The notes beneath the pieces are model-generated. The model saw only the letters and a list, made by a program, of their open reading frames with translations. It was not told the origin of the DNA and did not search any database. The translations under genes and the position numbers were made by a program. A stretch of DNA of 64,000 bases, taken from Zobellia uliginosa. GTDB taxonomy: Bacteria > Bacteroidota > Bacteroidia > Flavobacteriales > Flavobacteriaceae. Numbering within the stretch: the first letter of the stretch is position 1; each line of letters opens with the position of its first letter. The stretch spans positions 806,001 to 870,000 of the forward strand of contig NZ_FTOB01000004.1 of the NCBI RefSeq assembly GCF_900156625.1, written 5' to 3'. This document shows, piece after piece, positions 1-64,000 of this stretch.

Positions 1-883
1 GATGTGGTCTTTGTACCAAGTCTTTAGGAGTGTGGGCCATATTGTCCCTCAGGTAGTCAAAACCGAATTCGTTGTTGGTACCATAGGTAATATCGGCATT
101 GTAAGCGGCCCTTCTCCCATCCGAATTGGGGCGGTGGTAGTCGATACAGTCGACCGATAGGCCATGAAATTCAAAAATGGGGGCCATCCATGCGCTGTCC
201 CTTTTCGCTAGATAGTCGTTTACGGTAACCAAATGTGCTCCGTGACCTGCTAGGGCATTTAGGTATAAGGGAAGGGTAGCTACCAAAGTTTTTCCCTCTC
301 CCGTATGCATTTCGGCAATTTTACCTTGGTGAAGGGCGATACCACCGATCAACTGTACATCGTAATGTACCATGTCCCAAGTAACTTCTTTACCAGCGGC
401 GTTCCATGAATTTTTCCAGATCGCATGGTCGCCTTCGAGGCTTACGTAGTCTTTTGATCCCGAGAGTTCGCGGTCAAATTCGGAAGCGGTGACTTTTAAG
501 GTAGTATTGTTGGCAAAGCGCTTGGCCGTTTCTTTAACAACGGCGAAGGCAACCGGTAAGATTTCATCAAGTGTTTTTTCACTTACTTTATATGCCTCTT
601 CCTTGAGTTTGTCGATTTCGGCATATATATCTTCGTTCTTGTCAATGTCTGAAGACGCCTTGACCTCTTCTTCGAGTTCGCTTATCTTTTTGGTGAACTC
701 ACTGATGTCTTCGGCAATTTTCTGTTTAAAGGTTCGGGTCTTCTCGCGCAACTCGTCGTGGCTTACTGCTTCCAACTCCTTTTCAAAAGACTTGATCTGT
801 TCTACTATAGGCTGTAGCTCCTTTACGTCTTTTTCCGATTTATCACCTACGAATACTTTTAATATAGAATTTAAAAAACTCAT
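1..883 (-). CDS. secA: Preprotein translocase ATPase SecA (5' part)
   Basis: This is the N-terminal 294 residues of SecA, the cytosolic ATPase that drives proteins through SecYEG. The gene reads leftward and runs off the window at base 1. The start is the ATG at 883 ([18 protein letters not shown]), a typical SecA N-terminus. A charged helical segment follows, then the Walker A motif MHTGEGKT at about residues 192-199 and [11 protein letters not shown] just after it, both hallmarks of the SecA DEAD motor. Walker A lies later than in E. coli, which agrees with the longer N-terminal region I recall for Bacteroidota SecA. Identification is firm; the C-terminal half is not visible. Confidence 0.96.
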
Positions 884-1027
884 TTTTTACTGTTTAGCAT
901 TAGACCGCTTCTTGAGATGTTGGCGCGGTAGGGCATTCCGTTAAATTACCATTTGCAGCAACCTTGCAAAAGGCATTCCAGTTTGAAGTTTGTACACATT
1001 TTACCTAGTTGCCTGCCAAAATTACAT

Positions 1028-1058
1028 AAAAAAAAAGCCTCGATAGAGACTTTTTTGT
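1028..1058 (-). terminator. Intrinsic terminator after the DUF2795 gene
   Basis: AGCCTC (1036-1041), loop GATA, GAGACT (1046-1051) form a 6-bp stem with one G-U pair, flanked by an A-run on the left and a T-run on the right. On the minus strand it lies 27 bases after the stop of the small gene ending at 1078; the flanking runs would let it work in both directions. Confidence 0.75.
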
Positions 1059-1077
1059 TTCAATTAACGTAATACTT

Positions 1078-1302
1078 CTAATATTCGTCTTCGTTCCAGA
1101 GATAATCTTCTTCAGTAGGATAGTCTGGCCAGATTTCTTCGATAGATTCGTAAATCTCGCCACCTTCTTCTTCCATAGATTGCAAGTTCTCTACGACCTC
1201 TAGCGGCGCGCCGGTACGGATAGAGTAATCTATCAATTCGTCTTTTGTCGCCGGCCAGGGCGCATCACTCAAGTACGATGCTAGTTCTAATGTCCAATAC
1301 AT
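1078..1302 (-). CDS. DUF2795 family small acidic protein
   Basis: A 74-residue, strongly acidic protein (MYWTLELASYLSDAPWPATK...) matching the DUF2795 family, small cytosolic proteins conserved across Bacteroidota. The N-terminal half looks helical (LASYL, ELIDYSIRTGAPLEVVENL); the C-terminus is very rich in Glu, Asp and Trp (EEIWPDYPTEEDYLWNEDEY). It appears to be a single-gene unit with its own promoter (-7 box at 1329-1336) and terminator (1028-1058), so it is probably expressed independently of the secA and adenosyltransferase genes. Its function is unknown. Confidence 0.85.
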   Translation of the reverse strand: MYWTLELASYLSDAPWPATKDELIDYSIRTGAPLEVVENLQSMEEEGGEIYESIEEIWPDYPTEEDYLWNEDEY

Positions 1303-1328
1303 TTTAGTTGTTCGATTTTAAATTTTTG

Positions 1329-1358
1329 CAAAAATAATTTTTATAAACACATAGCCAA
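1329..1358 (-). promoter_or_regulatory. Bacteroidota-type promoter for the DUF2795 gene
   Basis: On the minus strand TATTTTTG (1336-1329) matches the -7 consensus TAnnTTTG, and a TTG (1358-1356) sits 19 bp upstream, as expected for the -33 element. It lies 26 bp before the start codon at 1302. Confidence 0.6.
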
Positions 1359-1476
1359 GTAATTACGGCTATTTTATCCGCTTTATTTCTCTTTTAATAG
1401 TTTGATAACGAAGAATTAAACAAATTATTAGAGAATAACAAGCTAAAGAGTGATAAATATTTTAAAATCACTGTTT

Positions 1477-2058
1477 TTAGCCTTTTGTTTTATCTCTAGG
1501 AATCCATTTTACTTCGTCCGCTTTTAAGGCTTTTGACAATTTTCGTGCCAGTACGAATAGGTAGTCGGAAAGTCGATTTAAAAATGACAATAATTTTTCG
1601 TCAAAAGGCTCATTTTCGTACAAAAGAGTGCTCATTCGTTCCGCCCTACGGCAGACGGTTCGCGCAATATGACAGTATGACACGGTCGTGTGTCCGCCGG
1701 GAAGTATAAAATGTGTCATCTGCGGCAGGTCGGCATCCATTGTGTCGATTTCCTTTTCTAGGAGTTTAATGTCGTATGCCTCGATTTCTGGGATATTCAG
1801 CCTTTTTTTTCCATTTTTTAGGAGGGCCTTGTCGGGATCGGTCGCCAAAACGGCCCCAACGATGAACAGCCTATCTTGTATCTGGGCCAGGATCTCCTTG
1901 GTATGTGAATCTATATCTTGGTCGCGTATCAGGCCTAGCCAAGAGTTCAACTCGTCTACCGTACCATAACTCTCTATACGAATATGGTGTTTCATTACTC
2001 GGGTTCCTCCAATAAGGGCCGTGGTGCCGCTATCGCCTGTCTTGGTGTATATTTTCAT
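1477..2058 (-). CDS. Cob(I)yrinic acid a,c-diamide adenosyltransferase (PduO/MMAB type)
   Basis: This 193-residue protein transfers the 5'-deoxyadenosyl group of ATP to cob(I)alamin, making adenosylcobalamin in the cytosol. The N-terminal ATP-binding signature TKTGDSGTTALIGGTR (about residues 5-20), the SYGTVDELNSWLG segment, the CRRAER stretch near residue 136 and NRLSDYLFVLAR near residue 161 are diagnostic of PduO-type enzymes. Length is normal for the family. A 53-residue membrane protein gene lies 51 bp upstream on the same strand. Adenosylcobalamin would be the cofactor needed by the CarH-like regulator at 30517-31416. Confidence 0.93.
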   Translation of the reverse strand: MKIYTKTGDSGTTALIGGTRVMKHHIRIESYGTVDELNSWLGLIRDQDIDSHTKEILAQIQDRLFIVGAVLATDPDKALLKNGKKRLNIPEIEAYDIKLLEKEIDTMDADLPQMTHFILPGGHTTVSYCHIARTVCRRAERMSTLLYENEPFDEKLLSFLNRLSDYLFVLARKLSKALKADEVKWIPRDKTKG

Positions 2059-2109
2059 ATGGATGTATTTGCCGGTCTGTATCTTTTTCGTTTGGATGTC
2101 TACGAAAGC

Positions 2110-2271
2110 CTACTTTCGGTCTTCGTCCCTTTTTTTGTCGGCTTTCCGTTCATAACCATCCATAAACCTCCGTGATTTTCGGTCTTTGCCCACACGGCGA
2201 TTGTTCATTGAAATTACGATATATATGACCGCTACGACCCCTAGAACAATATATATGGTATTATTGTGCAT
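2110..2271 (-). CDS. Small single-pass membrane protein (53 aa)
   Basis: An open frame on the minus strand starting at ATG 2271 encodes MHNNTIYIVLGVVAVIYIVI, one hydrophobic segment at residues 6-21, followed by a highly basic and charged tail (NRRVGKDRKSRRF ... KADKKRDEDRK). The composition, N-out topology and place between two same-strand genes make it a credible gene although it is short. I cannot assign a family. It ends 51 bp before the adenosyltransferase start and begins 27 bp after the stop of the upstream methyltransferase-like gene, so it is probably cotranscribed with both. Confidence 0.6.
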   Translation of the reverse strand: MHNNTIYIVLGVVAVIYIVISMNNRRVGKDRKSRRFMDGYERKADKKRDEDRK

Positions 2272-2298
2272 AAATGTAATTTGCGTTAAAAATAGCGT

Positions 2299-2823
2299 TT
2301 AAATCCGAATCTTAAAATGCTCCTTGGCCTGTTCCCGCCTAAAAAAAACGGCACCACAATAAAACATGTCGATGGTGACCGTTACTTTTTGATGTGCTTT
2401 TAAGGTTTGCCAGATAGCTTCATTTTTGGGAGAACTATGGGGGGCGTCGTAAAAGAGCATGGTGTCGTTATGTTTGGCGTTTTCATGGGAGAAAAAGTCC
2501 TTTATCGAATCATAGGGGGCGTTTTTTGGCAGAAATACGATGTCGGCCGCCTCGGAAACCATTTCGATATTGGGAAAATTTTCGAGTACAAGGGCCTTGC
2601 ATAGGCCATCATCGCCTAGGAACCTAATACGTTCCGCATTAAAGTAGGCTGTGCTTTTCAATAAGACCTTCATGGATTTAGACGTGCGATACGGCTTTTT
2701 TTTATATAGACATTTGGTGACGTAGGTGTATACGAAAGGGGAGTGTACCCCGTGTTGATTCGTTGCCGAGGTCAAAAATCTAAAATACTTCAATAGCTGC
2801 TGTACGGTATTGCCGGTAGTCAT
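2299..2823 (-). CDS. Shortened methyltransferase-like protein
   Basis: The 174-residue product starts like a common flavobacterial class I SAM-dependent methyltransferase (LKYFRFLTSATNQHGVHSPFVYTYVTKCLY), and its middle part (KSTAYFNAERIRFLGDDGLCKALVL) aligns with the place where those enzymes carry the glycine-rich SAM loop. Here that loop reads FLGDDGLC rather than the ELGTSLG-type motif, and the protein is shorter than the roughly 220-240 residues I remember for this group. It ends with a plausible Rossmann strand region (TMLFYDAPHSSP, VTVTIDMFYCGAVFF). It may be a diverged paralogue that no longer binds SAM normally. Assignment rests on the N-terminal signature and is moderate. Confidence 0.6.
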   Translation of the reverse strand: MTTGNTVQQLLKYFRFLTSATNQHGVHSPFVYTYVTKCLYKKKPYRTSKSMKVLLKSTAYFNAERIRFLGDDGLCKALVLENFPNIEMVSEAADIVFLPKNAPYDSIKDFFSHENAKHNDTMLFYDAPHSSPKNEAIWQTLKAHQKVTVTIDMFYCGAVFFRREQAKEHFKIRI

Positions 2824-2867
2824 ATTCGCTCAGTGCGGCCAGGCGCCATTTTATTTTTGTGCAACGA

Positions 2868-4748
2868 TCAATCTTCCATTTGTGCCGATAGTTCAAACCA
2901 ACGCTCTGTCTTTGCTTCAATGGCTTCGTTGATTTCCTTGAGTTCGATTGAAAGCTTGTCGATTTCCTCGCCCGTTAGGTTGGCATCGGCAAATTTGTCT
3001 TGTACCGTTACTTTTTTCGTTTCTAATTTTTGAATATCCTTTTCAAGGTTTTTGTATTCTTTTTGTTCCGAATAAGAGAGTTTACTCTTTGAACTGCTTT
3101 GTTTTTGAACGTTTTTGTTGGCCGAAGATTCTTTGATATTTGCCTTTTCCTCACGCTCTTCAAGCACCTTGCTGCTTTCATAGGACCGGTAGTCCGAATA
3201 GTTTCCTGGAAAATCCTCGACTACGGCATTGCCCCTAAAGACAAAAAGATGGTCTACTATTTTATCCATAAAATAACGGTCGTGGGAAACCACGATAAGA
3301 CATCCGGGGAAATCCAAAAGAAAGCTTTCGAGTACATTCAGGGTTACTATGTCAAGGTCGTTGGTAGGCTCATCAAGAATCAAGAAATTAGGATTTTGGA
3401 TCAGAACCGTACACAAGTACAATCTTTTTCTTTCGCCACCACTGAGTTTGTCAACAAAATCGTATTGTTTTTTTCGGTCGAAAAGAAAGCGCTCCAAAAG
3501 CTGTTGGGCCGAGATCTGCTTTCCTTTTTTCAGCGGAATGAAATCGCCGAAATCGCGAATGACATCGATTACTTTTTGGCCTTCCTTGATGTTGATTCCT
3601 TTCTGGGTGTAGTAACCGAATTTAATCGTGTCACCTACTACCACCTTGCCCGAATCGGGTTGGTCCGAGCCGGTAACAATGTTTAGGAAGGTCGATTTTC
3701 CGGTGCCGTTCTTGCCGATGATCCCTACGCGTTCGCCTTTGGTGAAGTTATATTCAAACTTATCGAGTATAGGCTTGTCGGGGTAGGATTTTGAAATTTT
3801 GTGCAGCTCTAGGATTTTGCTGCCCATACGTTCCATATTTAGTTCTAGCTGCACCTCGTGTTCTTTTCTGCGCTGGCTTGCTTTTTCCTTTATGGTCGAA
3901 AAATCGTCTATACGTGATTTTGATTTTGTGGTACGGGCCTTTGGCTGCCTGCGCATCCACTCCAGTTCTTTTTTAAAGAGGCGTTCCGATTTGTGCTGTT
4001 CTACCGATTCTTGTTCGATTCTCGCTTCTTTTTTCTCGAGATAGTACGAATAGTTGCCTTTGTAGGGGTATAGCTGGCCGTTGTCGAGTTCTATGATTTC
4101 GTTGCAGACCCGTTCTAAAAAATAGCGGTCGTGCGTTACCATAAACAGGCTCATGTTTTCTTTGGCGAAGTATTCTTCAAGCCACTCGATCATTTCAAGA
4201 TCCAAATGGTTGGTAGGTTCATCAAGGACCAAAAGATCGGGTTTGTTGATAAGGGCGTCGGCCAGGGCCAAACGCTTTTTTTGCCCTCCGGAGAGTAAGC
4301 CTACCTTGGCATCGAGGTCTTCTAACTTCAGTTTGAACAGGATCTGCTTATATAGGGTTTCAAAATCCCAGGCGTTGAAACGGTCCATCGCTTCAAAAGC
4401 AACTTGGTACGCATCGGCGTCTTCCGGATTTTTAAGGGCGTTTTCATAGGCATGTATCACTTTTAGGATTTCATTTTCCGAGGCAAAAATGGTTTGCTCT
4501 ACGGTCAGATTGCCATCAAGATTGGGTTCTTGGTCTAAAAATGACACACGTATGCCCTTTCTGTAATTGACCTGACCCGAATCAGGACTGTCGAGTCCTG
4601 ACATAATGTTAAGTATGGAGGTCTTGCCCGTTCCGTTCTTGGCGATTAAGGCAATTTTTTGGCCCTTATTGATTCCGAAGGAAAGGTTGTTGAACAAGAC
4701 ACGTTCACCATATGATTTTGAAATATTCTCAACTGTAAGTAGGTTCAT
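2868..4748 (-). CDS. ABC-F family ATPase, Uup-like
   Basis: A 626-residue soluble tandem ATPase of the ABC-F family, which acts on ribosomes or DNA rather than in membrane transport. The first nucleotide-binding domain has Walker A IAKNGTGKTS, signature LSGGQKKR and LVLDEPTNHLDL; the second has GIIGKNGTGKST, LSGGERKR and LILDEPTNDLDI. A linker rich in basic residues joins them, and the last 75 residues form a coiled coil (SYSEQKEYKNLEKDIQKLE) like the C-terminal domain of Uup. I chose the ATG at 4748 (MNLLTVENISKSYG), because the upstream frame extension overlaps the neighbouring gene and is not ABC-like. Whether it is Uup, EttA or another subtype is inferred from the C-terminal coiled coil. 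Confidence 0.92.
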   Translation of the reverse strand: MNLLTVENISKSYGERVLFNNLSFGINKGQKIALIAKNGTGKTSILNIMSGLDSPDSGQVNYRKGIRVSFLDQEPNLDGNLTVEQTIFASENEILKVIHAYENALKNPEDADAYQVAFEAMDRFNAWDFETLYKQILFKLKLEDLDAKVGLLSGGQKKRLALADALINKPDLLVLDEPTNHLDLEMIEWLEEYFAKENMSLFMVTHDRYFLERVCNEIIELDNGQLYPYKGNYSYYLEKKEARIEQESVEQHKSERLFKKELEWMRRQPKARTTKSKSRIDDFSTIKEKASQRRKEHEVQLELNMERMGSKILELHKISKSYPDKPILDKFEYNFTKGERVGIIGKNGTGKSTFLNIVTGSDQPDSGKVVVGDTIKFGYYTQKGINIKEGQKVIDVIRDFGDFIPLKKGKQISAQQLLERFLFDRKKQYDFVDKLSGGERKRLYLCTVLIQNPNFLILDEPTNDLDIVTLNVLESFLLDFPGCLIVVSHDRYFMDKIVDHLFVFRGNAVVEDFPGNYSDYRSYESSKVLEEREEKANIKESSANKNVQKQSSSKSKLSYSEQKEYKNLEKDIQKLETKKVTVQDKFADANLTGEEIDKLSIELKEINEAIEAKTERWFELSAQMED

Positions 4749-4752
4749 GCAA

Positions 4753-5925
4753 TTATGCGATTTTTGGCTTGTGATACGACCAGAATAAAAATAAATATCG
4801 TGCGATAAGGGCGGCCCATACGGCCAATAATAAGGGTGAAAATTCTTGGGCCCCGAACATCCAGAATACACCGGAGGCTAGAATGAGGCCGGCCAGTAAT
4901 ACGGCGTATTTGGCAATCCAGTTAGGTCCCTTTTTTAGGGCGACCACAAAAGCGATGAACAAATTGAAGGGAAAGGCCCATAGTAAATTGTAGTTGCCCG
5001 CGGTGGCGCTATGGTCGGTAAAGAACCATAAAAATAAGATGAGTACGCCGATAAGGCCCGTACTGAAAAACAGGATGAAATCAAGCCACCTTCTGCGCGT
5101 GTTGTTCTTAAAGTCGAAATAGGTTAAAAGCAGTATTACGACTAGAAATACGATGAGCCATAGTTCTGGTGAAACCAAAAAACTAGAGCCTTGGTCTTGA
5201 TCTTTTGCCTCTAGTAAAACCTTGGGTTGGGCCGTTAAAGATTGACCGTTCAATTGGGCAACCTCAAGTTGCTTCAAGATGTAATCGGGCAGGAACATGT
5301 GCTCTTTAGGTGTGGCAACATCATCTATTACCGAGCCAAGGGCCAAGTCTATGCCGAAACCGGCCCATGAATTGATCTTAACCTTTTGGCGTATCAGTTG
5401 GCGATGGGTGTGCAGTTCGTTCAGGTAGCTTTCATCAAAGACCAGGGCGTCTCCATAAACTTCCTTAAGAACATCCCAAATTTTGGTAGCGCAGTTGTTA
5501 TAGAAAAAATCGTATTTGTAATCTCGGTTTTCAGGAAGGAAATTGGTTTCAAGAAAATTAAAAAGCGACTGGCGTTGGGCCAAGGTCAATTGCAGTTCTT
5601 GACTTTTTACCCATCGGTTTTCGTACTCATACTCTTTTAAGAAATAGGCGAAATTTTGTCTGGCCAGGCTATAGTCGAGTTTGCCCCGCGCAAATTTCAT
5701 ATAGAAGTTGGGCGTGGTAAAGTCAAAGGTGCCGTAGTTGTATACGGCGTTTATTCCCAAACTGGGGTCTTCAACGCGAATGGCACTATGGCCAAAGGTG
5801 GAATAGAGTTCAGAGCCAGGGCCACAGGTTACGACACTTATTTTAGACAAGGGCGTCAATTCAGGTGCTTGGGCCAAGCCCAAAATCGAAAAACTGAAAA
5901 GTAGTATGTAGAGTAATTTTTTCAA
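4753..5925 (-). CDS. DUF4105 (Lnb N-terminal periplasmic domain) membrane protein
   Basis: A 390-residue protein with a signal peptide (MKKLLYILLFSFSILGLAQA) followed by a periplasmic domain containing TCGPGSELYSTFGHSAIRV and FYNNCATKIWDVL. These conserved His and Cys motifs are typical of DUF4105, also called the Lnb N-terminal domain and related to NlpC/P60-type cysteine hydrolases. The C-terminal third has about five hydrophobic segments (from residue 245 on: LWLIVFLVVILLLTYF and so on). It lies 4 bp upstream of the ABC-F start on the same strand, so they are probably cotranscribed. A periplasmic hydrolase or acyl-transfer role is inferred from the fold family only. Confidence 0.82.
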   Translation of the reverse strand: MKKLLYILLFSFSILGLAQAPELTPLSKISVVTCGPGSELYSTFGHSAIRVEDPSLGINAVYNYGTFDFTTPNFYMKFARGKLDYSLARQNFAYFLKEYEYENRWVKSQELQLTLAQRQSLFNFLETNFLPENRDYKYDFFYNNCATKIWDVLKEVYGDALVFDESYLNELHTHRQLIRQKVKINSWAGFGIDLALGSVIDDVATPKEHMFLPDYILKQLEVAQLNGQSLTAQPKVLLEAKDQDQGSSFLVSPELWLIVFLVVILLLTYFDFKNNTRRRWLDFILFFSTGLIGVLILFLWFFTDHSATAGNYNLLWAFPFNLFIAFVVALKKGPNWIAKYAVLLAGLILASGVFWMFGAQEFSPLLLAVWAALIARYLFLFWSYHKPKIA

Positions 5926-6033
5926 TGGCGTTTCTGTTTTTGCAGAATTTTGTTCGGCAAATATCCGAATAAATTATGGTCTGACCTGATTGATGTTAAA
6001 TTGTGTTATTTTTACGCAAAAGCAGATAATAAT

Positions 6034-6783
6034 ATGAAAAAGTATATTCCTAACCTGATTACGTTGTTGAATGTTTTCTGTGGATGTATCGCTACGGTTT
6101 TTGCGGTATCGAACAAGCTCGAAATGGCGGCGTTGTTTGTTTTTTTAGGGATTTTTTTCGATTTTTTCGATGGATTGGCCGCAAGGGTTTTGAAAGTGCA
6201 GAGCGAATTAGGGGTTCAGTTGGATTCCTTGGCCGATATGATAACCAGTGGGCTCGTTCCCGGAATTGTGATGTACCAGTTACTGGCCATGGCTATGGGA
6301 GGAGGGTGGCATACGGGCGACAGTGCTTCCTTTTCTTTTCTCTATTTGTCCGATTATGTTCCTTTTTTAGGCTTTTTGATTACCCTAGGTTCGGCCTATC
6401 GCTTAGCCAAGTTCAATATCGATGAAAACCAAGTTTCTTCTTTTGTGGGGCTTCCTACTCCGGCGAATGCCCTTTTGATCCTTTCCTTGGCCTTGATCTT
6501 ACAGTATCAGAACAATGATGCCTTAAACGGTATTATTCTCAATCAATGGTTTTTAATTTTTATAACCATCTTGAGTACCTATTTGTTAAACGCCAACATT
6601 CCGCTATTTGCCTTAAAGTTTAAGACATGGAATTTTAAGGACAATGCCGTGCGTTATATTTTCTTGATCGTTAGTGCCGTGCTTTTGTTGACCTTGAAGT
6701 TTTTGGCCGTTCCTTGCATCATCGTGTTTTATGTGGCCGCCTCTTTGGTGGCAAACGTAGATGCCGTAAAGAACAAGTCTTAA
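6034..6783 (+). CDS. pssA: CDP-diacylglycerol--serine O-phosphatidyltransferase
   Basis: A 249-residue integral membrane enzyme of the CDP-alcohol phosphatidyltransferase family, making phosphatidylserine from CDP-diacylglycerol and serine, the precursor of phosphatidylethanolamine. The metal- and CDP-binding signature is visible as FFDFFDGLAARVLKVQSELGVQLDSLAD (D-G-x2-A-R-x8-G-x3-D-x3-D, given here as landmarks around residues 42-70). The rest is a set of six to eight hydrophobic helices. I set the start at ATG 6034 (MKKYIPNLITLLN), the normal N-terminus for this family, instead of an earlier in-frame ATG at 5950. It converges on lptB with a 4-bp overlap of the stop codons. Confidence 0.93.
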   Translation: MKKYIPNLITLLNVFCGCIATVFAVSNKLEMAALFVFLGIFFDFFDGLAARVLKVQSELGVQLDSLADMITSGLVPGIVMYQLLAMAMGGGWHTGDSASFSFLYLSDYVPFLGFLITLGSAYRLAKFNIDENQVSSFVGLPTPANALLILSLALILQYQNNDALNGIILNQWFLIFITILSTYLLNANIPLFALKFKTWNFKDNAVRYIFLIVSAVLLLTLKFLAVPCIIVFYVAASLVANVDAVKNKS

Positions 6784-7520
6784 AAGTCGAGTTTCTTTTT
6801 ACGCAATTCGAAGTTTTGCCCCAAGTATACCTTACGAACCATTTCATCTGCGGCCAGGTCTTCGGGTATTCCCGATTTCAAGATGCCTCCTTCGAACATA
6901 AGGTAGGATCTTTCGGTAATGGCCAAGGTTTCTTGAACGTTGTGGTCGGTAATGAGTATCCCGATGTTTTTATCCTTTAGTTGGGCTACGATACGCTGAA
7001 TGTCCTCTACCGCCACGGGGTCAACACCGGCAAAAGGTTCGTCCAATAGAATGAATTTGGGGTCGGTAGCCAGTGCACGTGCTATTTCGGTACGTCTGCG
7101 TTCGCCACCTGAAAGTAAGTCGCCACGGCTTTTACGGATGTGGCCCAGGCTGAACTCTTCTATAAGCGACTCCATTTTCATGAGTTGCTCTTTTTTGCTG
7201 AGCTTAGTTAGCTGTAGCACGCTAAGAATGTTTTTTTCAATACTCAGCTTCCTAAAAACGGAAGCTTCTTGTGCCAAGTAGCCGATGCCGTTTTGGGCTC
7301 TTTTGTACATGGGGAAGTTGGTAATGTCGGTTCCGTCCAAATATATTTTTCCCCCGTTAGGCTTTATCAAACCAACGATCATATAAAAAGAAGTGGTTTT
7401 TCCGGCACCGTTAGGCCCGAGCAGGCCAATGATTTCCCCTTGGTTTACTTCCAAGGAAATACCCTTTACTACTTTTCGGCCCCGGTAGGCTTTCATTATA
7501 TTTTCAGCTCTTAACTTCAT
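6780..7520 (-). CDS. lptB: LPS export ABC transporter ATP-binding protein LptB
   Basis: A 246-residue cytoplasmic ATPase that powers the Lpt bridge carrying lipopolysaccharide to the outer membrane. It shows Walker A GPNGAGKTTSFYMI, the LptB-type segment GYLAQEASVFRKLS, signature LSGGERRRTEIARAL, Walker B FILLDEPFAGVDPVAVEDIQ and the H-loop ITDHNVQETL. The DPVAVEDIQ stretch separates LptB from other ABC ATPases. It is transcribed leftward after tatC and kdsD, with a gap of about 90 bp to tatC. kdsD supplies the first step of Kdo for the same lipopolysaccharide, so the grouping is coherent. Confidence 0.95.
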   Translation of the reverse strand: MKLRAENIMKAYRGRKVVKGISLEVNQGEIIGLLGPNGAGKTTSFYMIVGLIKPNGGKIYLDGTDITNFPMYKRAQNGIGYLAQEASVFRKLSIEKNILSVLQLTKLSKKEQLMKMESLIEEFSLGHIRKSRGDLLSGGERRRTEIARALATDPKFILLDEPFAGVDPVAVEDIQRIVAQLKDKNIGILITDHNVQETLAITERSYLMFEGGILKSGIPEDLAADEMVRKVYLGQNFELRKKKLDF

Positions 7521-7610
7521 TTTTATGGTTTCTTGTTTTAGGTCCCATCGGCCTTTGGTACATCTAATGAAGTACTAAAGAAACGGGAAACTTTTGAAAC
7601 AGCCGTGTAT

Positions 7611-8465
7611 TTACGTTTTCTTTAACCCTTTTTCCTTTGCCTTTTTCTCGCGTTTGGCATCGTTCTTCAATACTATTTTCGAGATGTAAATACTTACTTG
7701 GTATAAAATTAACACCGGTACGGCAACAATGATCTGACTGGTTACGTCTGGAGGTGTTATTACGGCAGAAAGAATCAGTACCACCACTAGGGCTATCTTT
7801 CTGTATTTTTTCAATATTTCAGGGGTAACGATGCCAACCTTGGTTAAAAAGTAAATAATAATGGGCAGTTCAAAAAGCACCCCACAGGCTATTACCGCCG
7901 TTCTTACGGTGCTGATATACGAACTAAGGTCAAACTCATTGAGAACGATTTCACTTACTTGGTAGGTTCCCAAGAAATTGATAGATAGCGGGGCTACCAC
8001 GTAATAACCGAACAATACGCCCATGAAAAAGAGAAAAGAGGCAATAAAGATGAAGCCTTTGGAATGTTTCTTTTCGTTGGGATGTAGTCCCGGACTTATA
8101 AATTTCCACAGTTCGTACAATACATAAGGGAAGCCTACAATAAAGCCGACCCAGATGGCCGTCCAGATATCGGCGGAGAACTGTCCGCCCATGGTCCGGC
8201 TCTGAATGGTGAAGGGTAGCTTATCGGCACAGAAGGCCGAGTCAAAACCTAGGTAGGTAGCTATGTCACAAAACAAGCGATAGGTTGGAAAATCCATTTT
8301 AGACGGTCCAAAAATGATGGTGTCGAAAATAAATCCACTCATCACGAACGCCCCAGTGGCTATAATGACGACGGCTAAGACCGATCGTATCAAATGCCAT
8401 CGTAATTCTTCTAGGTGATCTAAAAACGACATTTCGTCGGGAGACTTCGTATTCTGCTTTGCCAT
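7611..8465 (-). CDS. tatC: Twin-arginine translocase subunit TatC
   Basis: A 284-residue inner-membrane receptor of the Tat pathway. The conserved N-terminal cytoplasmic motif is present as MSFLDHLEELRWHLIRS, followed by six hydrophobic segments; FISPGLHPNEKKHSKGF and ELPIIIYFLTKVGIVTPE are typical TatC stretches. A long periplasmic loop (residues 50-100) contains two cysteines, a variation I have seen in Bacteroidota. The start codon overlaps the stop of kdsD by one base, so translation is probably coupled. A likely Tat substrate, the LD-carboxypeptidase at 11971-13023, lies nearby. Confidence 0.96.
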   Translation of the reverse strand: MAKQNTKSPDEMSFLDHLEELRWHLIRSVLAVVIIATGAFVMSGFIFDTIIFGPSKMDFPTYRLFCDIATYLGFDSAFCADKLPFTIQSRTMGGQFSADIWTAIWVGFIVGFPYVLYELWKFISPGLHPNEKKHSKGFIFIASFLFFMGVLFGYYVVAPLSINFLGTYQVSEIVLNEFDLSSYISTVRTAVIACGVLFELPIIIYFLTKVGIVTPEILKKYRKIALVVVLILSAVITPPDVTSQIIVAVPVLILYQVSIYISKIVLKNDAKREKKAKEKGLKKT

Positions 8466-9430
8466 TATAATATACCTTCGTTGATCAAGTTGTGCAAATG
8501 TACAACACCCATATATTTTTTACCGTCTACACCCAATAATTGTGAGATGCCTTTTTCTTGCATCAGTTCCAAGGCTTCAATAGCCAAAACGTTTACCGAA
8601 ATGGTCTTAGGGTTGGACGTCATAATATCACGGGCCGTTAGGCCACTTATATTATCGTATTTGTTGAGCATGCGCCTAATGTCGCCATCGGTCACGATAC
8701 CTACAATGTTGTCACCTTCGGTAACCGCCGTAACGCCCAGCATTTTTTCGGAAATCTCTACTATGACCTTTTTTACGTCCGCATCAATGGGTACTTGGGG
8801 TTTTTGGTTCGCACCTACAATGTCGGAAACCCTGAGGTATAACCTTTTACCCAAGGATCCGCCGGGATGGTATTTGGCAAAATCCTTGCTGCTAAATCCT
8901 TTTATCTTTAAAAGACAGATGGCCAGGGCGTCTCCCATAACCAGTTGTGCCGTGGTGCTGGTCGTAGGGGCCAAATTGTTGGGGCAGGCTTCCTTGGTCA
9001 CATAGGTGTTAAGAACAAAGTGTGCTTCCTTGGCCAAATAAGACTCGATATTTCCGGTCATGGCTATCAACTTGTTCCTTCCCCGTTTTATTAGGGGGAC
9101 CAACATTTTGATTTCAGGGGTGCTACCACTTTTTGAGATACAGATTACCACGTCTTCTTCTTGGATAGTGCCCAAGTCACCATGGATGGCATCGCCGGCA
9201 TGCATAAAAATGGCAGGTGTTCCTGTAGAGTTTAAGGTGGCTACGATTTTAGACGCGATTATGGCACTTTTGCCAATGCCCGAAACAATGACCCTTCCTT
9301 TAGATTCAAGAATGCAATTGACGGCATCGGAGAACTCTTCGTTCAATAAAGTGCCCAAATGATTGATGGAAGCACTTTCGGTTTCTATGGTTTTCTTTGC
9401 TATCGCAAGAATAGCTTTGCTATCGTTCAA
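8465..9430 (-). CDS. kdsD: Arabinose-5-phosphate isomerase KdsD/KpsF family
   Basis: A 321-residue cytosolic enzyme converting ribulose-5-phosphate to arabinose-5-phosphate, the first step to Kdo for lipopolysaccharide. The SIS domain covers about residues 35-170, with GKSAIIASKIVATLNSTG, HAGDAIHGDLG and the ISKSGSTPEI phosphosugar-binding loop. Two CBS motifs follow (about residues 205-260 and 270-320: GIVTDGDIRRML, LLGVDGKKYMGVVHLHNLI). It is the first gene of the leftward unit kdsD-tatC, with lptB further down. Confidence 0.95.
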   Translation of the reverse strand: MNDSKAILAIAKKTIETESASINHLGTLLNEEFSDAVNCILESKGRVIVSGIGKSAIIASKIVATLNSTGTPAIFMHAGDAIHGDLGTIQEEDVVICISKSGSTPEIKMLVPLIKRGRNKLIAMTGNIESYLAKEAHFVLNTYVTKEACPNNLAPTTSTTAQLVMGDALAICLLKIKGFSSKDFAKYHPGGSLGKRLYLRVSDIVGANQKPQVPIDADVKKVIVEISEKMLGVTAVTEGDNIVGIVTDGDIRRMLNKYDNISGLTARDIMTSNPKTISVNVLAIEALELMQEKGISQLLGVDGKKYMGVVHLHNLINEGIL

Positions 9431-9544
9431 AGTGTAAAATAGATTAAATTTGTTCTTTTTAGGGGCTTGTAAACGACAAATACCCTCATTTTGAATAAAA
9501 CAATCTTAAAACACGGACGGTTTCTAAAACTTTGTTTTATATTT

Positions 9545-9568
9545 AAGATTACAAAATTACATAATCTT
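9545..9568. promoter_or_regulatory. 7-bp inverted repeat between kdsD and recQ
   Basis: AAGATTA (9545-9551) and TAATCTT (9562-9568) are separated by 10 bp in the A+T-rich divergent region. This could be an operator for kdsD or recQ, but no protein can be assigned and repeats of this size arise by chance in such DNA. Confidence 0.25.
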
Positions 9569-9684
9569 GACGTATAGCTAATTTAATACCTAAAAATATA
9601 TTTTGAATAAATTAGAGTCCCCCGTAAAGAAAACTATGATTTTTGAACAATTGAGACACAGATTCCTAAAGTTTTTTACGACGT

Positions 9685-11895
9685 ATGGCAAAAGATAAAA
9701 AAGTTTTGAAAGAAACGGATCTGCATGCCTCGTTAAAAAAACACTTCGGTTTTTCCGAATTTAAAGGTCTACAACAAGCCGTTATCACCAACATTCTAGA
9801 ACGTAACAATACATTTGCCATTATGCCCACGGGCGGAGGTAAATCACTTTGTTACCAACTCCCTGCGTTAATGCAAGATGGTACCGCTATCGTGGTTTCA
9901 CCGTTGATCGCGTTGATGAAGAATCAGGTAGATGCCATTAGGGGAGTATCCGATCAGTTCGGTATTGCCCATGTACTTAATTCTTCTTTGACCAAAACAG
10001 AGGTAAGGCAGGTGAAGGAAGATATTACGAACGGTATTACCAAGTTGCTCTATGTCGCGCCCGAATCATTGACCAAAGAAGACTATATCGACTTTCTTCA
10101 GTCGGTGAAACTTTCTTTTATCGCTGTAGACGAGGCGCATTGTATCTCTGAATGGGGCCACGATTTCAGGCCCGAATACAGAAATTTGAGAACCATTGTC
10201 AACCGTTTGGACGACGATATACCCATAATAGCATTGACGGCCACGGCTACACCCAAGGTACAAGAAGATATCATTAAGAACTTGGGGATTACCGATGCGC
10301 AAACCTATAAGGCTTCGTTTAACAGGCCCAACCTCTTTTATGAGGTAAGGCCCAAGACGGCCAATGTAGATTCCGATATTATTCGCTTCGTAAAAAAGAA
10401 TGCCGGAAAATCGGGTATTATATACTGTTTGAGTAGAAAGCGGGTAGAAGAGTTGGCCCAGGTCCTTCAGGTAAACGGCGTAAGTGCCGTACCCTACCAT
10501 GCCGGTTTTGATGCCAAGACCCGTTCGAAATATCAAGATATGTTCTTGATGGAGGATGTCGATGTGGTGGTGGCGACCATAGCCTTTGGCATGGGTATAG
10601 ACAAGCCCGACGTGCGCTTTGTTATACATCATGATATTCCCAAGAGTATTGAAAGTTATTACCAGGAAACCGGAAGGGCCGGAAGGGACGACGGTGAGGG
10701 CCATTGTTTGGCGTTCTACTCCTATAAGGATATAGAAAAACTTGAAAAGTTTATGTCCAACAAGCCTGTTGCCGAACAAGAAATCGGCAATGCCCTGTTG
10801 CAAGAGGTAGTAGCCTATGCGGAAACTTCAATGTCGCGCAGAAAATTCATGCTCCATTACTTTGGGGAGGAATTTGACGAGGTCAATGGGGAAGGGGCCG
10901 ATATGGATGATAATACCCGAAACCCCAAAGAAAAGCAAGAGGCCAAAGAGAACGTTGTCAAGCTGATCAAAGTAATAAAGGCAACACACGAAAAATTCAA
11001 ATCAAAAGAAATCGTAAGAACCCTTTTGGGTAAGGTCAACGCCCTGATTACATCGCATAAAACCGATGAGAAACCCGAGTTCGGGATTGGTGCGGACAAG
11101 GATAAGGGCTACTGGATGGCCTTAATTCGCCAAACCTTGGTGGCAGGCCTTTTGAAAAAGGAAATCGAACAATACGGCATTCTTCACGTTACGGAACGTG
11201 GAGAGGCCTATTTAAAGGAGCCCGAGTCGTTTATGATGACTATGGACCATGCCTATAGCAAAGAGGGTAATGATGCCATCGTCAGTGCCGCAAAAGGAGG
11301 CGTAGCTGATGAGAACCTATTGAAGCGGTTAAAAGAATTGCGAAAGAGCCAGGCCCATAAGTTGGGTGTGCCTCCGTTCGTGGTATTTCAAGACCCTTCC
11401 TTAGAGGATATGGCCACCAAATACCCGATTTCACAGGAAGAACTTACGAATATCTATGGGGTAGGAGAAGGCAAGGCACGTAAATACGGGAAGCCCTTCA
11501 TTGATTTTATTTCCCGCTATGTTGAAGAGAATGAAATTATCAGGCCCGATGATCTTGTGGTGAAGAGCACAGGGGCCAATTCGGCCTTAAAACTTTACAT
11601 TATACAGAATGTAGACCGCAAACTTCCGTTAAGCGATATTGCATCGGCCAAGGGAATTGAAATTCCGCAACTACTAAAGGAGATGGAGCAGATCGTATTC
11701 AGTGGTACCAAGTTGAATCTCGATTATTGGATCGACGAGGTGCTCGATGAAGATCAGCAGGAAGAAATCCATGATTATTTTTTAGAAGCGGAAACCGATG
11801 ACCTGGAAGAGGCGATGAAGGAGTTTGATGGAGACTATGAAGACGAAGAACTTCGCTTATACCGACTTAAGTTTATTAGTGAGGTAGCGAATTGA
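9685..11895 (+). CDS. recQ: ATP-dependent DNA helicase RecQ
   Basis: A 736-residue SF2 helicase acting in recombination and fork repair. Visible motifs are Walker [15 protein letters not shown] (Lys53), [18 protein letters not shown] (motif II plus the RecQ aromatic loop) and [15 protein letters not shown] (motif VI). A winged-helix region follows, then an HRDC-like segment with the HhH-like motif near residues 590-600 ([16 protein letters not shown]). The place where RecQ proteins carry four zinc-binding cysteines (about residues 380-400) reads [19 protein letters not shown] and has no cysteine at all. The acidic C-terminal extension is about 60 residues. It ends at a strong bidirectional terminator shared with the convergent carboxypeptidase gene. 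Confidence 0.95.
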
Positions 11896-11914
11896 TTTTT
11901 TAGCATATCGATAC

Positions 11915-11957
11915 AAAAAGCGCGATGCAATCTTTGGGTTTGACATCGCGCTTTTTT
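11915..11957. terminator. Bidirectional terminator between recQ and the LD-carboxypeptidase gene
   Basis: AAAAAGCGCGATG (11915-11927) pairs perfectly with CATCGCGCTTTTT (11944-11956) across a 16-base loop. A-run and T-run flanks make it functional for both convergent genes. Confidence 0.88.
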
Positions 11958-11970
11958 ACGTTTTTACGGG

Positions 11971-13023
11971 TTAAATAACAGCTTTTTCCAATAGCTGTAG
12001 GTTCATTTTTGCGGCATCCATTTTTCCCGTGATCCCAATCGGGAAGGTAAAATTGTTCTCAACATGACCAAAGCTCATGCCATAGACTGCTGGGATGCCA
12101 AGAGGCCTGATCCGGTCTAGGATCACTTCCTTTAAAGAAAAGGACTTCGGATTGGTGGAAGCGTTGCAACCGGCACAAACACCGATAAGAATACCTGCGG
12201 CCTTTTTAAACGTCTTGCCCTCGATCAATTGGGTAAGCATACGGTCCATCCGATATGGGGCTTCTTCAACATCTTCAATGCAAACAATGGCATCGGTAAA
12301 GTCAATTTCATGTGGTGTCCCGATTAGGGCATTGATAAGGGTCAGGCTGCCTCCGACGAGTTTTCCCCTGGCAATGCCTTCGGTAATGGTATAGCGTTCG
12401 AACTCGGGGTTCGTACGTAATTCAGGGTTCAATAGTTCTACATTTTGTATGGCCAAGGGGGCTCTAGGGTACATTACTACCTTTTCCAATTGTCTGATAC
12501 TATAAGGATCGTTCAAAGTGCTGCCTACCGGCCCGTGAAAGGTTACGAGGCCCGTTTCTTGATAGATGCCGTTCAGTAGGGCGGTGATGTCGCTGAAACC
12601 GATAAAGGTTTTGCCGTTCTTTTTAATGGTTTCGTAATCTATCATCTGCATGATCCGGGTACAGCCATAACCGCCTCTTGCGCAAAGTATACCATCGATG
12701 TCTGGGTTGGCGAACATTTCGTTAAGGTCTTTTGCGCGCTCCTCATCGGTGTTGCTTAAATATCCATAATTTCCTATGATGCGATCGGTGTGAAAGGGCT
12801 TGAAACCCATGGATTTTAGCGTTTTTTTAGCCTCCTCCAAGACCGATGGTGCAATGGCGTAGCCCGGGGCGATTAGTCCTATGGTATCTCCTTTTTTTAA
12901 CCTTTTGGGTCGAATCGTGTCGAGGTAGGTCGATGATACACTATTCGCTATACCTACATTGGGAAGGAGTGCCGCTATGGCACCTCCTAGAGCCGAACCT
13001 ATAAACTGTCTTCTATTGCCCAT
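11971..13023 (-). CDS. LD-carboxypeptidase (peptidase S66), probable Tat substrate
   Basis: A 350-residue serine peptidase of family S66 that removes the terminal D-alanine from peptidoglycan tetrapeptides or cleaves related peptides (LdcA/MccF family). Family signatures are RPKRLKKGDTIGLIAPGYA near the start of the mature protein, GILCARGGYGCTRIMQMIDY with the catalytic serine region (here ARGGYGCTR), TFHGPVGSTL, and GGSLTLINALIGTP. The N-terminus MGNRRQFIGSALGGAIAALL is a twin-arginine signal peptide, so export by Tat to the periplasm is likely. Note that the nucleophile position in this motif reads Gly-Cys where LdcA usually has Gly-Ser or a similar residue; I did not resolve the alignment. 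Confidence 0.87.
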   Translation of the reverse strand: MGNRRQFIGSALGGAIAALLPNVGIANSVSSTYLDTIRPKRLKKGDTIGLIAPGYAIAPSVLEEAKKTLKSMGFKPFHTDRIIGNYGYLSNTDEERAKDLNEMFANPDIDGILCARGGYGCTRIMQMIDYETIKKNGKTFIGFSDITALLNGIYQETGLVTFHGPVGSTLNDPYSIRQLEKVVMYPRAPLAIQNVELLNPELRTNPEFERYTITEGIARGKLVGGSLTLINALIGTPHEIDFTDAIVCIEDVEEAPYRMDRMLTQLIEGKTFKKAAGILIGVCAGCNASTNPKSFSLKEVILDRIRPLGIPAVYGMSFGHVENNFTFPIGITGKMDAAKMNLQLLEKAVI

Positions 13024-13061
13024 ATACTTTGTGTTTATAGGGTGAATTTAAATAGAATCAT

Positions 13062-13089
13062 AAAAAAAATCGACCATTTGGTCGATTTT
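13062..13089 (-). terminator. Terminator after the carboxypeptidase-regulatory-like domain gene
   Basis: AAAATCGACC (13066-13075), loop ATTT, GGTCGATTTT (13080-13089) form a perfect 10-bp stem, followed on the minus strand by a T-run. It lies just after the stop at 13112. Confidence 0.85.
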
Positions 13090-13111
13090 ATACATGGGGT
13101 TCGTATGCTTT

Positions 13112-14449
13112 CTAAGGAATGGAAGTGCCTCCATCCGAATTGGCCCTTCGCAATTGCCGTTGAATTTTCTTGATGGCCGACTCAATCGATTTTTCGGGTT
13201 CAATAATGTTGTACTGTCCCCAAAAGTCAGGGTCGGCAAAGCCTATGGCCTCATCGCTTAAAATAATGGACGTCTTAATTCTATCCTTGGCTTTTGGAAA
13301 ATCTTCCATCATGTTTTTCTTCCAGTCGGTAACGGCCATTTCGCATGTCATGCTGTAGACCGAGTTAAAGAGACGTTTGTCCCAATTGACCTTGAACTCC
13401 AAGAGAACATTGCTATAAGAGTAATACCATTTGCCATTCTTTTCACGATAATCGACCCTGTAGGCAACATCCGTAGGCCATACCTTGGCATTTTTTGGTT
13501 TTCGTCTGACGAACATTCGTGCCGCCATTTCCTTATCGGTGATGTTGAGACTGTAAATGGCACTGGTGAGTATTTTGTTTTCGGCGTCTATATATAGTTG
13601 CCCCTTGTATAAGGGGTCTAATATCTCGGGAAGCTGCTCAAAGCTTATCACATAGATCAATTTGTCGTTTACCCGGGTAGAATGGTCGAACCGGAATGTA
13701 TAATAGTCTAGTGATTCCGGCGAAAAGATGTATTCGGGGTATTTCATTATATCAATGAACAAGGCGTTGAAAGGGCCGCCCTGTAGTTTTAGGGCAACGG
13801 TGTCGAGCTTACTGTAATCTGTGCTTTTACGGGCCTTGTATAGTTTTACACCATCTTTTTTTAGTGAGGTATAGGGTGTTTTGTAAATATTGACCACAGC
13901 TTCGGAAAGTGAAACGTTCTTTCTTCGTTTTTTTATGGTTTCCCTATAAAAAGCGGTCATAAGGGTGGGGGCGTCAAAATAATTTTCCCCCTTACTTTTT
14001 AGTACTTCGCGAACAAGGCTTTCGGCATCTTTCGGTACTTCTATATTGACTTCGTGCAATTTAAGTACGGAGGACACCATAAGAATTTTGTTGCGCTCTT
14101 CTTTTAGTTGGCTCAAAGGAATGGTTTGGGTGCTGTAACCCAAGAAGGATACCGTGATGTTGGCCTGGGTCAGGTCACTTGGTATTTTTAGGGAAAATTC
14201 CCCTTCGGTATTCGTTATGGTACTGATGTTCGATTCTTCTACGGATAAGGAAGCGAATACCAATGGTTTTTTTGAACTGGCATCCAAGACTTCGCCTTTG
14301 TAAAGGTTGTATTCGGCCTCTTCCTTTTGCTCGACAGGATCTTGAAAAAATGCGCTGGCCGACAGGGGTGTCGCAAATAGGGCCCATACGGCCAAGGCCG
14401 TAGCCACAGACCGGAATGTAGTGCGTGTAATATCGTATTTCCGTATCAT
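13112..14449 (-). CDS. Carboxypeptidase-like regulatory domain (CarbopepD_reg_2) protein
   Basis: A 445-residue envelope protein. The start at ATG 14449 gives MIRKYDITRTTFRSVATAL and then a hydrophobic signal segment ending near ASAFF. A beta-sandwich CarbopepD_reg_2 domain covers about residues 45-125 (YKGEVLDASSKKPLVFASL, NTEGEFSLKIP, VSFLGYSTQTIPL), the same fold that begins many SusC receptors. The remaining 300 residues contain several predicted beta strands and an outer-membrane-lipoprotein-like look (LQGGPFNALFIDIMKYPEY, YIDAENKILTSAIYSLNI). No enzyme motif is visible. It is probably secreted or anchored in the envelope; the role is unknown. An earlier ATG at 14527 would place charged residues before the signal peptide and is less likely. 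Confidence 0.75.
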   Translation of the reverse strand: MIRKYDITRTTFRSVATALAVWALFATPLSASAFFQDPVEQKEEAEYNLYKGEVLDASSKKPLVFASLSVEESNISTITNTEGEFSLKIPSDLTQANITVSFLGYSTQTIPLSQLKEERNKILMVSSVLKLHEVNIEVPKDAESLVREVLKSKGENYFDAPTLMTAFYRETIKKRRKNVSLSEAVVNIYKTPYTSLKKDGVKLYKARKSTDYSKLDTVALKLQGGPFNALFIDIMKYPEYIFSPESLDYYTFRFDHSTRVNDKLIYVISFEQLPEILDPLYKGQLYIDAENKILTSAIYSLNITDKEMAARMFVRRKPKNAKVWPTDVAYRVDYREKNGKWYYSYSNVLLEFKVNWDKRLFNSVYSMTCEMAVTDWKKNMMEDFPKAKDRIKTSIILSDEAIGFADPDFWGQYNIIEPEKSIESAIKKIQRQLRRANSDGGTSIP

Positions 14450-14572
14450 TTTTTCTGAGTTTGGGTTATAGCTTTCGCTTCTCCCTAATATAGTGATTTT
14501 TAATGGGATATATAGGCTTTTTAACACACGGAATTAGCTGGGGTGTTTTCCTCTTTAAGAACGGCCGGGGAC

Positions 14573-15301
14573 TTAATGTGTTTTTGCCGATTCGGAGACC
14601 AAACGATGGATTTCGTCAAGTTCGGCTTGCGTAAGGTCTCGCCATTTCCCTACCGGGATGTCAAGTTTTACGTTCATTATACGAATGCGTTTCAGGCGTT
14701 GTACATTGTAGCCCAAGTATTCGCACATACGACGAATCTGTCGGTTTAGACCTTGGGTCAAGATGATCTTAAACTCGTATTTGCCGATTTGTTCAACCTT
14801 ACATTTTCGTGTTATGGTGTCTAAAATAGGCACCCCATTTTCCATTTTCCTTACAAAATCGGCGGTAATGGCCCGGTCTACGGTTACCAAATATTCTTTC
14901 TCGTGGTTGTTGCGCGCTCGAAGGATCTTATTTACAATGTCGCCATCGTTCGTTAAAAAAATCAGGCCCTCACTGGGTTTGTCTAAACGACCGATCGGAA
15001 AAATCCGCTTGGGGTAATTGATGAAATCGATAATATTATCTTTTTCTACCCTGGTGTCGGTAGTGCAGACAATGCCGATAGGCTTGTTAAAAGCTAGGTA
15101 AACGGGCTTTTCCTTTGGTTCGGAAATCAATTCGCCATCAACGCGTACTTCATCGCCTTGGGTGATTTTTGTGCCCATTTCAGGAACTTTACCATTGATG
15201 GTGACCCGCCCTTGGTCGATTAGTTTGTCAGCGGCACGGCGCGAACAATAGCCAACTTCACTAAGGTATTTGTTGATTCGGGTCTGTTTCGGTTCTTGCA
15301 C
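14573..15301 (-). CDS. rluF: 23S rRNA pseudouridine synthase RluF
   Basis: A 242-residue pseudouridine synthase of the RsuA/RluB/E/F group; RluF modifies 23S rRNA U2604. The N-terminal S4 RNA-binding domain reads [20 protein letters not shown] ... GRVTINGKV. The catalytic domain includes the motif [19 protein letters not shown] with the active-site Asp, and the C-terminal [20 protein letters not shown], where the Cys-Glu-Tyr-Leu-Gly stretch is RluF-like. It is monocistronic on the minus strand. Assignment to RluF rather than RluB/E rests on length and the C-terminal motif. Confidence 0.9.
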
Positions 15302-15400
15302 GCTTTCCTGTTTTTATAGTGCAAATTTAAGGGATCTTAATTTGGTATACTAGTCCATTTTTACCGTACGGTTCGCGCGTACATTTTTTTAGATATGCCT

Positions 15401-16624
15401 TTAGCGCTTGGCCATCATACGAAGCGTAAACCATCCGAGAACTATGATAACGGAGCCCATGACCAGCCATAACCAAAGTTTGTTTTCAAGTAGGGCCCGA
15501 TTGGTCTTTTTTGCCTTTGTGTTGTGCTCTACCTTGCCGAGGGCAAGTAGGGGCGCGTCGTCGGGAATTTGCGAGGCAATGTTTATAATGTCGTATTTGG
15601 GTGCCCGGGCTTTTTTATTTCCGTAGGCCAGATAATATTTTGCCTTGTCGTCGAAACGGGCAACGAGTTCGTGCCGATACCCTTTTATGTCCGCACCTTC
15701 TACTTGTAAGGGCCTATTGTCGTTGTTTTCAATGATGACCCTCAATTTTTGGGCTTTGCTACTGTTGAATTTAAAGCCTGTAGTGTCAATAGAGGTCAGG
15801 GTGCCCCTGTATAGCTCCTTGTAACGGTACTTTAATCCCTTTTCGGTCTGTATGCTATCTTGAACGTATTTTACCGTCACCGGCCTGTAATAGTCGACCG
15901 TTTCCTTTAGGTTTAAGCGTAAAAAGCTCAAAGGTAGGCTTTGGTTCAGGTCGATATCGATTATCGTTTTTTTATCCTTTTGGTCAATATTCATGAAGGT
16001 AACCGGGTAGCTGTCATAAACGGCCTTGAGCGAACTGTCTAGATTCAGTTGGGCCCGGGTTAATTTTGGGGATTTACGACTCTTTACAAGTAAACGATAG
16101 TATTTGTACTGGCTTGAAGGGAAGGTCAAGGTCGTATGCTGGTAATCGGTCTGGCTTGTTTTTATCGAAAGGATACGGTAGTCTTCTAAGATCCGGAACC
16201 AATCGTTTTGGTTTTGGCTTCCTTCTAGGTCGACCATCCAATTAAAATTGTCGGTATCGAATTCGAGTTCCAATTCATTGATGCTTTCGGTTGTGGGGAT
16301 TTCATAGGTATAATAAAACCCTTTTGCGTTCGAAACCGTATTCAATAGTTTGAAGTCTACCTTTTGTTTGGTGTGTTTTCCAGAACCAATGTTCAGTACG
16401 TATGGCGCTTCCAAGGTGTCTTTTTCGGTAAGGCCGTAGATTCTGATGTCTGATAGGTCGGCGTTGGAATGGTTAAGAACAGATAGGGGCAAGGAAATCT
16501 TATGCCACTGCTCCGTAATGTTCTTCAACTCTTGCCGATGTTCGTATTTCGGGAGTTGGCCGAAGGCAAAGGAACAAGCAAACCAGCATCCGATAAAAAC
16601 AAGAAGCTTTATTTTAACTTTCAT
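15401..16624 (-). CDS. DUF3999 family membrane-anchored protein
   Basis: A 407-residue exported protein with a signal peptide (MKVKIKLLVFIGCWFACSFA), a long beta-rich periplasmic part (LPKYEHRQELKNITEQWHKI, NADLSDIRIYGLTEKD, FRLNLKETVDYYRPVTVKY-like strands) and a C-terminal membrane helix (LWLWLVMGSVIIVLGWF) with a short basic tail. This is the DUF3999 layout. The start at 16624 overlaps the 3' end of the DUF2339 gene by 11 bases, and genes of these two families are often found together, so they likely form an envelope complex. The biochemical function is not known. Confidence 0.78.
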   Translation of the reverse strand: MKVKIKLLVFIGCWFACSFAFGQLPKYEHRQELKNITEQWHKISLPLSVLNHSNADLSDIRIYGLTEKDTLEAPYVLNIGSGKHTKQKVDFKLLNTVSNAKGFYYTYEIPTTESINELELEFDTDNFNWMVDLEGSQNQNDWFRILEDYRILSIKTSQTDYQHTTLTFPSSQYKYYRLLVKSRKSPKLTRAQLNLDSSLKAVYDSYPVTFMNIDQKDKKTIIDIDLNQSLPLSFLRLNLKETVDYYRPVTVKYVQDSIQTEKGLKYRYKELYRGTLTSIDTTGFKFNSSKAQKLRVIIENNDNRPLQVEGADIKGYRHELVARFDDKAKYYLAYGNKKARAPKYDIINIASQIPDDAPLLALGKVEHNTKAKKTNRALLENKLWLWLVMGSVIIVLGWFTLRMMAKR

Positions 16625-18974
16625 CCGAAATTTGATTTTTGTATTTGTTGTAAAGGAATGAGATAATAAGCAAGAGTACACCTAGTGATACGAAAACAAT
16701 GGTTTTTGATATGGAATTTAATGAGGCGATGTCATAAAAGAACAGCTTGGCCAATGTGATGCCGAACAAGGAAATGGCACAGATGCGAAGGTGTTTACGT
16801 TTTTTGTAGATGCCGAGGCCGATCAAGAACAGCGCATAAGTACCCCAAAGTAGGCTTAGTCCTAGTTTGTACGATTTTTCGGAGCTGGCAAGGTCCATCA
16901 GGTTCAAGAGTTCACTGCTCAAGATCCAGAGTAGGGAAAGATGTACCATGATTTCGATACCGATGTTCATCTTCAGATTTATGAATTTACGTTTTGCAAG
17001 CTTGAGGGCGGCAATCAAATTCAAGGCGTAAAATACGTATGATACGTAGCGAATGCCCAAATTGAATGCACCGATTTCATAATATTCCGATGAGGCCCGA
17101 TCGATATAGCTTTCCCGTAGTTCGCTTAAAATATATAGCCCTCCGGTAAGGTAGGCCATCCATATGAACATGCAAAAGGCCAAGGTGGCAATACCCAATA
17201 TGCGGTTCTTGACTTTTTTGATGTTCAGAACGGCCAATAGGGCAAAGAATAAAAACGTAAAGTTGAAGAGCCACATGGCCCCAAAGTTCTTCAGGTCGTA
17301 GTTGTAATTACCGTACCCGTACTCATTATTGGGGGTTAGGTTTACTTCGGAAGCCCTGTACAATTGGTCCCAGTAATATTCGATTTCTAAATAGCACGAC
17401 ACGTAGGCGACAAAAAGTAGGATGATAGGAACAATAAAGGACATGATACGCGATACTTCCGGCTGGGGTTCGGCCAAGGGTTTCCTTCGGTTGATCCCAT
17501 AAATAAAACCAAATCCGATCGAGAATAATACAGAGGTTAAGAAGTAAATGTTTAAGATGGGGTGGAGGGCGGTCTCCGTGCCCCGCTCAAATATATAGCC
17601 TATGTTCCAATCGTGCGTTAGGCTGAAAAGCGCCAATAGCATTAGAGGGTATGAGAGGTGCTCGTAAAAAATGACGCTCTTGGTGCGACCGATATAAAAT
17701 AACAGTGCAGCTTGAAGTGTCCACAATAGTGTTACCCAGTTCCCGTCGAGCTGTACGGGTATGGCAAGGGTAATGAATACCAGTACCATGCCGGTTACCA
17801 GATTGAAAAGACTGCGGTCAGCTAATTTTTTCTTGAATAAAATCACACTTACCATAAAATGAACAAGGGCATTGGCCAATGTAAATAGGCCCAAGAGTTC
17901 TGCCCCTGTCTCATGTTGGTTTAAAAGGCCGTAACCTATGCCATAGAAAGCAAAGGAATTCAAGAGTAGGAGAACAACATCGATTTTTAAGAATACTTCA
18001 TGGCGAATAAGTTTATAGGCTAGGAAACACGCATAGAAAATGATGAAAAATATACCTAGGAAACTAAAGGCCATAAGAAAATCGGAATCGATATTGAATG
18101 AGGATGAGAGCCATGATATATAGATCAGGTAGGTGAATCCAAAGGCCGAATAGAATAGTCCTTTCCAATATTTTTTTACCGAAATCGTCAAAATACCTAA
18201 ATTGATAATGACCATATAGGAGAACAGGGTAAATGTACTACCCGAATCATTGCTCAATAAAAAGGGTATGGCATAGGCGCCAACGAGTCCGATATGGGCA
18301 ATGACCTGATTGTTGTAATTCAATGCCGCAACAACGCCAAATGCCGTAAATACCAACATTAGGGCAAAGGCCATCAGTTGGGGGAATAGGCCGTAAAAAC
18401 TATAGGCGGCAAAAGTGATAAAATATAAAGAAGCCAAGGCGCCACTGACCAGAACGGCACTGTAGCTTTCATATTTGGCCTTGAGCTTAATGCCAAAGCC
18501 TAATAGTCCGAGTCCGGCCAAGTAGCCAAAAACAATACGGGTCAAGGGACTGATCAGACCGTTCTCAATAGAATATTTGACCCCGATCGCAATACCGATC
18601 ACCGTTATTATGATACCGATTTTACTGATGAGGTTTTCACCGATGAATTTTTCAAGATTCCACTTCCTTTTTTCTTTTTTATGTTTTTTCGGAATTGGGG
18701 CTTTTGTACGGGGAAGCTCTTTGTCAAGAGCTTTTGTAGGGGTATCGGGCCTTACGGGTATAATCTTTTCCGTAGCTTCGACAGGAGTCGGGTTTTCGTT
18801 AATTACGGGGGATTCCACGGGTTTTTCTGGAACTAGGTCTTCTGGCCGAAGCTTTTTGACCGCTTCGATTTCTTTGTAGAGCGACATAAGTTCTTTGGCA
18901 AAACCTTCTTGTTTGCTAAGAAGTAGCTCAAGCTTTTGGTTTAATTGGTCGATCCGGTCTTGGTGGTTGGGCAT
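16614..18974 (-). CDS. DUF2339 polytopic membrane protein
   Basis: A 786-residue protein with an N-terminal coiled coil (DRIDQLNQKLELLLSKQEG), a proline- and lysine-rich linker to about residue 125, the motif EKFIGENLISKIGIIITVIG that begins the DUF2339 domain, and then more than twenty hydrophobic helices to the C-terminus. I chose ATG 18974 over one 13 codons earlier, because the family usually starts with the coiled coil. It is cotranscribed with the DUF3999 gene. Families of this size and topology are predicted inner-membrane proteins; no transport or catalytic motif is obvious. Confidence 0.85.
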   Translation of the reverse strand: MPNHQDRIDQLNQKLELLLSKQEGFAKELMSLYKEIEAVKKLRPEDLVPEKPVESPVINENPTPVEATEKIIPVRPDTPTKALDKELPRTKAPIPKKHKKEKRKWNLEKFIGENLISKIGIIITVIGIAIGVKYSIENGLISPLTRIVFGYLAGLGLLGFGIKLKAKYESYSAVLVSGALASLYFITFAAYSFYGLFPQLMAFALMLVFTAFGVVAALNYNNQVIAHIGLVGAYAIPFLLSNDSGSTFTLFSYMVIINLGILTISVKKYWKGLFYSAFGFTYLIYISWLSSSFNIDSDFLMAFSFLGIFFIIFYACFLAYKLIRHEVFLKIDVVLLLLNSFAFYGIGYGLLNQHETGAELLGLFTLANALVHFMVSVILFKKKLADRSLFNLVTGMVLVFITLAIPVQLDGNWVTLLWTLQAALLFYIGRTKSVIFYEHLSYPLMLLALFSLTHDWNIGYIFERGTETALHPILNIYFLTSVLFSIGFGFIYGINRRKPLAEPQPEVSRIMSFIVPIILLFVAYVSCYLEIEYYWDQLYRASEVNLTPNNEYGYGNYNYDLKNFGAMWLFNFTFLFFALLAVLNIKKVKNRILGIATLAFCMFIWMAYLTGGLYILSELRESYIDRASSEYYEIGAFNLGIRYVSYVFYALNLIAALKLAKRKFINLKMNIGIEIMVHLSLLWILSSELLNLMDLASSEKSYKLGLSLLWGTYALFLIGLGIYKKRKHLRICAISLFGITLAKLFFYDIASLNSISKTIVFVSLGVLLLIISFLYNKYKNQISDES

Positions 18975-19157
18975 GATCTGTAGTTTTAAGTATGCAGGGC
19001 CTATATCGGCCAAACACGTACTGAACTATCTTAGATAACGTTCAACTCGAGGTTTTATTGATGTGTGAAAGAAAGGGTTGGTTGAAAATCGCCGAAATGA
19101 GACCTGCTAGTCGGTAGGGGAGAATGGTGTTTTTGCCCCTGTATATGTGTTTACGGC

Positions 19158-20309
19158 TTATTCTTGTTTAAGGCGCATGAGCTCATAGGCATAGAGCTGT
19201 CTTCCCAATTCGGCCAAAAAGGGAAGACCTATTTCCTTGTACTCGTACGTATCGTCGTTAAAGATGCCGTTTTTGTTCACGAGGATGGTGGCGGTGAGCA
19301 TAAATTCTACCTTGTTCTTCGTGTCTTTTATATAGGCACAATCGGTAAGGGTTCCATAGGCAAAGCCGACCTTGTTGTATATTTCGATGTGTTCGGGAAT
19401 TTCTTCCGTGGTATCGCCGTACATAAAGAATTTACTGTACCCATCGTGATATTTTGCAGGGTCGTAGCCTGCTTGTCGGGGTAGGGTGTGCATCGCTTTT
19501 AGTAAAAAGGAACGCTGCCCTTCGCTTAGGGCGAACCGTTGCAGGGAATCGAAACGTTCAGGAAAAATAATGCGTTTCAACAAATCGTGTTGGGCGCTTA
19601 TGGGGTAGTAGTTTTTCAGGCTAAAATCAAAGGGTTCCGGAATAAGGGTGCCTTCGTCGTCATAAAACCCTTTTCCTTTGTAGATGCCATGCAGATCTAA
19701 AGGTTTCGGATAGGCGCTGATAAGGGGCGACCGCATAGAGATTGTCGAGTCGTTTTCGTAAATAATTAAGGGAGTGGTGGTTACATTGTCATTTGGGTCA
19801 TCAAGTCTTTGCCAAATCCGTACGGGCGAAACGCCCCTTCTGTGTAATCGATGGTTGATCGAATCTTGACCGAGAAAATCGATCAGACGATTGGCCGCTT
19901 GGTTGTCGCTCACCGTGAATATTTGTGAAATGGCTTCGGAAAAGGTGGTTTCAACGGAATCGCCCTCAATGTAGAACCTGGTATTTAGGTCAAGGGTCTT
20001 GGTTTCGTTCAGTTTTTCCAAGGCGGTTACCGCAATGGGAAATTTTACCGTGCTGGCAGGGTAGAAATACTTGCTGGTATCGACCTGGAAATCAAAATCG
20101 GTAAAATCTATTTGCCTTCCCTTTCTGTGGATCTGTGTGTAGCGTATTTGTATTTCATAGGCGGCGAGGCTGTCCATCACCCTTTTGATCTTGGGGTGGT
20201 CGCTGCCCAAGGCAAACTCGAGGGGGGCATTTCCTTTTTCCGGCTCTTTTGGCGCGCATGAAAAAAGGAACAAAAAGCATATACCGATTAAAAAAGATGA
20301 TTTGAACAT
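19158..20309 (-). CDS. Class A beta-lactamase-like serine hydrolase lipoprotein
   Basis: A 383-residue lipoprotein: the signal ends in the lipobox LFSC (Cys18). The beta-lactamase/transpeptidase fold is shown by the nucleophile motif STVK (Ser86-Lys89) in FYPASTVKFPIAV and the SDN motif (Ser134-Asn136) in FTVSDNQAANRLIDFLG. The KTG-type motif appears to be replaced by NKVGFAYGTLTDCAYI near the C-terminus. The protein is about 100 residues longer than secreted class A beta-lactamases, with an insertion between SDN and the C-terminal motif. It may act on peptidoglycan or esters and not on antibiotics. It is monocistronic. Confidence 0.8.
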   Translation of the reverse strand: MFKSSFLIGICFLFLFSCAPKEPEKGNAPLEFALGSDHPKIKRVMDSLAAYEIQIRYTQIHRKGRQIDFTDFDFQVDTSKYFYPASTVKFPIAVTALEKLNETKTLDLNTRFYIEGDSVETTFSEAISQIFTVSDNQAANRLIDFLGQDSINHRLHRRGVSPVRIWQRLDDPNDNVTTTPLIIYENDSTISMRSPLISAYPKPLDLHGIYKGKGFYDDEGTLIPEPFDFSLKNYYPISAQHDLLKRIIFPERFDSLQRFALSEGQRSFLLKAMHTLPRQAGYDPAKYHDGYSKFFMYGDTTEEIPEHIEIYNKVGFAYGTLTDCAYIKDTKNKVEFMLTATILVNKNGIFNDDTYEYKEIGLPFLAELGRQLYAYELMRLKQE

Positions 20310-20338
20310 AGTTTCCTTAGGTCATAAGCTAGAACGTA

Positions 20339-20590
20339 CTATTGGTCGGCCGGTTCCGTGTAAACCTCTCCACGATGGGGTTTAAGGGCGTCCCTTACCG
20401 GTATCATTTCAGATTCGTCCACTACCATATACGCAATACTATGCATGGGGCCAAAATCTTGATGCCCAGTAATATTCAGGTTTGTTTTTTCTATGGCTAT
20501 GTATTCTTTTAGGTGAATAACATGATGCTCCGCTGTTTTTTCGGCGCTAGGCCCCCTAAAATCCCAAATCAATTTTATTTTTCTGCCCAT
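20339..20590 (-). CDS. Conserved small protein of unknown function (83 aa)
   Basis: An 83-residue soluble protein (MGRKIKLIWDFRGPSAEKTAEHHVIHL...) with a ferredoxin-like alternation of strands and helices, and several His residues (HHVIHL, GHQDFGPMHS). The sequence has good coding character and no plausible competing frame. It has its own start about 200 bp from the divergent SurA-like gene and lies 29 bp upstream of the serine hydrolase gene on the same strand, so cotranscription is likely. I do not recognise the family. Confidence 0.65.
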   Translation of the reverse strand: MGRKIKLIWDFRGPSAEKTAEHHVIHLKEYIAIEKTNLNITGHQDFGPMHSIAYMVVDESEMIPVRDALKPHRGEVYTEPADQ

Positions 20591-20752
20591 AATGAATGTT
20601 GTCGATCGTTCTAACAGAACTTATTTTAGGGCAAAAGTACCATCGTTTTGGGAATATAATGGATTATCTACGGGCATTTTTCACGAATGGTACAGTAAGT
20701 GTAGGTTTTTAATTACATTAAAAACCAAAATCTTGTTAAGACCTTTGTGGAC

Positions 20753-20791
20753 TATTGTCCACCATAACGGATTTGTTATTTTTGCCCAATG
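20753..20791 (+). promoter_or_regulatory. Promoter giving a probably leaderless mRNA
   Basis: TATTTTTG (20777-20784) matches the Bacteroidota -7 box and ends only 4 bp before the ATG at 20789; a TTG (20754-20756) sits 20 bp upstream as the -33 element. Transcription would start at or next to the start codon. Confidence 0.5.
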
Positions 20792-21682
20792 GAATTCAAA
20801 AAAACACCTTTGTGCTACTTGGTTCGTTACTCGGCAGTTACAGTAGTTCTTATGTTTCTTGTCGGTTGTGGCTCTTTTTTTAAAAAAGATGAACCGGAGT
20901 ATATAGCACGTGTGGGCGAAAATTACCTTTATCGCGATGAGGTAGATAAATTATTGGCCAAAGGGATATCTAAAGAAGATAGTGCTTCCTTCGTAATGAA
21001 CTACATTAATAATTGGGCGTCGAAGCAATTGCTGTTGGACAAGGCAAAAATAAACTTGCCGGAAGATAAGTTGGCAGAGTACGATGCCTTGGTAGATGAT
21101 TACCGCACGGATCTATATACCAGGGCCTATAAGGAAGCTTTGGCACATCAAAGCGGTGATACCGTGGTTTCCAGTTCGCAGTTGAAGGGCTTTTATGAAA
21201 AGGAAAAGGAAAACTTCAAGTTAAAAGAAAAAATCGTAAGGTTGAGGTTTGTGGAATTGCCTACGCAGTTTTTGAACAAAGACGACGTCATCGGCAAATT
21301 GAAACGATTTAAAAAAGACGATATAAGCTATCTCGACTCCATAGGGGTACAATTCAAAAAACTGAATTTTAACGATTCTATATGGGTAAGTGCCACGAGG
21401 GTCATTGAGGAAATACCGCCCTTAACCTTCGATAATGCGGATAAACACCTAAAAAAATCACAATTTTTTGAGTTAGAGGATGCAAACGGGGTATATTTGG
21501 CAAAGGTTACCGATGTAAGGGATGTTAATGATGTCGCTCCGCTATCATACATAGAACCCACGATCAAGCAGGTACTACTAAGCAGGAGAAAACTCGATTA
21601 TTTACGAAAACTGGAAACAGAAATTATAGATGAGGCTATTAAAAAAAAGGAATTTGAAGTGTATTATGGGCAAGATGAATAA
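20789..21682 (+). CDS. SurA-like periplasmic folding factor, lipoprotein
   Basis: A 297-residue lipoprotein. The signal peptide ends in the lipobox FLVGC (Cys27). The mature part begins with YIARVGENYLYRDEVDKLL, the usual opening of SurA/PpiD chaperones, then a helical region (NYINNWASKQLLLDKAKINL). The central segment (residues 120-240) is shorter than a full parvulin domain and lacks the canonical rotamase core, so it is probably a chaperone without isomerase activity. It overlaps the next gene, a larger SurA-like protein, by 8 bp. Together they likely assist outer-membrane protein folding. Confidence 0.78.
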   Translation: MEFKKTPLCYLVRYSAVTVVLMFLVGCGSFFKKDEPEYIARVGENYLYRDEVDKLLAKGISKEDSASFVMNYINNWASKQLLLDKAKINLPEDKLAEYDALVDDYRTDLYTRAYKEALAHQSGDTVVSSSQLKGFYEKEKENFKLKEKIVRLRFVELPTQFLNKDDVIGKLKRFKKDDISYLDSIGVQFKKLNFNDSIWVSATRVIEEIPPLTFDNADKHLKKSQFFELEDANGVYLAKVTDVRDVNDVAPLSYIEPTIKQVLLSRRKLDYLRKLETEIIDEAIKKKEFEVYYGQDE

Positions 21683-23117
21683 GTTTGCCATAATTTTGGG
21701 ATGTCTGTTTTTGACGGGAATGTCTTTTGCCCAAGAAACAGGGCAAGCAACCGAAAGCGAAGACGAATCCATAGCCCCTGCATTAGAGGCTGAAGCAGTC
21801 GTTGAAAAAGATTCGGCCAAACCTTTCAAAAAAATAAAGGTGGATGGCATTGCCGCTGTAGTGGGCGACTATGTAATTCTGGAATCGGATATAGAAAAGA
21901 CCCTGATCGACCTAAAAAGTCAAGGCGTTTCTACGGCCGATGTTACCCGATGTGGACTTTTAGGAAAATTGATGGAAGATCGTTTGTATGCACATCAAGC
22001 CGTACAAGACAGTCTTTTGGTCTCCGATGACGAAATTGCAGCAACTACGGATCGTCAGATCCAATCTTTCGTGCAACAAACCGGCTCTATGGAAAAGCTG
22101 TTGAAGTTTTACAAGAAGGAAGATGAGGCTAGCCTTCGTGAAGACATCAATAAAATCAACAAGCTGCGTATGCTTTCAGAGAAGATGCAGTCGAGTATTG
22201 TAGAGGAAATAGAGATTACACCCGAAGAAGTACGTCAGTTCTTCAATAAGATTCCTGAAGATGAGCGCCCGGTTTTTGGTGCGGAAATGGAAATCGCCCA
22301 AATTGTGAAGGCGCCCAAGCCCACAGAGGAAGAAATTCAGAACGTTATCGATAAGCTGAACGAAATCAAGGCCGATGTAGAGGACAATGATGCGAGTTTT
22401 AGTGTGAAGGCCATTTTGTATTCACAGGATCCAGGATCGAAATCAAAAGGAGGTTTCTACAGTATCACAAAAGATACCGGATTCGACAAGACCTTTAAGG
22501 ATGTTGCCTTTAGCTTGAGGGAAGGTGAAGTTTCAGAGCCTTTTGAGACCCAGTTCGGCTACCATATCATCTACATTGAAAAAATAAGGGGACAAGAATT
22601 GGATTTGCGCCATATTTTGATACAACCAAAAATTTCGCAACAGGCCTTAGACGAGGTGAAAACGGAATTGGATACCATTCGCAAGCATATAATGGAAGGC
22701 AAGTATACCTTTGCCCAAGCGGCCCTTAATTTTTCTGATGAAAAAGAAACCAAATTTGATGGCGGTCTTTTACGAAACCCAACCAATTTTGACTCGCGTT
22801 TTGAGTTGACCAAAATGGACCCGACCCTGTACAATCAGGTAAGAAACCTTAAAGACGATGAAATTTCATATCCTATCTTAGAAGAAGACCCTAGGGGAGG
22901 AGGTCCAAAGTATAAAATCTTGAAGGTAACCAACCGCTACGACGAGCATGTGGCCGACTTTGCCAAAGATTACATCAAGATCCAGCAATTGGCCAAAACT
23001 GAAAAGCAGTACAAGGCCATAAAAAAATGGATGGACGAACATATAGATGATACCTATATTAGCGTTAATGATAGTAATAGGGACTGCGATTTTGCAAACA
23101 ATTGGATAAAAGACTGA
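21675..23117 (+). CDS. SurA-like peptidylprolyl isomerase
   Basis: A 480-residue periplasmic protein with signal peptide MNKFAIILGCLFLTGMSFAQ. After an acidic linker, the SurA N-domain begins with VDGIAAVVGDYVILESDIEK. Two parvulin-type (PPIC) rotamase domains follow: about residues 200-300 (EMEIAQIVKAPKPTEEEI ... PFETQFGYHIIYIEKI) and 305-410 (LDLRHILIQPKIS ... ). This is the SurA arrangement for outer-membrane protein folding. The ATG at 21666 (MGKMNKF) is an alternative start. The overlap ATGAATAA with the preceding gene's stop suggests coupled translation, and the MoxR gene follows after 4 bp. Confidence 0.88.
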   Translation: MNKFAIILGCLFLTGMSFAQETGQATESEDESIAPALEAEAVVEKDSAKPFKKIKVDGIAAVVGDYVILESDIEKTLIDLKSQGVSTADVTRCGLLGKLMEDRLYAHQAVQDSLLVSDDEIAATTDRQIQSFVQQTGSMEKLLKFYKKEDEASLREDINKINKLRMLSEKMQSSIVEEIEITPEEVRQFFNKIPEDERPVFGAEMEIAQIVKAPKPTEEEIQNVIDKLNEIKADVEDNDASFSVKAILYSQDPGSKSKGGFYSITKDTGFDKTFKDVAFSLREGEVSEPFETQFGYHIIYIEKIRGQELDLRHILIQPKISQQALDEVKTELDTIRKHIMEGKYTFAQAALNFSDEKETKFDGGLLRNPTNFDSRFELTKMDPTLYNQVRNLKDDEISYPILEEDPRGGGPKYKILKVTNRYDEHVADFAKDYIKIQQLAKTEKQYKAIKKWMDEHIDDTYISVNDSNRDCDFANNWIKD

Positions 23118-23121
23118 TTGC

Positions 23122-24075
23122 ATGTCAGACGTTAAGGCGATCGATCGACTGGTAGAAAAACATAAGGCGCTCAAACAAGAAATCGCCAAGGTCATAGTGG
23201 GCCAAGACGAGGTCATAAACCAGATTCTTTTGAGTATCTATACCGGAGGGCACTCGCTCTTGATCGGTGTTCCCGGACTGGCAAAGACCTTGATGGTGAA
23301 TGCCATAGCCCAAACGCTCGGACTCGACTTTAAACGAATCCAATTTACGCCCGATTTAATGCCTAGTGATATTCTGGGTAGTGAGGTCTTAGATCAAAAC
23401 CGAAACTTTAAATTTATCAAAGGCCCCATCTTCGCCAATATTATATTGGCCGATGAAATCAACAGAACACCGCCAAAGACGCAAGCGGCCTTGTTAGAGG
23501 CCATGCAGGAAAGGGCTGTGACCATTGCGGGCCACCAGCACAAGCTAGAGCTTCCTTATTTTGTCTTGGCCACCCAAAACCCGATCGAACAAGAGGGCAC
23601 CTATCCCTTGCCCGAAGCGCAGTTAGACCGCTTTATGTTCGCTATAGAGTTGAAGTACCCATCCATAGCCGAAGAGGTCCAAGTCGTAAAAAGTACGACT
23701 TCCGATCGATCGGTAACCGTCAATGCCTTGTTCAACGCACAAGAGATACTTGAGGTACAACAGTTGGTACGCCGTATTCCGGTGCCCGATAACGTTGTTG
23801 AGTATGCGGTAAAATTGGTGAATTCCACACGGCCCAACCTTGAAACGGCCAGTGATTACGTAAAACAATATATCGATTGGGGAGCAGGGCCAAGGGCCTC
23901 CCAAAACTTGGTGCTAGGAGCCAAGGCGCATGCGGCCATACACGGAAAATACTCCCCTGACGCCGAGGATGTTCAGGCAGTGGCTACAGGTATATTGCGA
24001 CATCGTATCATAAAAAATTACAAAGCCGAGGCCGAGGGTATTTCCGAAGAAACCCTGATCGGAAAATTACTGTAG
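23122..24075 (+). CDS. MoxR-family AAA ATPase
   Basis: A 317-residue AAA+ ATPase with VGQDEVINQILLSIYTGGH, Walker A GVPGLAKT (about residues 52-59), Walker B ILADEINRTPPKTQAALLEA and sensor region ATQNPIEQEGTYPLPEAQLDRF. These are the exact hallmarks of the MoxR family, chaperone-like ATPases that activate partners with a VWA domain. No VWA gene lies next to it, only the SurA-like genes upstream (4 bp). The protein is cytosolic. Which partner it serves cannot be told from this window. Confidence 0.93.
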   Translation: MSDVKAIDRLVEKHKALKQEIAKVIVGQDEVINQILLSIYTGGHSLLIGVPGLAKTLMVNAIAQTLGLDFKRIQFTPDLMPSDILGSEVLDQNRNFKFIKGPIFANIILADEINRTPPKTQAALLEAMQERAVTIAGHQHKLELPYFVLATQNPIEQEGTYPLPEAQLDRFMFAIELKYPSIAEEVQVVKSTTSDRSVTVNALFNAQEILEVQQLVRRIPVPDNVVEYAVKLVNSTRPNLETASDYVKQYIDWGAGPRASQNLVLGAKAHAAIHGKYSPDAEDVQAVATGILRHRIIKNYKAEAEGISEETLIGKLL

Positions 24076-24260
24076 CCGAAATTTAACATATCTGCTGTAA
24101 ATTCTAAAGTTTTCTGCCTTTCTTTCCATCGGTAGTGTAAGTGAAGGGCAATCTACTGATCAATTTCTAAAAAAGGTGGGAATCCTACGGCAAAAGTTTT
24201 ATTTACGCTTCTTATTTTATTAATTTTACGGGATTACAATAACCTAAAACAGATTAGATA

Positions 24261-26528
24261 ATGGCATTTGATATTGATATGATCAAAGGGGTGTACGCCA
24301 ATATGGCCGAACGTGTTGATAAAGCACGTGAAATTGTCGGCAAACCGCTTACCCTTTCGGAGAAGATTTTATATTCCCATTTATGGGACGGAAACCCTAG
24401 CAAAGCATTTACAAGGGGAAAAGATTATGTGGATTTTGCTCCAGATCGTATCGCCTCTCAAGATGCCACCACACAGATGGCCCTTTTGCAGTTTATGCAA
24501 GCCGGGAAACCCAAGGTGGCCGTGCCTACTACGGTACACTGTGACCACCTTATCCAAGCAAAGAGCGGGGCTTCGGTAGATTTGAAGTCCGCCAATAGCA
24601 CTAGTGCCGAAGTTTTTGATTTTTTGGAGTCCGTTTCCAACAAATACGGAATCGGTTTTTGGAAACCGGGCGCAGGTATCATTCACCAAGTAGTACTTGA
24701 GAATTATGCCTTCCCTGGAGGAATGATGATCGGTACCGATTCACATACGGTAAATGCAGGTGGACTTGGTATGGTTGCTATCGGTGTCGGAGGGGCTGAT
24801 GCAGTTGATGTAATGGCCGGTATGGCATGGGAATTGAAATTCCCGAAACTTATTGGGGTTAAGTTAACCGGAAATATCTCAGGTTGGACTTCCGCAAAAG
24901 ACGTAATACTTAAAGTTGCCGGCATTCTTACCGTAAAAGGAGGAACCGGTGCTATTATAGAATACTTCGGGGAAGGGGCTAAAAACCTTTCTTGTACAGG
25001 TAAAGGTACCATTTGTAACATGGGTGCTGAAGTAGGGGCGACCACTTCTACTTTTGGATATGACGATTCCATGGAGCGTTACTTAAGGGCTACCGGTAGA
25101 AACGAAGTGGCCGATGAAGCCAACAAGGTTAGGGAATACCTGACTGCCGATGCTGAAGTTTATGCAAACCCAGAGCAGTATTTTGATGAGATCATTGAAA
25201 TTAACCTCGATGAGTTGCGTCCACACTTGAACGGACCGTTTACACCAGATTTGGCTACCCAGGTAGGTGAATTGGGAGCGAAAGCAAGAGAGAACGGCTG
25301 GCCAATAAACGTGGAATGGGGATTGATCGGATCGTGTACCAACTCTTCTTACGAAGATTTGACCCGTGCGGCATCGATTGCCAAACAGGCAGTGGACAAG
25401 AAAATAAAACCAAAATCCGATTTCGGTATCAACCCTGGTTCCGAGCAGATCAGATATACGGCAGAACGTGACGGATTGCTCCAGATTTTTGAAAACTTGG
25501 GAGCCACCGTATTTACCAATGCCTGTGGACCATGTATCGGTCAGTGGGATAGAAGTGACCTTAAAGGGGAAGAGAAGAACACCATCGTTCACTCCTTTAA
25601 CAGAAACTTCTCTAAAAGAGCCGATGGTAACCCCAATACCCACGCTTTTGTAGGTTCTCCTGAAATGGTAGCTGCAATCGCTATCTCAGGGAAGTTGGAT
25701 TTTGATCCGATGAACGATACCCTTATCAATGAAGATGGTGAAGAGGTGAAACTAGATGAACCAATGGGCATAGAATTGCCGGTCAAAGGTTTTGAAGTGG
25801 AAGATGCCGGTTATCTGGCACCTGACGAAGATGGTACGGGCGTTGAAGTAAAAGTTTCTCCCGAATCGGAAAGATTACAGTTGTTAGAGCCCTTCCTTCC
25901 TATCCAACCCGAGGAATTACAAGGGGTTAAACTATTGATCAAGGCCTTCGGAAAATGTACAACGGACCATATCTCTATGGCGGGTCCTTGGTTGCGTTTC
26001 CGTGGTCACCTAGACAATATAGCCAATAACACCTTGATCGGTGCAGTGAATGCCTTTAACAAAAAGACAAACTTTGTCAAGAGTCAACTTACCGGCGAGT
26101 ACGGAGGTGTTCCTGATGTACAACGTCAATATAAGGCCAAGGGAATCAAGACCATTGTTGTGGGAGACCATAACTATGGAGAAGGTTCTTCCCGTGAGCA
26201 CGCGGCCATGCAACCACGTCATTTGGGTGTAGCTGCAGTATTGGTGAAATCTTTTGCCCGTATTCACGAAACAAACCTTAAAAAACAAGGTATGTTAGGC
26301 TTGACCTTTGCCAACGAAAGCGATTACGATCTAATTCAGGAAGACGATACCTTCAATTTCTTGGATATTGCTGAATTTGCTCCAGACAAGCAATTGACCA
26401 TAGAATTGGTTCATGCTGACGGTAGCAAAGATGTAATCAAGGCAAACCATACCTATAATGATGCACAGATCAATTGGTTCAAAGAAGGCTCTGCCTTAAA
26501 TGTAATCAAAAAGGAAAATGCGGCATAA
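24261..26528 (+). CDS. Aconitate hydratase (mitochondrial type)
   Basis: A 755-residue cytosolic TCA-cycle enzyme that interconverts citrate and isocitrate through cis-aconitate. The three [4Fe-4S] ligands are Cys359 in [10 protein letters not shown] and Cys422 and Cys425 in ACGPCIGQW. Other family marks are [27 protein letters not shown] and [15 protein letters not shown] in the swivel domain. Length and motifs match the mitochondrial-type aconitase rather than AcnA or AcnB of enterics, so I leave the symbol empty. It is transcribed alone and ends at a terminator. Confidence 0.96.
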
Positions 26529-26550
26529 CCGCAATTGAAATAGTATCTAG

Positions 26551-26579
26551 AAACTCCCGTTATTTAGCGGGAGTTTTTT
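26551..26579 (+). terminator. Terminator after aconitase
   Basis: AAACTCCCG (26551-26559) pairs with CGGGAGTTT (26568-26576) across an 8-base loop, followed by a T-run. It lies 22 bp after the stop codon. Confidence 0.9.
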
Positions 26580-26605
26580 AGTTTTAGTACTTTCTAAACT
26601 GTTCT

Positions 26606-27154
26606 ATGAAACGAAAAACTTTCTTTACGCTCATTATAATAGCGTTTGTACTTTCATTTTTCGTAACCCCGGTAGGCTATTGGGGGAAGATTTGGTTGAT
26701 GCGTTTGTTTGCGTCTCCACCGGAAATTATTCATGTAACGGATCGAAAAGAAATCAATACCTACGATTGGAAGCTTAAAGATGCGAATTGGGACTTCTTT
26801 AATTTTCAACGGTCCAAGGGCAAGGTGGTGTTCGTTCATTTTTGGGCTTCTTGGAATACCCCAAGTGCAGCGGAACTGAAAGGGATACAAACATTGTACG
26901 ATGCCTATTCCGATAAGGTCGATTTTTATATCGTGACCAATGAAGAGCGCGAACCTGTGGAGGAGTTTATGGGGAAGAATAAATACACTTTTCCCGTAAC
27001 CTACCGTATCGTAGGGGCCGATGCGCCCTTTGAGATACCTAAGGTGCAAGGTACGTATATCATTGATAAAAACGGCGCTATTGTAGTAGATTCCAAAGGA
27101 ACGCATGACTGGGATAGCGATAGGGTAACCCAACTGTTGGAATCTCTTTTTTAG
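26606..27154 (+). CDS. TlpA-like thioredoxin-fold protein without active-site cysteines
   Basis: A 182-residue membrane-anchored protein (hydrophobic segment TFFTLIIIAFVLSFFV at residues 5-20) with a thioredoxin-fold domain. The sequence VVFVHFWASWNTPSAAELK aligns with the usual WATWCxPC motif, but both cysteines are replaced by Asn and Ser, and the conserved cis-proline region reads KVQGTYIID with Gly in place of Pro. The following gene encodes a full-length paralogue with an intact motif. The two look like a tandem duplication in which this copy lost redox chemistry. It could bind thiols or partners without oxidising them. Start at ATG 26606. Confidence 0.85.
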   Translation: MKRKTFFTLIIIAFVLSFFVTPVGYWGKIWLMRLFASPPEIIHVTDRKEINTYDWKLKDANWDFFNFQRSKGKVVFVHFWASWNTPSAAELKGIQTLYDAYSDKVDFYIVTNEEREPVEEFMGKNKYTFPVTYRIVGADAPFEIPKVQGTYIIDKNGAIVVDSKGTHDWDSDRVTQLLESLF

Positions 27155-27160
27155 TACTGC

Positions 27161-27721
27161 GTGAAGCCTTATTTAAAATACAGTGTTATAGGTATACTGC
27201 TGATTGCAGTATGTTTAATTATGTTTACATCCCTTGGACCTCGATTGAGGGCTATTGGGGGAAGGCTTATTTCCTATACTTCCATAAAACTTAAAACCGA
27301 GAAGACCCTTCCCGAAGAAACCTACGAGTGGGTGGTAACCGATTTAAAAGGGAATCCTCATGTCTTTAAGGAGGAGAAAGGAAAAGTGATTTTCTTAAAC
27401 CTATGGGCCACGTGGTGCAAACCGTGCCTAGAGGAAATGCCCGATATTAAATCGCTTTATAAAGACTATGGTGATAGGGTCGATTTTATATTGGTGAGCG
27501 AGGAAGAGCCCGACAGGGTCAGGAGTTTCGAGTTAAAGAAAGGATATGGCTTGCCTTTTTACCTAGCGGAAAGCCCAATACCTGAAATATTTGCTTCAAA
27601 AACGATTCCCACTACCTATATTTTGAGCCGGCAAGGTAAGATTGTCAAGGCCGAAAACGGCGTGGTCGATTGGAACGGTGCGGAAATCAGAAAACTCCTG
27701 GACCAACTTATAGCCGAGTAG
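27161..27721 (+). CDS. TlpA-family disulfide reductase
   Basis: A 186-residue thiol-disulfide oxidoreductase tethered to the inner membrane and acting in the periplasm. The N-terminal hydrophobic segment (YSVIGILLIAVCLIMF) is followed by the redox motif WATWCKPCLEEMP and the cis-Pro segment ASKTIPTTYILS. The best start is GTG at 27161, giving MKPYLKYSV; it lies 6 bp after the previous stop. It shares the gene layout and most landmarks with its cysteine-less upstream neighbour. It converges with crtZ with 3 bp between stops. Confidence 0.87.
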   Translation: MKPYLKYSVIGILLIAVCLIMFTSLGPRLRAIGGRLISYTSIKLKTEKTLPEETYEWVVTDLKGNPHVFKEEKGKVIFLNLWATWCKPCLEEMPDIKSLYKDYGDRVDFILVSEEEPDRVRSFELKKGYGLPFYLAESPIPEIFASKTIPTTYILSRQGKIVKAENGVVDWNGAEIRKLLDQLIAE

Positions 27722-27724
27722 GGC

Positions 27725-28180
27725 TTAAGAATTTTTCTTAAAATATTTAAAGGGTACAACGAGCATACCAAAGCATTCCCCATCACCTTTCCCTAAATGC
27801 TTGTGGTGCATTTTGTGGGCCCTTCTAACGCCCCTTGCATACCAGTGGTTGGCATTCCTGAACATTTTAAACCGTTGGTGGATAAAGATGTCGTGCACTA
27901 AAAAGTAGGCTATGCCGTAAGCTAGAATGCCAAAACCCAGGGGCCATCCGTACCAAAAGGAAGTTTGGGCTCCCAAGTAAAAGAGAACCATGCTTACAAT
28001 GGCGTAGAAAACAAAGAAAGTATCGTTTCTTTCGAACCACGAGTCATGGTCTTTTTTGTGGTGGTCTTGGTGTAGGCTCCATAGAAAACCGTGCATGATG
28101 TATTTATGGGTAAACCAGGCCATGAATTCCATAAAGGAAAAAGTTCCTAAAAATAGGGCTATCCAGATTACTGTTTTCAT
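27725..28180 (-). CDS. crtZ: Beta-carotene hydroxylase CrtZ
   Basis: A 151-residue membrane di-iron hydroxylase that adds 3-hydroxyl groups to beta-carotene, giving zeaxanthin. Histidine motifs typical of the fatty-acid-hydroxylase family are visible: HKYIMHGFLWSLHQDHHKKDH, then HDIFIHQRF and HKMHHKHLG. Hydrophobic segments lie between them. It is the last gene of the leftward crt unit and starts 1 bp after the crtB stop. No lycopene cyclase (crtY) gene is in this cluster, so cyclisation must be encoded elsewhere. Confidence 0.93.
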   Translation of the reverse strand: MKTVIWIALFLGTFSFMEFMAWFTHKYIMHGFLWSLHQDHHKKDHDSWFERNDTFFVFYAIVSMVLFYLGAQTSFWYGWPLGFGILAYGIAYFLVHDIFIHQRFKMFRNANHWYARGVRRAHKMHHKHLGKGDGECFGMLVVPFKYFKKNS

Positions 28181-28181
28181 G

Positions 28182-29021
28182 TTATACCAAATTCAATTTG
28201 TAGTTTACGTAAGATTTGGCCAAAAGACCAAATTTTTCATAGTTGGGCACCCGTATACGCACTTTTCTGATTTCGAGCGAAGGAGTGCGTTGCAGTTTTT
28301 TCAATAGTTTATAGTAGTACTTGTATGCGGTATACACGCCGAACTTGGCCTCGTTCGGCAATTGAAGTATGCCCTTGTAGGCCAACTGAAAATCGGCTTT
28401 TATTTCATTTACGATCCTTGTTTTGGAGGCTTCGTCCAACATGGCCAGATCGGTATTGGGGAAGTAACTCCGGTTGAGGTCTTCGAAATCGCTTTTCAGG
28501 TCGCGTAGGAAGTTTACTTTTTGGAAAGCGGACCCCAATGCCATTGCGGTTTCCTTTAAGCTATTATACTTGTCTATATCGCCTTTTACGAATACCTTCA
28601 AGCACATAAGGCCCACTACATCCGCAGAACCGTAAATGTATTCCCTGTACTCTTCATCGGTTCTGTACACGTTCTTGTAAAGGTCCATTCGCATACTTTT
28701 CATAAAGGCGGCCACCAGTTCGTATGGTATCTCGTACTTATGATATGTATGTTGAAACGAATTGAGAATGGGGTTGAGGCTGATACGTTGCTCTAAGGCA
28801 TCTTTCATGCTTGCTTCGAACTGGTTGAAGAGCTTTTCCTTGTCGTATAGGTCAAAAGAGTCGACGATTTCATCGGCAAAGCGAACAAAGCCGTAAATAT
28901 TGTAGATATCAGATCTTATCGATGATGATAACATTTTTGTGGCCAATGTAAACGATGTGCTGTACGATTCCGTAACCGTTTTGCTGCACTGATAAGAGAC
29001 TTTATCGAATAGGGCTTTCAT
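28182..29021 (-). CDS. crtB: Phytoene synthase CrtB
   Basis: A 279-residue enzyme joining two geranylgeranyl diphosphates head to head to make phytoene, the first committed step of carotenoid synthesis. The squalene/phytoene synthase signatures are present: SYSTSFTLATKML near the start, the first Asp-rich motif FADEIVDSFD, and the second region FLRDLKSDFEDLNRSYFP. Length is normal. It lies 11 bp downstream of crtI and 1 bp before crtZ, one operon. Confidence 0.95.
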   Translation of the reverse strand: MKALFDKVSYQCSKTVTESYSTSFTLATKMLSSSIRSDIYNIYGFVRFADEIVDSFDLYDKEKLFNQFEASMKDALEQRISLNPILNSFQHTYHKYEIPYELVAAFMKSMRMDLYKNVYRTDEEYREYIYGSADVVGLMCLKVFVKGDIDKYNSLKETAMALGSAFQKVNFLRDLKSDFEDLNRSYFPNTDLAMLDEASKTRIVNEIKADFQLAYKGILQLPNEAKFGVYTAYKYYYKLLKKLQRTPSLEIRKVRIRVPNYEKFGLLAKSYVNYKLNLV

Positions 29022-29032
29022 AATCTTGGCTT

Positions 29033-30490
29033 TTAGGCGTTCTTATTGATCAATTGGGAGACGAGCTTTCCCGAAATTAAAGCCGGGGGAACCCCAGGAC
29101 CTGGGACGGTCAACTGGCCGGTAAAGTATAGATTCTTGACCTTTTTGCTCTTTAAGCGAGGCCTGAGAAAAGCGGTTTGACTCAGGGTATTGGCCATTCC
29201 GTAAGCGTTTCCTTTGTAAGAATTGTATTGCTCCACAAAGTCGTTTACACAAAAGGACTCTTTAAAGATAATATTATTTTTTACGTCTTGGCCGGTACGT
29301 TCCTTAAATCTATCTATAACAATATCAAAGTATTGTGATCGAAGTTGGGGCGTTTCGGTCAAACCTGGGGCGATGGGAATTAGAAAAAAACCGGTTTCAC
29401 AATTTTCCGGGGCCATGCTCCCATCCGTAACCGACGGAAAGTTGGCATAGAACAAGGGGTCTTTTGGCCAATGTGGACGGTCGTAGATTTCTTCGGCATG
29501 CCGTTCAAAATCGGTATCGAAGAACAGATTATGGTGTTCTATATTTTTAAGCTTTTTATCAAAACCTACGTAAAACAACAATGATGAGGGGGCAAAGGTC
29601 TTCTTGTCCCAATACTTTTCGGAGTACTGCCTGTATTCCGGCTCGAGTAGGGTTTCGGAGTGGTGGTAATCGGCGCCGCTGAGCACAATGTCGCCGGCGA
29701 TATCTTTTCCGTTGATGTTTACACCAATGGTCGTATGGCCTTCTACGTTTATCTTTAGGGCCGTTGCCCCTGTATTTATGGTAACGCCTAGCTCCTCTGC
29801 CAAATTTTTCATGGCCTTTACAATTTCGTACATTCCGCCTTTTGGGTGCCATGTACCCAAACCAAAATCGGCGTAGTTCATAAAATTATAGAACGATGGG
29901 GTCTGCTTGGGTTTTGCCCCTAGGAACAAAACGGGAAACTCTAAGGTAGAGATCAGCTTCTTGTTTTTGAACTTTTTTCGGACTTCCCCACTGATCGTCT
30001 TAAAAAATTGATCGACCCGCAATGCCGTTTCAGGGGTCACGAGCTCTAGGGGCGATAGCCCTGGGCGGAGCACCACTTTGTTAATGGCGATATCGTAGTT
30101 CTTTTGGGCCTTGGCGATAAAGGTTTTTAAATGCTTGGCGCTTCCGGGCTCTATACGTTCAAACTCGGAGCAGATCTTGTCCATACAGTCACCTATGGTA
30201 ATCTGGTCGTCTTCAAAGAAAATTTTATAGGCCGGGCTCAATTTGTCCAACTGATAGTAATCTGAAACCTTCTTTCCAAAGTCGCCAAAGAATTTGTCGA
30301 AAATATCGGGCATCCAATACCAACTTGGGCCCATGTCAAAGGTGAATCCGTTTTTTACTAGTTGACGCGCCCTTCCACCGACCATATCGTTTTTTTCATA
30401 TACGGCTACATCATGCCCCATCTGTGCCAAATAGCAAGCCGCCGATAGGGATGAAAAACCTGAGCCGATTATGATGATTGTTTTCTTCAT
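29033..30490 (-). CDS. crtI: Phytoene desaturase CrtI
   Basis: A 485-residue FAD enzyme that desaturates phytoene to lycopene. The dinucleotide-binding motif sits at the very N-terminus (MKKTIIIIGSGFSSLSAACY), followed by VYEKNDMVGGRARQL and MGPSWYWMPDIFDKF; the C-terminus has YFTGQLTVPGPGVPPALISG, the family signature of CrtI-type desaturases. I placed the start at ATG 30490, because the 42 extra codons upstream overlap the MerR gene and precede the FAD motif. Second gene of the merR-crtI-crtB-crtZ unit. Confidence 0.95.
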   Translation of the reverse strand: MKKTIIIIGSGFSSLSAACYLAQMGHDVAVYEKNDMVGGRARQLVKNGFTFDMGPSWYWMPDIFDKFFGDFGKKVSDYYQLDKLSPAYKIFFEDDQITIGDCMDKICSEFERIEPGSAKHLKTFIAKAQKNYDIAINKVVLRPGLSPLELVTPETALRVDQFFKTISGEVRKKFKNKKLISTLEFPVLFLGAKPKQTPSFYNFMNYADFGLGTWHPKGGMYEIVKAMKNLAEELGVTINTGATALKINVEGHTTIGVNINGKDIAGDIVLSGADYHHSETLLEPEYRQYSEKYWDKKTFAPSSLLFYVGFDKKLKNIEHHNLFFDTDFERHAEEIYDRPHWPKDPLFYANFPSVTDGSMAPENCETGFFLIPIAPGLTETPQLRSQYFDIVIDRFKERTGQDVKNNIIFKESFCVNDFVEQYNSYKGNAYGMANTLSQTAFLRPRLKSKKVKNLYFTGQLTVPGPGVPPALISGKLVSQLINKNA

Positions 30491-30516
30491 GGGGGAATGG
30501 CGAATGGCCGCTAATT

Positions 30517-31416
30517 TTATAACTGTTCTATTACCTTGTCGATAGAGCTGAACAACTTGATGCACGAAGGTAATTGGCGAGGGTCCAAATATTGGGTTTG
30601 GTAGCCTAATAACCAAAGTTTGGCCTGGGGGTAATCGCTGGCAAGGGAGGCAAATTCCGCTACGTATTGTTCAATTTTATCCTTTGTTGGCGATACGGTA
30701 AAGTATGATATGAAATGGGCACCTTCAAAGGTCTTCATCAGCTCCTGTAAGTTCTTTAAAGGAACCGTCTGGCCTAGATAAATGGATTTATAGCCTTTTG
30801 AAACTATTTCATAGTTCAAAAATAGAAGTCCTATTTCATGGATTTCGTTTTCGGGCAAATAGGGCACGATCACGGGCGTCTGGGTCACCGTTTGTACCTG
30901 GGCCATTTCCTCCGTCTTGAGAATTATCTTTTGTTTGATGAGGTTGGCCACAAAATGTTCGTGGGCGGGACTAATAGTGTCGGTCTGCCATAGAATGCCC
31001 AATTCATTGAGCAAGGGGACAAAGGTTTCCCTAAAAATTTCGCTAAACGTATACTTTTCAAGCAAGCTGTTGTAGGTCTGGGTGAAAAGGGCCTGGTCGA
31101 AATTTATCATAGCCAGTTTAAAGGCGTTGGCTACGTAGTCTTCGGTATGGTTCTTTGATGTGATATCGCTTACCAGTTGAGGGATCCTCCCTTCCTCAAA
31201 ATGCGCGATCTTTGATATTTTATAGCCATTGTTGTAGAGCAGGGTAATGTTCAGTAGCTTTTGCAGGCTTTCTAAACTATACCTTCTGATATTGGTGTCG
31301 GTACGTTCTGGCGATAACAGGTTATATCTTTTTTCCCAAATACGGATGGTGTGGGCCTTTATGCCCGAGAGGTTTTCTAAATCGCGAATGCTAAATGATT
31401 TTTTTATATTGTTCAT
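30517..31416 (-). CDS. MerR-family regulator with CarH-like B12-binding domain
   Basis: A 299-residue transcription factor. The MerR helix-turn-helix is at the N-terminus (FSIRDLENLSGIKAHTIRIWEKRYNLLSP). The C-terminal half has the signatures of the adenosylcobalamin photoreceptors CarA/CarH/LitR: Trp143-x9-Glu153-His154 (in LWQTDTISPAHEHF) and the cobalamin-binding Glu191-x-His193-x-x-Gly196 (in ENEIHEIGLLFL), followed by a Rossmann-like B12 domain. Such proteins repress carotenoid genes in the dark and release DNA when light breaks the Co-C bond. The direct operon with crtI, crtB and crtZ supports this reading; light responsiveness is inference. Confidence 0.88.
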   Translation of the reverse strand: MNNIKKSFSIRDLENLSGIKAHTIRIWEKRYNLLSPERTDTNIRRYSLESLQKLLNITLLYNNGYKISKIAHFEEGRIPQLVSDITSKNHTEDYVANAFKLAMINFDQALFTQTYNSLLEKYTFSEIFRETFVPLLNELGILWQTDTISPAHEHFVANLIKQKIILKTEEMAQVQTVTQTPVIVPYLPENEIHEIGLLFLNYEIVSKGYKSIYLGQTVPLKNLQELMKTFEGAHFISYFTVSPTKDKIEQYVAEFASLASDYPQAKLWLLGYQTQYLDPRQLPSCIKLFSSIDKVIEQL

Positions 31417-31437
31417 TCTTTTTTGATAAACATTAAA

Positions 31438-31445
31438 CAAATCTA
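31438..31445 (-). promoter_or_regulatory. Probable -7 box of the merR-crt operon
   Basis: On the minus strand TAGATTTG matches TAnnTTTG, 21 bp before the merR ATG at 31416, giving a leader of roughly 15 bases. I found no good -33 box at normal spacing. A palindrome TTACT-N6-AGTAA lies at 31485-31500, a possible operator. Confidence 0.45.
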
Positions 31446-31529
31446 ATGAATTTTATTGAGCCTATAGGGCGCAAAGGTGCTCATTTACTAAAAAAAGTAA
31501 CAGGATAAAGGAATAAGACAAGTTAAGTA

Positions 31530-31567
31530 TAAAAAAAAACCATCAACAAGAAATGTCGATGGTTTTT
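31530..31567 (-). terminator. Terminator after tRNA-Leu
   Basis: AAAAACCATC (31535-31544) pairs perfectly with GATGGTTTTT (31558-31567) around a 13-base loop, followed on the minus strand by a T-run. It lies just past the 3' end of the tRNA. Confidence 0.8.
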
Positions 31568-31572
31568 CAAGG

Positions 31573-31656
31573 TGCGCACGAGAAGACTCGAACTTCCACG
31601 GCCTAATGGCCACCAGCCCCTCAAGCTGGCGCGTCTACCAATTCCGCCACGTGCGC
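31573..31656 (-). tRNA. tRNA-Leu (GAG)
   Basis: The minus-strand sequence folds as a class II tRNA: acceptor GCGCACG/CGTGCGC, D-arm GGCGGAATTGGTAGACGCGC, anticodon stem CCAGC/GCTGG with loop TTGAGGG (anticodon GAG), a long variable arm (GTGGCCATTAGGCC...), and T-arm GTTCGAGTC. The discriminator is A; the 3' CCA is not fully encoded (ACC then T). GAG decodes CUC and CUU leucine codons. Confidence 0.95.
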
Positions 31657-31924
31657 AATTTAAATTTTAGAAAGGCCGATAAGTGCCGGTCTGTTCGAAA
31701 ATCAGAATGCAAATATCTGCAAAATATATAATCTATTCAAAGAAGTTTTGAAATTAGCGCATTATGGTGGGGTAATTTGCTGTTACATACAATGTTGCAC
31801 CGTACTTTTGATGGTTTTTTTAGAGCCTGAACGGGGTTTTCGACTACTGGTCCTAGCTTGGGAAGAAGGGCCATACGGTCAAAAACGCCGTGTTTTGCTA
31901 AAATACTCGTCATACTTTAATAAC
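31657..31924. other. Intergenic DNA between tRNA-Leu and the sensor operon
   Basis: No convincing gene. An 82-codon frame at 31748-31996 has poor composition (Cys-rich stretch, no family) and overlaps the regulatory site. The region presumably holds the divergent tRNA promoter. Confidence 0.5.
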
Positions 31925-31993
31925 CATTCGTCTACAGTTAAGCGTCATTCGTCTACGCTCGGTCATTATTTGAAGTTTAAAGATGAAAATTTG
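31925..31993 (+). promoter_or_regulatory. LytTR-type box and promoter of the sensor operon
   Basis: CATTCGTCTAC occurs at 31925-31935 and again at 31946-31956, a direct repeat with a 21-bp period (two helical turns). The first copy continues as CATTCGTCTACAGTTAAG, containing ACAGTTAAG, which fits the general LytTR consensus. A -7-like AAAATTTG (31986-31993) starts 61 bp after the box start and sits 24 bp before the receiver gene ATG. The same box and spacing recur at 38286 and 46896. Confidence 0.65.
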
Positions 31994-32016
31994 TAGTTCA
32001 CTTAAATTATAGAGCT

Positions 32017-32418
32017 ATGGATATTTTACTGATTGAAGATGATGCCATTGAAGTAATGAAATTACAACGTACGGTCAAAAAGCTTGAACTTAAACACAAT
32101 ATCATCGAAACCAAAAACGGCGAAGATGCGCTTGAGATATTACGATCTGGAGATAAATTACCCGATATTATACTTTTAGATTTGAATATGCCTCGAATGA
32201 ACGGGATAGAATTCCTGACTATTTTAAAAGCGGATCCCGTTCTTAAATACTTGCCGACGGTAATTCTTACGACTTCTGAAAATAGGGCCGATTTGTTAGA
32301 ATGTTATAAGGTAGGTGTCGCCGGATACGTGATAAAACCCCTAAAATATGAGGAGTACCAATCGAAATTACATAAGGTATTGGACTACTGGGACATCAAT
32401 CAACTGGTCAAAGGGTAA
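32017..32418 (+). CDS. Stand-alone receiver protein (Rcp1-like)
   Basis: A 133-residue single-domain response regulator. Acidic pocket Asp8-Asp9, phosphoacceptor Asp55 in IILLDLNMPRMNG, Thr85/Thr86 in VILTTSENR and Lys107 in YVIKPLK are all intact. It has no output domain. The Rcp1-like form (long loop LKADPVLKYLPTVIL) is typical of receivers paired with PAS or phytochrome kinases. As first gene of the operon it could relay phosphate from the two histidine kinases to the Hpt protein encoded 5 kb downstream. The start ATG gives MDILLIEDD directly. Confidence 0.93.
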   Translation: MDILLIEDDAIEVMKLQRTVKKLELKHNIIETKNGEDALEILRSGDKLPDIILLDLNMPRMNGIEFLTILKADPVLKYLPTVILTTSENRADLLECYKVGVAGYVIKPLKYEEYQSKLHKVLDYWDINQLVKG

Positions 32419-32494
32419 CAAATATTAAGCTTTCACAACAAAAATTCTTTAACGGATACTACTTTTCCTACTTTTATTGAGTAAATTTAAAGGT

Positions 32495-33037
32495 ATGAAA
32501 GGTATAGTCTTTACAGAGTTCCTAGAAATGGTCGAATCTAAATTCGGCCTAGAGACTCTTGATAATATAATTGAAAATGGTCATTTGCCTTCGGAAGGTG
32601 TTTATACCTCTGTGGGGACTTATGATTTCAATGAGATGGTAACTCTTATTACCAACCTCAGCGAAGAGACGAAAATTCCCGTCGGCGATCTGATTTATGC
32701 ATTTGGACTTTACCTTTTTTCAGGGCTGGCCAATTCGCATCCTGAAGTAATCAAAAACTACAACACCCCCTTGGGGCTTCTTTACTGTATAGAAGACCAT
32801 ATACACGTACATGTAAAAAAGCTTTATCCCGACGCCGAACTTCCCACCTTTAAAATCCTTGATAAAACCGACGATAAAATATCAATGGTATATTCTTCGT
32901 CGAGGGGACTGTATCGTTTGGCGCACGGTTTAATTGAAAAGGCTTTTGAACATTTTGGAAGTACGGCCACTATTACCTACGACCTGTTAAAGGAAGACGG
33001 AACCGAGGTCAAATTTGATATTGTTCAAAATGGATAG
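32495..33037 (+). CDS. H-NOX haem-binding sensor protein
   Basis: A 180-residue H-NOX (HNOB) domain protein, a cytosolic haem sensor of nitric oxide. The start at ATG 32495 gives the family N-terminus MKGIVFTEFLEMVESKFG. The proximal haem ligand is His104 in EDHIHVHVKKLYPDAELP, and the porphyrin-propionate motif Y-x-S-x-R is Tyr133-Ser135-Arg137 (MVYSSSRGL). The distal position that is Tyr140 in the oxygen-binding Thermoanaerobacter protein aligns with Leu142, so this one is predicted to prefer NO over O2. It overlaps the start of the following kinase gene by 8 bp, the usual coupling of H-NOX with its kinase. Confidence 0.94.
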   Translation: MKGIVFTEFLEMVESKFGLETLDNIIENGHLPSEGVYTSVGTYDFNEMVTLITNLSEETKIPVGDLIYAFGLYLFSGLANSHPEVIKNYNTPLGLLYCIEDHIHVHVKKLYPDAELPTFKILDKTDDKISMVYSSSRGLYRLAHGLIEKAFEHFGSTATITYDLLKEDGTEVKFDIVQNG

Positions 33038-35021
33038 TAGTAAAGAAGTAGAACTTCTCAAAAGGGCCCTAGAGCGGCAAAAGAAAGCCCGACAGCAGGC
33101 CGAAAAAATCCTTGAACAAAAATCAACGGACCTTTATGAAACCGCCCAACGGTTAAAGGAAGCCAATGGCAAGCTCGAGAACCTCTTGAGTGAAAAGGTA
33201 TCTGAGTTAGATGGTGTCTTCGTGAATATCATAGATCCCTATGTGGTTATGGATCTCGAGGCCAACGTTATTAAAATGAATACTTCTGCCAAAGAATTTT
33301 TAGGGTATGACAATACCAAGGAAGAAGTCAACCTGAACAGTCTTGTACATAAAGATTATATACAATACACGGCAGAATCGTTTAAATATCTATTGGAAAT
33401 CGGCACCCTTAAAAACTATCGTTCCAAAATTTACGTCAAGAACGGCGATGAAAAATGGATCGAGATTAACAGCAGCCTAATCTACAATACAAAACAAGAA
33501 CCTGTAGGCGCCCAAGGAATCATAAGGGATATTACCAAAGAAATGGAAATCAAGGAGCTTTTGGGGCAACAAAGGAAGCAGCTCGACATCATAGTCGAGA
33601 ATTCGCCTTTGGGCATAGCCTTGAGCGTTGAGGGAAAGATCATAAAGTCGAACAATACTTTTACCGAGCTTTTGGGGTATACCGAAGGAGAGCTTAAAAG
33701 CATGGAACTCGATACATTTTCTAAAGATGTCGAAGGAATGTATTCCAAGGAAATTGCCTCGCAAATGGAGAAAGGTAAAATCGACAAGGCCACCACTATA
33801 AAAAGATACATGAAAAAGGGTGGAGGGTGTATCTTAGGAAAGACCTCGGTCAGTGCGGTAAGGGATGACAAAGGAAAGCTCAAGTATATTTTGGCAATGA
33901 TCGAAGATATCACTAGGGAACGTGAAGCCGAAGAACGCTTGAACAGCGAACGAAAAAAGTATGCCAATATCATCGCCAATATGAACCTTGGCCTGGTAGA
34001 AGTAGACAATAATGACATCATACAATTGGTGAACCAAAGCTTCTGTACCATGAGCGGGTTTCACGAAAAAGAGCTTTTGGGCAAAAAAGGAAGTGAGGTA
34101 CTGCGTGTACAGAATAAAAACGTTCTTGAGGCCGAAAACGAAAAGCGCGTTATGGGCGAATCCGATTCGTATGAGCTGGAGGTCATTGATAAAAACGGAC
34201 AAAAGAGGCATTGGTTGGTCAGCGGGGCACCACGTTATGACCACAACAACGAGATCATAGGTTCGGTAGGCGTACATTTAGATATAACCAAGCAAAAACT
34301 GTTAGAGCACCAGAAAGAACAACTGGTAAAGGAACTTGAGCTGAGCAACCAAGGTTTACAGGAATACGCGCATATAGTTTCACACGATTTAAAATCACCC
34401 TTACGGAGTATAAGTGCCTTGGCTACTTGGATCCAAGAAGACTATAAAGACGTTCTCGATGAGGCAGGGCAACAGAACCTGACCCTAATGCAAGAGAAAG
34501 TAGCATCAATGGATAAATTGATACACGGTATTCTCGAGTATTCTACGGCAAATAACTCTGCGCTCGACAACTCCAAGGTAGACCTGAACGAGGTTATCGA
34601 AAGTATAAAGGAAAGTATCTATATACCCGAACATGTTGCCCTTGTTGTTCCCGAAGTACTACCTACCATTATTGCAGACCGTACCAAAATCCACCAATTG
34701 TTCCAAAATATTCTTTCCAATGCCGTAGTGCATATTGAAAAGGAAAAAGGACTGGTGGAAGTATTGTTCAAGGAAAATGAAAGCCACTGGCAGTTTTCCG
34801 TAAAAGATAATGGCGTGGGCATCCCTAAGGAATACCACAAGAAAATATTTGAAATTTTCCAATCTATAGGTGCCAATGAACGATCAACGGGCATCGGACT
34901 ATCCATCGTGAAAAAAATCATCGATCGCTATGAAGGTGAAGTCTGGGTAGAAAGCGAAAAAGGTATGGGTACCGAATTTCACTTTACCATTAAAAAGGAA
35001 TTAACCGACTTAAAAAGCTAA
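33030..35021 (+). CDS. PAS-domain sensor histidine kinase, H-NOX partner
   Basis: A 663-residue soluble kinase with no membrane segment. An N-terminal coiled coil (LKRALERQKKARQQAEKIL) leads to three PAS domains (about 65-180, 190-305 and 310-425: VVMDLEANVIKMNTSAKEFL, IALSVEGKIIKSNNTFTELL, LVEVDNNDIIQLVNQSF). The dimerisation/phosphoacceptor box carries His452 in HIVSHDLKSPLRSI, and the ATPase domain has DNGVGIPKEYHKKIFEIFQ and ERSTGIGLSIVKKI. The start (ATG 33030) lies inside the end of the H-NOX gene. It is likely inhibited or activated by NO-bound H-NOX, as in other H-NOX kinase pairs; the sign is unknown. Confidence 0.93.
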   Translation: MDSSKEVELLKRALERQKKARQQAEKILEQKSTDLYETAQRLKEANGKLENLLSEKVSELDGVFVNIIDPYVVMDLEANVIKMNTSAKEFLGYDNTKEEVNLNSLVHKDYIQYTAESFKYLLEIGTLKNYRSKIYVKNGDEKWIEINSSLIYNTKQEPVGAQGIIRDITKEMEIKELLGQQRKQLDIIVENSPLGIALSVEGKIIKSNNTFTELLGYTEGELKSMELDTFSKDVEGMYSKEIASQMEKGKIDKATTIKRYMKKGGGCILGKTSVSAVRDDKGKLKYILAMIEDITREREAEERLNSERKKYANIIANMNLGLVEVDNNDIIQLVNQSFCTMSGFHEKELLGKKGSEVLRVQNKNVLEAENEKRVMGESDSYELEVIDKNGQKRHWLVSGAPRYDHNNEIIGSVGVHLDITKQKLLEHQKEQLVKELELSNQGLQEYAHIVSHDLKSPLRSISALATWIQEDYKDVLDEAGQQNLTLMQEKVASMDKLIHGILEYSTANNSALDNSKVDLNEVIESIKESIYIPEHVALVVPEVLPTIIADRTKIHQLFQNILSNAVVHIEKEKGLVEVLFKENESHWQFSVKDNGVGIPKEYHKKIFEIFQSIGANERSTGIGLSIVKKIIDRYEGEVWVESEKGMGTEFHFTIKKELTDLKS

Positions 35022-35022
35022 C

Positions 35023-36156
35023 ATGAAAATACAACAGGCCGTTAAAGAGGGAAATCGCCCTTTCGAGTTGCGATTAGGAAAAGACCACCAATTGAAAAAT
35101 CCTTTGGTATTGGTCTTCGGTAATCGCTACGCTCTTGAAAATGAGGCTATGCTAGAGGAGGTACGGACGCTTTTTCCAGAAGGACATATTGTTTTTGGGA
35201 GTACGGCAGGTGAAATTGTAGGTGAATCGGTTTTGGAAGGTACGGTAACATTGACGGCCATCGCGTTTGAAAAAAGTCATTTTTTGATCAAATCGAAGAA
35301 TGTAAAGGATATTACCGACGATTATACACTGGGAAAATCACTATTTGATGAATTTCCCAAGGAAGGGTTAAGACATGTGTTCTTGGTTTCTGAAGGCAGT
35401 ACGGTAAACGGTAGTGCCCTTATCAATGGATTTCAAAGGGATGTTTTGAACAAAACCAGCCTCTCGGGAGGTTTATGTGGTGATGATGACCGCTTCGAAA
35501 GAACTTTGGCCTCTTACAATGAAAAACCAAAAGAGGGAGAAATAGTAGCTATTGGTTTTTATGGGGAATCGCTTGAAATCTCAAGTGCCAATTATGGCGG
35601 ATGGACACCCTTTGGCCCGGAGCGTATTATTACCAAATCTAAAAACAACCTACTCTATGAGTTGGACGGTCAGCCGGCCCTAGACCTGTATAAAAGATAT
35701 TTGGGTGATAAGGCAAAAGAATTGCCGACATCGGCGCTGCTCTTTCCTTTGAGTGTAAGGGTCGATGAAAGTGATAATCCCATTGTACGTACCATTTTGA
35801 CCATAGACGAAGAAATGAATACCATGACCTTGGCCGGCGATGTTCCCGAAGGATCAAGGGTCCAGTTGATGATGTCTACGGTCGACGATATAGCCGAAGC
35901 GGCAAATATAGCCGCCCAATATGCTATGAACGACAGAAAAACGGCTCCTGAGCTGGCTATTCTTGTCAGCTGTGTCGGTAGGAAGTTGGTCATGGACCAA
36001 AGAACGGAAGAGGAAGTCGAAGAGGTGATTTCGGTCATTGGCGACAAAGCCGCCGTTACCGGGTTCTATTCCTATGGCGAGATGGCTCCCTTTGCAGGGG
36101 AAGAGTCGTGCAAACTACATAATCAGACCATGACCCTAACCTTGTTCAGCGAATAA
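35023..36156 (+). CDS. FIST-domain sensor protein, NosP-like
   Basis: A 377-residue cytosolic FIST protein. The FIST_N domain contains HIVFGSTAGEIVGESV and SLSGGLCGDDDRFERT; the FIST_C domain has TGFYSYGEMAPFAG and ends with LHNQTMTLTLFSE, as in the family. FIST proteins include NosP, a haem protein that senses NO and controls a neighbouring kinase. No ligand motif can be fixed by eye, so haem binding is inference from the family and from the neighbours. It starts 1 bp after the first kinase gene and overlaps the second kinase's ATG by one base. Confidence 0.88.
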   Translation: MKIQQAVKEGNRPFELRLGKDHQLKNPLVLVFGNRYALENEAMLEEVRTLFPEGHIVFGSTAGEIVGESVLEGTVTLTAIAFEKSHFLIKSKNVKDITDDYTLGKSLFDEFPKEGLRHVFLVSEGSTVNGSALINGFQRDVLNKTSLSGGLCGDDDRFERTLASYNEKPKEGEIVAIGFYGESLEISSANYGGWTPFGPERIITKSKNNLLYELDGQPALDLYKRYLGDKAKELPTSALLFPLSVRVDESDNPIVRTILTIDEEMNTMTLAGDVPEGSRVQLMMSTVDDIAEAANIAAQYAMNDRKTAPELAILVSCVGRKLVMDQRTEEEVEEVISVIGDKAAVTGFYSYGEMAPFAGEESCKLHNQTMTLTLFSE

Positions 36157-37217
36157 TGCACTCACTCCTACAAAGACAACTAAGAAAAAATTTGCCAGAG
36201 CATCTTGCAAAAGACGCCCAGTTGCAAGATTTTCTCGCTGCCGTAGAGAGGTCATATGAAAATTATGACGAAAAGTTGAGTATGATACAAAGGGCGACCA
36301 CCATCAGCTCGGAAGAATTGTTCGAAGCAAATAGGGAATTGACCAAGGAAGCGGCCCGGCAACAAAAAATCTTGGAATCGCTTGAAAGTGCCATAGCAAG
36401 CCTTAACGTCCATTTTGAAGATGAAGAACAGGCCTTAGGGGGGCGAAAAACGGAATTCGATGCCGAGAAACTGGCCAAACATATTAGCCATCTTGCTATA
36501 CAGGTGGCTCAAATCACCGAAGAAAAAACCCTTTTGCTCAATGATGTAGAGGCTCAGAACGAATCGCTCAATAATTATGTTCAAATGGTTTCCCATGATC
36601 TTAAATCACCTATACGTAACGTCAGTGCCCTGTTGAGTTGGGTGACTGATACCGATAAGGAAAACCTAAGCCAAGAAAGTATCGGTAATATAGAGCTTGC
36701 ATCGAAGAATTTGACCAAAATGGATAATTTGATCAACGGTATTCTGACGCATGCCACCATCGGTAAAAATATGGAATCGAAGAGCAATGTTGATGTCAAT
36801 GAGTTATTAAGGGAGGTTGAAAGTAATATATCGATACCAGAAAACGTTAGTCTTAGGTATAAACGTAATTTTCCTACGATATATATAGAGAAAAACCTAT
36901 TGGAGAAGGTTTTTACCTATCTGATAGAAAATGCAATTGCGGCCACGGAACATCGCGACAGAGGATTGGTGGAGATCGATTTTTTAGATAATGACGCGTA
37001 TTATGAATTTGCGATCGCCGATAACGGAATAGGAATTCCCGAGAAGCACCAGTCGTCTATATTCGAGATGTTTAAGAAGCTTGATAACAACGATAATTCG
37101 GCAGGGGTCGGTCTGGCATTGGCCAAAAAAATAGTAAAACTCTATGAAGGTGAGATTGTTGTGGAATCAAAAGAAGGTATGGGAACAACCTTTTCCTTTA
37201 CCCTAAAAAAGCAGTAA
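36156..37217 (+). CDS. Sensor histidine kinase, FIST partner
   Basis: A 353-residue soluble kinase. The first 125 residues are helical and coiled-coil (SYENYDEKLSMIQRATTISSEELFEANREL), of the type found in kinases encoded next to FIST proteins, and then comes the H box with His147 in MVSHDLKSPIRNVSALLSW. The ATPase domain has DNGIGIPEKHQSSIFEMF and SAGVGLALAKKIVKLYEG. It has no PAS or membrane segment, so the signal probably comes through the FIST protein. Its catalytic core closely resembles that of the first kinase (SHDLKSPxR, ALxxW), suggesting duplication or shared targets. The stop/start TAATG overlap couples it to the FIST gene. Confidence 0.92.
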   Translation: MHSLLQRQLRKNLPEHLAKDAQLQDFLAAVERSYENYDEKLSMIQRATTISSEELFEANRELTKEAARQQKILESLESAIASLNVHFEDEEQALGGRKTEFDAEKLAKHISHLAIQVAQITEEKTLLLNDVEAQNESLNNYVQMVSHDLKSPIRNVSALLSWVTDTDKENLSQESIGNIELASKNLTKMDNLINGILTHATIGKNMESKSNVDVNELLREVESNISIPENVSLRYKRNFPTIYIEKNLLEKVFTYLIENAIAATEHRDRGLVEIDFLDNDAYYEFAIADNGIGIPEKHQSSIFEMFKKLDNNDNSAGVGLALAKKIVKLYEGEIVVESKEGMGTTFSFTLKKQ

Positions 37218-37218
37218 T

Positions 37219-37536
37219 ATGGAACAGCCAAACCTAAAGTATATAAAAGAATTGTCGGGTGACGATGTAGAATTTGAAGAGAAATTTATATCCATCCTAA
37301 AAGATGAGTTTCCAGTGGAAGTAGCCACTTATAGAGATCATATAGATAGCAAGGAAACAAACAAGGCCGCCGATATCGTTCACAAGTTGAAACATAAGTT
37401 CAATATCCTTAGTATGGAGGAAGCCTATCGCTTCGCCGTAGTTTTTGAAGAGCAATTACGTAGTGGAAAGACCGAAATGGATTCAGATTTTAATTGTACT
37501 TTAGGGAAAATAGATGACTTTTTAAAAACGCTTTAA
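37219..37536 (+). CDS. Histidine phosphotransfer (Hpt) protein
   Basis: A 105-residue four-helix protein with the phosphoacceptor His55 in ADIVHKLKHKFNILS, the standard Hpt signature, and flanking helices with charged faces. It follows the second kinase by 1 bp and precedes the LytTR regulator by 2 bp. Since neither kinase has its own receiver domain, the stand-alone receiver at 32017 is the obvious source of phosphate for this protein, which would then pass it to the LytTR receiver. That order is inference. Confidence 0.9.
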   Translation: MEQPNLKYIKELSGDDVEFEEKFISILKDEFPVEVATYRDHIDSKETNKAADIVHKLKHKFNILSMEEAYRFAVVFEEQLRSGKTEMDSDFNCTLGKIDDFLKTL

Positions 37537-37538
37537 AC

Positions 37539-38264
37539 ATGGATTGCATTATCATAGACGATGAAGCAACAGCACGGGCAATAGTGGCGCGCCATTGTTC
37601 GCTGGTTTCAGATCTAAATGTCGTTGAAGAATTTGATAATGCCATCGATGCCATAAAATTCTTGAACCGTCAAGAGGTCGATGTTATTTTCTTGGATATA
37701 CATATGCCCGGTTTCTCGGGAGTCGATTTCGTTCAGACCTTAAAGAATCCCCCTAAAATAGTCCTGATTACTTCAGATACCGAATTTGCTATCGAAGCCT
37801 ATGAATATGAGGCCATAGTCGATTACTTGGTAAAACCCCTTACCCTTGAACGCTTCGTGAAATCTATGGGCAAGATTAAAAATGCCACCCGTAAAACGAC
37901 AGATAGGCCAGATCAGGGTTCTGAGGAAAAAAAACATACGCATCTAGATAAGGCTGAAGACTTGTACATCAATATCGATAAACGCTTGATAAAACTTCAC
38001 TTTAACGAGATATTGGTCATCAGGGCCAATGGTGACTATATTGATGTAACTACAGAAAACAAAGAATACCGCGTACATACTACCTTAAAAAAAATCAAGG
38101 AGAAACTCCCCGATCAGATCTTTCTGCAAATTCATAGATCCTATGTTATCAATATCTCGAAAATCATCGATATTGAAGACAACAGTGTGTTGATAAAGAA
38201 GATGGTGATTCCCATTAGTCGATCAAATCGTCCCGAACTTATGCGACGATTGAACTTGGTTTAA
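37539..38264 (+). CDS. LytTR-family response regulator
   Basis: A 241-residue transcription factor. The receiver domain (1-115) has Asp7-Asp8, phosphoacceptor Asp53 in FLDIHMPGFSG, Thr78 and Lys99 in YLVKPL. The LytTR DNA-binding domain covers about residues 138-241 (LYINIDKRLIKLHFNEILVI, ANGDYIDVTTENKEYRVH, FLQIHRSYVINISKI, VLIKKMVIPISRSNR). LytTR proteins bind pairs of direct repeats about 21 bp apart, the spacing seen at 31925-31956. It is the last gene of the sensor operon, and a LytTR-type promoter starts 22 bp past its stop codon. Confidence 0.94.
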   Translation: MDCIIIDDEATARAIVARHCSLVSDLNVVEEFDNAIDAIKFLNRQEVDVIFLDIHMPGFSGVDFVQTLKNPPKIVLITSDTEFAIEAYEYEAIVDYLVKPLTLERFVKSMGKIKNATRKTTDRPDQGSEEKKHTHLDKAEDLYINIDKRLIKLHFNEILVIRANGDYIDVTTENKEYRVHTTLKKIKEKLPDQIFLQIHRSYVINISKIIDIEDNSVLIKKMVIPISRSNRPELMRRLNLV

Positions 38265-38285
38265 GGCTTTTCTACAATTTTGTGC

Positions 38286-38354
38286 CGTTCATCTATAGGT
38301 TCCCGTCACTCATCGTAAGGGCTTTCTTATTTAGAAAGAACTGATGTAAATTTG
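38286..38354 (+). promoter_or_regulatory. LytTR-type box and promoter of the 38-aa peptide gene
   Basis: CGTTCATCTATAGG (from 38286) and, 21 bp on, CACTCATCGTA (from 38307) align with the boxes at 31925: 11 of the first 15 positions match, and the 9 of 11 from CGTCA onward. A perfect -7 box TAAATTTG (38347-38354) starts 61 bp after the box start, and the flank GATGTAAATTTGTAG is nearly identical to that at 31981-31996. The inverted repeat CTTTCT-N5-AGAAAG lies between (38322-38338). Confidence 0.6.
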
Positions 38355-38379
38355 TAGGGAACATTAAAGCCATCTACCT

Positions 38380-38496
38380 ATGAAAGCAAATCTCTTATAC
38401 ATCTTAAGCAACAAAGGGGCTGCTATACGTTTGATAGGTGTGCTTACATCGGTTATCATCGGCATTGTATTGGCCGTGATGAGTATCTGGGGCTAG
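38380..38496 (+). CDS. 38-residue membrane peptide
   Basis: An open frame MKANLLYILSNKGAAIRLIG then a hydrophobic helix (VLTSVIIGIVLAVMSIWG) and stop. The N-terminal half is amphipathic and basic, the C-terminal half spans a membrane. It lies 25 bp after a consensus -7 box that itself follows a LytTR-type box, and is the first gene after the LytTR regulator, so it is likely a target of that regulator. I recognise no family. The size and topology resemble small accessory proteins of membrane machines. A terminator (38628-38656) lies downstream, shared with the convergent TPR gene. Confidence 0.6.
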   Translation: MKANLLYILSNKGAAIRLIGVLTSVIIGIVLAVMSIWG

Positions 38497-38627
38497 TAAG
38501 AATATACTTAGTAAGCATAATCGATTTTATCGTAAGCCTTCCAAAAAAAAGAACCATAGTCGGGGCGAAAGCCCTTTGAAGCCTTCCCATATGAATTTTG
38601 GGTTTATGGGAATGTGTTTTTTGTCTC

Positions 38628-38656
38628 AAGACAATCTTAGCGGATTGTCTTTTTTT
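38628..38656. terminator. Terminator between the small peptide gene and the TPR/barrel gene
   Basis: AAGACAATC (38628-38636) pairs perfectly with GATTGTCTT (38643-38651), loop TTAGCG, followed by a T-run on the plus strand. The stop of the convergent gene at 38658 is adjacent. Confidence 0.8.
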
Positions 38657-38657
38657 G

Positions 38658-40718
38658 TTATTGGGCAAGGCGTTTGTAGAACAAGGGCTTCTTGGTAATA
38701 AGCCATTTTAGCTTTAATCCGATTTCGGTAAACTCAAACCCAGCCGCGGTAGCCGATGCGATGTTACTGTACTTTCCGTATAAATTACCGCTAAAACGCT
38801 TTGAAAATTTATGTGTTATACCCGCTTCGGCCCTAAATATTACGGTGTTGGGATCTTCTTCTACCTGCTGTAGGCCCGTTGCCGCACTGATCATATACTG
38901 GGTGTTCTTGGCTATATCGCCCCGTAGATCGGCAAATACCTCTACCGCTTGGTATTTTTCGGGACTAAAATAAATGGTAGGCAATTGTTCCGCAAAAGAG
39001 AGGTACTGGTAGTTTAGCCCGACCTTAAGGGCGGGTTTGCGCATCACGTTATAGTACAGTGAGGTGAACAAGAGGTTGCGGGTGTTATTGTCACTTTGTG
39101 TGGTGTGTATAGCTTGGGTATACCAGCCCAGGTTAAAGTTGGTACCCAGGTTGTAGTTGAGGCCCAGATGGTTCATGATGATTTCACGTTCGATCAGATC
39201 GGCGTTAAAGTTTTGGATCTCGCGCTTATACCCCAGTTCAAGGTTTTGTAGCTTGAAAGGTTGTAATAAGAGCTTTACATCGATTACGGGTTGGGTGTAG
39301 TCCTCCGAGCCAAAGCTGGACTTGTTCAGGCCTGCAATGGCCTTAAAAGTGGTTTTCGGGAGGAATTTGTAATCGAAACCGGCGGAAAGTACATGTGAAC
39401 TTGCTTTGTTGTCGGTTATTGTATTTTCCGTAGTCCTGTAATTATAGGATAGGTTGGTGCTAAACTTGGTTGATAAGGGAACGGTGGCCGTAGTATTGGT
39501 AGATATGGCAACGTTCTTACCATTGTCAAAAGTATAGGCCAAGTGTTCGTCTATGGTAGGGGTAAAGCTTACGTTTAACTTGTCGATAAAACCAATGGCA
39601 TCTTTTTGGTCCTTGAAAATCTTTAAGGTTCCAAAGGCCGCTTGGTATGCGGGAACAATGCGGTCGGCAGCGAAAAGCGCATTGGCCTTCCCTAGGTTGC
39701 CATCAAAGGAAGCACTGTCATTTTTTAAAATGGCATCGTAATTGGCGACACTCTTTTTCGGTGAACCGGTGTAGAGGCCGTGCATGGCCTTGAGTGCGTA
39801 TAACCAGTTCTTATCGGCATACTTGGTTTCCAAAGCCGCGATTTCGGTTTGGGCCAGATTGTATTTTCGGTTCCATATCAGGGCTTGAACATAGCGGTCG
39901 TAGGTCTTTTCCATTAAGGTTTCATCGCCCAATGTCTCGGCTTTTTCCTTTGCCGTTGTGGCAACTACCAAGGCCTGTTTGTCGTTCTCGCCTATATGCT
40001 CGGCAAGGGCAATGCCGTTAAGCGCCGTAATCGAGTCTTTTGATGAGGTGGCAAGGCGTTGGTAGGTGGCTTTGGCCTGATCCACTTCCTTGGTGATCAA
40101 ATAGAGGTTGGCCAAATTGAGCAAAGCGTCTTTGTCTTCGGGAAAATCGATAAAAATTTCCTTTAATAGGCTTTCTCCCTTCTTGTAGTTTTGAGCGTTG
40201 ACATAGGCATTGGCATACCCTAAACGCATATATTTTCGCGACGTTTTAGCACTGGGGTTACCAGGCTGTATCACTAGGGCCTTTTCTACCCATTCCAGGG
40301 CTTCTTTATATTTCTTTAGGTTACTCAGCGTATTGGCATACCCTAGTACGGCCCCAAAATTTTCTGGGTACGCTTTTACGAGTTCGGCATAAAGGGGTTC
40401 GGCCTTTTCGAATTTTTTATCCCAGAGAAATGATTCGTTGTAATTTATCTGTATTTCAAAATCACCGGGGTATTCTTTTAAGAGGTCGGCGAACAGTTCT
40501 GTGGCCTTTTCGGGTTCGCCACTTAGGCCTACGGCACGACCATAACAGATCAATGCGGTTTTGTTCTTCGGGTCATCGGAAAGATAACCTTCAAAGAAAG
40601 TCTCTGCTTGCTCAAAACTGCCGTTTTCCAACAAGGTGAAACCCGGTTGAAGCGGATTTTGGGCCATTCCGTAAAAAGAAAGGAACAGGAATAAACAGAG
40701 CGTATTTAGTTTTAACAT
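38658..40718 (-). CDS. TPR protein with C-terminal outer-membrane beta-barrel
   Basis: A 686-residue exported protein with signal peptide MLKLNTLCLFLFLSFYGMAQ. Residues 25-375 are tetratricopeptide repeats (LLENGSFEQAETFFEGYL, ALGWVEKALVIQPGNP-like units, LLNLANLYLITKEVDQAK). Residues 400-686 show alternating amphipathic strands with aromatic ends (YTFDNGKNVAISTNTTATV, LNYNLGTNFNLGWYTQAIHT, LKVGLNYQYLSF) ending in KPLFYKRLAQ, as an outer-membrane barrel. A TPR-plus-barrel is the architecture of exopolysaccharide export porins such as PgaA, BcsC and PelB. Next to a GH5-like hydrolase and glycosyltransferases, it is probably the export pore of an exopolysaccharide. Confidence 0.82.
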   Translation of the reverse strand: MLKLNTLCLFLFLSFYGMAQNPLQPGFTLLENGSFEQAETFFEGYLSDDPKNKTALICYGRAVGLSGEPEKATELFADLLKEYPGDFEIQINYNESFLWDKKFEKAEPLYAELVKAYPENFGAVLGYANTLSNLKKYKEALEWVEKALVIQPGNPSAKTSRKYMRLGYANAYVNAQNYKKGESLLKEIFIDFPEDKDALLNLANLYLITKEVDQAKATYQRLATSSKDSITALNGIALAEHIGENDKQALVVATTAKEKAETLGDETLMEKTYDRYVQALIWNRKYNLAQTEIAALETKYADKNWLYALKAMHGLYTGSPKKSVANYDAILKNDSASFDGNLGKANALFAADRIVPAYQAAFGTLKIFKDQKDAIGFIDKLNVSFTPTIDEHLAYTFDNGKNVAISTNTTATVPLSTKFSTNLSYNYRTTENTITDNKASSHVLSAGFDYKFLPKTTFKAIAGLNKSSFGSEDYTQPVIDVKLLLQPFKLQNLELGYKREIQNFNADLIEREIIMNHLGLNYNLGTNFNLGWYTQAIHTTQSDNNTRNLLFTSLYYNVMRKPALKVGLNYQYLSFAEQLPTIYFSPEKYQAVEVFADLRGDIAKNTQYMISAATGLQQVEEDPNTVIFRAEAGITHKFSKRFSGNLYGKYSNIASATAAGFEFTEIGLKLKWLITKKPLFYKRLAQ

Positions 40719-40880
40719 TAAAGTAAGTTTTTTACCACAAGGGTATAACGGTTATAAATTTTATTTATTGGTGCTTTTATCATAAATGTTGCGATAGGTG
40801 TATTAAGTCGTTTGAAATGATAAAAGTGTCTCATTTTTAAGTGTTTAGTTAGTGTGTTTGCCGTCTTGTTCCTTTTGGGA

Positions 40881-40899
40881 AAACCTAATTTTGTTAGGT
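40881..40899 (-). terminator. Weak hairpin after the GH5-like gene
   Basis: ACCTAA (40883-40888), loop TTTTG, TTAGGT (40894-40899) form a 6-bp stem with a short T-run on the minus strand, about 70 bp after the stop at 40972. It may separate this operon from the TPR gene. Confidence 0.4.
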
Positions 40900-40971
40900 G
40901 GGAATCCTTAAAAAAAAGTCCATGGATCGCACGGGCGTTTACTCGAAAAGTAAAAGCGAAATAATGCTTCG

Positions 40972-42501
40972 TTATTCGAGCCTCGTGTTTATAAAGATGT
41001 CATACACCGGTTTTTTCCTTCCTTGTGAATCGAGTAGGCCAAAATGGCGTTGCTGTACTTTTCGCCAAGGCAGGCGGCCTACTACTGAAGTGGGAATGTT
41101 CTTGAAATCGTAGAGTGTCCATATCATATGCGATAGGTGTTCTGCTTCCACGACCTTCTGAATGGTTTCTATATAGGCTTTTTGCTTTTCGTCTGAACCG
41201 GAAAACGCGTTCCAGATACCATCGTAGGAGGAGTATCCGTATTCTTGTAGCAACAGTGGTTTATCGGTGACCTTGTTTTTTAGAATAGTAAAGGCAGCTT
41301 CAAATTCCGAAGCACCACGGTAATAGTGAAACGAGACGAGGTCAAGTTCGTCCTTAAGGTGAACGGCGGCTTCAGGACTTGCCCATCCTATGGTAATGGC
41401 CCGTTTAGGGTCTATTGAGCGAATACGTGCTACGGTCTGTTCCAACCAGGCCAGCACCCGCTCTTTGCCCCGCGATTCAAAATCAAGGTCGGGTTCGTTC
41501 TTGACGTCCCAGGCAATAATGGCCTTGTGGTCTTTTAGGGATTCTACCACCTGCTCCACATGACGGTTGGTCATCGTCCAATCGTTAATGCTATAATTCC
41601 CATAAAAATCAAAGAGGGTAGGCATGATGTCCAATCCGCTTTTTTCGGCTATATCAAGGGTCAGTTTTACTTTTTCTATTTTTTCTTGATCTACATGTTC
41701 TTTCCCGAAAGATTCATACGGAATGAAAATACGTAGACTATTGATGCCCATGTTGGCCATAAGCTTAAAGTCATGTTCAATGATTGAGATGTCGAATTTA
41801 TCCCCGAACATATCCCACGGGGTATTTTGCGGATAGTAGTTAATTCCCTTAAAATGAAAATTTTTGAGATTTTGCACCCTCGAGACGGTCGGTTCTTCTG
41901 TCTTTGGCAAGGTGTTTTCCACCAAATGGCGAACCCTCCAAAAGCCATCTTCCAAAAGCAGCATTACCTTGTAATCGGACAGTAGTTTTCGTTTGGCTAC
42001 CAAGGTTTCGTTATGGTAGACTTCTTCATAGGCCGATACGTTCTTATCGGTGAAGACCACAAGCTTACCGTCGGTACTGTAAAATTCCAATTTGGGGTGA
42101 TGTTCAAGTGTAGTGGTCTGTAGGCTAACCTTATTTTTTAGGTTGAGCTCGGTAAATTTAAAAAGTTCGGTACGCATACTATCGGTGTAGTAGTCGGCCA
42201 CACCATAGGGAACGTTGTTGGCATAAGCGGCGTTACGCACCTGCCAGGCACTTAGGTAATCGCGTTCTATTTCGCCCAAGGTCTGTGTTTCCATAGGGCG
42301 ACCTTCGTTTTGGGCGATTTCCCATTGCACTTTGGGTAGGTAGGAGGCCGATATTTCTTCGTGTAAGTGTAGCATCGATGTACGGTCGGCACCGGTGTTC
42401 AAATAAGACAATGCACTAGTGACCCCGAATAGGATGAGGGCGTTAAGGGCCAAAAATGTGACCAGTAGGAAAATACGATATAGGTTTCGGTTCATTTTCA
42501 T
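40972..42501 (-). CDS. Membrane-anchored GH5-like glycoside hydrolase
   Basis: A 509-residue protein with an N-terminal membrane anchor (FLLVTFLALNALILFGVTSA, residues 11-30), a 180-residue accessory domain of unknown type, and a TIM-barrel domain from about residue 215. Catalytic acid Glu336 (WDVKNEPDL) and nucleophile Glu420 (LLLQEYGYS) sit on strands 4 and 7 as in clan GH-A families 5 and 39. The substrate cannot be read from the sequence. Within an exopolysaccharide locus it probably trims the product in the periplasm, as PslG and BcsZ do. It overlaps the upstream lipoprotein gene by 4 bp (ATGA). Confidence 0.85.
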   Translation of the reverse strand: MKMNRNLYRIFLLVTFLALNALILFGVTSALSYLNTGADRTSMLHLHEEISASYLPKVQWEIAQNEGRPMETQTLGEIERDYLSAWQVRNAAYANNVPYGVADYYTDSMRTELFKFTELNLKNKVSLQTTTLEHHPKLEFYSTDGKLVVFTDKNVSAYEEVYHNETLVAKRKLLSDYKVMLLLEDGFWRVRHLVENTLPKTEEPTVSRVQNLKNFHFKGINYYPQNTPWDMFGDKFDISIIEHDFKLMANMGINSLRIFIPYESFGKEHVDQEKIEKVKLTLDIAEKSGLDIMPTLFDFYGNYSINDWTMTNRHVEQVVESLKDHKAIIAWDVKNEPDLDFESRGKERVLAWLEQTVARIRSIDPKRAITIGWASPEAAVHLKDELDLVSFHYYRGASEFEAAFTILKNKVTDKPLLLQEYGYSSYDGIWNAFSGSDEKQKAYIETIQKVVEAEHLSHMIWTLYDFKNIPTSVVGRLPWRKVQQRHFGLLDSQGRKKPVYDIFINTRLE

Positions 42502-43727
42502 TGTAAGACTACTGATTTTGTTTTGGTTATACCCGCTGTTTTGATCAGCAATAGATAAGTGTCGTTCGGATAGAAATCCCGAGATAGTTCAAATTGACCT
42601 TCGCCTTCCATCGATGAGGTTCTGAGTACGTCTAAAATGTTGCCCTTCTTGTCTTTAACGGTCAACGAAATGGGCATGCCGTCAGGTACCAATTGGTTCA
42701 TAAAACTTTTTAGCGGCCCCACGGAGACGCTTCTATGGTCTTCAGAGAATCCCAGGTTGTAATCGGTCACCGAAGCCTTGAAATCAACTTTTATGGGCTT
42801 GCTTTTGGCCGCACCCGTTACAAAGGCTTCTATAGACCATGAGGCTTGGTGTTCTGGGTGTAAAAGCTGCGCTTGGGCCGTGCCGTTTAGTGTGGTGCCC
42901 AAGGCTTTTAGTTTTACCCCTTGGTCATCGGTAATGATAAAGGTTACCATGGTACCATCGCTTACCCTATTTCCGTAAGCGTCCTTAAGAATACTAGTTT
43001 TAAAGGTGATGACTTGGTTGCCATCGGCGTATTCGTGGTTTCGCTCATAAGAAGTAGTGAAATCTATGGGGTTTGCAGGGTATACGATAGTGGTGAATTC
43101 TTTGGAGTCGGTTTCGTTGCAAGCTGCGGAAATCAGCATACGTCCCGATTTTGTCGGAGGCCGTACCTTTGACCATGCCATGAGGTTCTTGGTGAATAAT
43201 TCGCTTTCGGATTGACGATCTTGAAATTGGATTTTGCTAAAAACCGATGCACCATCGTTTAGCGGATTGTCATAAATGTCGGTCGGAACCATAACGAACA
43301 TGGCGTAATCCTTAGGGCCTGCAGTAAGGCTTCTTGGGCCTAAGTACGATTCTAAGAACGTGCCTTTTTTAGGGTTGATATGGATGTTGACCGTGCCGTT
43401 CATTTTTTCTTCGGAATCGGAGAACAACGACCAATAACAGGGCCCCGATTTTTCATGGAAGTTCTTGGGAATATCGAATTGAAGGATGCCGTCGTTATAG
43501 GAAGGGCTAAGGACGGTGGTGCCAATGGCATTTCTGATCGTTAGAATAGCATTTGATTTCCCGGAAGCTTTAAAGTCTAGCGAGAAGGCTTCCCCCGCAG
43601 TAAAAATTTGTTTTTCGGTGAGCAGCTCAAAGCTGGCATTCGACTTTTCTTTTTTTTCGGGATGTTTGGAACATCCGAAGAAAAGCATCGAAATAAGAAC
43701 GCAGATATGTAGAAGATGCCTTGTCAT
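42498..43727 (-). CDS. Ig-like domain lipoprotein of the polysaccharide locus
   Basis: A 409-residue lipoprotein (lipobox FFGC, Cys19) made of repeated beta-sandwich domains: FTAGEAFSLDFKASGKSNAI, then PLNDGASVFSKIQF, then FKTSILKDAYGNRVSDGTMV, the last with the look of a bacterial Ig-like or invasin-type domain, and a C-terminal ISLTVKDKKGNILDVLRTSS stretch. There is no enzyme motif. It overlaps both neighbours by 4 bp, so it is translated together with the membrane protein and the hydrolase. It may bind the polymer or hold the complex together in the periplasm or at the outer membrane. Confidence 0.75.
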   Translation of the reverse strand: MTRHLLHICVLISMLFFGCSKHPEKKEKSNASFELLTEKQIFTAGEAFSLDFKASGKSNAILTIRNAIGTTVLSPSYNDGILQFDIPKNFHEKSGPCYWSLFSDSEEKMNGTVNIHINPKKGTFLESYLGPRSLTAGPKDYAMFVMVPTDIYDNPLNDGASVFSKIQFQDRQSESELFTKNLMAWSKVRPPTKSGRMLISAACNETDSKEFTTIVYPANPIDFTTSYERNHEYADGNQVITFKTSILKDAYGNRVSDGTMVTFIITDDQGVKLKALGTTLNGTAQAQLLHPEHQASWSIEAFVTGAAKSKPIKVDFKASVTDYNLGFSEDHRSVSVGPLKSFMNQLVPDGMPISLTVKDKKGNILDVLRTSSMEGEGQFELSRDFYPNDTYLLLIKTAGITKTKSVVLQ

Positions 43728-46700
43728 TTCGGATTGCCTATATAACTGTTCAATTCAAATTTTAAGAACTCAAATCCGTCTCCCGAATAGGGTTGCAGTT
43801 GGTCTTGACCATGGGATATGTTCCTGTCGGGAAATACTTTTTTTCCGATGTCGGAATTGGGGCTGCCGTTTACGAAGCAATTTTCAAGACTGCTGTTTAT
43901 GATTTTAATATCCGATAAACGGGCTACTTTGTATTCGAAGAAGCGTTTCCTTTGAATGCGCACCCCGTCGGTCAAGAATTTATGTTCGACCCAAATGAGC
44001 TCTTGGTCGGTATCGTAGTATGAAATTAAAAGCTGGGGAATGGTCACTTCCTGAATGCCCGAATTAAAAAGGGTGCCACTTATTTTATCATCTTCAAAAA
44101 TCAGTTCTTGCAAGCTTACTTGTTTGTATAGATCGGTGTTGGCCACATTTCCCGCGCATTGCAGGTTGAACTTTGTGGGTTGCTCATCGAAGGTCATTGG
44201 GGTAAACTGGTCTGGATCAAAAGTAGGGGGCAAGGTGTCTTTGGTAGATGACCAGGCAATACCTTCAAAGTCTATTCTAAAGGTAGTGGTCTCCTTGGGC
44301 ATCAATTTATGCTTGGCTACATCTTTCGCGTTATAGGTGGCCAGTTCTTTGTTCTGGTCATTATAGAGTGTGCCCTTAATTACCACATCCGCTGGAACAT
44401 GGTCTACATTTTGAAGCTCCCCGATAATGCTGTAACTCCCTTGGTATTGTACAAGCCGGGCCTTTAGCACCTCAAGAACAGGTTGTTTTAGAACGTCTTC
44501 ATGATGGGTCTGCTGGGTGGTGATCTTTCGTCGACCGTGATTGAAAAAAGTGGTGTTGTTCGAAGTGAACAATTGGTCGGGCGGTAGGTCGTTGTCTAGG
44601 GACGAAGGCTCGATATACCATTTCCCCTTCTTTTTGATAAGGCTGTGGTAGTAGTCTTTGTGAATGCTCTCAAGGGGGGTGATCCATCTGGTGGCCGCCT
44701 TTACCCGGGCACTGGTGTCATTTTGCCGTAAAAATTCGATGCCTAAAGAATCGAGCTTGGCGTAGGAACTGAGAATACCATCGGTGACGGAAACCTCAAG
44801 CATATACTGGGCAATGGTTTTGTCGCTATCGGGATTCAAAAATGAATAGGCCTTGTTGAATTCCTTGAAGTCAAGAGCGTCATAGTAGGCTTCGACTACG
44901 TTCGAGGGGGCTATCTGATCTACGTTTTTGATATAGAAAATATAAGTGCCATAGCCTAATATGATCAATAGTATAAAGGCCCAGATATGATTGATGATAA
45001 TCAATCGTTTTGGGAAGTTGTTATGGTCTATGGCGTATTTTACGAACTCGCCCTGTGGTAGGGGCTTTAGTTTTAATGCCCTGACCCATATCCACTGAAT
45101 ATTTATGACAAAGGCCAGTAAGACCGTAAGAATGGGAATGATGCCCCACATGAGCTTTAGGGCCACATGTACGTCTTCTTTAGGCATAATGGTGGGGAAT
45201 GGCGGTACGTTCAGTTTTTCCCAAACCATAATACCGTTTTCCAATTGCTGTAGGCGTTGCCATCCGCAAAAGTAGAGAATGGGGTCGTAGAATTTGTCGT
45301 TTGAGAATATGTATTTCAGATTGTATTTTTCGGGTACGGTCAAGAATTGCTGTAAAGAGCCGATGCCCTCAACTCCCCTAAATTTTGAATTTTCAAGGCG
45401 TTCAATGGCCCTGGTCGTCAGTTCGGGCAACCGACGTGCGGAGTGGTAATTGCCATCTACCGTCATGGCTTGGGTCTGCGCCGAAAGCCATGCCATTTGA
45501 TCGCCGAAGCCCAAAGGTAGGTAGCGCCAGTGGTCGTGCGAATCTTGGCTTAAAAAATTGACAATGGGCTGCATCTTTATTTTCTGCGGTTGAGATGGCC
45601 TAAAATAGCCTAGGCTCATGGTAAAGATGACCATGAAAAGCATACCGCCTACAATAAGACCTCCCAAAATACGATGGTAAACACGGCCCCAATTTTCCTG
45701 AATACGCTCTTTTAGGTCACCTTCTACCATCCGGTAGGCGAACTCGCCAAAAAGCGGTAGTGCCATAATGGTAGCCCAGAGCGTAAAGCGGTCCAAGGTT
45801 AATATGTTAAAAGCCGTTTCGCCGAGCAGCTTCAGGGGCAGGGGGGTGGTGCCTCCGGTTCCCAAAAGGGTCAGCATTGAGAACGATAAACCGAAAAAGA
45901 TATAGCGTCGGCTATAATAACGGTAAAAAAGAAAGGGTAGGATAAACGTTAGAATCCCCCATGGAATAACGAAGAATACGAGTCCCGATGAGGTTACCTC
46001 AAGAAAATTGTCCCTTGAGCCATGCGGAATGGGGACTTGGGTAATGGGGTTTTTCTTTGAATTGATCCAGTAGGGCAGAATACAGGTAACGATAAGGAAC
46101 AAAGAGGAAAAACCGAAAATAACGATACGCCAGAACAGCTTTTTAAATTGTTTGAAAAAGACCCCGAAACGTACTTCCGTAAAACTGTTCACCTGGTCTC
46201 TGGCCGAGTCCATCACCGCCATTCCCAGTAAGGGAAAGATAAAGAAAATCATACCGAAAATGGGCGTCACATGATGTGAGGTTACTGTTACGGCAATCAA
46301 TGAAAGACTGGTAGCCAGGTATCTTGATTTTCCGGTTTTTACCCAGAGGTATATTTCGGGCAGGGAATGTAAAAGTACCGATAGTCCTATGATACTGGGC
46401 AATTGCCCGAAAATATGAAGGGTTTCTACAAAAGTGGAAGAAAAGACGGCCAACAGGGCGGTATACCCGGCTATTTTCCGGTCTCCGGTCATTAATAGAC
46501 CAAAACGATAGGCCCCCGTTATAAACAGGACAATGCCGATTATCGCCACGCTGAACATTCCAAACTTGAGTCCTCCTATATGGGAGAGAATGCCGATGGA
46601 TTGATGTACCAATGGGGGATAGGCCTGCACGGTAAATCCAGTGTACCATCGATAGTCCCACGGCTCAAACCAACTATTGGCATAATGGTCCGCAAAAAAC

Positions 46701-46810
46701 AGATGGATCAGGGCATCATAAGTTGTCTCAAGAGTGAAGAAAATGCTAGACCCGTGAAAGGCAATACCTATGACCAGTGCTAAGATCAATAATACATTGG
46801 TACGTTGCAT
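43724..46810 (-). CDS. Large polytopic membrane protein, possible glycosyltransferase-C type
   Basis: A 1028-residue protein. Residues 1-420 contain about ten hydrophobic helices with LETTYDALIHLFFADHYANS and WDYRWYTGFTVQAYPPLVHQ, a pattern seen in PTPS-related and GT-C-like membrane proteins: a periplasmic loop with Asp and Trp after the first helix. A second membrane part lies near residues 560-630; the last 400 residues are soluble and contain DUF-like beta domains (NKAYSFLNPDSDKTIAQYML, LQYQGSYSIIGELQNVDHV-type). It is the first gene of the leftward operon. It could polymerise or transfer sugars outside the membrane; this is inference from fold and place. No polymerase of a known exopolysaccharide pathway is otherwise present. 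Confidence 0.7.
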   Translation of the reverse strand: MQRTNVLLILALVIGIAFHGSSIFFTLETTYDALIHLFFADHYANSWFEPWDYRWYTGFTVQAYPPLVHQSIGILSHIGGLKFGMFSVAIIGIVLFITGAYRFGLLMTGDRKIAGYTALLAVFSSTFVETLHIFGQLPSIIGLSVLLHSLPEIYLWVKTGKSRYLATSLSLIAVTVTSHHVTPIFGMIFFIFPLLGMAVMDSARDQVNSFTEVRFGVFFKQFKKLFWRIVIFGFSSLFLIVTCILPYWINSKKNPITQVPIPHGSRDNFLEVTSSGLVFFVIPWGILTFILPFLFYRYYSRRYIFFGLSFSMLTLLGTGGTTPLPLKLLGETAFNILTLDRFTLWATIMALPLFGEFAYRMVEGDLKERIQENWGRVYHRILGGLIVGGMLFMVIFTMSLGYFRPSQPQKIKMQPIVNFLSQDSHDHWRYLPLGFGDQMAWLSAQTQAMTVDGNYHSARRLPELTTRAIERLENSKFRGVEGIGSLQQFLTVPEKYNLKYIFSNDKFYDPILYFCGWQRLQQLENGIMVWEKLNVPPFPTIMPKEDVHVALKLMWGIIPILTVLLAFVINIQWIWVRALKLKPLPQGEFVKYAIDHNNFPKRLIIINHIWAFILLIILGYGTYIFYIKNVDQIAPSNVVEAYYDALDFKEFNKAYSFLNPDSDKTIAQYMLEVSVTDGILSSYAKLDSLGIEFLRQNDTSARVKAATRWITPLESIHKDYYHSLIKKKGKWYIEPSSLDNDLPPDQLFTSNNTTFFNHGRRKITTQQTHHEDVLKQPVLEVLKARLVQYQGSYSIIGELQNVDHVPADVVIKGTLYNDQNKELATYNAKDVAKHKLMPKETTTFRIDFEGIAWSSTKDTLPPTFDPDQFTPMTFDEQPTKFNLQCAGNVANTDLYKQVSLQELIFEDDKISGTLFNSGIQEVTIPQLLISYYDTDQELIWVEHKFLTDGVRIQRKRFFEYKVARLSDIKIINSSLENCFVNGSPNSDIGKKVFPDRNISHGQDQLQPYSGDGFEFLKFELNSYIGNPK

Positions 46811-46895
46811 TGAGGTTATTTGTCAGAAAATATAACATTGTAAAGGTATTAATATTGTATTTCATCGATGGTATTGCTTATCTATGGCAATACGC

Positions 46896-46965
46896 CATTC
46901 GTCTACAGTTAAGTGTAAATCAGCAATTTCGAGTCTGAAAAGGCGCTGATGGGAGGGTAAATTTG
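46896..46965 (+). promoter_or_regulatory. LytTR-type box and promoter of the flippase/glycosyltransferase operon
   Basis: CATTCGTCTACAGTTAAG (46896-46913) is identical over 18 bases to the box at 31925. A perfect -7 box TAAATTTG (46958-46965) starts 62 bp after the box start. The second half-site, 21 bp on, is weak. The promoter points toward the flippase gene. Confidence 0.65.
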
Positions 46966-47025
46966 TCAATGCGTACTAGCAAACGGCCTGTCAGAATCCA
47001 ACGATGTAAAGTAGGTGAGTTTTAG

Positions 47026-47136
47026 ATGATGGTCGTGAAGCGTTTCTTCCATAACATTGGAGGAAGATGTGGAATAGACGCCCTAAGACGCGGTGAAAGC
47101 ATGGAGGAGAGGGCAAATCAAGAAATGTTTTATTGA
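47026..47136 (+). CDS. Possible 36-residue leader peptide
   Basis: A short frame (MMVVKRFFHNIGGRCGIDAL..., basic and with one Cys) lies in the long 5' leader of the flippase operon. It has no recognised family. It may be a chance frame; there is no independent sign of translation. Confidence 0.2.
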   Translation: MMVVKRFFHNIGGRCGIDALRRGESMEERANQEMFY

Positions 47137-47369
47137 TTTTGTCTATGAAACGCAAAATAATTCTATGAAATGCTACATTTTGTCGATTATAAGTTAAATC
47201 TTACAATATTTCTACGAAATGACGTTTACGTACTATGCTTAGATTAACCGAAATAGGGCTATCTAATTATTTGAAAAACAGAGTGTTCATCTGACGTAAA
47301 AGAAATCGGTCATGTGGAAAAGTAGAAATATAAGGGGTAAGACCTAGTATACAACCTAATAATAGAATC

Positions 47370-48638
47370 ATGACCGCCATCAAATTAATGTTGAAGAAAG
47401 TGTCCCAAGAACAGTTGTTCATGGGGAGCGTACTTTTGGTAAACGGTGGCAACTACCTATACAATTTATTATTGGGGCGCCTATTGGGCCCTGCCGCTTT
47501 TTCGGAAGCAGCACTTTTGGTAACCTTATTATTGGTCTTGTCCTTTATGGGAATGACCTTTCAGCTGGCTACCGCAAAATTTGCGGTTATTTTTTCGGGC
47601 CGTGAATGGGATGTGTTCAAAAACATCAGTTACCGTCAGGCTAGTATAGTAGGTCTGGTCATAGGAATTCTCATTCTTGCTTTTTCAAAACAACTGCAAT
47701 CGCTTTTCAATACCAATAGCCATTGGATGTTTGTCATCTTCGGCCTAGGTATACCTATTTACTTTTTTATGAGTGTTAATAGGGGGGCTTATCAAGGTAG
47801 ACAAGAGTTTGCCAAATTGTCCATCACCTATCAGACCGAAATGTGGAGCCGATTGCTATTAACCATGATCTTGCTCTTTTGGTTAGATATTGAGCCTGGA
47901 ACATTGGTAGCCTTGGGTATCTTTTTGTCTTTTCTGTTCGGGCTTTTTCCTTCCGATAGTACGTCCATATCCTTTAAGGAATCTAGAAAGTTGAGTCCAG
48001 ATAATGCAAAGCGGGTCTCACAGTTTATCTGGTTGACCGCTTGTTACGAGTTTACCCAGATCATAATAAACAATAGTGACGTATTGTTGGTGAAGCATTA
48101 CTTCGAACCTGTGGAGGCGGGGCTATATGCTTCATTGGCCCTAATAGGTAGGGTAGTGTATTTTGTGGCATGGATGTTCGTGATGTTACTGTTGCCCGTA
48201 GTGGTACAAAAACAAAAAGATGGACAACCAACGGCCCCGATTTTATTTAAATATGTATCGTATATAGGACTGTTGTCGGCCGGTATCGTGGTGGTCTGTT
48301 ACTTTTTTCCGGAATTGATCATAACCCTTATGTTCGGGGATTCCTATATCGCTATGTCTAGCTTGTTATGGCAGTACGCCCTGGCCACATCACTGTTTGC
48401 CATATCGAATATTTTCGCCTATTACTTTTTGTCCCTAGACCACTATGTACCCGTAATCCTTTCAGGGGTATTGGGGCTTTCACAGATTTTATTGGTAGTG
48501 CTTTATCATGAGAGTCTTGATCGTGTGGTACATATGCAGCTTATTGCCATGTCGGTACTATTGTTGGTTCAGTTGCTGTATTTCGCCCATAAGGAATTAG
48601 GCCGAAACGGCACACCCGAAAAAGCTAGGGAAAAATAA
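47370..48638 (+). CDS. Wzx-like polysaccharide flippase
   Basis: A 422-residue inner-membrane protein with twelve hydrophobic helices. The N-terminal LVNGGNYLYNLLLGRLLGPA is the classical opening of oligosaccharide flippases of the MOP superfamily, and FTQIIINNSDVLLVKHYFEP is another family landmark (residues 230-250). The last helices end in a basic tail (HKELGRNGTPEKAREK). It resembles PelG and Wzx. It is followed at 68 bp by a glycosyltransferase gene and would export a lipid-linked or nascent polymer. Start at ATG 47370. Confidence 0.88.
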   Translation: MTAIKLMLKKVSQEQLFMGSVLLVNGGNYLYNLLLGRLLGPAAFSEAALLVTLLLVLSFMGMTFQLATAKFAVIFSGREWDVFKNISYRQASIVGLVIGILILAFSKQLQSLFNTNSHWMFVIFGLGIPIYFFMSVNRGAYQGRQEFAKLSITYQTEMWSRLLLTMILLFWLDIEPGTLVALGIFLSFLFGLFPSDSTSISFKESRKLSPDNAKRVSQFIWLTACYEFTQIIINNSDVLLVKHYFEPVEAGLYASLALIGRVVYFVAWMFVMLLLPVVVQKQKDGQPTAPILFKYVSYIGLLSAGIVVVCYFFPELIITLMFGDSYIAMSSLLWQYALATSLFAISNIFAYYFLSLDHYVPVILSGVLGLSQILLVVLYHESLDRVVHMQLIAMSVLLLVQLLYFAHKELGRNGTPEKAREK

Positions 48639-48654
48639 ATTATGAAAACAAAAC

Positions 48655-48675
48655 ATAGGGAGGGGAGCTCCCTAT
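48655..48675 (+). promoter_or_regulatory. Hairpin between the flippase and GT4 genes
   Basis: ATAGGGAG (48655-48662) pairs perfectly with CTCCCTAT (48668-48675), loop GGGAG. There is no T-run, so it is not a normal terminator; it may adjust translation or mRNA stability within the operon. Confidence 0.45.
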
Positions 48676-48706
48676 ATGAAATCGCCATGAATTTTAAGTC
48701 TATACT

Positions 48707-49945
48707 ATGAAATTAGCCATTGTAACCGCATATCCCCCCAGTAAAGTAACCTTGACCGAATACGGGTATTATCTTGTAAAACACTTTAGGTTGCAAGAAG
48801 AGGTCACCGAAATTATTTTAATGACCGATAGAACCGAGGGTCCAAAAGACCTTTCCTTTGAGGGCGAGGGTTGTAAGATTACGGTTGCCGAGTGCTGGGA
48901 TTTTAATAGTTATACCAATTTATGGCGGGTCAACAAGGCCATCAAGACCCATAGTCCCGATGCCGTACTTTTTAACCTACAGTTTTTGAAGTTCGGGGAC
49001 AAAAAGATACCGGCAGCCTTAGGGTTGATGTTGCCTTATATGAGCAAGTTAAAAGGTATCCCGACTATTTCCTTGCTGCACAATATCTTGGAACAAGTAG
49101 ATTTGGATAGTGCGGGCTTTACCAAAAGCAAGTTGCTTCAGAAGATATACGGTTTTATCGGTACTACTTTGACGAAGTTCGTTTTGGCTTCCGATATATT
49201 GGCGGTGACCATCAGCAAATATGTGACTATTCTAGAAGAAAAATACAAGGCCAAGAATATTGCCTTGATCCCCCATGGGTCTTTCGAAACCCCACCGGAA
49301 CCTGATTTTAGCTTGCCCCCTGGGCCCAAGCAGGTAATGGCTTTTGGCAAGTTCGGTACCTATAAGAAGGTCGAGGTGCTTATTGAGGCCATAGAGGTCA
49401 TTCGAAATAGGAGCAATGAAGATATTGAAATTGTAATCGCCGGAACGGATAGTCCGAATACGCCGGGGTATCTAAAAAAAATGGAGGAAGTCTACAGTCA
49501 TGTCCCTCAAATACGCTTTACAGGCTATGTGGCCGAAGAAGATGTACCGGTTATTTTTGGCGAAAGCGCCGTTGTGGTCTTTCCTTATACCTCTACCACT
49601 GGTAGTTCGGGCGTATTGCACCAAGCCGGAAGTTATGGTAAAGCCGTGGCCTTACCTGATCTGGGCGATTTGAGCGTATTGGTTCAGGAAGAGGGGTATA
49701 GAGGGGAATTCTTTTTACCGGAAAACAAAGTGTCCCTAGCGGATGCAATAGAAAAAATACTCACCGATGAGGCCTACAGAACCGAACTGGCCCGGGCGAA
49801 TTACGAAGCGGCATGCTCACTACCAATGAGTGCTATCGCTAAAATGTATTTAGATTATTTCAAGGCCATTCAAGTACAAAAAACGAAAGGGCTGATAATC
49901 GATGTAAACGCCATCGGATTAACGCACGAAAAAACAAAAGCATAA
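48707..49945 (+). CDS. Glycosyltransferase family 4 protein
   Basis: A 412-residue GT-B glycosyltransferase. The N-terminal domain opens with MKLAIVTAYPPSKVTLTEYG and contains PTISLLHNILEQVDLDSAGF; the C-terminal nucleotide-sugar domain begins near residue 205 (KQVMAFGKFGTYKKVEVLIE) and has the acceptor/donor signature VVVFPYTSTTGSSGVLHQAG with the GT4 pattern of small residues. It is soluble or peripherally bound. It is cotranscribed with the flippase and the receiver-GT2 fusion. The sugar donor cannot be assigned. Confidence 0.88.
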   Translation: MKLAIVTAYPPSKVTLTEYGYYLVKHFRLQEEVTEIILMTDRTEGPKDLSFEGEGCKITVAECWDFNSYTNLWRVNKAIKTHSPDAVLFNLQFLKFGDKKIPAALGLMLPYMSKLKGIPTISLLHNILEQVDLDSAGFTKSKLLQKIYGFIGTTLTKFVLASDILAVTISKYVTILEEKYKAKNIALIPHGSFETPPEPDFSLPPGPKQVMAFGKFGTYKKVEVLIEAIEVIRNRSNEDIEIVIAGTDSPNTPGYLKKMEEVYSHVPQIRFTGYVAEEDVPVIFGESAVVVFPYTSTTGSSGVLHQAGSYGKAVALPDLGDLSVLVQEEGYRGEFFLPENKVSLADAIEKILTDEAYRTELARANYEAACSLPMSAIAKMYLDYFKAIQVQKTKGLIIDVNAIGLTHEKTKA

Positions 49946-49984
49946 ACAAAAAACAGGTCCCACACCTTTATAAAGTATACCATC

Positions 49985-51124
49985 ATGAAGATATTAACTA
50001 TTGACGACCAGCAACTGATCTTACTATCTGTAGAAAAGCGGTTGATAGAGCTAGGATATGAAGTAAGAACGGCCGGTTCGGGAGAGCTGGGCATTGAAAT
50101 ATACGACGACTTCCAACCCGATTTGGTCTTGGTCGATATCAATATGCCCGGTATGTCAGGACTTCAGGTCGTGAAGCATATCCGTACAGAGAAAAAATCA
50201 AAAACGCCTATTTTGATTATGTCGGGAAATACCGATGAAAATATAATCGTAGACGGTTTTGATTTGGGCATCAACGATTATATGAAAAAACCGGTAAGTC
50301 TAGAGGAGATGGCCGCACGTATAAAACGTATCGTAGGTGTGCCGGAAACTGAAGGGGAAACGATGAAGAGCAACGATGTACGAATGCTGCAGCAGCATTG
50401 CGTAGGTGTCGTTATACCCTGCTATAACGAGGAAGATCGCTTATCCGGACCCGAGTTCAAGGCTTTTGCCCATAAAAACCTAGGCTATCATTTATGTTTT
50501 GTAAATGACGGAAGTACCGATAAGACCCTTGAGGTGTTACAGGAACTTCGAAAAGGTCATGAATCGAATATAAGCATATACAATTGCGAGAAGAACGGAG
50601 GTAAGGCCGAAGCGGTACGACAAGGCGTCTTGCATATGATAAAAGATGAACAGTTAGATTATATAGGCTATTTAGATGCGGATCTTTCAACCGATTTTAG
50701 GGATTTTGATGACTTGGTCAAGACACTCGAAAATTCGCAGTTTAAAATAGTAAGCGGTTCGCGTATCAGTAGAATGGGGGCGAATATTACCAAAGAATCG
50801 GCTAGAAAAATCATAAGTATGACCATTAACATGATCATACAGACCATTTTGGGTATGCCGTTTAAAGATACCCAATGTGGGGCCAAGATTATGGACCGTG
50901 AGATAGCCTCTACTATGTTCAATAAAAAATTCATTACCAAATGGCTTTTTGATGTCGAGATATTTATGCGCATGAGAAAGCACTACGGAAAGGAAGAGGC
51001 CAAACGTATAATTTGCGAACAGCCGCTGAAAAGGTGGATCCACGCCGATGGTTCTAAATTATCTATGAAAGACTCGGTTAAAATTGTGGGTCAATTGGCC
51101 AAGATCGCGGTTTCCTATCGATAG
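49985..51124 (+). CDS. Receiver domain fused to GT2 glycosyltransferase
   Basis: A 379-residue two-domain protein. Residues 1-120 are a complete receiver: Asp7-Asp8, phosphoacceptor Asp51 (LVLVDINMPGMSG), Ser80 and Lys101/102. After a short linker (VPETEGETMKSND), residues 138-379 are a GT2 enzyme of the dolichyl-phosphate glucosyltransferase type: VIPCYNEEDRL, FVNDGSTDKT, the metal-binding Asp231-Asp233 in YLDADLSTDF, and KDTQCGAKIM. The domain joins glycosyl transfer to phosphorylation in one chain, so its activity may be switched by the kinases at 33-37 kb. No membrane helix is present. It starts 39 bp after the GT4 gene. Confidence 0.92.
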   Translation: MKILTIDDQQLILLSVEKRLIELGYEVRTAGSGELGIEIYDDFQPDLVLVDINMPGMSGLQVVKHIRTEKKSKTPILIMSGNTDENIIVDGFDLGINDYMKKPVSLEEMAARIKRIVGVPETEGETMKSNDVRMLQQHCVGVVIPCYNEEDRLSGPEFKAFAHKNLGYHLCFVNDGSTDKTLEVLQELRKGHESNISIYNCEKNGGKAEAVRQGVLHMIKDEQLDYIGYLDADLSTDFRDFDDLVKTLENSQFKIVSGSRISRMGANITKESARKIISMTINMIIQTILGMPFKDTQCGAKIMDREIASTMFNKKFITKWLFDVEIFMRMRKHYGKEEAKRIICEQPLKRWIHADGSKLSMKDSVKIVGQLAKIAVSYR

Positions 51125-51144
51125 GCCTCTAGAACCTTTTTAAA

Positions 51145-51201
51145 GACAGCTCAAAAGTCGTATTCATGAATAGGTGAATCGACCTTTGAGCTGTTTTTTT
51201 T
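51145..51201 (+). terminator. Terminator at the end of the polysaccharide operon
   Basis: ACAGCTCAAAAGTCG (51146-51160) pairs with CGACCTTTGAGCTGT (51180-51194) with one mismatch; the T-run follows directly. It ends the transcription unit after the receiver-GT2 gene. Confidence 0.85.
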
Positions 51202-51230
51202 GTACAATAAAGCTAAAGTATTCTTAATTG

Positions 51231-51262
51231 TTGGGTTAAATCAAAGCAAGTGCTTAGTTTTG
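51231..51262 (+). promoter_or_regulatory. Promoter and operator of the TetR gene
   Basis: TTG (51231-51233) and TAGTTTTG (51255-51262) with a 21-bp spacer form a Bacteroidota-type promoter. The operator CAAAGCAAGTGCTTAG (51242-51257) overlaps its -7 box, and a nearly identical palindrome lies before the following gene, so autoregulation is likely. Confidence 0.65.
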
Positions 51263-51279
51263 TCCTGTAGTATAAAACC

Positions 51280-51843
51280 ATGGCTAGAAAAAAGCAATAT
51301 AATGAAGAAGAGGTGATAGAAAAGGCCACGGCCCTTTTCTGGAAGAATGGCTATGAGGCCACTACCGTACGTATGTTGGAAAAGGAAATGGGGATCAACC
51401 AATTTTCTATCTATTCTAGTTTTGGCAATAAACAAGGCGTATTCTTAGAAAGTATCAAGGCCTACAAAAAAAGAATACGCTGCATAACCGAGAAGCTGGC
51501 GAGGTCGAATAACGGTAAGGAAGGTATCAGGCAATACTTCTATGATTTTTTAGAGTTTGCAAAAGAAGATGGTAAAAATAAGGGCTGTCTTGTGACCAAT
51601 ACGGTAAACGAGATCAATGCCGATACAGATCCGTTAATAATGGATCAGTTGATGGAATTTGCCAACAGTATCAAGCAGTTGTTTATTGATAATCTCTTGC
51701 AAGAGGAAGGAAAAACCGAGGAAGAAGCGAAGAGGCAATCGAATTATTTGATGAATAGTTTGCTGGGTTTGTCAGTTTCGTCAAAAGTTTTCGACCAATG
51801 TCAACTCAAAGACACTATTGAAATTACGTTTTTGAACCTATAA
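51280..51843 (+). CDS. TetR/AcrR-family transcriptional regulator
   Basis: A 187-residue repressor. The helix-turn-helix lies at residues 10-56: EEEVIEKATALFWKNGYEAT, MLEKEMGINQFSIYSSFGNK. The remaining helices form the ligand-binding and dimerisation domain with YDFLEFAKEDGKNKGCLVTN (Cys near residue 105), often seen in regulators of detoxification genes. It starts 37 bp after its own operator and reads toward the AhpD-like gene, which has the same operator. It therefore probably represses itself and that gene until a small molecule binds. Confidence 0.93.
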   Translation: MARKKQYNEEEVIEKATALFWKNGYEATTVRMLEKEMGINQFSIYSSFGNKQGVFLESIKAYKKRIRCITEKLARSNNGKEGIRQYFYDFLEFAKEDGKNKGCLVTNTVNEINADTDPLIMDQLMEFANSIKQLFIDNLLQEEGKTEEEAKRQSNYLMNSLLGLSVSSKVFDQCQLKDTIEITFLNL

Positions 51844-51862
51844 AAATTTTTTTACACCTTAA

Positions 51863-51878
51863 CTAAGCATTTGCTTAG
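51863..51878 (+). promoter_or_regulatory. TetR operator before the AhpD-like gene
   Basis: CTAAGCATTTGCTTAG is a perfect palindrome (7-bp arms, 2-bp centre). On the opposite strand the site at 51242-51257 reads CTAAGCACTTGCTTTG, so the two agree at 14 of 16 bases. It lies 34 bp before the ATG at 51912. Confidence 0.7.
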
Positions 51879-51911
51879 AAATGAATCGAATATTAAATAA
51901 AAATTGAAACT

Positions 51912-52475
51912 ATGAGCACATTAACAAATCACACTTTAGAAACAGCACCCGAAGAAAGCAAGCCATTATTGGAAAATTCTATTAAGGCGTATGGTAATAT
52001 TCCAAACCTTCATGCGGTATTGGCAGAATCTCCCGGTCTTTTAAAGGCTTACCAATCTTTACATGAGCTTTTTGTAAACTCATCTTTTGATAATGATGAA
52101 CTTACCGTAGTATGGCAAACGATCAACGTAGAGCATGCTTGTCACTATTGTGTACCGGCGCATACCGCCATTGCAAAAATGATGAAGGTAGATGATGCCA
52201 TTACCGATGCCTTGAGAAATGGTACTGAATTACCATCTGAAAAATTACAGGTTCTTCACGAAACGACACTTAAGATCGTTCGTAACAGGGGATATATTGA
52301 AAATAAAGACGTACAGGCATTTTACGCAGCGGGTTACGAAGAGCGACAGTTGCTTGAGATTATTTTGGGCCTTTCCCAAAAAGTGATCAGTAACTATGTA
52401 AACCATATTGCAGAAACTCCGGTTGATGCGGCTTTCCAAAAATTTGCTTGGAAAAAAGAAGAGAAGGTTGCCTAA
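51912..52475 (+). CDS. Carboxymuconolactone decarboxylase (AhpD-like) family protein
   Basis: A 187-residue helical protein with the AhpD-type active site HACHYCVPAHTAI, containing the Cys-x-x-Cys pair and the downstream His. Proteins of this family act as alkylhydroperoxidases, reducing peroxides. The N-terminal NLHAVLAESPGLLKAYQSLH is a family pattern. It is probably the sole target of the adjacent TetR regulator, with a palindromic operator 34 bp upstream. A TetR/AhpD pair is a common oxidative or electrophile stress module, which is inference here. Confidence 0.87.
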   Translation: MSTLTNHTLETAPEESKPLLENSIKAYGNIPNLHAVLAESPGLLKAYQSLHELFVNSSFDNDELTVVWQTINVEHACHYCVPAHTAIAKMMKVDDAITDALRNGTELPSEKLQVLHETTLKIVRNRGYIENKDVQAFYAAGYEERQLLEIILGLSQKVISNYVNHIAETPVDAAFQKFAWKKEEKVA

Positions 52476-52589
52476 TGTTGTTGGTTAACGAAGCTTGATG
52501 GCAATGTTTAAGCCTTTCACTTTATGTGGAAGGCTTATTCTTTCTATTAAAAACATAAGCCTGAGCGTTCAGTTTAAAAATATAGGATT

Positions 52590-52664
52590 ATGTGTACTTC
52601 GGTCGAGAATAAAGTCGCTTTGGTAACGGAGGCGAATAGGGGAATTGGTAAAGCTATTGGCTGA
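52590..52664 (+). pseudogene. Remnant of a short-chain dehydrogenase/reductase
   Basis: A 24-codon frame reading MCTSVENKVALVTEANRGIG, then KAIG and a TGA stop, matches the N-terminal Rossmann motif of short-chain dehydrogenases (KVALVTGANRGIG), with Glu in place of the first Gly of the T-G-x3-G-x-G motif. The rest of the roughly 240-residue domain is absent; no recognisable continuation is present in any frame up to the next gene. It is most likely a decayed gene whose 3' part was deleted. Confidence 0.7.
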
Positions 52665-52794
52665 TTTCCTAATTTTACGAATGTGCGTCCGCAAGTACAA
52701 ATTAGTAAGGTTTTATAGAGAGGATCGTCTTAGGTAGGGAATCTACCTTAATTTCAAGGGCGATTCCCTATTTTTTAATGATATAACATAGATT

Positions 52795-53439
52795 ATGGCA
52801 GAAAAGATAAAGATAGATTTGGTTTCAGATGTAGTTTGTCCTTGGTGTGTAATAGGTTACAAACGTTTGGAAAGGGCCATTTCTGAAATGGGTATTGAAG
52901 ACAAGATCGAGTTGGAATGGCAACCCTTCGAACTGAATCCGCATATGCCGCCTGAAGGGCAAAATGTACAGGAGCACCTTACCGAAAAGTACGGTTCCTC
53001 ACTTGAAGATCAAAAATTGTCTCAAGAGCGAATGACGGAATTCGGACAAGAGCTCGGCTTTACCTTCGATTATTTTGATGATATGAGAATGGCCAATACC
53101 CGCGATGCACACGTTTTGCTCGAATATGCACATGAAAAGGGCAAGCAGACCGAATTGAAAATGCGATTGGTTACGGCATTTTTTAGTGAAAGAAAAGATG
53201 TGTCAAAACGAGAGGTCTTGGCCGAAGAGCTAAAGGCCGTTGGCTTAAATGCAGATGAGGCCATGGCCCGACTCGATGATGATAATGCGCGTTATGAAGT
53301 CACTTCCAAAGAGCAATATTGGCAGGGACTGGGCGTATCTTCGGTACCTACTTTTGTGTTCGATAAAAAGAGTGCATTGACGGGGGCACAGCCTGTAGAG
53401 GTATTTAAACAAGTGCTTGCCGAACTTATAGAAAAGTAA
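52795..53439 (+). CDS. DsbA-family oxidoreductase (FrnE-like)
   Basis: A 214-residue thioredoxin-fold protein of the DsbA/FrnE type: active site CPWC near residues 15-18 (SDVVCPWCVIGYKRLERAI), the helical insert, and the cis-Pro segment VSSVPTFVFDKKSALTGAQP. FrnE-like proteins isomerise or reduce thiols in the cytoplasm, often in stress responses. No signal peptide is seen. It is followed by a terminator and stands as its own unit downstream of the AhpD-like gene and the dehydrogenase remnant. Confidence 0.9.
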   Translation: MAEKIKIDLVSDVVCPWCVIGYKRLERAISEMGIEDKIELEWQPFELNPHMPPEGQNVQEHLTEKYGSSLEDQKLSQERMTEFGQELGFTFDYFDDMRMANTRDAHVLLEYAHEKGKQTELKMRLVTAFFSERKDVSKREVLAEELKAVGLNADEAMARLDDDNARYEVTSKEQYWQGLGVSSVPTFVFDKKSALTGAQPVEVFKQVLAELIEK

Positions 53440-53521
53440 TACGTGGGCTTGGCCGAAATAAGGCGGGCCCAAATCGGTTTGGAAAAACACCGATAGCGGA
53501 AAACAGAACATAATCCAATTT

Positions 53522-53562
53522 AAAAAAAGCCATAAACGGTAGTCCGTTTGTGGCTTTTTTTT
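53522..53562. terminator. Bidirectional terminator after the FrnE-like gene
   Basis: AAAAAAAGCCATAAACGG (53522-53539) pairs with CCGTTTGTGGCTTTTTTT (53544-53561) with one G-U pair, loop TAGT. A- and T-runs flank both sides. Confidence 0.88.
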
Positions 53563-53669
53563 AATACGGACTTAGGATTCAATTCAAAAAAACGGCTACG
53601 ACTGATGGATAGAATCGAAGGATTAAAGGGCTTTGTTGTTGAATTTTAAAGGGATAGGAAATAATCGGG

Positions 53670-53700
53670 TTGTGGGAACCATTATCTTATCCTATTTTCG
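53670..53700 (+). promoter_or_regulatory. Possible promoter of the DUF5060 gene
   Basis: TTG (53670-53672) and TATTTTCG (53693-53700), one base off TAnnTTTG, are 20 bp apart, about 100 bp before the start codon. Nothing else is recognised in the rest of this 240-bp stretch. Confidence 0.35.
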
Positions 53701-53802
53701 GGCTTGCATTCAAACCCATTGTAAAACGATCCTTTAAAAAAGACAAAGGTTACGCTTTTATAGATTTCGAATGCAGCTTTGTATCATAAAAAATACGATC
53801 TA

Positions 53803-55749
53803 ATGGATGTTACCCGATCATACCGAACGAATTTCATAGTAAGCAAGTATACCCTTATGGCCGTTCTTTTATTAGTACTTGGTTGCCAGGCGACTAAAAC
53901 GGATAAGGAAAATAAAGAAGGATTAACGGGCCAAAACCAAGAGCTGTCATCACAACCCCATGCCGATGAGGTAGCGGATAGTGCCATTGCAACACCCATA
54001 TACCAACAATGGCATACGGTAGAAATCGATTTTAAAGGTCCCCGAACTTCCGAAAATGCTACCGATAATCCGTTTTTGAATTATAGGCTAAACGTAGAAT
54101 TCAAGCATGCGGAGACCAGTTATACCATTAGGGGATTCTATGCCGCCGATGGAAATGCTTCGGAAAGCAGCTCCGACAACGGAAATATCTGGAGGGTACG
54201 ATTTACGCCCGACCGTTTAGGGGATTGGAGTTATTCGGCGAAACTCTACCACAAAGATAGCATTGCCGTAGCGTCCAGTGTCTCAGGGGCGGAAGAGGTT
54301 GCTATTTCAAATGCCACGGGAGGCTTTAAGGTAATTGGATCTGACAAAAGAGGTGTTGATTTTAGGGCGCATGGTAGGCTTGTGGTTTCCAAAGGCTATT
54401 ATAAGTTCCGGAACAGCAATAGGTATTGGGTGAAAGTAGGGGCGAACAGTCCGGAAAACCTATTGGGCTATGTAGATTTTGACAATACCTACCGGATAGC
54501 CTCATCCAATAAAGAAGGAGAGGCCAGTACGACCGATAAAATCCATTCGTACCCTACCCATCTAAAAGATTGGAAAGCTGGAGACCCCACCTGGAAAGAC
54601 GGCAAGGGAAAGGCTTTGATCGGTGCTATAAACTACCTCGCCGATACGGGAATGAATTCGGTTTATTTTTTGACCATGAATATTTTGGGCGATGGAAAAG
54701 ATGTGTGGCCCTATACAAAACCTGATGAGTTTACCCGTTTTGACGTAAGTAAACTTGAACAGTGGGAAATCGTTTTTCGTCACATGCAGTCAAAAGGGGT
54801 GTTACTTCATATGGTGTTACAGGAAACGGAGAACGAGACCTTATTGGACAATGGGGACACGGGAGTTTTGCGAAAGCTCTATCTGAACGAGCTGATAGCG
54901 CGATTTGGCCACCATCTAGCCTTGAATTGGAATTTAGGGGAAGAGAACGGTCCTGCCGATTGGTCTCCCCTTGGTCAAAACAATGCCCAAAGGAAGGCGA
55001 TGGCGAAATTTATCAAGGAGTCGGATCCGTACCAACATCCCGTACTTCTACATACGCATTCGCATGACCCATTGCGCAGCGAGATTTTAGACTCGATTGT
55101 GGGGTATACTTATTTAGACGGACTTTCATTGCAGCAAGACGAAAGAAAACAAACCGCTGAGGTCATCGAAAGATGGAAAAACAAATCAAGGGAAGCGGGA
55201 CACGAATGGCTCATTACCATGGATGAAATTGGGAAATGGTTTCAAGGGGCCGTACTCGATAGTGAAGACCCTAGCCATGAGAGCTTAAGAAAATATGTGC
55301 TTTGGGGTACCTTACTTTCCGGAGGCGCGGGAGTAGAATGGTATTTCGGGGCCAAGCATCCACACAATGATTTAAATTCTGAAGACTGGCGGCAGCGCGA
55401 TCGGCTTTGGAAAATATCAAACCATGCCCGTGTATTTTTTGAGGAGAACCTTCCGTATTGGAACATGCGGCCCGAGCACGGTTTGGTCAATCTGAAAGAT
55501 GCCTATTGCTTTAGGGAAAAAGGCCAGGTCTATGCACTTTTCCTTCCCAAGACAAAGGAAGCTACTATCAATTTTTTGGAGGAAGAAGGAAGCTATCGGA
55601 TACGTTGGTTCGACCCTCTCAATGGAGGCGAACTTCAAAAAGGTTCCATCGATAAGATTGCGGGAGGTGCCATTCGCTCTTTGGGCCATCCGCCCAATAC
55701 GACGGGTTCGCCCCATGACGACTGGGTATGTCTTCTAAAAAAGATATGA
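53803..55749 (+). CDS. DUF5060-domain putative glycoside hydrolase lipoprotein
   Basis: A 648-residue lipoprotein with lipobox LVLGC (Cys near residue 26), acidic linker, then an N-terminal beta-sandwich domain DUF5060 (QQWHTVEIDFKGPRTSENAT, YTIRGFYAADGNASESSSDN, WRVRFTPDRLGDWSYSAKLY). It is followed by a TIM-barrel-like domain with MNSVYFLTMNILGDGKDVWP and LALNWNLGEENGPADWSPLG (probable acid Glu) and a C-terminal domain like the putative collagen-binding module of DUF5060 proteins. Enzymes of this group act on algal or animal polysaccharides, but no substrate can be assigned. It stands alone between the FrnE-like and MscS genes. The start at ATG 53803 replaces a TTG 8 codons upstream. Confidence 0.83.
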   Translation: MDVTRSYRTNFIVSKYTLMAVLLLVLGCQATKTDKENKEGLTGQNQELSSQPHADEVADSAIATPIYQQWHTVEIDFKGPRTSENATDNPFLNYRLNVEFKHAETSYTIRGFYAADGNASESSSDNGNIWRVRFTPDRLGDWSYSAKLYHKDSIAVASSVSGAEEVAISNATGGFKVIGSDKRGVDFRAHGRLVVSKGYYKFRNSNRYWVKVGANSPENLLGYVDFDNTYRIASSNKEGEASTTDKIHSYPTHLKDWKAGDPTWKDGKGKALIGAINYLADTGMNSVYFLTMNILGDGKDVWPYTKPDEFTRFDVSKLEQWEIVFRHMQSKGVLLHMVLQETENETLLDNGDTGVLRKLYLNELIARFGHHLALNWNLGEENGPADWSPLGQNNAQRKAMAKFIKESDPYQHPVLLHTHSHDPLRSEILDSIVGYTYLDGLSLQQDERKQTAEVIERWKNKSREAGHEWLITMDEIGKWFQGAVLDSEDPSHESLRKYVLWGTLLSGGAGVEWYFGAKHPHNDLNSEDWRQRDRLWKISNHARVFFEENLPYWNMRPEHGLVNLKDAYCFREKGQVYALFLPKTKEATINFLEEEGSYRIRWFDPLNGGELQKGSIDKIAGGAIRSLGHPPNTTGSPHDDWVCLLKKI

Positions 55750-55769
55750 GCTAATAGCCTCTGGCTTAC

Positions 55770-57029
55770 TTAGTTCGTTTTTGCGGGAAGGGGATTCAAA
55801 GAAGTAGGTAGTTCAAAAACTTCTAAATCAAAATAGGGCAACGCGGCAAAGAGGTGGTCGAAAATATCGGCCATGATATATTCGTAGTTTTCCCAACGTT
55901 TGTCAGAACTAAAGGCATAGATTTCCAAAGGAATCCCTTGCGTCGTGGGAGCTAACTGTCGTACCATCAAGGTCATTCCCTTGTTTACGGCAGGGTGGTT
56001 CTCTAAATAATTGATTACATATTTTCTAAAAACGCCGATATTGGTGAGATTTTTTCCATTGATCGCTAGTTCCTTATTTACCCCGTTGGCCGTATTGTAC
56101 GAAGTAATCTGCTCGTCTCGCGTACTCAGGTAGTCTCGTATTAGCTCGATGTTTTTAAAGGATTCAATGTCTTCTGGATTTAAAAAGCGAATACTTCTTT
56201 GGCTGATGACCAAGGCGCGCTTCATACGTCTACCACCGCTATTCTCCATGCCCCTCCAGTTTTTGAATGAATCGGAGATCAAGGCATAGGTAGGAATGGT
56301 AGTGATGGTCTTATCGAAGTTCTGCACTTTTACCGTGGCGAGCGTGATTTCACTGACATTACCATCGGCACCGTATTTTTCAAAAGTAATCCAATCGCCA
56401 ATACGCACCATATCGTTAATGCTGACCTGTATACTCGCAACCAGACCCAAGATAGAATCTTTGAATATGAGCAAGATAACGGCGGAGCCGGCACCCAGGG
56501 CGGTGAAAAACTTCCAGATCAAAACATCGGTAATGATGGCAAAAATGGTCAAGATGCCCACAAACCATGCAAAGATCATAAAGACCTGGATGTAACTATC
56601 CATAGGTTTATCGCGAAACCGTGGCTTGGTCTTTAGATAGTCGTTCGTACTCCTAAAGAGACTCTTGACTATAAAAAGGGTCAATATAACAAAGATTATC
56701 TGTAGAATTTTGAGTGCGACAATACCGCCGTACTCAAAATGAAAGAAGGCAAAGGGGAAGAATTTGAACAAGATGGTCAAAGGAATGATATGGGCCACAT
56801 AACGGGGTACCTTGTTCATCACCAAGAAATTGTCGAAATTGGTCTTCGACTTACGGGCGAACCGTAAAGATAGATTACGCAAAACGCGCCAGATTATCAG
56901 ATCTAGAAACCAGGCTAAAATCAATGAGCTTACTAATACGATCAACAAGTTCAGGTACGATGCGACGCCTTCGCTCAATCCCGTTTTTAACAAATAATCA
57001 TATAGAATTGTATGCAAACCTTCTTCCAT
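55770..57029 (-). CDS. MscS-family mechanosensitive channel
   Basis: A 419-residue inner-membrane protein with five hydrophobic segments in the first 210 residues and the MscS core: the pore helix region KFFTALGAGSAVILLIFKDS followed by ILGLVASIQVSINDMVRIGD, then the beta domain GDWITFEKYGADGNVSEITL and TTIPTYALISDSFKNWRGME. The long cytoplasmic C-terminal domain and size resemble the YbdG/YnaI-type rather than the short MscS. It releases solutes upon hypo-osmotic stretch. It is monocistronic, transcribed leftward toward the DUF5060 gene. Confidence 0.92.
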   Translation of the reverse strand: MEEGLHTILYDYLLKTGLSEGVASYLNLLIVLVSSLILAWFLDLIIWRVLRNLSLRFARKSKTNFDNFLVMNKVPRYVAHIIPLTILFKFFPFAFFHFEYGGIVALKILQIIFVILTLFIVKSLFRSTNDYLKTKPRFRDKPMDSYIQVFMIFAWFVGILTIFAIITDVLIWKFFTALGAGSAVILLIFKDSILGLVASIQVSINDMVRIGDWITFEKYGADGNVSEITLATVKVQNFDKTITTIPTYALISDSFKNWRGMENSGGRRMKRALVISQRSIRFLNPEDIESFKNIELIRDYLSTRDEQITSYNTANGVNKELAINGKNLTNIGVFRKYVINYLENHPAVNKGMTLMVRQLAPTTQGIPLEIYAFSSDKRWENYEYIMADIFDHLFAALPYFDLEVFELPTSLNPLPAKTN

Positions 57030-57187
57030 ATATTTCTTTATAGAAATTCCGTTTGCAAAATTAAGCCATAGAAAGAACTAAGAAAGCGTATACGTGAAAT
57101 AAATGACAGGTATTTGAAATACTTTAACGAATCGCTAAGGAAATGCTTGATGGTAGGGCGTATAAGTGAAGTTAAGGCCTTGGTTTT

Positions 57188-58036
57188 CTATTTGTCGTTT
57201 AGTGCCAGAACCGGGACATTTTCAAAATATACCAACTTGCCCAATGCGGGTTGGCCCAAGCCCATCTTTTGTAAAAAAGTGCGCTTCTTGTTGATGTAGC
57301 TCACCATGTGGCTACGCCTGATCTCTACAAAGCAGTTTATGGCAGTGGGCATTTCTACGTTGCGTACGGTATTGAATGTATGGTCGATATCTTCAAAATA
57401 GGCGCTCAACAGCTTTTTATTTGCCTTTTGCCTATCGTTTAACGAATCGGGATCTTCTAGGCTTAGTATTTGAATGGTAGATTTGCTGAGTTTTGCAATT
57501 TCGGCCAAGTGTCGTATTTCGTTAGGGTTAAAATCGGTTTTAAAATTGGTCGCCAATACGATTTCCTTGGGTTCGTTGAAAACGGCATTTTGGGGAACGA
57601 TCAAAACAGGGCAGTTCCTGATTTGTTCTATGACCGAAAGTGCGGTCTTGCCATACTTGCCCATCCGTCTATTGGTCATGCCCTTGGCCCCTATGACCAG
57701 CATATCGATTTGCATTGATTTAACTACGTCTTTTACGGCATCTAAAAAGGGATAAGGGCGCGACATAACGTGGAACCGATGTTTCGGGTTGTCGTTTTCA
57801 AAGGTCAAATGGGTCAATATATCTCCAAGACCTTGTTTTGACCTAGTTTCCGATAGCTTATTGAAGGCCTCGTCGGGATCTAGGAGTGCAACACTATCTT
57901 GGCTATGGGCATCTTTGGCGTACGTATTGAGAATGTAAAAATCGCAGTCCTCATTTTTGTAGAGTTGAATGGCGTATTCCATAGCGTTCAACGAATTTTT
58001 TGAAAAATCGGTTGGCAATAGTAGCTTTTTTCCCAT
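57188..58036 (-). CDS. Universal stress protein with two UspA domains
   Basis: A 282-residue cytosolic protein. The first UspA domain (1-150) begins KKLLLPTDFSKNSLNAMEYA and ends with the ATP-binding motif GAKGMTNRRMGKYGKTALSV (G-x2-G-x9-G-K-T) and CPVLIVPQNA. The second half (155-282) keeps the fold order (EPKEIVLATNFKTDF, VPVLALNDK) but has no glycine motif, so it is likely non-binding. I chose ATG 58036 because the upstream extension adds a non-homologous leader. Two strong hairpins lie in its 5' leader (58098-58149). It shares direction with the helical protein gene upstream. Confidence 0.9.
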   Translation of the reverse strand: MGKKLLLPTDFSKNSLNAMEYAIQLYKNEDCDFYILNTYAKDAHSQDSVALLDPDEAFNKLSETRSKQGLGDILTHLTFENDNPKHRFHVMSRPYPFLDAVKDVVKSMQIDMLVIGAKGMTNRRMGKYGKTALSVIEQIRNCPVLIVPQNAVFNEPKEIVLATNFKTDFNPNEIRHLAEIAKLSKSTIQILSLEDPDSLNDRQKANKKLLSAYFEDIDHTFNTVRNVEMPTAINCFVEIRRSHMVSYINKKRTFLQKMGLGQPALGKLVYFENVPVLALNDK

Positions 58037-58097
58037 GATTGTTGTTTTTAATTGTTTTGTTTTTAAATGGACGTGCTCGGCGATCGGGCAGCTTTCG

Positions 58098-58149
58098 GGC
58101 CCCAATATGTCTTTGGGGCCTTTGATCCTCCCGATGTTTTATCGGGAGG
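58098..58149 (-). promoter_or_regulatory. Two tandem GC-rich hairpins in the universal stress protein leader
   Basis: GGCCCCAA/TTGGGGCC (58098-58105 with 58113-58120) and CCTCCCGAT/ATCGGGAGG (58127-58135 with 58141-58149) are two perfect stem-loops 6 bases apart. Neither is followed by a clean T-run on the minus strand. They may attenuate or stabilise the transcript or mark the end of the preceding gene. Confidence 0.5.
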
Positions 58150-58188
58150 GGCAATTTTATTTTTAAAATCTTTAATCATTTTTTACAT

Positions 58189-58581
58189 CTAGGATTTTGC
58201 GTGTAAAAGAATTTGTGATAATACCTGTGTTTTAATGTTTCTGTATTTTTTGACATGTTCAAGGTATAATTTGCGACTCGCTTCGTGTTTATGCAGATAA
58301 AAGGCGTCGCACTCGGCCGTATCACATTCGATTATATTGCCGATGTTCATTTTGTATTTGTACAGTTTTCCGATGTGTGATCGGTTTTCTCTTTGCAATT
58401 CTTGCAGTTGTTGGTACAACTGTGAATTGTTGAGCATGCGGTCTTCAATGTCCATTAGGTAGTCTAACTCTTCATTTATGAACTCAAGGTGTTCCGTCCA
58501 ACCGGAAATTTCTACCTTATCTTTTTCCATCATGATACGACTATCGGGTTCGTGCGCATAAAAAGGTTGTGATACATTCAT
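58189..58581 (-). CDS. Helical protein of unknown function (130 aa)
   Basis: A 130-residue, charged, all-helical soluble protein. WTEHLEFINEELDYLMDIED and MLNNSQLYQQLQELQRENRS form a likely antiparallel coiled-coil; the central IECDTAECDAFYLHKHEASR contains two cysteines and two histidines, which might bind a metal. I know no named family. It lies upstream of the universal stress protein gene on the same strand, about 150 bp apart with hairpins between, so a stress-related role is plausible by position only. Confidence 0.6.
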   Translation of the reverse strand: MNVSQPFYAHEPDSRIMMEKDKVEISGWTEHLEFINEELDYLMDIEDRMLNNSQLYQQLQELQRENRSHIGKLYKYKMNIGNIIECDTAECDAFYLHKHEASRKLYLEHVKKYRNIKTQVLSQILLHAKS

Positions 58582-59190
58582 AATTTTATATTTTTATTAT
58601 TACTGTGGCGTTTCGGCCCTTTGTTTCAAAGTTCATTTGCAAGTCATTCAATGGGAATGCCATGAATGAGGATCTAGACGGTCGGTGGGGGGGAGAATCG
58701 ATATTCTTTTTAGAGGTATGACCGTGAATTCCACCGTTTGAAATAGTAGCAAACTACGTATGGAATTGAATAACGACTTCAAGGGTCGCTTTACAATGGG
58801 GTATTGTTTGTTTTTCATTTCCATCTTCATCTTGGCATTCTGTCTGTCAAAGGTGTTTCCTAAAAAAAACTAGGAGCTAAGGGCGCTATTCCGCTTTCTT
58901 TACGGATGAATTAGTACTAACGTCAAAGAGTATGCCTATAAAAGAAATGCTTTTATAAATGAATGTAATTACCTAATTGTCAATGGTTAAGAAGGTGTGT
59001 TGAAAACAGGGGCTGTTTAAATGTGGGGCAAATTTCCCCAGGTGATGAATTTTGGGCCGATACCGCGTAAATTTTAGATAGGGAAAGTTAGGGGTGGGAT
59101 TGTTAATGTATTGAAAATCAGAAAGAATGATTTATGGGTTTGTGATGGAGATTTGTTTAAAGTTTTTCAAGGACGAATATATAGGGTATA
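58582..59190. other. Mostly non-coding gap
   Basis: Apart from the small frame at 58760-58873, nothing with coding character is visible. A longer minus-strand frame (58648-58830) has poor composition and no start context. Confidence 0.5.
58760..58873 (+). CDS. Possible 37-residue membrane peptide
   Basis: The frame MELNNDFKGRFTMGYCLFFI then SIFILAFCLSKVFPKKN has a polar, charged N-terminus, a 16-residue hydrophobic helix and a basic tail, a typical small membrane protein. No promoter or homologue can be shown. It runs opposite to both flanking genes. Confidence 0.4.
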   Translation: MELNNDFKGRFTMGYCLFFISIFILAFCLSKVFPKKN

Positions 59191-59223
59191 AAAAAATAGC
59201 CAAGGCATGCCTTGGCTATTTTT
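59191..59223 (-). terminator. Terminator after the alkaline phosphatase-like gene
   Basis: A perfect 32-base palindrome (59192-59223, centre GCATGC, arms AAAAATAGCCAAGG and CCTTGGCTATTTTT) with A/T flanks lies 25 bp after the stop at 59249. Confidence 0.88.
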
Positions 59224-59248
59224 CCTTATACGGAAGTGTCGTATCGTT

Positions 59249-60877
59249 TTATTTCCCTTCAAAAATTTCTTCAATAGCTTGGTCGGAAGATGTGTCCGGC
59301 AAGGGTAAATCTAACAGAAAAGATAGGGTAGGGGTAATCTGGTCGATAGTGTGTTTGGCTACACTGCTTCCCTTTGGAACATGCCATCCGTACCACAACA
59401 TGGGTACATGGGTATCATCATTGTATGCCGTACCGTGGGTGGTACCCTCGGTTCGGGTCGGCATGCGGCCCTGGTCTAAATGTAAAAGGAGGTCGCCAGA
59501 GTTCATTTTGTTCACACTTTTTCTGAAAAAGGCATCGATATCCAAATTTCTGGAACTGTGAAGTGATGGAGCGTATACTTCTTTTACACCGTCCAAAGAT
59601 TTAAGAATGGAAGCGGCGGCTTTTAAGATTTCTTCCTTTGGTGTGTCTACATCGTTAAAATAGATGTGGGGGACACTAAAATGGGCGATATAATCGGCTG
59701 GCCCAAATAATTTGGCGAGCCCCATGTTTAAGCTATCCTTAATGCCTTTAGTATCAATGAACTTGCCCGTTAAACGCGATTTTTCCAAGAATACCGGGTT
59801 GTCGCTTCCCGCATGGTCGGCAGAAAGAAAGAGTAGGTAATTGCCCTTGCCAACGCTATCGTCTAAAAAGCTAAGCAGTTCCGATAGTTCCCCGTCCATA
59901 CGTACATAGGTGTCTTCCAACTCCTTGGAGCGTATGCCGAAACCGTGTCCGACATAATCGGTGCTGGAATAACTGATGGTCAGAAAGTCGGTATCGTCGT
60001 GCGAGCCTAATTTTTCCCCTTCAATGGTGGCCTTGGCCATTTGGGTCAATAGGGTATTGCCAAAAGGAACTTGTGACATCAGTCCGAAATTGCCGTTCTT
60101 TTTCCTGATTTTTTTAAGATTGTACGGAAAGGTGGCATCTTTTCTTCCTTTGAACACTTTTTCCATAAGGGCCTTATCGGCGCCACTGTTCCTATAATCC
60201 TGTATTGGCCTTATGGTTTCCCAAGTGAGGTCTAGCAGCGAATCGGCCAATTGCCGTGCATTGAACTGTTCTAGCCAAGCGGGAAGCTTTTCCGTATAGT
60301 AGTTGCTTGTAATAAACTTACCTGTTTCCGAGTGGTACCAAAAAGCATAGTCGGCCATATGTCCTGCAGGAAGAATGGCACCTCTATCTTTTAACGATAT
60401 TCCAACGACCTTCGATCGGCCACTGGTGGCTAGTTTCAATTCATCGGTAATGGTTTGCGATTTTAGGTTTCTCGGTGAACGGGAATAGCTGCTCACCTCC
60501 TTTTTTGAAACGCCGCTACCATCGGTTAAAAATACCGTTTCATCTTCGGCACAGTAAACCGTTCGTCCTTTTTTTCTACTGTACCAATCATTGGCAACGA
60601 TACCGTGGTTGGCAGGGGTGGTACCGGTGTAGATCGATGCGTGCCCCGGTCCGGTATAGGTAGGCACATAATTGTAATGCATGTTCTTAACGTTAAACCC
60701 ATCGTTCATCAAGCGTTTAAAACCGTTTTCGGAATAATTGTCCTGAAAGCGGTAAAGGTATTCGGCACGCATTTGGTCAAGAACAATACCCACTACCAGT
60801 TTGGGTTTGTCATTCGTCTGTGCGTGGGCCAATTGCGAAACAAGGGCAATAGCTACTAAAAAAATCCTGTAATTCAT
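59249..60877 (-). CDS. Alkaline phosphatase superfamily protein (PafA-like)
   Basis: A 542-residue periplasmic metallo-phosphatase with signal peptide MNYRIFLVAIALVSQLAHAQ. It has metal ligand Asp34 in GIVLDQMRAEYL, nucleophile region TYTGPGHASIYTGT (Thr75 is the likely nucleophile), NHGIVANDWYSRKKG, SRSPRNLKSQTITDEL, TDFLTISYSSTDYVGHGFG, and LLFLSADHAGSDN near residue 350. These segments are the signature of the Bacteroidota PafA/NPP branch of the alkaline phosphatase superfamily, which frees phosphate from small monoesters. It lies next to a glycerophosphodiesterase and SusC/SusD genes, so a role in phosphate scavenging is likely. Confidence 0.9.
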   Translation of the reverse strand: MNYRIFLVAIALVSQLAHAQTNDKPKLVVGIVLDQMRAEYLYRFQDNYSENGFKRLMNDGFNVKNMHYNYVPTYTGPGHASIYTGTTPANHGIVANDWYSRKKGRTVYCAEDETVFLTDGSGVSKKEVSSYSRSPRNLKSQTITDELKLATSGRSKVVGISLKDRGAILPAGHMADYAFWYHSETGKFITSNYYTEKLPAWLEQFNARQLADSLLDLTWETIRPIQDYRNSGADKALMEKVFKGRKDATFPYNLKKIRKKNGNFGLMSQVPFGNTLLTQMAKATIEGEKLGSHDDTDFLTISYSSTDYVGHGFGIRSKELEDTYVRMDGELSELLSFLDDSVGKGNYLLFLSADHAGSDNPVFLEKSRLTGKFIDTKGIKDSLNMGLAKLFGPADYIAHFSVPHIYFNDVDTPKEEILKAAASILKSLDGVKEVYAPSLHSSRNLDIDAFFRKSVNKMNSGDLLLHLDQGRMPTRTEGTTHGTAYNDDTHVPMLWYGWHVPKGSSVAKHTIDQITPTLSFLLDLPLPDTSSDQAIEEIFEGK

Positions 60878-61214
60878 ACTGTTTGTTTTTGTAATGGCCG
60901 AACTTTTGTCGGGTGGCCATTGGTGATATATCTAAAAATGAACTTTGTTGGTATGTTGGTTATGTCGTATTCAACTTTGATCGTACTACTGGCAAGAAGA
61001 ACTGCAAGCATTGAAAGGGGGGCGCTTAGCTGCCAAGTGGCAAGGCATAGGGTGCAAGTTAGTGTACCAAGGACTTTTAAGAAAGCGCTTTTAGGGCAAA
61101 AAGAGTGAATTGTAATCATAAATAGGTCTCGTTCAGGTGCCGTGTTCGTAGGTTTCTTGTTCCCATGTTCGCAGTTGCGCTATTCTAGGCCTGGCCTGGT
61201 AAATACTAATTTTT
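60878..61214. other. Intergenic gap before the glycerophosphodiesterase gene
   Basis: Frames of 60-80 codons exist on both strands but overlap each other and match no family. I see no promoter that stands out. Confidence 0.5.
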
Positions 61215-62165
61215 TTATCGATGGAGCTTTTTACTACGCAGGTAATTTATCAGTAATTGTGGGCGATCGGTCTGTATGATGTCGATATGGTTATCTATAT
61301 ACCAATCGTAAATCGAGGGGTCTAAGACGGCTTTTTCATCATCGTGGCCCCCATTGTGTTGTGGCCATAATGAATTGACCCATACCGAAGCACCTTTTTT
61401 TCTGATTTCGTCAAAATCCTGTATGATGGAAATGGTATCTTGGGGGGCGGTAAATTCAAATGCAACGGGTATGTCTTGGGTGAGATAGCTATCTATGGTT
61501 TGCTTGGCATCCGGGTCGTCCAATCGCACTATGGGCATAAAGAATACCTTGTCTAGATATTCCCCGAATTCTTCCTTTACTTGGCTATAAGGAATATTTC
61601 CCTTGATCACTACCTGGTTCTGGGTACCTGTCTTCTTTACCATTTGATAGCATTTATCGAAGATGTCGTAACTCTTGTCCAGATTGACCAAAATTTTTCC
61701 TTTACAAAGTTGTAAGGCCTCTTCCAAGGTGGGGATTTTGTGCGGGGTGCTATGTCCGATCCCGTCTTTTAAATGGAGTGTTTGCAGGTATTCCCAGCTC
61801 AGGTCCGATACGTTTCCGCTCCCTGTAGTGGTGCGGTCAATGGATCCATCGTGCATTAATATCAGTTGGCCGTCCTTGGTTTCCCTGACATCTATTTCGA
61901 CCATGTCTACGCCCATATCGATACAGTTTTGAATGGCCTGTAAGGAGTTTTCCGGGGCATTGCGCCAATCACCTCTATGCGCCACCACGATTACTTGGTC
62001 GTTGTGCGAATCGGTAAGGTTGGCAATAAGGTCTTCTACGCTAGGTTTCTTTGTTTGTTTTGCCTCCGTGCGGGGCGGGTCGATCGGGGTGTCGTCCTTA
62101 ACCTGTTGGTTGCAGGCCGTTAGGCTAATTACCAGGGTCAACAACCCTATTACTTTTTTAGGCAT
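61215..62165 (-). CDS. Glycerophosphodiester phosphodiesterase lipoprotein
   Basis: A 316-residue lipoprotein (lipobox LTAC, Cys18). The GDPD TIM barrel shows VVAHRGDWRNAPENSLQAIQ (catalytic His and Arg), DMVEIDVRETKDGQLILMHD (metal-binding Glu, Asp and second His), DRTTTGSGNVSDL and the C-terminal WYIDNHIDIIQTDRPQLL. It hydrolyses glycerophosphodiesters to glycerol-3-phosphate and an alcohol in the periplasm. I use ATG 62165, because a TTG two codons earlier is less usual. It lies 69 bp after susD and belongs to the same direction as the alkaline phosphatase-like gene. Confidence 0.93.
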   Translation of the reverse strand: MPKKVIGLLTLVISLTACNQQVKDDTPIDPPRTEAKQTKKPSVEDLIANLTDSHNDQVIVVAHRGDWRNAPENSLQAIQNCIDMGVDMVEIDVRETKDGQLILMHDGSIDRTTTGSGNVSDLSWEYLQTLHLKDGIGHSTPHKIPTLEEALQLCKGKILVNLDKSYDIFDKCYQMVKKTGTQNQVVIKGNIPYSQVKEEFGEYLDKVFFMPIVRLDDPDAKQTIDSYLTQDIPVAFEFTAPQDTISIIQDFDEIRKKGASVWVNSLWPQHNGGHDDEKAVLDPSIYDWYIDNHIDIIQTDRPQLLINYLRSKKLHR

Positions 62166-62233
62166 CGTCAAAAGGGTTTTTTGTGTGAATTAAAGGGGGG
62201 CGGGACTATTTTTCCGCCCCCCTCTTGATGGTT

Positions 62234-63622
62234 TTAGTATCCCGGATTTTGAACAAGTGCGGGGTCTGCAGCTATCTGACTGGCAGGAAGCGGCAACAAC
62301 AATTTGCTGTCATCGGTAATGCCTAGAACGCTTTTGGCCCTTCCTTGACGTAAGAGATCGAACCAACGATGGCCTTCCCATACCAATTCCAATCTTCTCT
62401 GAAGGTCGATTTCCCCAAAGACGGATTCTTTGTCGGTTGCCCCGGTATAGGCGCCCAAGTTTGCTCGGTTTCTGACTTCATCCAAGTAATCGATGGCTTC
62501 CGCTCCATTGCCCAGTTCGTTCTCGATTTCGGCCAACATTAAAAGAACATCGGCATAGCGAAGTACTACCCAGTCGCTACCTGAATCGGCTACCACGGTA
62601 GTAGGTACGGCAATTTTATTGTTAAATGCCAGTCCTGATTCCAAGGTCTTGACGTAGACATCTTTACGGGCATCGGCCTCGGTATACAGGGCGTAAAAGT
62701 CAGGTTTAAGAACACCGTGTCCTTTGGTGCCGGTCATGTTTTCCTCGACCCTTCCCGTAGGGTTGAACATTCGGTAGGCATCAGAGCCCTCGGTGTTTGA
62801 ACTTAGGCCCGAAGCATATTGTACGACAAAAATGAGTTCGTCGTTCAATTCGTTTTCCAAAGAAAAGACTTGGTCGGCCGCTATGAGCTTATGCGTCTTT
62901 GATTCTACTACGGCATCTAAATATGACTTGGCCTTGGCGTAATCTTTCAAGGTCAGGTAAACTTTACCCAATAAGGTCTGTGCGGCCGTTTTTACAACTC
63001 GGCCTTTGTTATCGTCATTGCGTGCCGGTAATAGGCCTACCGCTTCGTCAAGGTCGCTTATAATCTGTGGGTATACCTCACTGACCGGAGTTCGGGTTTG
63101 ACCGAAATAATCTTGTGGGTTGGCTACCTCGTCGATTACCAAGGGCACATCGCCGAAAGTACGCACCAAATTAAAATAGAGCATGGCCCTTATGAATAGC
63201 ATTTCGCCTTTTCTTGCGTCTTTGGTGGCCTCTTCAGCGAATTCAATATCCTGAATTCTATTGATGACAATGTTGGCCCTTTGTATTCCTTGATAACTAT
63301 CTTCCCAAACATCGGCAATGAGTTCACTCTGGGGGATGACGTTAAAATCGTCTAACATACCATAAACACCACCATCATTGGCCGGGGTCTCATCATAGGC
63401 ATCTTCACCGGGCAACTCGCCTACGGCAGGCATGGCCGTATTGTAAATACCTGTTAATTGAAGTGTGGCAAAAACGGCGTTTACGGCTTCTTCCAATTCG
63501 GTCTCGTTCGTGTAAAAGTTATCGGCGACCTTTGATGTGTTCGGGTTTTGTATAAGTTCCTTTTCGCAACTTGTCACAACCAAGGCCATGACAAAGATCA
63601 GTATATATAGATACTTCTTCAT
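62234..63622 (-). CDS. SusD/RagB-family surface lipoprotein
   Basis: A 462-residue outer-membrane lipoprotein with lipobox VTSC (Cys19). The SusD landmarks are NFYTNETELEEAVNAVFATL near the start, IQRANIVINRIQDIEFAEEA, the TPR-like LFIRAMLYFNLVRTFGDVPL, and the C-terminal LRYADVLLMLAEIENELGNG with YLDEVRNRANLGAY and LELVWEGHRWFDLLRQGRAK. Together with the SusC receptor it forms a lid-and-channel pair that imports oligomers. It lies 19 bp downstream of susC. The substrate is unknown; the neighbouring phosphatase and phosphodiesterase suggest phosphorylated molecules. Confidence 0.96.
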   Translation of the reverse strand: MKKYLYILIFVMALVVTSCEKELIQNPNTSKVADNFYTNETELEEAVNAVFATLQLTGIYNTAMPAVGELPGEDAYDETPANDGGVYGMLDDFNVIPQSELIADVWEDSYQGIQRANIVINRIQDIEFAEEATKDARKGEMLFIRAMLYFNLVRTFGDVPLVIDEVANPQDYFGQTRTPVSEVYPQIISDLDEAVGLLPARNDDNKGRVVKTAAQTLLGKVYLTLKDYAKAKSYLDAVVESKTHKLIAADQVFSLENELNDELIFVVQYASGLSSNTEGSDAYRMFNPTGRVEENMTGTKGHGVLKPDFYALYTEADARKDVYVKTLESGLAFNNKIAVPTTVVADSGSDWVVLRYADVLLMLAEIENELGNGAEAIDYLDEVRNRANLGAYTGATDKESVFGEIDLQRRLELVWEGHRWFDLLRQGRAKSVLGITDDSKLLLPLPASQIAADPALVQNPGY

Positions 63623-63640
63623 TTTAATTTCTTTTTATAT

Positions 63641-64000
63641 TTAGTATGATATTTTAAGACCTACCGTGTAAGTGCTGGAAATAGGGTAGTTTCCTCCGGT
63701 AGTATAGCCCGACTCTAAGATGTTGCTAGAAGTTCCATCTGGGTTCCAACCTCTCCATTTTGTTGAGGTAAAGAGGTTGTTGCCCGATACGTACACTTGA
63801 AGGGCCGATACCTTTAACTTGTCTAATAGATTTTGTTGAAAGTCGTATCCCAAACGAAGATCCCTAAACCTAAAGTAATCGCCATTACCTTCCTCTACGG
63901 TTACTGAGCTCCTTAAAATCTTCCTTGAGTTTGAGAAGTTACCGAAATTCGGTTGTCCTAAGAATCCATCAGGATTGTTTACCGGATGGTATCTGTTTTC
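63641..64000 (-). CDS. SusC/RagA-family TonB-dependent receptor (3' end)
   Basis: The last 119 residues of a SusC-type outer-membrane receptor; the gene continues past the window's right edge. Visible are NRYHPVNNPDGFLGQPNFGN, a likely extracellular loop, then YFRFRDLRLGYDF, LQVYVSGNNLFTSTKWRGWN and the C-terminal strand NYPISSTYTVGLKISY, the usual end of SusC receptors with the terminal aromatic residue. The stop at 63641-63643 is followed closely by susD. Confidence 0.93.
   Translation of the reverse strand, partial: ENRYHPVNNPDGFLGQPNFGNFSNSRKILRSSVTVEEGNGDYFRFRDLRLGYDFQQNLLDKLKVSALQVYVSGNNLFTSTKWRGWNPDGTSSNILESGYTTGGNYPISSTYTVGLKISY

Follow-up and report, generated by a model that had tools for sequence, protein, structure and literature searches.

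The window analysed here, 64,000 nucleotides of the Zobellia uliginosa genome, carries seven open reading frames on the + strand (32017-38264) that encode, in the order given by the sequence-only reading, a REC protein, H-NOX, a PAS kinase, a FIST protein, a second kinase, an Hpt and a LytTR regulator, each sensor gene being placed directly before its own kinase gene (Table 1). The genes had been described as separated by tiny gaps or overlaps, which fits five junctions out of six, where neighbouring genes overlap by 1-8 bp or stand 1-2 bp apart, and is slightly generous for the operon as a whole because REC and H-NOX are 58-76 bp apart. Both kinases are indeed predicted to be soluble, with a top 19-residue Kyte-Doolittle mean of 1.43 and no stretch of membrane-helix strength, and neither shows a Pfam receiver domain. 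The HisKA domain of kinase 2 (21.0 bits, Pfam cut-off 26.9) and the Hpt domain (22.1 bits, cut-off 24.6) fall below threshold. The last protein combines the two Pfam domains that define a LytTR response regulator, REC and LytTR, and a Pfam search of the seven operon proteins found no GGDEF, EAL or HD-GYP domain.

Table 1. Positions of the sensor operon, its candidate operator and the predicted targets in the window
Feature	Position	Strand	Evidence or remark
LytTR-type operator before REC, CCATTCGTCTACAGTTAAGCGTCATTCGTCTACGCT, its copies spaced by 21 bp (two)	31924..31959	+	PWM 49.6, best in window
Putative -7 box AAAATTTG, 5/6 fixed positions of TANNTTTG	31986..31993	+	40 bp past start of repeat copy 2
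Single-domain receiver (REC), Asp55	32017..32418	+	Pfam Response_reg, 77 bits, 1.5e-21
H-NOX (HNOB) sensor, presumed proximal His104	32495..33037 (ATG 32495 or TTG 32477)	+	Pfam HNOB, 9.4e-38
Histidine kinase 1, predicted soluble, three PAS, His452	33030..35021 (ATG)	+	Pfam PAS, HisKA, HATPase_c
FIST_N-FIST_C protein, NosP-like but below NosP cut-off	35023..36156	+	FIST 7.5e-42, FIST_C 7.4e-37
Histidine kinase 2, predicted soluble, no named sensor domain, His147	36156..37217	+	HATPase_c, weak HisKA
Hpt, His55	37219..37536	+	Pfam Hpt, 1.8e-4
Response regulator REC-LytTR, Asp53	37539..38264	+	Response_reg 1.9e-18, 67.1 bits; LytTR 1.7e-19, 70.3 bits
Second operator, CCGTTCATCTATAGGTTCCCGTCACTCATCGTAAGG, before the 38-aa gene	38285..38320	+	PWM 18.8; operator and ORF conserved in Zobellia
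-7 box TAAATTTG	38347..38354	+	40 bp past start of copy 2; identical box in five Zobellia relatives
38-aa predicted membrane protein, likely regulated	38380..38496	+	ORF; KD19 2.70
Convergent TPR protein, inferred outer-membrane-like C terminus	38658..40718	-	Pfam; weak BCSC_C match
Third operator, two overlapping matches, before polysaccharide operon	46874..46930	+	PWM 20.8 and 17.8
-7 box TAAATTTG	46958..46965	+	62 bp past second copy of best third-operator match
Polysaccharide flippase (Polysacc_synt_3)	47370..48638	+	First long same-strand ORF past operator 3
Group 1 glycosyltransferase	48707..49945	+	Orthologue cluster 19 has own site
Receiver-glycosyltransferase family 2 fusion	49985..51124	+	Pfam Response_reg 1.3e-26, Glycos_transf_2 1e-21

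At the sensor level, the HNOB domain scores 130.1 bits against a Pfam cut-off of 25.5, and His104, which we take to be the proximal haem ligand, is kept in 185 of 186 H-NOX rows. The conserved proline and the YxSxR motif, presumably functional as well, are retained to a similar extent (P117 in 186/186, Y133 in 186/186, S135 in 185/186 and R137 in 179/186). Kordia is a flavobacterium, and the nearest solved structure is that of the Kordia algicida H-NOX (6BDD). FIST domains extend over the whole of the second sensor (FIST 143.8 bits, FIST_C 126.8 bits). Its suggested identity as NosP was not sustained, since the protein reaches 67.3 bits on the NCBIfam NosP equivalog NF041558, whose cut-off is 450, and the label is therefore unwarranted; yet a complete FIST_N and FIST_C pair does stand beside a kinase. 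Kinase 2 was likewise rejected as a NahK/ErcS hybrid kinase, with 81.4 bits on near_NosP_CTERM against a cut-off of 400 and no C-terminal receiver. A sequence search of the PDB found no FIST structure, and the conserved residues C317 (101/101), C363 and H366 (both 99/101) are only candidates for haem or NO binding. H-NOX and the FIST protein are likely nitric-oxide sensors.

All the parts of a multistep phosphorelay (HK, REC, Hpt and a second REC, with intact phospho-residues) are present in the operon. In alignments of rows within a set length range, His452 of kinase 1 is identical in 182/182 rows, His147 of kinase 2 in 97/97, Asp55 of REC in 172/172, His55 of Hpt in 147/147 and Asp53 of the LytTR receiver in 149/149. 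This invariance is consistent with the complete relay through REC, Hpt and the LytTR receiver that had been put forward, the numbering of whose residues is correct. A shared pathway for the two kinases is favoured by comparison of the kinase 2 core with 44 other matches in the Zobellia genome, among which kinase 1 is the closest (197 bits vs 106 for the next), and the two look like sister paralogues.

Upstream of REC lies an exact 11-bp direct repeat (31925-31935 and 31946-31956), at whose first base the sequence-only reading had begun, and which is here read as a candidate operator of the seven-gene operon; a weaker overlapping match starts at 31903. The operator consensus is a CCATTCGTCKACACT-like direct repeat with a 21-bp period, of the AlgR/LytTR type, found upstream of REC at the operon start in 92 of 100 loci, the window's own included, and all nine Zobellia genomes have the operator followed by REC. 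In 5-fold cross-validation, 92 of the 100 operon upstream regions outscored the best of 2000 shuffled regions. Independently of any weight matrix, 72 of the 100 regions contain half-site pairs spaced by 21 bp, where other spacings average 1.2, so that 9-bp boxes stand at the promoter as direct repeats with the 12-bp separation that marks LytTR sites. The operator and the Bacteroidota -7 box are in phase with each other: allowing at most one mismatch, the box is located 40 bp past copy 2 in 17/92 regions and 60-62 bp past it in 46/92 (mean of 1.6 per position), two spacing classes that differ by about one 21-bp unit.

Presence of the operator goes with that of the regulator gene. Across the 100 loci, operator and operon LytTR are both present in 87, both missing in 6 and discordant in 7 (p = 1e-5). 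The held-out named loci, which share no H-NOX 50-mer with the training set, include 56 with upstream DNA: 47 have LytTR and a site, 6 have LytTR alone and 3, all on short contigs, have a site alone. No site scoring above 8 precedes the LytTR operon L147 of the 100-locus set or the held-out LytTR operons L228, L286, L289 (6.9), L296, L297 and L299. In a strict pattern scan of 299 genomes, 101 matches were obtained in 73 of them and none with the reversed pattern; they fall in 69/105 genomes with H-NOX vs 4/194 others. Eighty-five matches lie within 30 kb of H-NOX, 55 at the operon promoter and 30 downstream. A looser pattern with 3 mismatches is noisy (31 matches in the nine Zobellia genomes vs 16 for the reversed control). 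The sequence-only reading had gone no further than the regulator itself; it had overlooked the operator and the genes behind it, and it is these that suggest an output.

Sites above cut-off occur in the window at three promoters only, those of the sensor operon, the 38-aa membrane protein gene and a polysaccharide operon. The 38-aa protein is 84-92% identical across ten Zobellia loci and had no match in a Pfam search; weak relatives (E 0.04 and 0.2) lie behind an operator in L095 and L139. The third operator is also matched by the own-genome pattern with 3 mismatches. Orthologues of the flippase behind it (cluster 16) have a site before 7/15 held-out genes, and within 220 bp in only 3/23 training genes; in the glycosyltransferase cluster 19, 4/7 held-out and 10/18 training genes have a site of their own. 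The receiver-glycosyltransferase fusion may be a second target of the relay, one that it would reach without transcription. Receiver partners of this kind are represented by REC-GT2 in the window and by a REC-sugar transferase in relatives. Predicted targets in many relatives include a large protein whose tail is of the type IX secretion kind. Among held-out genes, sites precede 7/8 secreted-protein genes, 3/25 STAS genes and 1/57 LytTR genes, and none was found before the operon-internal genes for H-NOX (0/58), kinase 1 (0/56), FIST (0/37), kinase 2 (0/37) and Hpt (0/51). Unlinked secreted-protein genes in genomes with H-NOX score above 8 in 10/19 cases; that of Zobellia (L340) is located elsewhere and has no site. 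The TPR orthologue adjoins the relay in 47/108 loci, and none of 22 held-out genes of this type is preceded by an operator.

The operon is not confined to this genome but occurs throughout the family: complete operons (REC, HK, Hpt, LytTR) make up 85 of 106 flavobacterial H-NOX loci, 47 with the FIST-kinase pair and 38 without it. In the neighbourhood search that had been advised, 68 of 299 genomes encode both H-NOX and FIST, and in 58 of them the two genes lie on the same strand no more than 10 kb apart, a closeness that exceeds chance. Absent from 38/85 complete operons and with a minimum of 19 changes of state on a tree of 87 rows, FIST-kinase 2 is by sequence comparison an optional cassette, and two genomes (G005 and G123) keep the relay while H-NOX is absent. 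H-NOX and FIST appear to be inputs plugged into an HK-REC-Hpt-LytTR relay that is itself conserved.

We consider it probable that the seven genes specify a soluble phosphorelay of several steps into which gas sensors are plugged, and whose LytTR regulator acts on its own operon and on matrix genes. H-NOX would set the activity of kinase 1 and the FIST protein, where present, that of kinase 2, both kinases passing phosphate via the lone REC and Hpt on to LytTR. Once phosphorylated, this regulator would bind the CCATTCGTCKACACT-like repeat just 5' of the Bacteroidota promoter, activating its own operon, the 38-aa membrane protein gene in Zobellia, and surface or matrix genes, among them polysaccharide operons of the flippase/glycosyltransferase kind and, for many of the relatives, the large type-IX-tailed protein. 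By analogy with other species, from which the sign is guessed, NO-bound H-NOX may inhibit kinase 1, leading to less phosphorylated LytTR and less matrix output. Because the conserved DNA switch of the operon also precedes genes for surface polysaccharides and proteins, the system probably tells cells when to make or stop biofilm material. That the same Hpt also phosphorylates receivers fused to or encoded beside glycosyltransferases, so that NO, detected by H-NOX and FIST, would switch polysaccharide synthesis directly as well as by transcription and take the place of c-di-GMP in a marine Bacteroidota lineage, seems unlikely.

It could be argued that the relay is real and that its sensors respond to O2, redox state or another ligand, in which case the system would report oxygen or metabolic state. 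The distance from NosP of the FIST protein, which may not bind haem, the lack of a FIST structure in the PDB search, the Tyr at the proximal position in one of 186 H-NOX rows and the haem-free redox sensing described for Vibrio cholerae H-NOX (PMC8738867) point in this direction; the near-invariant proximal His, Pro and YxSxR residues and the Kordia H-NOX as nearest structure speak against it, and we give this alternative a low probability. The two sensors could also feed insulated pathways, H-NOX-kinase 1 to REC and FIST-kinase 2 to Hpt/LytTR or other partners, as the placing of each sensor gene before its own kinase gene and the gain and loss of FIST-kinase 2 within otherwise similar operons would allow. 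However, the kinase 2 core has kinase 1 as its nearest match in the genome, and no second acceptor set comes with FIST, because REC, Hpt and LytTR stay in the 38 loci where it is absent, making insulation improbable.

A further concern is that the direct repeat might be a general flavobacterial LytTR box with many users, whose shared targets would be uninformative on the seven-gene relay. Genomes without H-NOX or without the operon LytTR have sites at 7/9 secreted-protein gene copies, strict matches occur in G115, G129 and G158 (a single one in G158, whose genome is 87% complete and whose nearest LytTR orthologue, at 33%, is not close), and another regulator could share the site because the Zobellia genome holds eleven further LytTR-like matches. 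However, 8/9 searched genomes of that kind keep a LytTR orthologue 61-70% identical, with sited target genes alongside in 7/8 regions read; strict sites are almost confined to genomes with H-NOX and to the relay neighbourhood; and LytTR and operator have left the sensor operon together in G227, G011 and G172, so that a general box appears rather improbable. That the gene order merely reflects chance or descent among ordinary two-component genes serving no particular purpose is already disfavoured and very improbable: the domains are common and gene order is inherited among related genomes, but the same genes recur together in many genera though flanking genes vary, and operator conservation is beyond chance.

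NO sensing by bacterial H-NOX and NosP has been studied mostly in Proteobacteria, much of it via c-di-GMP, and LuxU, a relay protein of Vibrio, is an Hpt. The proposed phosphorelay suggests an alternative for a large and mostly marine family of Bacteroidota, in which NO sensing would lead to transcription. The HnoX-HnoK and HqsK-LuxU systems of Proteobacteria are described as having, likewise, a stand-alone H-NOX beside a kinase, with a LuxU relay in Vibrio and a biofilm output, and proteobacterial H-NOX pathways as ending in c-di-GMP enzymes, quorum sensing or gene expression (PMC8738867). Unlike them, the Zobellia pathway would have its end point in a LytTR regulator, with a candidate operator and predicted targets among matrix genes. 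NosP-NosK-NosR and NosP-NahK-NarR also place FIST beside a soluble kinase with no named sensor domain, as reported in PMC12570481; the Zobellia operon differs in its lower-scoring FIST protein and in having no HD-GYP or DGC/PDE response regulator, and its kinase 2 differs from NahK in lacking a receiver, in scoring below the NahK/ErcS cut-off and in sharing one operon with H-NOX. Legionella pneumophila is reported to carry both sensor types in one genome (Hnox1, Hnox2 and NosP, of which Hnox2 is accompanied by a kinase and by a CheY-like REC; PMC11237717), at three separate loci, whereas Zobellia has them in one operon with Hpt and LytTR. FIST proteins near hnox were already reported in the group 1 neighbourhood network, a statistical note that, in the accessible portion of PMC8738867, comes without relay, operator, regulon or flavobacterial operon. 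The operator resembles AlgR and AgrA sites in its box (CCGTTCGTC for AlgR, CCGTTCATC at rhlI) and in its direct repeats, reported with a 12-bp separation for LytTR proteins (PMC4064291) and centred near -60 for AgrA (PMC4064291, PMC4227749), and differs from them in its longer conserved unit CCATTCGTCKACACTTAA, in its Bacteroidota -7 promoter and in its predicted control by soluble gas-sensor kinases via Hpt. With an operator that can be read, the regulon becomes predictable in dozens of genomes. The relatives also form a natural series, with or without the FIST-kinase pair, with or without H-NOX and with kinases that grow in steps of about one PAS domain, in which the addition and removal of sensors in a relay can be studied.

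The operon in the window is a new form of the H-NOX/FIST kinase system, equipped with a testable operator and regulon. ORF, domain and residue checks found in the window all seven open reading frames, domains and phospho-residues that the sequence-only reading had claimed, and its description of tiny gaps or overlaps holds at five junctions, where genes either overlap by 1-8 bp or stand 1-2 bp apart, and is slightly generous for REC and H-NOX, which are separated by 58-76 bp. As a whole, that interpretation has been partly supported and then extended by the operator and the regulon. In the genome search H-NOX and FIST are each represented by one gene, both inside the operon, and Hpt by three matches, two of them above the cut-off. 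The H-NOX protein shares 94-96% identity with its counterparts in Zobellia amurskyensis, russellii and barbeyronii, which places the window in Zobellia or very close to it, and the haem-pocket residues checked in the alignment are kept. In FIST, C317, C363 and H366 are kept, as candidates only; its membership of NosP was rejected at 67.3 bits against a NosP cut-off of 450. The predicted structure of FIST is a confident model (pLDDT 89.7) on which no conclusion rests, and a sequence search found no solved FIST structure. Among 44 other matches to the kinase 2 core in the genome kinase 1 is the nearest, and a shared REC is therefore favoured.

The distribution of this arrangement was followed in 299 Flavobacteriaceae genomes, drawn evenly, where H-NOX occurs in 105, FIST in 87 and both in 68; in 58 of the latter the two genes lie on one strand within 10 kb. 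Excluding a broken copy under the cut-off (G076:C2) reduced 109 HNOB matches to 108 loci, around all of which regions of up to 15 kb were fetched and genes labelled by similarity to the window proteins; two loci (L092, L168) have no readable H-NOX ORF, leaving 106 to be counted. The order REC-HNOX-HK-FIST-Hpt-LytTR stands in 47 of these 106 flavobacterial loci, the same order without FIST in 38, and partial or rearranged forms, some at contig ends, in the remaining 21. FIST presence requires at least 19 changes of state on an 87-row H-NOX and LytTR tree that was built quickly and carries no support values. The gap between H-NOX and FIST clusters near 1350, 1730, 2120 and 2500 bp, successive values differing by roughly one PAS domain, and kinase 1 measures 397-413, 528-576, 652-704 or 779-835 aa in 13, 25, 37 and 26 of 105 cases; these length steps (loci L063-L170) may reflect a natural series running from one PAS domain to four, with the Pfam check covering the window kinase only. 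In a draw across the phylum H-NOX was present in 26 of 395 genomes, and 12 of the 13 matches outside the family were fetched, one (L215) with the full operon and operator and the others differently arranged. Some loci depart from the common plan: in L203 and L205 kinase 2 and Hpt are separated by a third kinase of 430-452 aa, L063 (genome G253), L207 and L208 have H-NOX arranged differently, with large receiver-bearing hybrid kinases, and in G253 FIST precedes H-NOX. The H-NOX of L169 (G057) has Tyr at the proximal His position, the sole case among 186 H-NOX rows.

The association of H-NOX with FIST is not wholly new, since a passage of PMC8738867 lists FIST proteins near hnox in H-NOX group 1; PMC12570481, PMC11237717 and PMC7356049 were also consulted. 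No description of the operon, operator or regulon was found in the titles and abstract beginnings listed by searches of the open-licence PMC literature, subscription journals being mostly outside this scope, and the open-licence literature yielded nothing useful on Zobellia and NO.

The first base of the range that the sequence-only reading gives for the operon, 31925, is also that of an exact direct repeat of 11 bp whose period is 21 bp, and the same feature is visible by eye in the upstream regions of relatives. Taking as a base the 100 loci with REC directly before H-NOX, a 36-bp weight matrix trained on the same loci, with a threshold of 8 chosen after the scores were known, places a site at the start of 92 of the 100 operons, that of the window included; for these two reasons cross-validation and held-out tests were applied. 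In cross-validation, 92 of the 100 regions score above the maximum of 2000 shuffled regions, and a matrix-free test finds pairs of 8-mer half-sites at 21 bp in 72 regions versus a mean of 1.2 at other spacings. The Bacteroidota -7 box, which we take to be TANNTTTG, follows the second repeat copy (up to one mismatch) at 40 bp in 17 of the 92 and at 60-62 bp in 46. Operon LytTR and site co-occur (both in 87 loci, neither in 6, one without the other in 2 and 5; p = 1e-5). Of the seven discordant loci, three (L098, L102, L132) stand on short contigs, in L066 additional operon genes follow farther along and L153 shows a strong site further upstream, which leaves L075 and L147 after inspection. The operator resembles the AlgR boxes CCGTTCGTC and CCGTTCATC given in an excerpt of PMC4064291, which describes LytTR sites as directly repeated boxes set 12 bp apart; this separation plus 9-bp boxes amounts to a 21-bp period. 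AgrA repeats are centred near -60 according to a passage of PMC4227749.

Putative operator sites and neighbouring features in the window
Feature	Coordinates	Strand	Basis
Operator at operon promoter	31924-31959	+	weight matrix
Operator at promoter of 38-aa predicted membrane protein gene	38285-38320	+	weight matrix
38-aa membrane protein gene	38380-38496
Operator before flippase, glycosyltransferase and REC-GT2 genes	46874-46930	+	weight matrix
REC-GT2 gene	49985-51124
Phytoene synthase, desaturase-like gene and regulator	27725-31440	-

Scores above 8 are confined in the window to the three tabulated places, all outside long ORFs, and the best score below them is 5.8. Two of these sites share a 40-bp spacing to the -7 box, and at the third the box follows copy 2 of the best hit at 62 bp. 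All nine Zobellia genomes have an operator-pattern match followed by REC (92-100% identical), five have a match (up to three mismatches) followed by the 38-aa ORF (84-92%), and two match the flippase site. The looser pattern is noisy, with 31 hits in the nine genomes versus 16 for the reversed control, and these assignments therefore depend on where the matches lie and which genes surround them. In L095 and L139 an operator is followed by a weak relative of the 38-aa protein. A further site in the window's own genome (C16:934259; G000, locus L175), before a DoxX-like gene beside msrA/msrB-like genes, named by eye, was rejected as a target because it has three mismatches, no TANNTTTG by eye and no counterpart among the matches listed for eight congeners.

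Sites also precede genes other than the operon. In the training set, a site lies within 220 bp of 33 of 37 genes for the secreted protein (DUF6923 with a type IX sorting tail), 10 of 18 glycosyltransferase genes, only 3 of 23 flippase genes, and 8 of 18 and 5 of 6 STAS genes in two clusters; scores above 12 number 272 in the operon's direction versus 4 against it. From 100 later loci (80 named GTDB and 20 others), 22 having an H-NOX 50-mer in common with training were dropped, and 58 of the named loci made up the held-out set, two of which lacked upstream DNA. Among the other 56 operons, 47 have LytTR and site, 6 LytTR without site and 3, on short contigs, a site without LytTR. Held-out scores above 8 within 260 bp were obtained for 7 of 15 flippase, 7 of 8 secreted-protein, 4 of 7 glycosyltransferase and 3 of 25 STAS genes, for 1 of 57 LytTR and 2 of 205 unassigned genes, and for none of the H-NOX (0/58), kinase 1 (0/56), FIST (0/37), kinase 2 (0/37), Hpt (0/51) or TPR (0/22) genes. 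Several of the polysaccharide operons begin with a gene for a STAS-domain protein of about 95-100 aa (L154, L065 and other loci).

At the whole-genome level, the strict pattern (two mismatches) is matched 101 times, in 73 of 299 genomes; its reversed control at two mismatches has no match in the 299. Hits occur in 69 of 105 H-NOX+ genomes versus 4 of 194 others, an enrichment partly built in because the pattern derives from the operon promoter. Within 30 kb of H-NOX there are 85 hits, 55 at the operon promoter and 30 downstream, and none beyond 1.6 kb on the opposite side; twelve more lie elsewhere in H-NOX+ genomes.

Natural rearrangements bear on which part of the system is conserved. LytTR and the promoter site are both missing from the sensor operon of G227, G011 and G172. 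The LytTR orthologue (69-70%) of these genomes is encoded at another place, after a second REC that has a strong site (scores 42, 35 and 45); in G011 and G172 it adjoins target genes with sites. G005 has REC-HK-Hpt-LytTR without H-NOX, with sites that score 45 before REC, 23 before the secreted protein and 13 before STAS, and G123 combines a very long kinase with Hpt and LytTR, also without H-NOX. These are the only clear H-NOX-less relays; in three of the six genomes first taken to lack H-NOX the relay is cut at a contig end (L401, L402, L405), one with an H-NOX fragment. Because of these five arrangements, we read HK-REC-Hpt-LytTR with operator and targets as the probable conserved core, to which the gas sensors would be attachments. 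The expected loss of secreted-protein sites without H-NOX or operon LytTR was not seen, the site being kept in 5 of 6 gene copies from genomes of the first kind and in 2 of 3 from the second; a close LytTR orthologue is present in 8 of the 9 searched genomes of these kinds, among which G011 has no secreted-protein match. Against the core reading count the unlinked secreted-protein genes of H-NOX+ genomes, with a site in only 10 of 19, Zobellia's own secreted-protein gene, which has no site, and G158, without a close LytTR orthologue and yet with one strict hit. Strict hits are found in G115 and G129 as well.

In the proposed mechanism, phosphate would pass from the kinases to REC, Hpt and LytTR, which would activate promoters whose sites have their centre some 55-80 bp before the start, as estimated from the -7 box spacing; the operon would be autoregulated and the output directed to matrix and surface. 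NO might inhibit kinase 1, a sign taken from other species and held with low confidence. Near the relay, receivers fused either to a glycosyltransferase (GT2) or to an initiating sugar transferase (Bac_transf) occur repeatedly (REC-GT2 in the window; L124:1158-2294, L160:1240-2436, L082:3146-4375), which suggests that polysaccharide enzymes may be controlled by phosphorylation. In 13 of 89 and 18 of 67 loci additional receiver genes are present downstream of LytTR. A possible NO source is encoded immediately upstream of the relay in some genomes, by nitrite-reductase-like and molybdopterin-oxidoreductase genes (clusters 24 and 26; 11 and 10 loci, such as L066, L087 and L107). Upstream of the operon in the window, phytoene synthase and desaturase-like genes adjoin a MerR/B12-binding regulator (CarH-like, below the cut-off), and a tRNA-Leu lies between this group and the operon.
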